NCBI GenBank assembly: GCA_017416505.1
Contig: JAFQCI010000080.1
Coordinates: 1 to 22,562 of the forward strand
Source: Lachnospiraceae bacterium
GTDB lineage: Bacteria > Bacillota_A > Clostridia > Lachnospirales > Lachnospiraceae
Length of the DNA: 22,562 nucleotides
Reading direction: 5' to 3'
Position numbers and translations under genes: made by a program
The notes under the pieces: model-generated
What the model saw: only the letters and a program-made list of their open reading frames with translations
Database searches by the model: none
What the model was told of the DNA's origin: nothing
Shown here: positions 1-22,562 of the stretch, piece by piece
How the letters are laid out: every line of letters starts with the position of its first letter
Position numbering within the stretch: the first letter of the stretch is position 1

Positions 1-22
1 GTTCGTCCTTGTTGAATTTCAT
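1..22 (-). CDS. Start of a putative transposase frame (partial, left copy)
   Basis: On the minus strand an ATG at 22-20 is preceded by AGGAGG at suitable spacing and reads MKFNKDE before the window ends. Only seven codons are visible, so the product cannot be proven. A short Lys/Glu-rich start after an IS-like end is compatible with OrfA (HTH protein) of an IS3-family element. It is identical to the right-hand copy. Confidence 0.4.
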
Positions 23-72
23 GTAACACCTCCTGAGTAATTTTTTGTAGATGTGCTTACTCTTATATCTAA

Positions 73-101
73 ATGATATAGATAAACGAACCCCTTGTCT
101 A
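73..101 (-). promoter_or_regulatory. Outward promoter in the left IS end
   Basis: This is the exact mirror of the promoter at 22462-22490: -35 TAGACA at 101-96 and -10 TATCAT at 78-73 on the minus strand. It reads out of the window. Confidence 0.45.
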
Positions 102-143
102 CAAAAATAGGGTAGGTGTCTACTTTTAGCTTACCACTTCACA

Positions 144-190
144 CATGACTAGGAATCATGTTGTCGTAGGTTCGAATCCTACCTTTGTAT
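144..190 (+). pseudogene. tRNA 3'-half-like fragment cut by the left IS end
   Basis: The stretch folds like the 3' part of a tRNA. An anticodon stem CATGA/TCATG (144-148 with 156-160) holds a 7-nt loop CTAGGAA. A five-base variable region follows, then a perfect T arm GTAGG-TTCGAAT-CCTAC (166-182), then seven bases that could be a 3' acceptor strand. The loop would place AGG (Pro) at the anticodon. The 5' half is missing because the IS repeat ends at 141. It could be an integration-site remnant or a decayed tRNA gene. No CCA is encoded, and the acceptor strand CTTTGTA is unusual, so identity is uncertain. Confidence 0.45.
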
Positions 191-420
191 AAAGTTGGGT
201 TTATGGATGAAAAATAACATATCCAATTTAACTGTTTTGTATTTTGTTTGAACCGTGAAAGGTGAACTGCCAATATTTTTATCTTTGAATTGTTATGAGT
301 AAATTGGGAACTTTCTTTTAGACATAGGAATGTGTTGAAATCCGCGAAGCAGGTTAAAGCGTTAAGTCGGTTGGCTGGAGGTAATCCTCGCGGCTGTAAT
401 GTAGGCACTAATATAGAATG
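191..420. other. Non-coding stretch between tRNA-like fragment and toxin module
   Basis: No convincing gene is visible on either strand; the long minus-strand frame here runs through the tRNA-like sequence and has no credible start. A long-range stem CCGCGA/TCGCGG (342-347 with 388-393) and a small GAGG/CCTC hairpin lie just upstream of the toxin leader. TATAGA at 412-417 could be a -10 box for the toxin transcript, but I see no matching -35. Confidence 0.4.
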
Positions 421-449
421 AAGCCGTGGCGTTTGCTACGGCTTTGTTT
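421..449 (+). terminator. Hairpin with T-rich tail, either a terminator or the 5' stem of the toxin mRNA
   Basis: AGCCGTGGC (422-430) pairs with GCTACGGCT (435-443) around a GTTT loop, with one G-U pair, and is followed by TTTGTTT. It has the form of a rho-independent terminator. However, no gene lies upstream, and type I toxin mRNAs often carry a 5' stabilising hairpin, so either role is possible. Confidence 0.5.
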
Positions 450-477
450 ACCCACTGGGTAGTCGGAGGACGTGCTT

Positions 478-508
478 TCATCCGTTCTGAGCCTAGCAGA
501 AAGGATGA
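478..508 (+). promoter_or_regulatory. Hairpin that sequesters the toxin ribosome binding site
   Basis: TCATCC (478-483) can pair with GGATGA (503-508) and TTC (485-487) with GAA (499-501), closing an 11-nt loop. The AAAGGA site (501-505) for the toxin start at 514 is inside the stem. Burying the SD sequence in the full-length mRNA is a known control feature of type I toxins such as TxpA/BsrG/Fst relatives. The pairing is seen; the role is inferred. Confidence 0.5.
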
Positions 509-513
509 TGTTT

Positions 514-597
514 ATGAGTACATATGAGGAATTTTCAATAATATTAACTGTAGCGTTATTGATTGTATCTATTCTAAATATGAAAAATAAAATGTAG
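514..597 (+). CDS. Small hydrophobic type I toxin (holin-like, TxpA/BsrH type)
   Basis: This is a 27-codon frame below the usual length cut-off. The peptide starts MSTYEEFSIILTV, has one hydrophobic helix (about residues 8-22), and ends in the charged tail NMKNKM. That is the pattern of the 'putative holin-like toxin' peptides of Firmicutes, which insert in the membrane and depolarise it. ATG 514 is chosen because AAAGGA lies 8 nt upstream; in-frame ATGs at 505 and 508 overlap the SD sequence. The stop codon lies inside a terminator hairpin that is shared with a convergent antisense RNA, the normal arrangement of these modules. The module probably helps stabilise the mobile island. Direct homology could not be searched. 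Confidence 0.75.
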   Translation: MSTYEEFSIILTVALLIVSILNMKNKM

Positions 598-701
598 CCG
601 TCCTGCTCTCTGGTAAAGTTTAGGAACGGCTACATTTTGTAGTTCATTAATAAATTTTCGCCGGAGCGGGTGATGTGCACTCACCTTCCGACTTCCTTGT
701 T
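580..701 (-). ncRNA. Antisense antitoxin RNA of the type I module
   Basis: A minus-strand promoter at 736-708 would start an RNA near 701 that runs to the bidirectional terminator, giving about 120 nt. It contains a hairpin GGTGA/TCACC (in 669-685) and overlaps the 3' end of the toxin mRNA. This matches the RatA/SR4-type layout, where the antitoxin pairs with the 3' end of the toxin mRNA. The 5' end is predicted from the promoter and the 3' end from the U tract; neither is measured. Confidence 0.65.
589..641. terminator. Bidirectional terminator shared by toxin mRNA and antitoxin RNA
   Basis: AAAATGTAGCCGT (589-601) is perfectly complementary to ACGGCTACATTTT (626-638), giving a 13-bp stem with a 24-nt loop. 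On the minus strand the stem is followed by TTTTATTTTT, a good U tract for the antitoxin RNA. On the plus strand the tail is a shorter TTTTGT. The stem overlaps the last codons and the stop of the toxin. Confidence 0.75.
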
Positions 702-707
702 GTGTAT

Positions 708-736
708 ATTATATTATACATTTCGGAAAAAAGCAA
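708..736 (-). promoter_or_regulatory. Promoter of the antitoxin RNA
   Basis: Reading the minus strand, TTGCTT (736-731) and a perfect TATAAT (713-708) are separated by 17 bp. A second TATAAT overlaps at 718-713. This is the strongest promoter-like sequence in the left part, as expected for an antitoxin RNA that must exceed its target. Confidence 0.65.
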
Positions 737-766
737 TAACTAATTATGAAGGGAACAAAAAAATAG

Positions 767-1069
767 ATGACAATGGTAGATAAAAAAGTTTTTATTCTTA
801 TTTTGCGTCATAAACAACTTGAAGCAATTAAATTAAAAACTCAAAAAGAACAATTTTTAGTATTTGAAAATAAAGAAAGTATGGAAACATGGTTGCATAA
901 TAATGGTTTTGTTTATGGACATTGTAATGGATTTGCAAATGTGCCAGGGGAATTTTATTGGTTTCATCAAAAGGATACTCCAATGGATTTGGTGGAGATA
1001 GAAATTCAAGTAAAAATAATGAATGGAGATGTTTCTGAAGAGTGGATTGAAAAACTGATGTATCGATGA
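767..1069 (+). CDS. Unknown 100-aa protein
   Basis: This is an intact frame of 100 codons with GAAGGGA about 10 nt upstream; an in-frame ATG at 773 is an alternative start. The predicted protein is soluble, with no membrane helix and no signal peptide. It is rich in aromatic residues in the middle (NGFVYGHCNGF, then FYWFH around residues 46-67) and has acidic/hydrophobic segments at the end. I do not recognise a family. It is followed about 100 bp later by a strong terminator, so it is probably monocistronic. Its neighbours (a type I toxin module and a dead phosphatase fragment) suggest accessory DNA. The codon pattern and closed frame support a real gene, but function is unknown. Confidence 0.55.
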   Translation: MTMVDKKVFILILRHKQLEAIKLKTQKEQFLVFENKESMETWLHNNGFVYGHCNGFANVPGEFYWFHQKDTPMDLVEIEIQVKIMNGDVSEEWIEKLMYR

Positions 1070-1166
1070 AGAGGCATTTAAAGGGAAAGCATTATAATAA
1101 ATATAATCAGAAAATAAGAAGGATACTGAAGCATATCAATGAAATGACATGGTGATATTTATAAAT

Positions 1167-1211
1167 CTCTTGTATGTTGCGTGTAGAACACAAACATTCA
1201 AGAGGTTTTTT
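1167..1211 (+). terminator. Rho-independent terminator after the 100-aa gene
   Basis: CTCTTG (1167-1172) pairs with CAAGAG (1199-1204), and the inner parts ATGTT/AACAT and GTGT/ACAC extend the stem. Six T residues follow at 1206-1211. It lies about 100 bp after the stop at 1069. Confidence 0.7.
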
Positions 1212-1317
1212 GTTGTCTATGAAAATGAAGTATGATATTCTAAAAAAATGTTAAGTTCCACAGGCTTCGTGGGCAGAACCAAACAAAACAAATAAGCAAC
1301 CAAGGAGATATAATAAC

Positions 1318-1362
1318 ATGACAAAAATATTATTCATCTGCCACGGCAGGAGTGGAGAATAA
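1318..1362 (+). pseudogene. 5' remnant of a low-molecular-weight protein tyrosine phosphatase gene
   Basis: An AAGGAGATATAAT ribosome site is followed by ATG and the peptide MTKILFICHGRSGE, then TAA. MTKILFICHG is the beginning of bacterial low-molecular-weight phosphatases, where the P-loop normally continues CHGNICRSP. Here the frame leaves the family pattern right after CHG and stops after 14 codons, so the catalytic Arg/Ser and the rest of the about 150-residue protein are absent. The fragment keeps its translation signals, which suggests that a recombination or deletion joined this start to unrelated DNA. Confidence 0.55.
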
Positions 1363-1648
1363 GAGAATAAATCCAGTGTTTTCAAGAGGGCTAAGGGTTT
1401 TGGTGGGAGAGTTTAGGACAGGATTAGGACAAAATTGTGTGAAGAAGCGTGGTGTGGCGAGTGAAGTACTTAGGAGTTGGGTAAAATGTAAATATTTGTC
1501 GACTTTTGCTTATTAAAGTGTTAAAATAAGTACGAGGTTATCAATGTAGGGCGATTAAGGGCGCGAAAGGGCTCTTGGTTTGCCCTGTTTTTTTGTATTG
1601 ATATATCATATGAAAATCAATAAACTGTGTTACGAAAGGGGTGTAATA
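1363..1648. other. Non-coding stretch upstream of the TM-TIR genes
   Basis: No credible gene is visible. Near the end, AGGGC and GCCCT (about 1548-1589) can close a loop of about 30 nt before a run of seven T, which resembles a weak terminator or structured leader ahead of the membrane-protein gene. A TAAAAT box near 1523 could be a -10 element, but no -35 at good spacing was found. Confidence 0.35.
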
Positions 1649-2692
1649 ATGAATTGGACTTCAAGCTTAATTGGTGGTGCAATTGGATTCATTGCGAGTA
1701 TGTGTGTTTTGATTGCAGAGAAAATGTGGGATAAGTTAGGAAGTTTAAAAATTTTCTATCGCATTACAAGTGGTGGAAAGGAGGATGTTGATAAGTTCGG
1801 CGTTGCTCGAGCAACAGATGGTAGTAAGGTGTTTATAGTTCCTATGGTTTTTGAATTGCAAAATACAACAAATACTACTAACGTTATTCGTGATGTTTCA
1901 ATTAATTTGTATTATCAAGGTCGTTACATAGATAAAATGATACAAGTTGGTAAGTTTGGGAATGATGAGAATGGCAAGGAATATGGAGGGGAAAATCAAA
2001 CATATTCTTTTGTGGTTGATGCGAAAAGTATTCGAAAGATATATGGAACGTTCATGTGTGCACCTAAAAGAGAAAATTCAGAAGAATATGAATTTGATGA
2101 AATTAGATTAAAATATTATGATGAAAAAAATCGAATGAGAGAATTTCATGTTAGATATGTGAGTGAGCCATGGAAACAGAAAAACATGGAGGGGGACATT
2201 GATTGGATAGAATTAAAAAGCAATTCATATCTCCCAAAGCCAGTATCGAAAAAGGAAGTGATTCAAGAACCAATACCAATGAATGGTGAAAAAATGACCT
2301 ATTTACAAATGCTTCAAGAACCAATTTGCCGAATGTCTACAATATCAGCAATTTTTAAAGGTTTTGCTGCCACGATTGTTGCAGGGATTGCGGCGCTAAC
2401 TTATTGCGAGGTAAATAATTTGATTTTGGGACTATCCTTTATACCCGTATTGTTGTTTGCGTGTTTGGATGTCTATTATTTAAAGTTGGAGAAAAAATAT
2501 CGCTATCTTTATGAACAAGTAAGAATAGGGAAGCATGAAGTGGATTTTTCTATGAAACTTTCAAAAAACAATAAAATAGCTAACACACGAGTTTGGGATT
2601 GCATCAAGTCTCCGAGTGTCTGGTTGTTTTATCCTGTAATGATTGCAATTTTAGCCATTGTGTTTATTTTAAAAATGAAAGGAGTTATATAA
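1649..2692 (+). CDS. Four-helix membrane protein paired with a TIR protein (putative effector)
   Basis: This 347-aa protein is best started at ATG 1649, which follows GAAAGGGGTG; the longer frame from 1580 lacks a ribosome site. Residues 6-23 form one membrane helix. Residues about 35-190 are soluble and rich in alternating beta-type segments. Helices follow at about 233-252, 257-277 and 324-343. After the third helix comes LDVYYLKLEKKYRYLYEQV-like sequence (273-290), an amphipathic motif with LD, E and YRxLY. I have seen this pattern in membrane proteins that accompany bacterial defence sensors. The stop overlaps the start of the TIR gene by one base (TAATG), so the two are translationally coupled. 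A role as a membrane-disrupting or signal-receiving partner is inference; the family has no name I can give. Confidence 0.7.
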   Translation: MNWTSSLIGGAIGFIASMCVLIAEKMWDKLGSLKIFYRITSGGKEDVDKFGVARATDGSKVFIVPMVFELQNTTNTTNVIRDVSINLYYQGRYIDKMIQVGKFGNDENGKEYGGENQTYSFVVDAKSIRKIYGTFMCAPKRENSEEYEFDEIRLKYYDEKNRMREFHVRYVSEPWKQKNMEGDIDWIELKSNSYLPKPVSKKEVIQEPIPMNGEKMTYLQMLQEPICRMSTISAIFKGFAATIVAGIAALTYCEVNNLILGLSFIPVLLFACLDVYYLKLEKKYRYLYEQVRIGKHEVDFSMKLSKNNKIANTRVWDCIKSPSVWLFYPVMIAILAIVFILKMKGVI

Positions 2693-3258
2693 TGGGATAT
2701 AAAGTATTCGTTTCATATAAATATAAAGATTATGACGTTGAGAAAATGCCAAATGTCACTCAACCTACATGGCCATGTGATTATGTAGATTATATTCAAA
2801 AAAATGTATTATCTAGTAAGGATGTATATAAAGGAGAAAATAGTGATGAGGATATATCTTCGTGGTCTGAGGAAGAAATCTGGAGTCATTTAAAAGACAA
2901 AATTTATGATAGTTCAATTACCATTGTATTGATTTCACCTAATATGAGAGAGCCGGGGAAATGGCAGAGATCACAATGGATTCCTTGGGAAATAGCATAT
3001 TCTCTTCGTGAAACTACTCGTAACGATAGAACCAGTCATAATAATGCTATACTTGCTGTTATTCTTCCAGACGAAAATGGTTCATATGATTATTATGATA
3101 AAAATAATCTTTTCCCGATTTTAAAAGGTAACATTGAGAACGATTATATATATGTAGTAACGTGGGAAGATTTTTTAAAGTATCCACAAGCTGATATAAA
3201 TATTGCATTTGAGCATAGAGAAAATACAACAAAGGATAAAATTATAAAGACTCTATAG
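2692..3258 (+). CDS. TIR-like domain protein (DUF1863/ThsB-type)
   Basis: The 188-aa protein is essentially one TIR-like domain. The start ATG 2692 overlaps the previous stop and has AAAGGAG 7 nt upstream; the upstream extension of the frame lies in the preceding gene and is ignored. It opens with the first strand KVFVSYKYKD (4-13). It continues with YKGENSDEDISSWS, then SSITIVLISPNM (74-85), then WIPWEIAYSLR (96-106). E100 in the WxxWE segment fits the catalytic glutamate of NAD-cleaving TIR domains. This is the fold of the Thoeris ThsB/PF08937 group, which makes signalling nucleotides or depletes NAD on infection. The usual ThsA partner is absent here; the coupled membrane protein stands in its place. 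Confidence 0.8.
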   Translation: MGYKVFVSYKYKDYDVEKMPNVTQPTWPCDYVDYIQKNVLSSKDVYKGENSDEDISSWSEEEIWSHLKDKIYDSSITIVLISPNMREPGKWQRSQWIPWEIAYSLRETTRNDRTSHNNAILAVILPDENGSYDYYDKNNLFPILKGNIENDYIYVVTWEDFLKYPQADINIAFEHRENTTKDKIIKTL

Positions 3259-3439
3259 TATTAATTTAGTCTAATGTGAAAGTGTTTATGAATATAGGGA
3301 GATTCTTCTGATAAAATAATAATTTCAAATATAAAGAAGGTTATTATAAGAACAACGTATTAGAGTATATGTAAAAAGGCTTAAATATTAAGTTATCAAA
3401 GATGTTATCTAAATAAAATGTTGGAGGAACAAGAGATAA

Positions 3440-4324
3440 ATGGAAAATATTAGCAGAATAGAAGTATATAGATATTTGGCATCTAAATCACAGGAGATAG
3501 GTATAAGTACGAAGGTAAGAGCTTTATTGGATATAAACTTGGCATTTTTAGAAAAGTTAGAAGGAATATTTCTCAAGGAACATAAAGATAGACAAGAAGA
3601 GTTGATATATAAAGTTTATAGGGACGATTTTTCTTCAGAGTATAGAGTTCGCGATATTTTTGAGGATAATATTAGTAATGTAAGAAAAATGCATTTGCCA
3701 CAAGAGTTAAAAATAGAACCGTTTATAGAAGAAGTACAACAATTAATTGGAAAAGAACAAAAAGAGAGAGTTCTTTTTGAAAGGATGCTTAAAAGACTAA
3801 ATAAGTTTAACGATAAGCATATAAAAGATATTTCGGATTTTTTTGCTAATAGGTATATTTATCCAAAGCAAAAAGAGGTCTATGCTGAAGCTTATATAGA
3901 GAGAATTAAAAAGTCTTATGATAAAAATGAATATACAAAAGTATTTCTGTCATATGCATATGTTGATAAATTATATACAGGGGCGTTGTATTTCTTTTTT
4001 TTGGAACAAGGAATAGAATTATATATTGACTGGATGCACAACCCTTATCTGAAAGATGGTAAAGTATTGAAAGAAAAGCTAAGAGAGAATTTAGCACAAT
4101 CTGAGCAATTTTTATTTTTGAGATCTGTAAATAGTGAGTTGCATTTAGGCGGAAGCTATTATGTGAGACCTTGGTGTGCATGGGAATTAGGTAATTATTA
4201 TGAGCATATAAAAAACGAGAAGTATTATATAAGTTTGTATGGGACACCGCCTAGGAATAATATGCAATTGGATGGTTTGAAGATGCTAAAAGGTATTCAT
4301 TCGGGGAGGCTGACGGAGCTTTAA
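3440..4324 (+). CDS. Helical N-terminus plus C-terminal TIR-like domain protein
   Basis: This 294-aa protein starts at ATG 3440 after TTGGAGGAA. Residues 1-160 are predicted helical and highly charged, with no family I know. Residues 167-265 look like a TIR domain. The first strand is KVFLSYAYVD (167-176). A GIELYIDWM strand follows (191-199), then SEQFLFLRSVNSEL (221-234), then WCAWELGNYY (245-254), with E249 in the position of the TIR catalytic glutamate. It differs from the TIR protein at 2692-3258 and is not a simple duplication. It lies 181 bp downstream without a visible terminator between, so co-transcription is possible, and a strong terminator closes the group. Likely role: infection-triggered NAD hydrolysis or signalling (inference). 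Confidence 0.7.
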   Translation: MENISRIEVYRYLASKSQEIGISTKVRALLDINLAFLEKLEGIFLKEHKDRQEELIYKVYRDDFSSEYRVRDIFEDNISNVRKMHLPQELKIEPFIEEVQQLIGKEQKERVLFERMLKRLNKFNDKHIKDISDFFANRYIYPKQKEVYAEAYIERIKKSYDKNEYTKVFLSYAYVDKLYTGALYFFFLEQGIELYIDWMHNPYLKDGKVLKEKLRENLAQSEQFLFLRSVNSELHLGGSYYVRPWCAWELGNYYEHIKNEKYYISLYGTPPRNNMQLDGLKMLKGIHSGRLTEL

Positions 4325-4372
4325 TAACCATTATACATGGCGGGGCGAAGAAGAGGATTAAACCATGAGAAT

Positions 4373-4415
4373 AGCATTTCAGTAATAAAATTCTGTTATT
4401 ACTGAAATGCTGTTT
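4373..4415 (+). terminator. Strong terminator closing the TIR gene group
   Basis: AGCATTTCAGTAATAA (4373-4388) is perfectly complementary to TTATTACTGAAATGCT (4396-4411), giving a 16-bp stem with a 7-nt loop, followed by GTTTT. It separates the TIR genes from the DISARM-type operon. Confidence 0.8.
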
Positions 4416-4546
4416 TAGATTGATATAAAGCCATTATATAGTGGTAATAGATAGTATTTAGCAGATTGCAGAGGACTTTGATAGAGTTTTGGGGTGACGA
4501 TATAAAATTGATAAGAAAAAATACAAAAACTTATACATAATAAACG

Positions 4547-4575
4547 TTGATGAATTTTCACATTGATGATAAAAT
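4547..4575 (+). promoter_or_regulatory. Promoter of the DISARM-type operon
   Basis: TTGATG (4547-4552) and TAAAAT (4570-4575) are separated by exactly 17 bp, about 48 bp upstream of the regulator gene. It is the only good + strand promoter I see between the terminator at 4415 and the end of the operon at 19897. The regulator encoded first could act here, but no clear operator palindrome was seen. Confidence 0.55.
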
Positions 4576-4623
4576 GGTATCAAAATAAAACTGATATGTT
4601 TTTCAATGTAAGAGGTAAAGTAT

Positions 4624-4890
4624 ATGAATGACGTTTTGAATTTTGTTAATGAAAAAACAAAAATATTAATAGTTTTAAAGGAGAAACAAATTGAAATTGG
4701 TAGACAAAAGGTATGTCCGTTGAATCAACAAGAGATAGCTGCGCTTATCGACTGTGGCAAGGTTAAAACGAATCAGTTAATGAAAGAATTGGTTGAAGAA
4801 GGATATATCCAGATGGCTCATGCAAAAGGTCGCTATATTATTTTAGACAAAGGTTATGATCTGTTGGAGAAAATGTCCCTGTCAGAATAA
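4624..4890 (+). CDS. Winged-helix DNA-binding regulator
   Basis: This is an 88-aa basic protein with a winged helix-turn-helix pattern. CPLNQQEIAALIDCG (31-45) forms helices 1-2, and KVKTNQLMKELVEEGY (46-61) is the recognition helix. MAHAKGRYIILDKG (64-77) is the wing. The usual start ATG 4624 follows AGAGGTAAA. Its size and layout resemble small MarR/GntR-like wHTH proteins that sit first in defence operons and repress them. It is followed by 51 bp before the cytosine methyltransferase start and shares its promoter. It may repress the operon to avoid self-damage before methylation is complete. The regulatory role is inferred from position and fold only. Confidence 0.75.
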   Translation: MNDVLNFVNEKTKILIVLKEKQIEIGRQKVCPLNQQEIAALIDCGKVKTNQLMKELVEEGYIQMAHAKGRYIILDKGYDLLEKMSLSE

Positions 4891-4941
4891 TGAGTCCGGT
4901 TTTTTGGACGGCAAATATGATACAATGAGGTGCAAAAGATT

Positions 4942-6216
4942 ATGAAGACGGGAAGACTAAATTATATAGATTTGTTCGCGGGTGCAGGAGGTCTTTCAGA
5001 GGGATTTATGCAAAGCGGATTTGAACCAGTTGCGCATGTGGAAATGAATGAATATGCAGCAAAAACGATACAAACAAGAATAGCATATTTTTATTTGAAG
5101 AAACATGGAGGAATAGAGAAATATTATCAATATGAGAAAGGTGAAATAACAAGAGAAGAATTGTTACAGTTGGTTCCAGAGCAAGAACTCAAAACTGTAA
5201 TTAATAAAGAGATGTCTGTGGCCACGATTAAAGGTATTTTTGAGAGTATAGATAAAATAATTGCAGAAAAAGAAATAAAAGAAATTGATGTTATAGTAGG
5301 AGGGCCACCATGTCAAGCATATTCTCTTGTAGGACGAGCACAAAGTAGTCATATGCTTGTGGCAATGGAGGATGATCCGAGAAATGAATTGTACAAAATG
5401 TATGTACAGTTCTTGACAAAGTATAAGCCACGGATGTTTGTTTTTGAAAATGTGGCAGGTATTAAAACTGCGCGAGGCGGTCAAATATACAAGAATCTAC
5501 AAATGTACATGAAAAAAGTAGGATATGAAATAGAACCACATGAATTAAATGCTAAAGATTTTGGTGTGTTACAAAGTAGAAAAAGAGTAATTATTGTGGG
5601 CTGGTTAAAAGGAACAGGATATCAATATCCGACTTTTGATGTTGTTGATAGAAATGCTTTGGTTAATGATTTGTTAGGAGATCTGACACCACTAAAACCA
5701 GGTGGAGAAGCGACAGAGTATTATGTTGACGATATGAGAAAAGTAAAGAGTTATGTAAAGAAAAATGGCATTCGTGAAAAAACAGATGTCTTGACAGGAC
5801 ATATTGCTAGACCTCATACAGAACAAGATATAGAAATTTATAAAAGAGTCATTGAATTGTGGTTTAAAAATGAACAACATAAGCGCCTCAAATATGATGA
5901 CTTACCAGATGCATTAAAGAGTCATAAAAATAGAACGTCCTTTGTAGACCGTTTTAAAATAGTTGAAGGGGACATGGATTATTGCCATACTATCTTAGCT
6001 CATTTGTCAAAGGACGGTCATTATTTTATACATCCAGATATTAATCAACATAGGTCGCTTACAGTCAGAGAAGCAGCGAGGTTACAATCTTTTCCAGATA
6101 ATTATTACTTTGAAGGTCCTCGTACAGCACAATTTGTACAGGTGGGAAATGCAGTGCCACCTATGATGGCAAAACAAATAGCAGAAAAGATTAAGGCACA
6201 ATTAACGAAGAAGTAA
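4942..6216 (+). CDS. drmMII: DNA (cytosine-5) methyltransferase, DrmMII-like
   Basis: This is a C5-cytosine DNA methyltransferase of 424 aa. The conserved blocks appear in order: motif I DLFAGAGG (10-17) for SAM binding; motif IV GGPPCQAYS (120-128) with catalytic C124; motif VI FENVAG; motif VIII QSRKRVIIVG; motif IX SLTVREAARLQSFPD; and motif X QVGNAVPP near the C-terminus. The region between VIII and IX (about 225-350) is the target recognition part. I place the start at ATG 4942 because GAGGTG lies 9 nt upstream; the GTG at 4930 would overlap that site. C5 methylases are the modification enzymes of class 2 DISARM, and the DrmABC genes follow in the same operon. The target sequence cannot be read from the sequence. 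The symbol follows the locus context. Confidence 0.85.
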   Translation: MKTGRLNYIDLFAGAGGLSEGFMQSGFEPVAHVEMNEYAAKTIQTRIAYFYLKKHGGIEKYYQYEKGEITREELLQLVPEQELKTVINKEMSVATIKGIFESIDKIIAEKEIKEIDVIVGGPPCQAYSLVGRAQSSHMLVAMEDDPRNELYKMYVQFLTKYKPRMFVFENVAGIKTARGGQIYKNLQMYMKKVGYEIEPHELNAKDFGVLQSRKRVIIVGWLKGTGYQYPTFDVVDRNALVNDLLGDLTPLKPGGEATEYYVDDMRKVKSYVKKNGIREKTDVLTGHIARPHTEQDIEIYKRVIELWFKNEQHKRLKYDDLPDALKSHKNRTSFVDRFKIVEGDMDYCHTILAHLSKDGHYFIHPDINQHRSLTVREAARLQSFPDNYYFEGPRTAQFVQVGNAVPPMMAKQIAEKIKAQLTKK

Positions 6217-6229
6217 AGGAGAAACGCAA

Positions 6230-8821
6230 ATGGGAATAGTAGAAGCTACTTATGCGGAGTTAAAGCAGCAAGAATTGCAGAAAAATCCATATAGTTGCTT
6301 ACAGATGTCGGATATTGATATTAATCCACATCAGGTAGAGGCATTTTCATTTGTGCTTTCATCATTAGAATCAGGTGGTGTCATCCTTGCCGATGAGGTT
6401 GGTCTTGGTAAAACGATTGAAGCAGGTCTTGTAATCAAGTATTTACTACAGAGTGGAAGAGATAAAATATTGCTTATTATTCCTTCTAACCTTAGAAAAC
6501 AATGGCAAGTGGAATTAGAAGAAAAGTTTAATATAGTATCACTAATTGTAGATAGTGCGAATTGGGATGACTATCTGAAAGAGATAAAGAAAAAGCAGTC
6601 TGTAATTATTGTATCGTATCATTTCGCTTCCAAAAGAAAAGAATATTTGGGAAGAGTAGCATGGGATTTCTGTGTATTTGATGAAGCACATAGATTGAGA
6701 AATGTTCATAAAAGTGGTTCAAAAATGGCTAATGGTTTATATGAACTAACGAAAGGCATTCCTAAGATACTCTTAACTGCAACGCCTATGCAGAATACTT
6801 TGCTCGATATGTATGGATTGGTTCAATACATTGATGAACGCATTTTTTATAGCAAAGCCGTATTCTCAGACAAATATATGAGAAATGAGAACTACTTGGC
6901 ACTTAAGGATAGTTTAAGTACAGTGATACAAAGGACATTACGTAAAGAAGTAGCAGAGTATATTCAATTTTCAGAAAGAAAAGGAATGACGATAGATTTT
7001 GTATTGTCACCTTTGGAAATTGAATTGTATGTGATGATTAATAACTACCTCAAAAAAGAAGTACTGTATGCTTTGCCAAATTCACACAGAACACTGATTA
7101 CGTCAGTAATACGAAAATTACTTGCGTCTTCTAGTATGGCAGTTGCAGAAACCTTTAAAGTGTTAAAGGCAAGGTTAGAGATACTAAAGGAAACGACAAG
7201 AAAAGAAACTGCCGATGAAAGTATCGATTTCTTCCTGAGTTTCTTTGATGATGATGAGATTGAAACAGATGGGGAAAGTAAGCAGAATGAATTATACACG
7301 CGAGAAAAGGTGAATGAATTCATTCAGCATGAAATAGAAGAAGTAGAAGCTATTATATATAAAGCAGAAAGTATAAATAAAAATGCAAAGATGACAGCAT
7401 TAAAGCAGGCAGTTGGAAAAGCATTTACATTTCAGAGCGAGGCTGGTATTGCACAAAAGATAGTTATCTTTACAGAGTCTATAAGAACGCAGCAATATAT
7501 ATTTGATGAATTGTCAACTACGGGTTATGAGGGGCAGATTCTCAAGTTTAATGGTAATGCCAATGACAATATTACCAAACAAATTTACAAGGCATGGAAA
7601 GCAAGAAATTATGGAAAATATTTAGGTAGTAGAAATGTTGAAATAAAGAATGCTATTGTAGAGGCGTTTAGAGATGAATATAAGATTCTGCTTGTAACAG
7701 ATTCTGGATCAGAAGGTTTGAATTTACAATTTTGTAATACCATTATAAATTATGATTTACCTTGGAATCCACAAAAGATAGAGCAGCGAATTGGAAGATG
7801 CCATCGTTATGGTCAGAAAAATGATGTTGTAGTAATAAATCTTCTTAATACACAGAATGTTGCAGATAAGCGTGTTTATGAGATATTATCTAAAAAGTTT
7901 GAACTCTTCCAAGGTGTATTTGGTGCATCGGATAAAGCTATTGGACTTTTAGAGAGTGGTGCGGATTTTGAGAAGCGAGTAACGCAGATTTACCAAGAAT
8001 GTAAAACAGCTTCTGATTTTGCTAAGGAATTCAAGGCATTAGAAAAGGAACTTGATAAAAAGAGAAATAAGAAGATGGAACAGTTGAAGAATCTGTTTGT
8101 TTATAAAACAGAGGAGCAAAAAAAACAAGGGTTTAATCAGATTCTGCAGGAAATAGCACAATATGATTTACAATGTGAATATTGGATGAATAAGACCATT
8201 GAACATGGTAAGGTTAGCTATCCTTTATATTATGAAACGGATAGAGTGTTAGATATTCCGGGAATTAAACATGGATATTTATTATTAGGAGTATCTAGCG
8301 TAGATGCAGATATGGGAGAAGTTGTTTTCGAGATAATTGACAGCAAAGGGGAATTGTACGGAGTAAGTGACCTGTTGGCAAGAGAGTTGTGCGATAAGCT
8401 TCAAGATAACGAATTGCAGGATAGGACTCCGGATAACCAGAAGGTTTTATCCTACATAGATATGGTTACAAAGTATATACAGCAAAGCTATATAACTTCA
8501 AAGCAAGAACTAATTCAAAAAAATAAGGATAAGTTATCTAATTGGTTGATGCTCCGAAAAGAGGAATATGTGTTAAGAGCAAAGAATTCTTCAGAACTTG
8601 ATACTATAAAAGAAAAATATACTGCAGAAACAGATTTTAGGCAAAAGATCGCGTTGAAAAAGCAGATGGAGTTGTTGGAGCAGCAACAAAAACAAATGAT
8701 AGAATTGTTCCATGACGAGATGACATCGTTGGAGGCAGAGGCAAATGCAATGCAAAAGGAATTTGAGGAAAGGGTGTTAAAAACATCACAGTTTATAACA
8801 AAGATTGTAATTAAATTTTAG
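6230..8821 (+). CDS. drmD: SNF2/RapA-family helicase, DrmD-like
   Basis: This 863-aa protein is a double-stranded DNA translocase of the SNF2 type. Walker A is DEVGLGKT (55-62), the Walker B box is DEAH (151-154), motif III is TATP (183-186), and motif VI is QRIGRCHRYGQ (about 518-528). SEGLNLQF precedes motif VI. The long insert between the RecA lobes and the charged helical tail resemble RapA/HepA-like proteins. In class 1 DISARM a SNF2 helicase (DrmD) is the class marker; this one lies in the same operon as DrmABC. It begins 13 bp after the methyltransferase, with AAAGGAG as ribosome site. It probably moves along foreign DNA and remodels or loads the nuclease modules. No nuclease motif was seen in it. 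The DrmD name is given by similarity of type and position, not by alignment. Confidence 0.75.
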   Translation: MGIVEATYAELKQQELQKNPYSCLQMSDIDINPHQVEAFSFVLSSLESGGVILADEVGLGKTIEAGLVIKYLLQSGRDKILLIIPSNLRKQWQVELEEKFNIVSLIVDSANWDDYLKEIKKKQSVIIVSYHFASKRKEYLGRVAWDFCVFDEAHRLRNVHKSGSKMANGLYELTKGIPKILLTATPMQNTLLDMYGLVQYIDERIFYSKAVFSDKYMRNENYLALKDSLSTVIQRTLRKEVAEYIQFSERKGMTIDFVLSPLEIELYVMINNYLKKEVLYALPNSHRTLITSVIRKLLASSSMAVAETFKVLKARLEILKETTRKETADESIDFFLSFFDDDEIETDGESKQNELYTREKVNEFIQHEIEEVEAIIYKAESINKNAKMTALKQAVGKAFTFQSEAGIAQKIVIFTESIRTQQYIFDELSTTGYEGQILKFNGNANDNITKQIYKAWKARNYGKYLGSRNVEIKNAIVEAFRDEYKILLVTDSGSEGLNLQFCNTIINYDLPWNPQKIEQRIGRCHRYGQKNDVVVINLLNTQNVADKRVYEILSKKFELFQGVFGASDKAIGLLESGADFEKRVTQIYQECKTASDFAKEFKALEKELDKKRNKKMEQLKNLFVYKTEEQKKQGFNQILQEIAQYDLQCEYWMNKTIEHGKVSYPLYYETDRVLDIPGIKHGYLLLGVSSVDADMGEVVFEIIDSKGELYGVSDLLARELCDKLQDNELQDRTPDNQKVLSYIDMVTKYIQQSYITSKQELIQKNKDKLSNWLMLRKEEYVLRAKNSSELDTIKEKYTAETDFRQKIALKKQMELLEQQQKQMIELFHDEMTSLEAEANAMQKEFEERVLKTSQFITKIVIKF

Positions 8822-8830
8822 GAGGATACC

Positions 8831-10447
8831 ATGGAAAAAAGAGGAAAGCTAGAACTGACATGGGTTGGTAAATATGAAGAAGAAAAATTGGAACCGCGAA
8901 TTTTGATTGAAGATAAATCAAAATCGTATGGAGATCCTGATGCGGAGAATATGTTGATACACGGGGACAATTTGTTTGCACTTAAGGCGTTGGAAAATGA
9001 TTTTGCTGGAAAAATCAAGTGTGTTTATATCGATCCTCCTTATAATACGGGTTCTGCGTTTGAATATTATGATGATAATCTCGAACACAGTATTTGGCTG
9101 GGAATGATGAGAGAACGATTGATGATATTACATACCCTTTTGGATGATGATGGTTTTTTGTGTTGTCATATAGATGATTCAGAAGGAGCATATTTAAAGG
9201 TTTTGTTGGATGAGATATTTGGAAGACAGAATTATTTGACAACCATTTATATTAGAGTTAGATATCCAGAAAAGACATTAAAACAAGATATGGCATTTCA
9301 TAAGGAAATCGAACACATTCATGTATATAGGAAAAGTAGTAATGCTCAACCAATTTTAGATAAGGTGAATAGCGGATTTGAAAAGTTTGTGTATAGAATT
9401 GAAACATTGAAGGATCCCACAAGAACAATAGAGTTGGGCGGAAAAAAAGTAGAAATTTATAATAAAGGTAGTTACAAAATTATTGAGGAAGAAGGGTCAG
9501 AATATGGTTTAAAGGAAATCTGGGCATCGGGTACAATTTTAGATGGTAATTCATCGGGAAGATTTTTCCGGGATTATCTAACTGGAAGATATGAAGAAGA
9601 TGGTCTTGGAGTGTTATACAAAGTGTATGGTATTGGCGATGATAGGTATGATTATAGGTTTTTTACAGGACCGAACAGATTAGGAGCAACTAAAGGAAAG
9701 TATTATCAAGGGGTGCCGTTGGACAAGTTGAATCAAGAAGAATTAACAAAAGAGATTCCTATTAATGGATTTTTCGATTATGCAGCAAATTTTGGAAATT
9801 GTCGACATGAAGGTGGAGCGGAATTTAGAGGAGGAAAGAAACCAGAAATATTATTAAAAATGATTTTCTCACATTTCTCTAAACCGGGTGATTGGGTACT
9901 TGACAGTTTTCTTGGATCAGGATCTTCGGCAGCAGTTGCACATAAAATGAATAGAAAATGGATTGGAATTGAGTTAGGAGATCATGCGTACTCTTTGTGT
10001 AAAAATAGATTAGACAATGTTGTAAGTGGAGAACAAACAGGAATATCTAAGGATGTTAACTGGCAAGGTGGAGGCGGCTACAAATTCTACGAACTTGCTG
10101 AACCGCTCCTTGTTAAGAATTCTACATTGCCGATTTATCAGCTTAATCCAACCTATACTTGGGATATGGTGTGTGAAGCAATTTGTAAGATAGAAGGATT
10201 TACATATGCACTATCAGGTGAGTTTAATGGATGTTCTTCGGAAAACAGATTTATCCATATTACAGAAGAATTTGTGAATACAAAGTATGTGATGTCGGTT
10301 ATGAAAACATTGGGAGAAAGACAGAGTCTACTGATTTATTGTAAGAAGAATCAAGCGGATATGATGTTGCCTGAGAATGTGGAAGTAAAGAAGATACCGA
10401 AAGATTTATTAGAAAAGTGCAATTTTGAAAGTGAGGTGCAGGAATAA
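8831..10447 (+). CDS. Type III Mod-like adenine DNA methyltransferase
   Basis: This 538-aa protein has the layout of a type III Mod subunit (beta class, N6-adenine). The catalytic motif IV DPPYNTG (68-74) precedes the SAM-binding motif I, seen as DSFLGSGSSAAVAH (about 357-370). HGDNLFALKAL (44-54) and KWIGIELG are further family signatures. Residues about 140-320 form the target recognition region, and about 100 extra residues follow the core. The start ATG 8831 follows TTTAGGAGG, the strongest ribosome site in the operon. The stop overlaps the start of the Res-like gene (TAATG), as expected for a Mod-Res pair. In class 1 DISARM an adenine methylase is also present (DrmMI), so this gene may fill both roles. 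Confidence 0.85.
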   Translation: MEKRGKLELTWVGKYEEEKLEPRILIEDKSKSYGDPDAENMLIHGDNLFALKALENDFAGKIKCVYIDPPYNTGSAFEYYDDNLEHSIWLGMMRERLMILHTLLDDDGFLCCHIDDSEGAYLKVLLDEIFGRQNYLTTIYIRVRYPEKTLKQDMAFHKEIEHIHVYRKSSNAQPILDKVNSGFEKFVYRIETLKDPTRTIELGGKKVEIYNKGSYKIIEEEGSEYGLKEIWASGTILDGNSSGRFFRDYLTGRYEEDGLGVLYKVYGIGDDRYDYRFFTGPNRLGATKGKYYQGVPLDKLNQEELTKEIPINGFFDYAANFGNCRHEGGAEFRGGKKPEILLKMIFSHFSKPGDWVLDSFLGSGSSAAVAHKMNRKWIGIELGDHAYSLCKNRLDNVVSGEQTGISKDVNWQGGGGYKFYELAEPLLVKNSTLPIYQLNPTYTWDMVCEAICKIEGFTYALSGEFNGCSSENRFIHITEEFVNTKYVMSVMKTLGERQSLLIYCKKNQADMMLPENVEVKKIPKDLLEKCNFESEVQE

Positions 10448-13173
10448 TGAGTTCAGTGGATAAAATCAAATGGGCTATGAGTTTGCGTGATCCTCAGTAC
10501 GAAGCATTAAAATATTTTGATGCAATCAGTTCTAAGATAGAGTATCGAACTGTTGCCAAGGAAGATGCAGAAAAAATTGCTTCAGAGAATTGCCAAGATT
10601 CTCACAATATATCAGTGGATAAAGAATTTGATTTTCCATCTTTTTGCTTTGATATGACAACAGGTATTGGTAAATCACGTTTGATGGGGGCTTGTATTTA
10701 TTATCTGTACAAGACAAAAGGATATAAGCATTTTTTCATTCTTGCGCCGGGAAATACTATTTATGACAAGATGCGTAGAGAATCTGTGCCTGGACATCCA
10801 AAGTATATGTTTAAGGGCCTTGAAGCAGAAATGGGGAGACCTAAGGTATATGATGGTGAGAATTATTTATCATATCCGGTGAAGTATGTACAGGAGGAGT
10901 TGGTAGTAGAGAAGACTTCGAATATCCAAATTTTTATTTTTAATATATCGAAGATTTTTACTCGTGGTGATTTGGAATTCAAGTTCCACAAATTTAATGA
11001 GAACTTGGGAGGTTCTTTTGCAGAAGTACTTCGTTCCTTCGATGATTTAGTTATCTGCATGGATGAAGCACATAGATATTATGCACCGGCATCAAAAGTG
11101 GCTATTAATTACTTAAATCCTGTACTTGGATTGGAATTTACAGCAACACCTAAGAGTACCAATAAAAATATCATTTATCATTATGGATTAGAAGAAGGAG
11201 CAGGTAAGTTTTTGAAAATTCCTGTGGTTATGGGAAGAACTAACACTGCTGGATATTCGGAAGATGATATTGAAGAAATGAAATTAAAAGATGGAATTAA
11301 GCTTCATGAAAGAAGAAAATCCATCGTTTATAAGTACTGTGTAGAAAATGGATTGGAGCAGGTAAAACCTATTGTTTTAGTGGCATGTAAAGATACAACT
11401 CATGCCAAGAAGATTAAAGATAAGATTGATTCGGACTCATTTTTTGGTGGAAGATATGTTGGAAAAGTAATAGAAATAGATTCTAGTACTAGTGGTACGG
11501 AAACAGAAGAGAATATTCAAAAGTTATTAACAATTGAAAAGAATACGAATCCTATAGAGATTGTATTGCATGTCTATAAATTGAAAGAAGGATGGGATGT
11601 AAACAACCTCTTTACGATTATTCCGTTGAACGCTGCAAAGAGTGACATATTAGCATTACAGACAATAGGAAGAGGACTTAGATTGCCGTTTGGTGAAATC
11701 ACAGGGATTGAAGAATTAGATACGCTTGATATAGTGGCGCATGACCATTACCGCGAGATTATCGATGATATTAAAAATAATCCGGTATTTAAAAAAAGAA
11801 ATCTGGATGAAGAAGAAATTCCTGATACAAAGACTGTGCAAGTTGAACCGGCAGTAGAGAATCAGCAGTTATCGTTGTTCGATGAGGCACTTAAAGAAAG
11901 TGGTGTCAAATCTTATCAAGACTTGAATAATCAAAATGCGTTAGAGAGTCTTTATGAGGAGTATCAAAAAGCATTTGTAAAGAAAGCTACGACAACGAAG
12001 AAAACGGATAAAAATAACGGACAAATGTCTATTTTTGATATGCTTGGAGATCAAGCTACTGATGAAAGTTCAAGTACAAAGGTGACGGCGGAACAACAGT
12101 CTAATAATAGCGGAGTTGTACCTGACGAAATAACAGTAGCACAGCCAGATAATACGACTTTACAAATTGATATTCAGAAAAGTTCAGGAAGTAAAAATGT
12201 ACTTCCTTATGCAAAGCAGGAATTTATCAAGAAAGTCGAAGAACTGAAAAAAGTGGCTATTTCTGTGCCTAAAATTGGAATCAGTTACAGTTCTACTATT
12301 GAATTTAAGCCATTTACAGTGAAGCGAACAATTCAAGATTTTGATATTGCAGCATCACGAATTGAGAGATATGACACCATTAATGACAAATTGTTGCAAG
12401 TGCTTGATGCAGATGCGCTGATTGTTGAAAATCCGGAAAATATGTTGGCAGTTTCACTTTTGGATAGTATTCCGGAATTTGATTCTGACGACGCAGAATT
12501 CATATTAGATGTGGTAGACCAGTATTTAGCTTTGATAGAGGGTTCTGATGAGGATAAAAAGAAGATTGTTAGAAGATATGCAACTGTTATTGTAAATGAT
12601 TTGAGAAGTCAGATATACGCATCAAAAGAAGAAAGTACGGAGTTTGTGTTCAAGGTACAGAAAGATCTTATCGTATTTGGCTCATTTGTAAAAAATATGA
12701 AAGCGGATGGAAGGCTTCATTTCAAGAAGGAAGTGCCTGACAAAAAGAATATCAAGCACTATTTATTCGAAGGATACAAGAAGTCATACTATCCGGAGAA
12801 TGCTTTTGATAGCGATGATGAAAGACGTTTGTCTGTGATTTTGGAAGAAGATGATGAAGTTGTACGCTTTATTAAACCGCCACTTAACCAGTTAGGCTTG
12901 TTCTATAGAGCAGCAAAACAATATAATCCGGATTTTTTAGTCGAAACGAAGGATAAGAAATACATGATAGAAGTTAAGGCTGCTAATCAGACAGAATCTG
13001 AAGAAGTACAAGAAAAGGCCAAAGCTGCAGTGAAGTGGTGCGAGTGTGCATCTAAAGTAGATGCGGATGGTAAAGTATGGGAATATCGACTGATTCTAGG
13101 AGACAAAATTGTTGTTGGAAACACATTAAAATATGTGATTGGCTTAGCGGTGCCAATTTCGGTAGAAGAATAA
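10447..13173 (+). CDS. Type III Res-like helicase-nuclease
   Basis: This 908-aa protein is an SF2 helicase with a C-terminal nuclease. Walker A is TTGIGKS (71-77), a slightly unusual form of the usual GSGKT. The DEAH box is in CMDEAHRYY (about 205-213), motif III is EFTATP, and motif VI is QTIGRGLRLP (about 404-413). After a Gln/Ser/Thr-rich linker (about 470-590), the C-terminus holds PDFLVE followed by YMIEVKAA (about 829-848), matching the PD-(D/E)xK pattern of type III Res nucleases. The start is coupled to the Mod stop. A Res subunit is not part of the DISARM systems I know, so its place between the adenine methylase and DrmA is the oddest feature of the operon. It would cut or translocate DNA lacking Mod methylation. 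Confidence 0.8.
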   Translation: MSSVDKIKWAMSLRDPQYEALKYFDAISSKIEYRTVAKEDAEKIASENCQDSHNISVDKEFDFPSFCFDMTTGIGKSRLMGACIYYLYKTKGYKHFFILAPGNTIYDKMRRESVPGHPKYMFKGLEAEMGRPKVYDGENYLSYPVKYVQEELVVEKTSNIQIFIFNISKIFTRGDLEFKFHKFNENLGGSFAEVLRSFDDLVICMDEAHRYYAPASKVAINYLNPVLGLEFTATPKSTNKNIIYHYGLEEGAGKFLKIPVVMGRTNTAGYSEDDIEEMKLKDGIKLHERRKSIVYKYCVENGLEQVKPIVLVACKDTTHAKKIKDKIDSDSFFGGRYVGKVIEIDSSTSGTETEENIQKLLTIEKNTNPIEIVLHVYKLKEGWDVNNLFTIIPLNAAKSDILALQTIGRGLRLPFGEITGIEELDTLDIVAHDHYREIIDDIKNNPVFKKRNLDEEEIPDTKTVQVEPAVENQQLSLFDEALKESGVKSYQDLNNQNALESLYEEYQKAFVKKATTTKKTDKNNGQMSIFDMLGDQATDESSSTKVTAEQQSNNSGVVPDEITVAQPDNTTLQIDIQKSSGSKNVLPYAKQEFIKKVEELKKVAISVPKIGISYSSTIEFKPFTVKRTIQDFDIAASRIERYDTINDKLLQVLDADALIVENPENMLAVSLLDSIPEFDSDDAEFILDVVDQYLALIEGSDEDKKKIVRRYATVIVNDLRSQIYASKEESTEFVFKVQKDLIVFGSFVKNMKADGRLHFKKEVPDKKNIKHYLFEGYKKSYYPENAFDSDDERRLSVILEEDDEVVRFIKPPLNQLGLFYRAAKQYNPDFLVETKDKKYMIEVKAANQTESEEVQEKAKAAVKWCECASKVDADGKVWEYRLILGDKIVVGNTLKYVIGLAVPISVEE

Positions 13174-13189
13174 AAACGGGAGGCTGTAA

Positions 13190-16100
13190 ATGGCAGATAT
13201 AAAAGATTTTAAACATGCTATTGTACGCCAGAAGATACTGGAGGCTGTTAGGAAAGATTTGATAGGTCCGTCTTCTGTGTGCGAAGAACTTCATGAAGTA
13301 CCGACAAGCAGTTATATTACGGGATTATTATATCCTGCAGATACAGCTGTAACGGAGGATGAGAATTACTTCGATGTAGAGTTTACAGAGAAAAAATTCG
13401 ATGCTGATGGTGAAACTATGGAAGCGGGAATTTTTGAAGAGGAGGAGCCAGAAGATAGATTCAAAGGTGGATTTCAAAAACCGTCTTCAATAGGTATTTC
13501 ATTTTATGTTGCTGATGATGTATCCAAATTAAATGCATACATCAACTGGGGGAAATATCATGCAGAGCAGATCCAAGGTGAAGTTATTGATGGAACTTTG
13601 GAAGAAGATGCAGAAAATAAGAAAAAGAAGAAACATACAGTGTATGTTAGAGAACAAATGCAGGATGTTGTGGAAATTGAATTACACAATGGAAAGCGTT
13701 CTGAAATGATTACTTTAGAGTCCAACAGTAATATATATGTTTATGTAATGAAAATGCAGTTGGATAATAGACATAAAATGATATCTGTATATCTTCACAA
13801 TAATGATAAATCAGATGGTGAAGAGAAAGAATATGAAAAAGTTATGTTCCAAGTAGAAATGCTCATTGCGGATGATTTGATGAATCCAATTTTTGTGCCG
13901 GAATATGTGTGTAGAAAGGTAGAACTTGAGGATGAGTATTTCTATAAGGGACGACCTGTTTATGCAAGAGGTAGAGGATGTGCTGCAACGTGGGATACTG
14001 TGATTGACGAAGTTAACACAGCAACAGTAAGAACGGCATTTATACCAGATTATGAAATTCCAAGCGTAAGCGCACAGATAGAGGAAATGCCAGAGCATGC
14101 ATTTTCTATGTTACAAATGGGTTCACCAAATAAAAAGGCAGAGGTAATAGACAACTTACGCCTGTTAACATCTATGTATGGAAATTGGATTACAGAAGTT
14201 TTAGTAAATGATGTTTCTATGCAAGATGAAAAGTTTAGTGTGACAGGACAAACTATCATAGACAAGTGCAACGATGCAAATCGAAGAATGAATGCAGGTA
14301 TCGACTTGATTGAGAATAATGACAAGGCTTATCAAGCTTTTGTTTTCATGAATCAGGCGATGTATTTGCAGAGAAGTATTACATTATTTTCTAAAGAATA
14401 TGGAAGTGGAATTCCTTGTAATCTGACTGATTTTATGAAAGATATGCCTGAGAAAGGTAGAAAGAAAGACCATAGTGAGTGGAGACCTTTCCAGATAGCA
14501 TTTGTGTTATTAAATTTGTGTGGAATTATGGATGGCGAATCACCAGAAAGAGAAGTTGTTGATTTGTTATATTTTCCTACAGGAGGAGGTAAGACAGAGG
14601 CATATTTGGGGTTGATAGCATTTACGATTGCATATCGTAGATTGACAGCCAAGGAAGAAAATGAATATGAAAAAGATGGCGGAGTGACGGTATTCTTACG
14701 CTATACTCTTAGATTACTTACTACACAACAAAGAGATCGTTTAATGCGACTTATTGTTGCGATGGAACAGTTAAGAGAAAAAAATACGGAGTTGTATGGC
14801 AAGGAAAGAATTACAATTGGATTTTGGGTTGGAGGAAATGTAACACCAAATAAATTTAGTGATTATAGTGATACTGACCAGTTCAAGAAAAAGGAATTTT
14901 TACGCAAGCTGACAAAGCAGATTATCAAGTGTCCTTACTGCGGTAAGCAGATAGAACGTGATGATTACATAATAAATGAAAAAGGTAAATCAGTTCAAAT
15001 TCACTGTTCTGATGAGTTTTGTATGTTTTCAAAGAGAACGGGAAGAACAATTCCTGTATATCTAGTGGATGAAGAAATCTATGCAAAATGTCCAACTGTT
15101 ATTATTTCAACGGTTGATAAATTTGCAAGATTACCTTGGTCCGAACAGGTGGGTTTGTTGTTTGGTAAAACAGACAGATTTTGTTCGAGATGTGGACATA
15201 TCGCGATAGGCGAAAAACATCCGGGTAGACACAACCCAGATGTGGCTGCAGGATTGGATAAGGCTGTTACAACAGAGTGCAAACCATTTTATCCTCCGGA
15301 ACTTATTATTCAAGATGAGTTGCATTTGATTACAGGTCCTTTGGGGACTATTTATGGCGGATATGAAACAGTTGTAGAAGAAATGTGCTGTATTGAACGA
15401 AACGGTAAGAAGATTCGTCCTAAATATGTGGTTTCGACTGCAACAATCAAGAATGCGGGGGAGCAGATAAAGTTTTTGTATGGTAGAAATGATTTCGCGC
15501 AGTTTCCGCCTAGTGGATTTGATACTAGAGATTCGTTCTTTATTCGAGAAGTTGCGTTACCAAAAGAGAACTTGATGGCTGCAACAGAGGAAAAATTACA
15601 GGAATTAATAGCAAATGGGCAGAAGCCGTTCAGACAGTATGTAGGTATTTGTGCAAGTGGTCAATCCGTTAAAACAACGCTTATACGCTTATATTCTATT
15701 GTTTTACAAACTGCATTAGATTTGGCAAAAGAGCCTGAGTTTGAAGATTATATAGATCCGTATTATACCTTAATTGGGTACTTTAACAGTATTCGAGAGC
15801 TTGGCGGTGCTGTTCGTCTTCTTGACGACGATATTGCAAGTAGAATCCGTGTTGTCAAAAATAAATATAATAGTCCCGCACAACGATATATTAGCATAGA
15901 TGGAAAGAAGGAAATTACTTCTCGTATTCCGTCATGGGAGATCGCGCAGGTGCTTGAAAAATTGGCAATATCTTATGATAAGAAAAAGGAGCGACAAAAC
16001 TGTTATGATGTTGTAATTGCAACTAATATGATTGCTGTTGGAATGGATGTGGATCGTCTGGGGCTTATGACTGTAGTAGGACAACCTAAACAGAACTCTG

Positions 16101-16657
16101 AATATATTCAGGCCACAAGCCGAGTTGGGCGTCAGCATCCAGGTATCATTTTTACAGTGTATAACCCATATAGACCGCGAGATTTGTCTAATTATGAAAA
16201 CTTTGTTGGATTTCATTCTCAGATGTATAGATATGTGGAAGGTACAACAGCCACACCGTTTGCGGCAAGAGCAAGGGATAGGGTGTTACATGCATTAGTA
16301 GTTTCATTGCTTCGTTTGCAATTAGAAGAAATGGCAGACAATGGAGGTGCTGCTAATATCAATGAAATCTCTAATGAAGATATAAAGCGAGTAAAAGAAA
16401 TGATACTCGAAAGAGTGAAAGTAACAGCACCTTCTTCTTATGTGGATACAGAAAAAGAAATAGATGAATTTATCAGTACATGGAAGAGAATTGCTAAATC
16501 GGATAAATTATACTATTTTGTTCCCACAGTAGCAGATGATAAAAAGAGACTGCTTACATACTATGGAGAATATTATGGTGATAAAGAAAAGCCTACATTA
16601 AGTTCAATGAGAGATGTTGAACAGTCGTCTACAGTATTTTATTGGGAGGGTGTATGA
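13190..16657 (+). CDS. drmA: DrmA-type helicase of DISARM
   Basis: This is a large SF2-type helicase of 1155 aa. The N-terminal 440 residues are a family-specific region. Walker A is PTGGGKT (463-469). A zinc-binding insert begins CPYCGK (C581, C584) with further Cys pairs (CSDEFC, then FCSRCGH). The Walker B box is QDELHL (708-713) with DELH in place of DEAH, followed by TGPLGT. STATIKNA is motif III and QATSRVGRQ (about 973-981) motif VI. The DELHLITGPLGT block and the VYNPYRPRDLSNYE segment are typical of DrmA helicases. The start ATG 13190 follows CGGGAGG. The last bases overlap drmB (ATGA). With DrmB it forms the DISARM core that binds and handles invading DNA. Confidence 0.85.
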   Translation: MADIKDFKHAIVRQKILEAVRKDLIGPSSVCEELHEVPTSSYITGLLYPADTAVTEDENYFDVEFTEKKFDADGETMEAGIFEEEEPEDRFKGGFQKPSSIGISFYVADDVSKLNAYINWGKYHAEQIQGEVIDGTLEEDAENKKKKKHTVYVREQMQDVVEIELHNGKRSEMITLESNSNIYVYVMKMQLDNRHKMISVYLHNNDKSDGEEKEYEKVMFQVEMLIADDLMNPIFVPEYVCRKVELEDEYFYKGRPVYARGRGCAATWDTVIDEVNTATVRTAFIPDYEIPSVSAQIEEMPEHAFSMLQMGSPNKKAEVIDNLRLLTSMYGNWITEVLVNDVSMQDEKFSVTGQTIIDKCNDANRRMNAGIDLIENNDKAYQAFVFMNQAMYLQRSITLFSKEYGSGIPCNLTDFMKDMPEKGRKKDHSEWRPFQIAFVLLNLCGIMDGESPEREVVDLLYFPTGGGKTEAYLGLIAFTIAYRRLTAKEENEYEKDGGVTVFLRYTLRLLTTQQRDRLMRLIVAMEQLREKNTELYGKERITIGFWVGGNVTPNKFSDYSDTDQFKKKEFLRKLTKQIIKCPYCGKQIERDDYIINEKGKSVQIHCSDEFCMFSKRTGRTIPVYLVDEEIYAKCPTVIISTVDKFARLPWSEQVGLLFGKTDRFCSRCGHIAIGEKHPGRHNPDVAAGLDKAVTTECKPFYPPELIIQDELHLITGPLGTIYGGYETVVEEMCCIERNGKKIRPKYVVSTATIKNAGEQIKFLYGRNDFAQFPPSGFDTRDSFFIREVALPKENLMAATEEKLQELIANGQKPFRQYVGICASGQSVKTTLIRLYSIVLQTALDLAKEPEFEDYIDPYYTLIGYFNSIRELGGAVRLLDDDIASRIRVVKNKYNSPAQRYISIDGKKEITSRIPSWEIAQVLEKLAISYDKKKERQNCYDVVIATNMIAVGMDVDRLGLMTVVGQPKQNSEYIQATSRVGRQHPGIIFTVYNPYRPRDLSNYENFVGFHSQMYRYVEGTTATPFAARARDRVLHALVVSLLRLQLEEMADNGGAANINEISNEDIKRVKEMILERVKVTAPSSYVDTEKEIDEFISTWKRIAKSDKLYYFVPTVADDKKRLLTYYGEYYGDKEKPTLSSMRDVEQSSTVFYWEGV

Positions 16658-18420
16658 TGATATTTAATAAAAAATTAGGGGAAGTTCGCCCCAATCAATT
16701 GATAACTACATACGGACCAGGTGCAATTTTAGATGCAGTAAATGATTCATTGACAGTGTTGGATATTGAATATTGGGATCATAATAACATAGGTAAAGAA
16801 ATTAGAGATGTTAGACTTGCAAATTATATGAATGTTAGGAAGTTTTTTATGCCTAAAACTGGTGGCAAAGAGGATGTTCCAGTAATTTCATTTCCTTATT
16901 ATCATGTGTGTTCAAAAAGTACGTGTAAATTTCTGTTTGATATGAGGGAATACTTCGATACTGAACAGTATAAAAATAATCAAGGAGAAGTGAAATGCCC
17001 TAAATGTGGTTTTCCGGCATATCCATCAAGATTTATTACAGTATGCGAAGATGGACATATGGATGATTTCCCATGGAGATGGTGGGTGCATCATGGTGAA
17101 ACAAGTTGTAAAGGAGATTTATATTTAAAATCAATGGGAAATACTTCTTCATTGGCAGAATTGAGAGTGGAATGTTCGTGTGGAGCAAAAAGACTAATGT
17201 CCGGTGCTATACAAAAGGAAAAGTTTGCAGGTTTATCCTGTTCAGGGAATCATCCTCATAGACCTAATGCAAAACCAAAGATTTGTAAAAAGGCTGTTAT
17301 TCCGAGTCAGAGGGGTGCATCAAACGTGTATTTTGCTGTTACACGGAATGCGATTTCCATTCCACCATGGACAAATCCTATAAATGATATTATGAGTGTT
17401 CAACGTGCAACGATAGAAACGCTAGTAGAAGCAATGGGTGAGGATGCAGGACTTGATTTTGCTTATAATAAGTATTTTGCGGAACGATATACTAGAGAAG
17501 AATTTACAGCTGCATATGAAAGGTTAGGAAAAAATATTAAAGAATTCACAGAATTGAAAGAGATGGAATATGCTGCAATCACACATCACGAGGAAGTTGA
17601 ATATCAACATGATGTGAAGTATTTTAAAGCGGAAGAGATAGATGTTAAAGATAGCCTAAAAGAATATATTTCGAGAGTAATTAAAATACATCGATTAAGA
17701 GAAGTAAAAGTATTACTCGGTTTTACTAGATTAGAAGCACCAGAACCAGAAATTGATGAACAATCACACATTGTAAAACTAAAGACTGGTTCTGGGGAAA
17801 AATGGCTTCCGGCAGTTGAAATCAATGGTGAAGGTGTGTTTATTGAACTTAATAGAAATAAAGTTAATGCTTGGCTTCAGACTGGGAAAGTGAGTGAACG
17901 CTCAAAAAAATATACTCAGTGTTATGCAACATATTGTGAAAAAAAAGGATGGAAGAATTATAAGCCGAGAAATGCGGAATATGTTTTATTACATACATTA
18001 TCTCATATGTTGATAAAAGAAATGTCAATGCAATCAGGATATTCGTCTTCGGCATTACATGAACGAATTTATAGTAGTGATAACATGTGTGGAATATTAA
18101 TATATACAGGAGCTACTGATAAAGAAGGTTCGCTGGGAGGATTGGTTGAGTTAGCTGGTATGAATAAGCTAATACCATTATTGAAAAGGGCTTTAGAAAA
18201 AGGACTCACATGTACCACTGATCCCGAGTGTTTTATGAAAAATCCAACAAGCGACAGATTAAATGGTGCGGCATGTCACTCGTGTACAATGATATCAGAA
18301 ACAGCATGCGAAAATGGAAATCGATTATTGGACCGAGCGTTGGTTGTTCCAGTTCCTGAACATGAAGAAATGGGATATTTTAGAAATTTGGTGAAAGATT
18401 TATGCGGAATACAAGTATAA
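16654..18420 (+). CDS. drmB: DrmB, DUF1998 protein of DISARM
   Basis: This protein of about 588 aa shows the DrmB pattern. It opens with the N-terminal sequence GEVRPNQLITTYGPGAI (about 9-25). A zinc knuckle CPKC follows (about 115-118), then FITVCEDGHMDDFPW and the segment SQRGASNVYF. The C-terminal DUF1998 part carries LLHTLSHMLI (about 445-454) and GGLVELA. A last Cys cluster, CHSCTMISETAC, starts near residue 541. Two starts are possible, ATG 16654 (overlapping the drmA stop) and ATG 16657. GGGAGGG at 16644-16650 fits the second slightly better. The earlier start at 16642 contains the ribosome site itself and is rejected. DrmB has no known catalytic motif and acts as the partner of DrmA. 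Confidence 0.88.
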   Translation: MMIFNKKLGEVRPNQLITTYGPGAILDAVNDSLTVLDIEYWDHNNIGKEIRDVRLANYMNVRKFFMPKTGGKEDVPVISFPYYHVCSKSTCKFLFDMREYFDTEQYKNNQGEVKCPKCGFPAYPSRFITVCEDGHMDDFPWRWWVHHGETSCKGDLYLKSMGNTSSLAELRVECSCGAKRLMSGAIQKEKFAGLSCSGNHPHRPNAKPKICKKAVIPSQRGASNVYFAVTRNAISIPPWTNPINDIMSVQRATIETLVEAMGEDAGLDFAYNKYFAERYTREEFTAAYERLGKNIKEFTELKEMEYAAITHHEEVEYQHDVKYFKAEEIDVKDSLKEYISRVIKIHRLREVKVLLGFTRLEAPEPEIDEQSHIVKLKTGSGEKWLPAVEINGEGVFIELNRNKVNAWLQTGKVSERSKKYTQCYATYCEKKGWKNYKPRNAEYVLLHTLSHMLIKEMSMQSGYSSSALHERIYSSDNMCGILIYTGATDKEGSLGGLVELAGMNKLIPLLKRALEKGLTCTTDPECFMKNPTSDRLNGAACHSCTMISETACENGNRLLDRALVVPVPEHEEMGYFRNLVKDLCGIQV

Positions 18421-19094
18421 AAATAGACTATATTGCAGGTCTATTGGCGGATGCTGTGTTAGATTACAGCATTTGTGGAAATGATAATGTTTTTTCTGAT
18501 ATTAGTTTAGAATTGAAGAAACATTTTAAAAACTGTGACAAAGATGAAATTGCAGATATTATATCATTATGTATAAAAATGTGTAGTGTTGTTTATAACG
18601 ATACAACAGAGTTGGTAATTACGTCACCAGATTCGTTTAAAATGAAGTCTAGAAAGACAAAAGATGTGATTTATTCGCTTGTAAAAGGGGCAAAAAAGAG
18701 CATTACAATAACAGGCTACTCTATATCAGATTATTTCAATGAAATGTTGGATGTTATTATAGATAAAAGTCAACAAGGTGTGTATGTAACTTTGTATGTA
18801 AACGATATAGAAAAACAAAAATCAGTTTTAGGACGAGTTTTGGCATATCAAAACAGATTTTTGAAAGTCTATGAGTATCAAAAGGATACAGAAGACAAAA
18901 TGGCAGCACTTCATGCTAAAATACTTGTTACTGATAAGAATTTATCTTTTGTGTCATCAGCCAATCTGTCTTATCATGGAATGCAGGGCAATATCGAAAT
19001 GGGAATTTTGCTTAAATCAAAAGAAAAAGCAAAACAAATTGAAGATTTATTGAAAGAACTTAGAAAAATGAAAGTGTTTCTTTTATACAATTAG
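18402..19094 (+). CDS. drmC: DrmC, phospholipase-D-type nuclease of DISARM
   Basis: This 230-aa protein of the PLD superfamily has one catalytic motif, HAKILVTD (171-178, H-x-K-x4-D), followed by SSANLSYHG and GNIEMG (186-201). These supply the Asn and Glu/Gly that accompany HKD motifs. A single motif means that a dimer would form the active site, as in Nuc-type nucleases. The N-terminal 95 residues are helical. The start at 18402 lies 19 bp inside drmB, with only a weak GGTGAAAGA upstream, so translation probably depends on drmB. DrmC is reported as dispensable for protection in some DISARM systems. Its length is usual for the family. Confidence 0.85.
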   Translation: MRNTSIKIDYIAGLLADAVLDYSICGNDNVFSDISLELKKHFKNCDKDEIADIISLCIKMCSVVYNDTTELVITSPDSFKMKSRKTKDVIYSLVKGAKKSITITGYSISDYFNEMLDVIIDKSQQGVYVTLYVNDIEKQKSVLGRVLAYQNRFLKVYEYQKDTEDKMAALHAKILVTDKNLSFVSSANLSYHGMQGNIEMGILLKSKEKAKQIEDLLKELRKMKVFLLYN

Positions 19095-19105
19095 ATGAGG
19101 TGAAA

Positions 19106-19897
19106 ATGGAGAAAGAATTTAATTTCAACAAATACTGGGGAAGTTTATTACTTGAACCACATGTGGTATTCAGAAGAAATAGTTATATGTATTGTGTTTA
19201 TTGTGGAGAAAAGGCAGAAACGAGAGAACATTGTCCACCAAAAGCTTTTTTATTGAAACCATATCCAACTAATTTGCCAACTGTACCAGCTTGTACAAAA
19301 TGTAATAATGGTTTTTCGTCAGATGAAAGATATGCAAGCAATTTTATTGAGTGTTTGGCAGAATATTACGAAGACGATAATGTGAATGCTTTTCAAATTG
19401 CAGAAGGAGATTTTGAAGAAGTTCGAAAAGCAAAAGAAGCAGCGAAACTATTTGTTGAACAGCCCTTTTTTGATGATAAGTTAGCCAATGTTTTTAGAAA
19501 AGTTGCAGTTTGTCATGCCGCTTATGAAATAAGTATGGGCTTTCATAGTGAAGAATGGGAAGGGGTTCCAGAAAGAATATCATATACAATCAAGCCGTTC
19601 ATGCCTCAGAAAGAGTGGGAAGGTTTAGAGTATGCAGAAATGATTAACAATGAACCAATGCCGGAAATGGGTTCAAGGGCTTTTAGAAATATTTATGTGG
19701 TTGGTATTAGAGGCTGGAGTATAAAAAAAGAAAAGGAAGTTATGATACCGGTAGTTATGGTTGATTGGTCAGAAATACAAAATGGTTTTTATAAATATCA
19801 AGTTTATTTTAAAGATAATAAAATATGGGTAAAAATGATATTCAGAGACTTCTTATATTGTGAAGTTGTTTTTGCGTCGAAAAACGATTATACCTAA
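19106..19897 (+). CDS. HNH-type putative nuclease at the end of the DISARM-type operon
   Basis: This 263-aa protein has an N-terminal zinc-bound HNH-like module. CVYC (30-33) is followed by EHCPPKAF (41-48), then PACTKCNNGFSSDE (61-74). C30/C33 and C63/C66 would bind the structural zinc, H42 would be the catalytic His, and N67 the second HNH residue. The remaining 180 residues are a predicted mixed alpha/beta domain I do not recognise. ATG 19106 follows GAGGTGAAA; a GTG at 19100 is within that site. It starts 11 bp after drmC and has no own promoter, so it belongs to the operon. It is not a standard DISARM part. It may be an extra effector nuclease or a DNA-binding accessory. Confidence 0.7.
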   Translation: MEKEFNFNKYWGSLLLEPHVVFRRNSYMYCVYCGEKAETREHCPPKAFLLKPYPTNLPTVPACTKCNNGFSSDERYASNFIECLAEYYEDDNVNAFQIAEGDFEEVRKAKEAAKLFVEQPFFDDKLANVFRKVAVCHAAYEISMGFHSEEWEGVPERISYTIKPFMPQKEWEGLEYAEMINNEPMPEMGSRAFRNIYVVGIRGWSIKKEKEVMIPVVMVDWSEIQNGFYKYQVYFKDNKIWVKMIFRDFLYCEVVFASKNDYT

Positions 19898-19962
19898 AGA
19901 ATCGACATTTTAATTCTAACGTATATTTGACTTGTTTTTAGGGTCGAAAATCAAGCAGGAGA

Positions 19963-19995
19963 AAGAGCTGAGGTCACAGAGTGGCCCCAGCTCTT
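19963..19995. terminator. Long hairpin after the DISARM-type operon
   Basis: AAGAGCTG pairs with CAGCTCTT, and after one A-C mismatch GG-T-CAC pairs with GTG-G-CC around an AGA loop. This gives about 15 paired positions. No T run follows on the + strand, so it is only a possible terminator; on the minus strand it is also symmetric. It could instead be a REP-like element. Confidence 0.45.
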
Positions 19996-20060
19996 ACCAC
20001 ATCGCCGTGCAAACGCCCGCCGTTACGACATTTGTGGACATTTTTGAACCCCAATTTTTA

Positions 20061-20229
20061 GGGGTCAGAAATAACTCCTAGGAGTCAGTGCAGGGGTCAC
20101 AACACCAAAAATCACCGAAAAACGCCGAATTTCCAAGAAAAACTTAGGGGTCACAATAGGAGTTTCAAAAAAACAATTTCTTCACCAAGGGGAAAGTCTG
20201 CCCTTTCGGTGACCTATGGGTGGGGTCAC
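20061..20229 (+). repeat. Dispersed GGGGTCA(C/G) direct repeats
   Basis: The octamer GGGGTCAC occurs at 20093, 20147 and 20222, GGGGTCAG at 20061, and a one-base variant GGAGTCAG at 20081. A shorter GGTCAC lies at 19972 in the hairpin stem. A 12-bp perfect palindrome ACTCCTAGGAGT (20074-20085) overlaps one copy. All full copies are in the same orientation with irregular spacing. They may be protein-binding sites of the element or leftovers of a decayed gene. Confidence 0.5.
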
Positions 20230-20263
20230 AGTGGTAGGTCTAGTGAACTACCCAATAGAATAA

Positions 20264-20305
20264 ATTACAAGCAGAAAAAGAAAGATTACAGGCAGAGAAA
20301 GAAAA
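20264..20305 (+). repeat. Two tandem copies of a 21-bp repeat
   Basis: ATTACAAGCAGAAAAAGAAAG at 20264-20284 is followed directly by a near copy at 20285-20305. In one frame it reads LQAEKER then LQAEKEK before a stop, like the end of a coiled-coil protein. It may therefore be the last trace of a deleted gene, since a stop codon lies just upstream in that frame. Confidence 0.5.
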
Positions 20306-20539
20306 AATATAAATTTAATACAATAATTCAATATATAGTGTTGTGCAACTTCCACATTTTTCGGCATGTAAAGTGAGGAGTTTTTTTAATGCCCTAATAC
20401 AACCATACAGTCCTAAATTATAAAAATATAAAATTCTGAAAATTTTGGTTATCAAACCACCAATTTTTTCTAAAGGAAAAGTAAAGGGGTATTAAAGAGC
20501 TTCTCATGCACCTTGAAAACTAAATAATCAGCATTTCTT

Positions 20540-20800
20540 TTTTGTTCCTTCTGCCGTCGGCTTTGCCGCTGACAAGCTATGGATTTTTAGAAACGACGAT
20601 ACAAGGCACATGTATCGAAGGCGATGACAAGCAGAAGCAATTATGATACTTCCGTCTAGTCACAGGTCGAGCAAGTAAATCTTGTCGCAACCAATGAGGG
20701 CGGCTCTGTGAGAATCACGGAGAGGTGAAATTCCTATGAGGTCAAATGCATGACCGGAAGAAATGTTCCCGTATGTCAGGGGTGTCGAGGACGAATTCTG
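20540..20800 (+). other. Hairpin-rich non-coding stretch upstream of the excisionase gene
   Basis: Several stems follow each other. CGATACA/TGTATCG lies at 20597-20617 and CTCTGTGA/TCACGGAG at 20704-20722. GGTCA/TGACC lies at 20740-20755, and CGGAA/TTCCCG begins directly after it. No reading frame covers it. It could be a structured leader RNA or a recombination-control region of the element. No match to a named RNA family is claimed. Confidence 0.4.
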
Positions 20801-20863
20801 ATAGATTGATATAGATTTAAAAAATTATAAATTAAACATGACAACAAGGAGATTTTGAGATGG

Positions 20864-21070
20864 ATGAGTAAAATTAATGAGATTCCCATTTGGGAGAAAT
20901 ATACGCTAAGCGTAGAAGAAGCAGCCGCATACTTTCGTATAGGCGAAGGAAAACTGCGGCAGTTAATTGAAGCCGACAAATCGGCCAAATTTCTGCTTTG
21001 GAACGGTAATCGGGTACAAATCAAGCGAGAGTTATTTGAGCGGTTTGTGGACGAATTAGAGGCCATTTAA
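20864..21070 (+). CDS. xis: Tn916-type excisionase
   Basis: This is a 68-aa winged-helix protein. The segment [20 protein letters not shown] (7-26) and the following [15 protein letters not shown] match the Xis of Tn916 in order and length, as do [14 protein letters not shown] and the final DELEAI. ATG 20864 is chosen by alignment to Tn916 Xis; AAGGAG lies 12 nt upstream, and TTG 20855 is an alternative with poorer spacing. Xis binds near the element ends and favours excision by Int. It is followed by int after 108 bp containing a hairpin, as in Tn916-type elements. It is intact, so excision may still be possible. Confidence 0.88.
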
Positions 21071-21128
21071 AGACGGATAAGTGCCGAGCAAGGTAGAGTG
21101 AAAAATAGATACAAAAACTAAAGAAACT

Positions 21129-21157
21129 GTGGTATAGTGGGAATAACGCTATACCAC
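21129..21157 (+). promoter_or_regulatory. Inverted repeat between xis and int
   Basis: GTGGTATAG (21129-21137) is perfectly complementary to CTATACCAC (21149-21157), with an 11-bp spacer. It sits 22 bp upstream of the int start and just before its ribosome site. It may limit read-through from xis into int or be a protein-binding site. Confidence 0.5.
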
Positions 21158-21178
21158 GTTTCTTGGAAAGGAGCAAGA

Positions 21179-22408
21179 ATGAGCGGAAAGAGACGTGATA
21201 ACAAGGGTAGACTCCTTTATCCTGGAGAATATCAGGATGCAACTGGAAGATACTCATACAAGTATAAAGACGTGATTGGCGTAAGAAGGACTGTGTATAG
21301 TTGGAGCTTGATCCCAACGGATAGAGTGCCGCAGGGAAAGAAAAAAGATAAATGTCTAAGAGATAAAATCAAAGACATTGAAAAAGATTTATCTCGTGGT
21401 GTGTGGCACGACAACATGAATGTGTTAGAGCTGGTAGAACGGTACTTGATGACCAAGACCGGTGTGAGACACAGCACTCGTTCGGGTTATCGGTTCGTAC
21501 AGAACATTCTGAAAAAAGAGCCCTTTGGACAGTTGCCGATTCACAAAGTAAAATTGTCAGATGCAAAACTATTTTTAATCAAACTGCAAAGAGATGGCAA
21601 GGGTTACAGCACCATTCATTCGGTTCGCGGAGTGTTACGTCCTGCGTTTCAAATGGCGGTGGATGATGAGATGCTTACAAAGAATCCATTTCAGTTTCAT
21701 TTGTCAACGGTTGTGGTAAATGACAGTGTAAAGCGAGAAGCACTTTCGCCGGCAGACGAGAAACGATTTCTGGAGTTTGTAAAAGAGGACCCACATTTTA
21801 GTTGCTATTATGATGGCATGTTTATCTTGTTCAACACTGGACTACGCATCAGTGAGTTCTGTGGATTAACGAAAAGAGATATCGATTTTGAAAATGGTGT
21901 CATCTACGTAGACCACCAGCTTCAGAGAACGAGAAATATGGAGTGCGTCATAGAATCTACCAAGACCACTTGCGGCACAAGACGAATCCCGATGTCTGAA
22001 GAAGTGCGAGAAGCATTTAAAAGAGTCGTTGTAAATCGAGTGAAATTGAAAAAGGAACCAATGATAGATGGCTATTCCGGATTCTTGTTTCTGGATAAGG
22101 ATAAGAAACCGATGGTGGCACAACATTGGCAGAATTATTTTAAACGTGCTGTGCAAAAATATAACACCCTTCATAGATTGCAGTTACCGGCCATTACGCC
22201 GCATATTTGCAGACATACCTACTGCAGCAAGATGGCAAGGGCAGGGATGAACCCAAAGGCACTTCAGTACCTGATGGGACATGCGGAAATTGGTGTAACC
22301 ATGAATGTGTATACCCATTTGGGCGAGGATGATGCAAGGGAAGAGATGATGAAATTGGGTTTGATTGAACAAGCGGAACCTGAAATCCATGCATTTCAAC
22401 TAGGCTAG
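21179..22408 (+). CDS. int: Tn916-type tyrosine integrase
   Basis: This site-specific recombinase of 409 aa matches the Tn916 Int size and layout. The arm-binding N-terminus reads KRRDNKGRLL...GRYSYKY. A core-binding SAM-like domain follows (about 80-175), and then the catalytic domain. Catalytic residues are R223 (in TGLRISE), H342 and R345 (in PHICRHTY), H368 (in GHAE) and the nucleophile Y378 (in NVYTHLG). ATG 21179 with GAAAGGAG 7 nt upstream is preferred; the longer start at 21137 falls in the inverted repeat. The gene ends 13 bp before the right IS-like repeat. The attachment site expected next to int is thus not visible and may have been displaced by the IS. The enzyme appears complete. 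Confidence 0.93.
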   Translation: MSGKRRDNKGRLLYPGEYQDATGRYSYKYKDVIGVRRTVYSWSLIPTDRVPQGKKKDKCLRDKIKDIEKDLSRGVWHDNMNVLELVERYLMTKTGVRHSTRSGYRFVQNILKKEPFGQLPIHKVKLSDAKLFLIKLQRDGKGYSTIHSVRGVLRPAFQMAVDDEMLTKNPFQFHLSTVVVNDSVKREALSPADEKRFLEFVKEDPHFSCYYDGMFILFNTGLRISEFCGLTKRDIDFENGVIYVDHQLQRTRNMECVIESTKTTCGTRRIPMSEEVREAFKRVVVNRVKLKKEPMIDGYSGFLFLDKDKKPMVAQHWQNYFKRAVQKYNTLHRLQLPAITPHICRHTYCSKMARAGMNPKALQYLMGHAEIGVTMNVYTHLGEDDAREEMMKLGLIEQAEPEIHAFQLG

Positions 22409-22461
22409 AAACCATCAAAACTGAAGTGGTAAGCTAAAAGTAGACACCTACCCTATTTTTG

Positions 22462-22490
22462 TAGACAAGGGGTTCGTTTATCTATATCAT
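22462..22490 (+). promoter_or_regulatory. Outward promoter in the right IS end
   Basis: TAGACA and TATCAT are separated by 17 bp and lie about 50 bp upstream of the ATG at 22541. This is a reasonable sigma-70 promoter for the putative transposase. Confidence 0.45.
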
Positions 22491-22540
22491 TTAGATATAA
22501 GAGTAAGCACATCTACAAAAAATTACTCAGGAGGTGTTAC

Positions 22541-22562
22541 ATGAAATTCAACAAGGACGAAC
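22541..22562 (+). CDS. Start of a putative transposase frame (partial, right copy)
   Basis: The ATG at 22541 follows CAGGAGGTG with a 4-nt gap and opens the frame MKFNKDE, cut by the window end. It is the same seven codons as on the minus strand at the left end. Product assignment to an IS3-like OrfA is inference from the position just inside an IS-like terminus. Confidence 0.4.

Follow-up and report, generated by a model that had tools for sequence, protein, structure and literature searches.

A DISARM-related operon of Lachnospiraceae in which a type III Mod-Res pair and an SNF2 helicase lie between a C5 methylase gene and drmABC

The DISARM classes are used here as they are defined in the available parts of PMC9252829 and PMC9142583, in which class 1 comprises DrmD, DrmMI, DrmA, DrmB and DrmC and class 2 comprises DrmMII, DrmE, DrmA, DrmB and DrmC. 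In the same part of PMC9142583, DrmAB of Serratia favours single-stranded DNA and 5′ overhangs, its activity is lower when the DNA is C5-methylated, the trigger loop of DrmA spans residues 176–232, and the authors consider that DrmC may be redundant and that another nuclease may act. Type III systems such as EcoP15I and EcoP1I consist of an adjoining Mod and Res, cleave DNA at two inverted sites with the help of ATP and methylate only one strand. ModA of EcoP15I touches Res with its C-terminal domain (PMC4490356, in the part available). Here we describe a locus that combines elements of both kinds of system, found in a stretch of 22,562 nucleotides from a Lachnospiraceae bacterium (hereafter the window). 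On balance we lean towards reading it as a separate DISARM lineage, in which a DrmABC core with a C5 methylase was joined, apparently once, to an SNF2-Mod-Res cassette, the whole working as one defence system.

Gene content and limits of the unit

Profile matches from Pfam, PADLOC and NCBIfam identify a conserved unit on the + strand, from 4930 to 19094, that encodes a C5-cytosine methylase, an SNF2 helicase, a type III Mod, a type III Res, DrmA, DrmB and DrmC (Table 1). Neighbouring genes are separated by −19 to +16 bases, with overlaps between Mod and Res, DrmA and DrmB, and DrmB and DrmC. A previous sequence-only reading had recognised DrmA, DrmB and DrmC, the co-occurrence of a C5 methylase, an SNF2 helicase and a Mod-type adenine methylase, a full type III pair and the tight, overlapping arrangement, and the profiles bear out all of these points, DrmC through PADLOC (against NF038319 it reaches 117 bits, below the cut-off of 133). 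Walker A and DExH motifs are intact in SNF2, Res and DrmA, as expected from the three SF2 ATPases that had been proposed.

Table 1. Features of the operon and its surroundings in the window
Feature	Position	Strand	Evidence
Hairpin, 19-base arms, 95% complementary, TTTT right after	4370..4414	+	repeat search and sequence
Small winged-HTH protein	4624..4890	+	Pfam HTH_Crp_2 28.6 bits; relatives in L052, L053, L054, L097
C5-cytosine methylase, DrmMII-like	4930..6216	+	Pfam PF00145 210 bits; PADLOC DrmMII PDLC02649 550 bits over 9-427 of 428
SNF2/RapA-like helicase, 'DrmD_b'	6230..8821	+	NCBIfam NF038318 'DISARM_DrmD_b' 1313 bits, cut-off 950
Type III Mod, beta-class adenine methylase	8831..10447	+	Pfam N6_N4_Mtase 122 bits; PADLOC MTase_III PDLC03636 416 bits
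Mod target recognition domain (TRD), residues 150-335, exchangeable	9278..9835	+	distance correlation with DrmA ~0
C-terminal domain of Mod (residues 431-538), inherited together with Res	10121..10444	+	correlation with Res 0.85
Type III Res, SF2 motor and PD-(D/E)xK nuclease	10447..13173	+	Pfam ResIII 70.5 bits; PADLOC REase_III 404 bits
DrmA, short type, YprA-family SF2 helicase	13190..16657	+	NF038325 DrmAS 1272 bits, cut-off 950
Acidic DrmA stretch where the Serratia trigger loop sits	13340..13474	+	alignment to 7s9v
DrmB, DUF1998/MZB zinc-binding DrmA partner	16642..18420	+	NF038324 594 bits, cut-off 240; Pfam MZB 37.9 bits
DrmC, PLD-family nuclease	18402..19094	+	PADLOC DrmC 301 bits over residues 1-226 of 230; Pfam PLDc_2 61 bits
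HNH-like gene	19100-19897	+	directly after DrmC

DNA alignments between the window and ten near relatives begin at 4537–4963 and end at 19057–19079; that with L097, whose contig is cut, ends sooner. The HNH-like gene, formerly counted as an addition to the system, was found in none of the 74 other operon loci, which rules it out as a component. Since its protein also lacks a Pfam match (E 0.001), we regard it as a neighbour; a search for a solved relative gave none at E 1. The seven genes form one conserved unit, and where up to three nuclease modules had been proposed, two are intact in the unit, the PD-ExK site of Res and the HKD site of DrmC. The winged-HTH gene probably belongs to the unit as its regulator. 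With a threshold of 30 bits, matches to it occur in 5 of 75 loci, counting the window itself, and in many other operons its place is taken by an unrelated small HTH gene. Further upstream, the hairpin is a probable end of the transcript of the preceding TIR gene, with a putative terminator role; it is absent from the output of a simple promoter and terminator scan, whose sites are no more numerous than in shuffles. Clear attachment sites were not found among the repeats of either flank, each being searched by itself and not against the other. One relative (L052) additionally aligns to the window DNA inside an integrase.

The catalytic motifs are well kept. The PCQ/PSQ motif pattern of the C5 methylase is present in 51 of 51 operons, as is the HKD motif of DrmC (HxKx4D at 18912–18935 in the window). 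The window Mod, which EcoP15I Mod (4zcf_A) matches with E 9e-20, carries DPPY at residue 68 and FLGSGS at residue 360, and the order DPPY then FxGxG, with the TRD between them, holds in 49 of 51 operons, the other two having FLGSA. The nuclease motif of Res (PD at residue 828, EVK at 842 in the window) is kept in 50 of 51; an AlphaFold model of Res built with 10 close sequences has a mean pLDDT of 45. The solved DrmA 7s9v matches window DrmA with E 1e-167, and we infer that the acidic stretch is the equivalent of the Serratia trigger loop. The counterparts of Serratia K803 and of an arginine near 659 are kept and are invariant in ten aligned DrmA of the lineage, and that of R810 is not kept in the window DrmA.

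Recurrence and co-divergence of the operon

How often does this order recur, as the sequence-only reading had proposed to count? The exact gene order is present in 49 of 60 loci selected by Res patterns, a set that is blind to members without Res, and 7 of the remaining 11 are cut by contig ends. Surveys by DrmA, which could reveal members lacking Res and from which the distant matches G680, G1010, G1028 and G1360 were left out, yielded 12 genomes of the DrmA lineage, and all 12 contain the operon. Genomes were sampled evenly and not as complete sets, with few candidates per genome scored in the first pass; the Res relatives are the best 80 of 242, corresponding to 77 loci, and the set of 75 loci includes at least 8 that are present twice. 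Median spacings between neighbouring genes in the Res-selected loci are −19 to +11 bases. The hosts are mostly Bacillota, with some Actinomycetota and Spirochaetota. The same order occurs in complete chromosomes, metagenome bins and viral contigs, which rules out an assembly artefact; among the viral contigs, an alignment-based DrmA scan found a relative and a single-sequence DrmA scan gave none.

Res, SNF2, DrmA, DrmB and DrmC diverge together (r 0.95–0.98). Over 51 operons, the distance correlation with DrmA is 0.979 for DrmB, 0.961 for SNF2, 0.957 for DrmC and 0.951 for Res, followed by 0.846 for the C5 methylase and 0.845 for the C-terminal part of Mod, and falls to 0.012 for the Mod TRD. 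The presence of the DISARM genes and the type III pair in one operon is no chance juxtaposition, and the Mod TRD alone is swapped freely among otherwise co-inherited operons. DNA alignments between the window and its relatives break off at about 9.1–9.9 kb, the region of the TRD; stand-alone Mods match the operon TRD for 48 of 51 operons; and the TRD of L108 is 66% identical to that of the window, yet its Res is only 34% identical.

Departures from the pattern are few. L143 lacks the native Mod-Res pair and has a different type III pair immediately upstream of its C5 gene. In L050, Res, DrmA and DrmB are retained, and DrmC is not seen within 2.3 kb behind DrmB; L055 has an otherwise complete C5-SNF2-Mod-Res part, a DrmA cut short and neither DrmB nor DrmC behind it. 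A less similar C5 gene (43%) lies at the opposite end in L082, and L102 and L107 are remnants, the latter with a fusion. Two of 60 loci (L080 and L088) have Mod divided between two reading frames, so that in these it may be phase-variable or dispensable. Movement of Mod-Res apart from DrmABC, which would have pointed to chance, thus gives a divided picture: it is rare within the lineage (the L143 replacement and a few decayed loci), but distant SNF2-Mod-Res relatives without DrmABC exist.

Relation to DISARM, type III systems and ARMADA

With class 1 the operon shares the DrmA-DrmB-DrmC order and an SNF2 helicase and adenine methylase upstream, but its SNF2 belongs to another branch, its methylase is a beta-class type III Mod and not an MmeI/PglX-like enzyme, Res and the C5 methylase are extra, and its short DrmA has no counterpart of the N-terminal ~130 residues present in Serratia DrmA. 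At 150 bits, the class 1 methylase encoded by L160 is matched in none of the 75 operon loci and in all 7 class 1 loci, and PADLOC calls the Mod MTase_III, DrmMI being absent among the matches listed (25 of 52 families). With class 2 it shares the C5 methylase and DrmABC, but at 100 bits DrmE is matched in 0 of 75 operon loci against 11 of 12 class 2 loci, a set itself picked by matches to the same DrmE. The C5 methylase is common to other DISARM loci (L145, L238 and L239, 55–60%). A class 2-like core was considered and ruled out by the DrmA tree, which separates the lineage from the DrmE-bearing loci and places it outside both classes, class 1 itself not being one clade and some unclassified loci falling inside. 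The operon-type Res is matched in 0 of 49 DISARM-like loci elsewhere at 250 bits.

The SNF2 helicase reaches 1341 bits against the PADLOC DrmD model and only 223 bits against the class 1 DrmD model NF038317, under its cut-off of 610. Identity to class 1 DrmD is 23–26% over the matched part, and a joint clade of operon SNF2 and class 1 DrmD is rejected by the AU test (p 3e-8). Instead, the operon SNF2 proteins form one group that clusters with the SNF2 of stand-alone SNF2-Mod-Res loci (40–44% identity). Both the SNF2 and the DrmA tree come from quick searches, have long branches and are unrooted, so that capture by DISARM and escape from it are indistinguishable.

These stand-alone loci, for which a common name was not found, share with the operon the SNF2 branch, the Mod and Res families and the gene order, and lie on plasmids of Salmonella, Deinococcus, Ketogulonicigenium and Aeromonas as well as on chromosomes. 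A DrmA match occurs in 0 of 31, and their Res is 31–45% identical to the window Res over the best matched stretch. Operon Res proteins cluster together to the exclusion of 27 stand-alone Res (support 100/99), in a tree from which 4 of the 31 stand-alone loci fell out (L168, L179, L252 and L255) and in which the very long row L169 may not be a true relative. In some of the stand-alone loci an HTH gene comes first and an accessory gene separates SNF2 from Mod.

Like EcoP15I and EcoP1I, the operon has adjoining Mod and Res, beta-class motif order, an exchangeable TRD and a Res with SF2 motor and PD-ExK nuclease. Unlike them, the pair sits inside a DISARM operon that also encodes SNF2 and a C5 methylase, and its Res is only remotely related to that of EcoP15I (4zcf_C, found with the Res family profile at E 4e-8). 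ARMADA, as described in the available part of PMC12458937, likewise combines a YprA-family helicase, a RapA-like helicase and a methylase, its YprA helicase carrying a fused DUF1998 region and its methylase being PglX-like. In comparison with that description, the operon has DrmA and DrmB separate as in DISARM, DrmB being a DUF1998 gene of its own adjoining DrmA with no DUF1998 fusion, the methylase beside DrmA is a type III Mod, and DrmA passes the DISARM DrmA model.

One defence system or two

We propose that Mod, as a dimer, would put N6-methyladenine on host DNA at its site and guide Res, which would cut phage or plasmid DNA without the Mod mark, while the SNF2 motor would clear or remodel DNA-bound proteins for Mod-Res. 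DrmAB, autoinhibited via the acidic loop, would then load on 5′ single-stranded ends left by Res and, together with DrmC, block or degrade the invader DNA, the C5 methylase providing a second, more constant mark that would keep DrmAB off host DNA. The net effect would be a sequence-blind end sensor coupled to an exchangeable address reader. The EcoP15I overhang is only two bases, which counts against Res ends long enough for DrmAB. Because the TRD is freely exchanged, DrmAB cannot rely on one Mod motif, and any link would run only via Mod-Res itself or via DNA ends. Each half, DISARM and SNF2-Mod-Res, could be self-sufficient.

Why, then, one system? The sequence-only reading had seen a merger of class 1 and class 2 markers. 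Database names favour such a hybrid, since the SNF2 is labelled 'DrmD' in NCBIfam and PADLOC and the C5 enzyme 'DrmMII' in PADLOC, and both methylase types are there; we nevertheless find it very improbable, as the SNF2 tree sets the helicase apart from class 1 DrmD, class 1 DrmMI and DrmE are unmatched and DrmA lies outside both classes, in a lineage of its own. What holds of that reading is that the composition is unlike either standard class and that an undescribed subtype is plausible. A better case can be made for two complete, independent systems, DISARM (C5 methylase and DrmABC) and a type III system assisted by SNF2, kept in one operon by shared transcription and transfer: SNF2-Mod-Res is found alone on plasmids and chromosomes, DISARM-like loci exist without it, TRD exchange disregards DrmABC, and L055 retains C5-SNF2-Mod-Res after its DrmABC part has been lost or shortened. 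We still hold this to be rather unlikely, for the cassette is nested between the C5 gene and DrmA rather than placed alongside, order and co-divergence hold over three phyla, operon Res and operon SNF2 each form one group, and L143, its native type III pair gone, has a different one.

A closer integration can also be imagined, in which Res was recruited as the effector nuclease of DrmAB, Mod serves as self-mark only and classic two-site type III restriction was lost. Co-inheritance of Res with DrmA is close to that of DrmC, L050 retains Res without a recognisable DrmC, and the suggestion that DrmC may be redundant and another nuclease act (PMC9142583, available part) would fit; however, the C-terminal end of Mod is still tied to Res and the TRD exchangeable, as for an active Mod-Res, and the motor and nuclease motifs are intact, so that we judge this improbable. 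Within the separate lineage that we favour, a programmable DISARM is a tentative possibility: Mod-Res would serve one multi-motor complex as the front end that reads the address, a TRD swap would re-target the whole machine, and another type III pair could substitute, as in L143.

The lineage bears on how DISARM separates host from phage DNA and on the part of its methylases and extra helicases. Its members form a natural series with differing DNA addresses and a constant machine, so that the coupling is open to direct testing. Our results suggest that the database 'DrmD' comprises two branches of different origin, and class labels that depend on DrmD only may mislead. The operon would be a further case of a defence system in which one known type is embedded in another.

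Recurrence and limits of the operon

Does the gene order of the window recur? A search made with DrmA alone, and so independent of Mod and Res, covered 299 family, 391 class, 398 phylum and 392 order genomes (overlapping sets) and matched 13, 8, 18 and 10 of them, respectively. The window's DrmA lineage (at least 48% identity) is represented by 12 different genomes, window included, and the order C5 methylase (C5)-SNF2-Mod-Res-DrmA-DrmB-DrmC is present in all 12; in one of them, G276, the Mod gene is split over two frames. Of 28 retrieved loci whose DrmA is more distant, none had a window-type Res (250 bits) or SNF2 (300 bits). A Res-profile search of genome contigs yielded 242 relatives, the best 80 of which gave 77 retained loci, 60 at 53–91% identity and 17 at 33–35%, the gap between being empty. 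The exact seven-gene order is found in 49 of the 60; a contig end cuts seven (L050, L064, L066, L075, L087, L089 and L097; in L050 DrmC was not seen within 2.3 kb 3′ of DrmB) and four depart from it. L055 has a shortened DrmA followed by an OLD-like gene, with DrmB and DrmC absent; L082 carries a less similar C5 (43%) at its 3′ end; L102 holds only a Res fragment; and in L107 Res residues 4–369 are fused in frame with DrmC residues 52–226, 3′ of a prophage tail gene. This tail gene, which in its last 70 or so residues is similar to the Mod end (43 bits), precedes the Res motor-DrmC ORF (L107, 7739–11716); the locus may be decayed, a chimeric assembly or a genuine fusion. In L080 (the same as L030) and L088, Mod is split over two reading frames, which may reflect phase variation, decay or an error of assembly.

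Where the records name a host, it is mostly a member of the Bacillota; the others are Bifidobacterium (Actinomycetota), Treponema and another Spirochaetia member. On viral contigs, a DrmA-profile search returned 18 loci, three of the window's DrmA lineage. Two of these (L141, L142) carry the operon; the third, L143, is without window-type Mod-Res and has at 1143–6076 a different type III pair (a type III methylase matching PADLOC PDLC03645 at 510 bits, and a ResIII protein that is likewise not of the window type), directly 5′ of C5-SNF2-DrmA-DrmB-DrmC on the same strand.

Features of the window, itself one entire contig within a 4.2-Mb assembly
Feature	Position	Strand	Remark
tRNA-Val	100-190		ARAGORN; 91 bases
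Membrane protein, ThsB-like TIR protein, second TIR protein	1580-4324		membrane protein PADLOC PDC-M50A
Strong hairpin	4370-4414		between upstream TIR genes and operon
wHTH, C5 methylase, SNF2, Mod, Res, DrmA, DrmB, DrmC	4624-19094	+	gene calls, profile matches
HNH-like gene	from 19100		directly 3′ of DrmC
pemK RNA motif	20640-20739		Rfam RF02913, 66 bits; 5′ of integrase gene
Tn916-type integrase	21137-22408		downstream of operon

From C5 to DrmC, neighbouring genes overlap or lie at most 16 bases apart, and the catalytic motifs are intact in those checked (C5, SNF2, Mod, Res, DrmA and DrmC). When the DNA was compared with ten near relatives (L029, L030, L034, L048, L049, L051, L052, L053, L057 and L097, L029 and L049 being the same place), similarity began at 4537–4963 and ended at 19057–19079, except in L097, where it stops earlier and the contig ends early. 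Because similarity starts and stops at those limits, the conserved unit is C5 to DrmC. The HNH-like gene, which the sequence-only reading had added to the operon, was matched in none of the 74 other operon loci at the thresholds used (at least eight loci duplicated), and neither were the upstream TIR and membrane-protein genes in the same loci, many of which reach little way upstream. No ThsA match was found among the window proteins scanned. Small HTH-like genes lie directly 5′ of C5 in many operons (for example L048, L056, L060 and L095), their families being apparently unrelated as judged by eye on the sequences.

In L052, DNA similarity is also found within the integrase gene, and its integrase (from 22049), 65% identical to that of the window, likewise lies 3′ of the operon; the presence of integrases at both places suggests that the operon resides on a mobile island. 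The window integrase is the only ORF of at least 80 aa starting within 400 bases 3′ of the pemK motif on the same strand. The tRNA-Val has a length not usual for valine tRNAs and is perhaps a false prediction.

Origin of the SNF2-Mod-Res cassette and of the DISARM genes

The window SNF2 passes the NCBIfam model 'DISARM_DrmD_b' (1313 bits, cut-off 950) but scores 223 bits against the model of class 1 DrmD, below its cut-off of 610. The tree of 58 SNF2 proteins, including 32 operon SNF2, 15 from stand-alone loci (SNF2-Mod-Res without DrmABC) and six class 1 DrmD, places the operon proteins in a single clade (99) adjoining the 15 stand-alone ones (joint branch 87, not starred), and the class 1 DrmD, 23–26% identical, sit elsewhere. 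A clade of operon SNF2 with class 1 DrmD was rejected by the AU test (p 3.3e-8).

Stand-alone loci, such as those on a Ketogulonicigenium and a Salmonella plasmid, are arranged as SNF2-(variable gene)-Mod-Res, and none of 31 has a DrmA match; in Ketogulonicigenium the best PADLOC models of SNF2, Mod and Res are identical to those of the window. A stand-alone-type SNF2 also accompanies 9 of the 17 distant Res (33–35%) and 3 of 7 Res loci from the class survey, some others ending too close to tell. The variable gene resembles an accessory slot: it is an AAA ATPase in two operons (L063, L100) and, in stand-alone loci, Abi (L164), AIPR with VapC (L165), AAA with DUF4276 (L167), AlbA (L111) or AAA (L114), the slot being empty in L166. 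Thirteen chosen operon Res form one group against 27 of the 31 stand-alone Res (support 100/99).

Eighteen chosen operon DrmA group in a single clade (100) with a long stem. They are separate from the eight class 2 loci with DrmE, themselves one clade (100), and from class 1, to which they are joined only weakly (84). Since DISARM loci that lack Mod-Res (L145, L238, L239) carry relatives 55–60% identical to the window C5, this methylase probably belongs to the DISARM side. These three loci show another DISARM layout: C5, an ~860-aa protein, an ~590-aa protein, DrmA and DrmB. In L238, the ~590-aa protein is NERD/UvrD-like and the ~860-aa protein, the only one of its kind searched, gave no PADLOC match; L145 has an extra 684-aa gene 3′ of C5.

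Co-inheritance and exchange of the Mod recognition domain

Co-divergence was followed in 51 operons whose seven genes all reach at least 80% length (the window, 48 of the 60 genome-contig loci, and the viral-contig loci L141 and L142), leaving out rows in which a gene is broken or missing. The correlation of pairwise protein distances with the DrmA distances is 0.961 for SNF2, 0.951 for Res, 0.979 for DrmB, 0.957 for DrmC and 0.846 for C5. Within Mod, it is 0.845 for the C-terminal part and 0.012 for the target recognition domain (TRD); no such break was seen in the C5 recognition region (0.83). Among 147 operon pairs with DrmA at least 75% identical, median TRD identity is 18%, and L053 and L078 share an 86% identical TRD though their DrmA are 50% identical. 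For 48 of the 51 TRDs, a stand-alone Mod gives a match that covers 70% or more of the TRD, that of the window at 66% identity. According to PMC4490356, in EcoP15I Res is contacted by the ModA C-terminal domain and the site is read by the ModA TRD. Mod thus retains its presumed Res contact and swaps its address. Motif patterns of DrmC, DrmA, SNF2 and C5 are kept in all 51 operons, the Res PD..ExK in 50 (EVR in L098) and the Mod DPPY before FxGxG in 49 (FLGSA in L076 and L090).

Relation to known DISARM and a proposed mechanism

Parts of the operon have been seen before, since NCBIfam already holds 'DrmD_b' as a separate model and DISARM may carry DrmMI and/or DrmMII (accessible text of PMC9142583). 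As described in the available sections of PMC9252829, PADLOC type I consists of DrmA, B, C, D and MI, with DrmE prohibited, and type II of DrmA, B, C, E and MII; the window strictly fits neither. Among the top matches listed in open full texts, none describes a type III Mod-Res embedded in DISARM, or the cassette SNF2-Mod-Res, an earlier mention in the subscription literature being possible; neither appears in the accessible parts of PMC12458937, PMC9142583, PMC7365801, PMC9716671, PMC9044749 and PMC13335696. The active type III system reported in the accessible part of PMC7365801 lies within an island interrupting a DISARM, which is a different matter.

According to PMC9142583, a trigger loop restrains Serratia DrmAB, which shows no preference for sequence when loading on single-stranded DNA or 5′ overhangs and whose activity is lower when the DNA carries C5 methylation. 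The window DrmA is without the first ~130 residues of its Serratia counterpart and aligns an acidic stretch at the place of the loop. Three of the four DNA-contacting residues reported as tested in that paper can be placed: K803 and the arginine near 659 are kept and R810 is not.

An alternative, considered less likely than a joint system, is that the operon houses two independent systems. Type III enzymes cleave DNA that lacks their mark, which creates new ends. In a joint system, Mod-Res would supply the address and the DNA ends, DrmAB and DrmC would finish the invader, and Mod and the C5 enzyme would protect the host. SNF2, which also occurs with Mod-Res alone, would clear DNA for that pair. 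As a whole, such a mechanism, in which Mod-Res provides address and ends and DrmAB and DrmC complete the attack, is the most economical reading of the operon.
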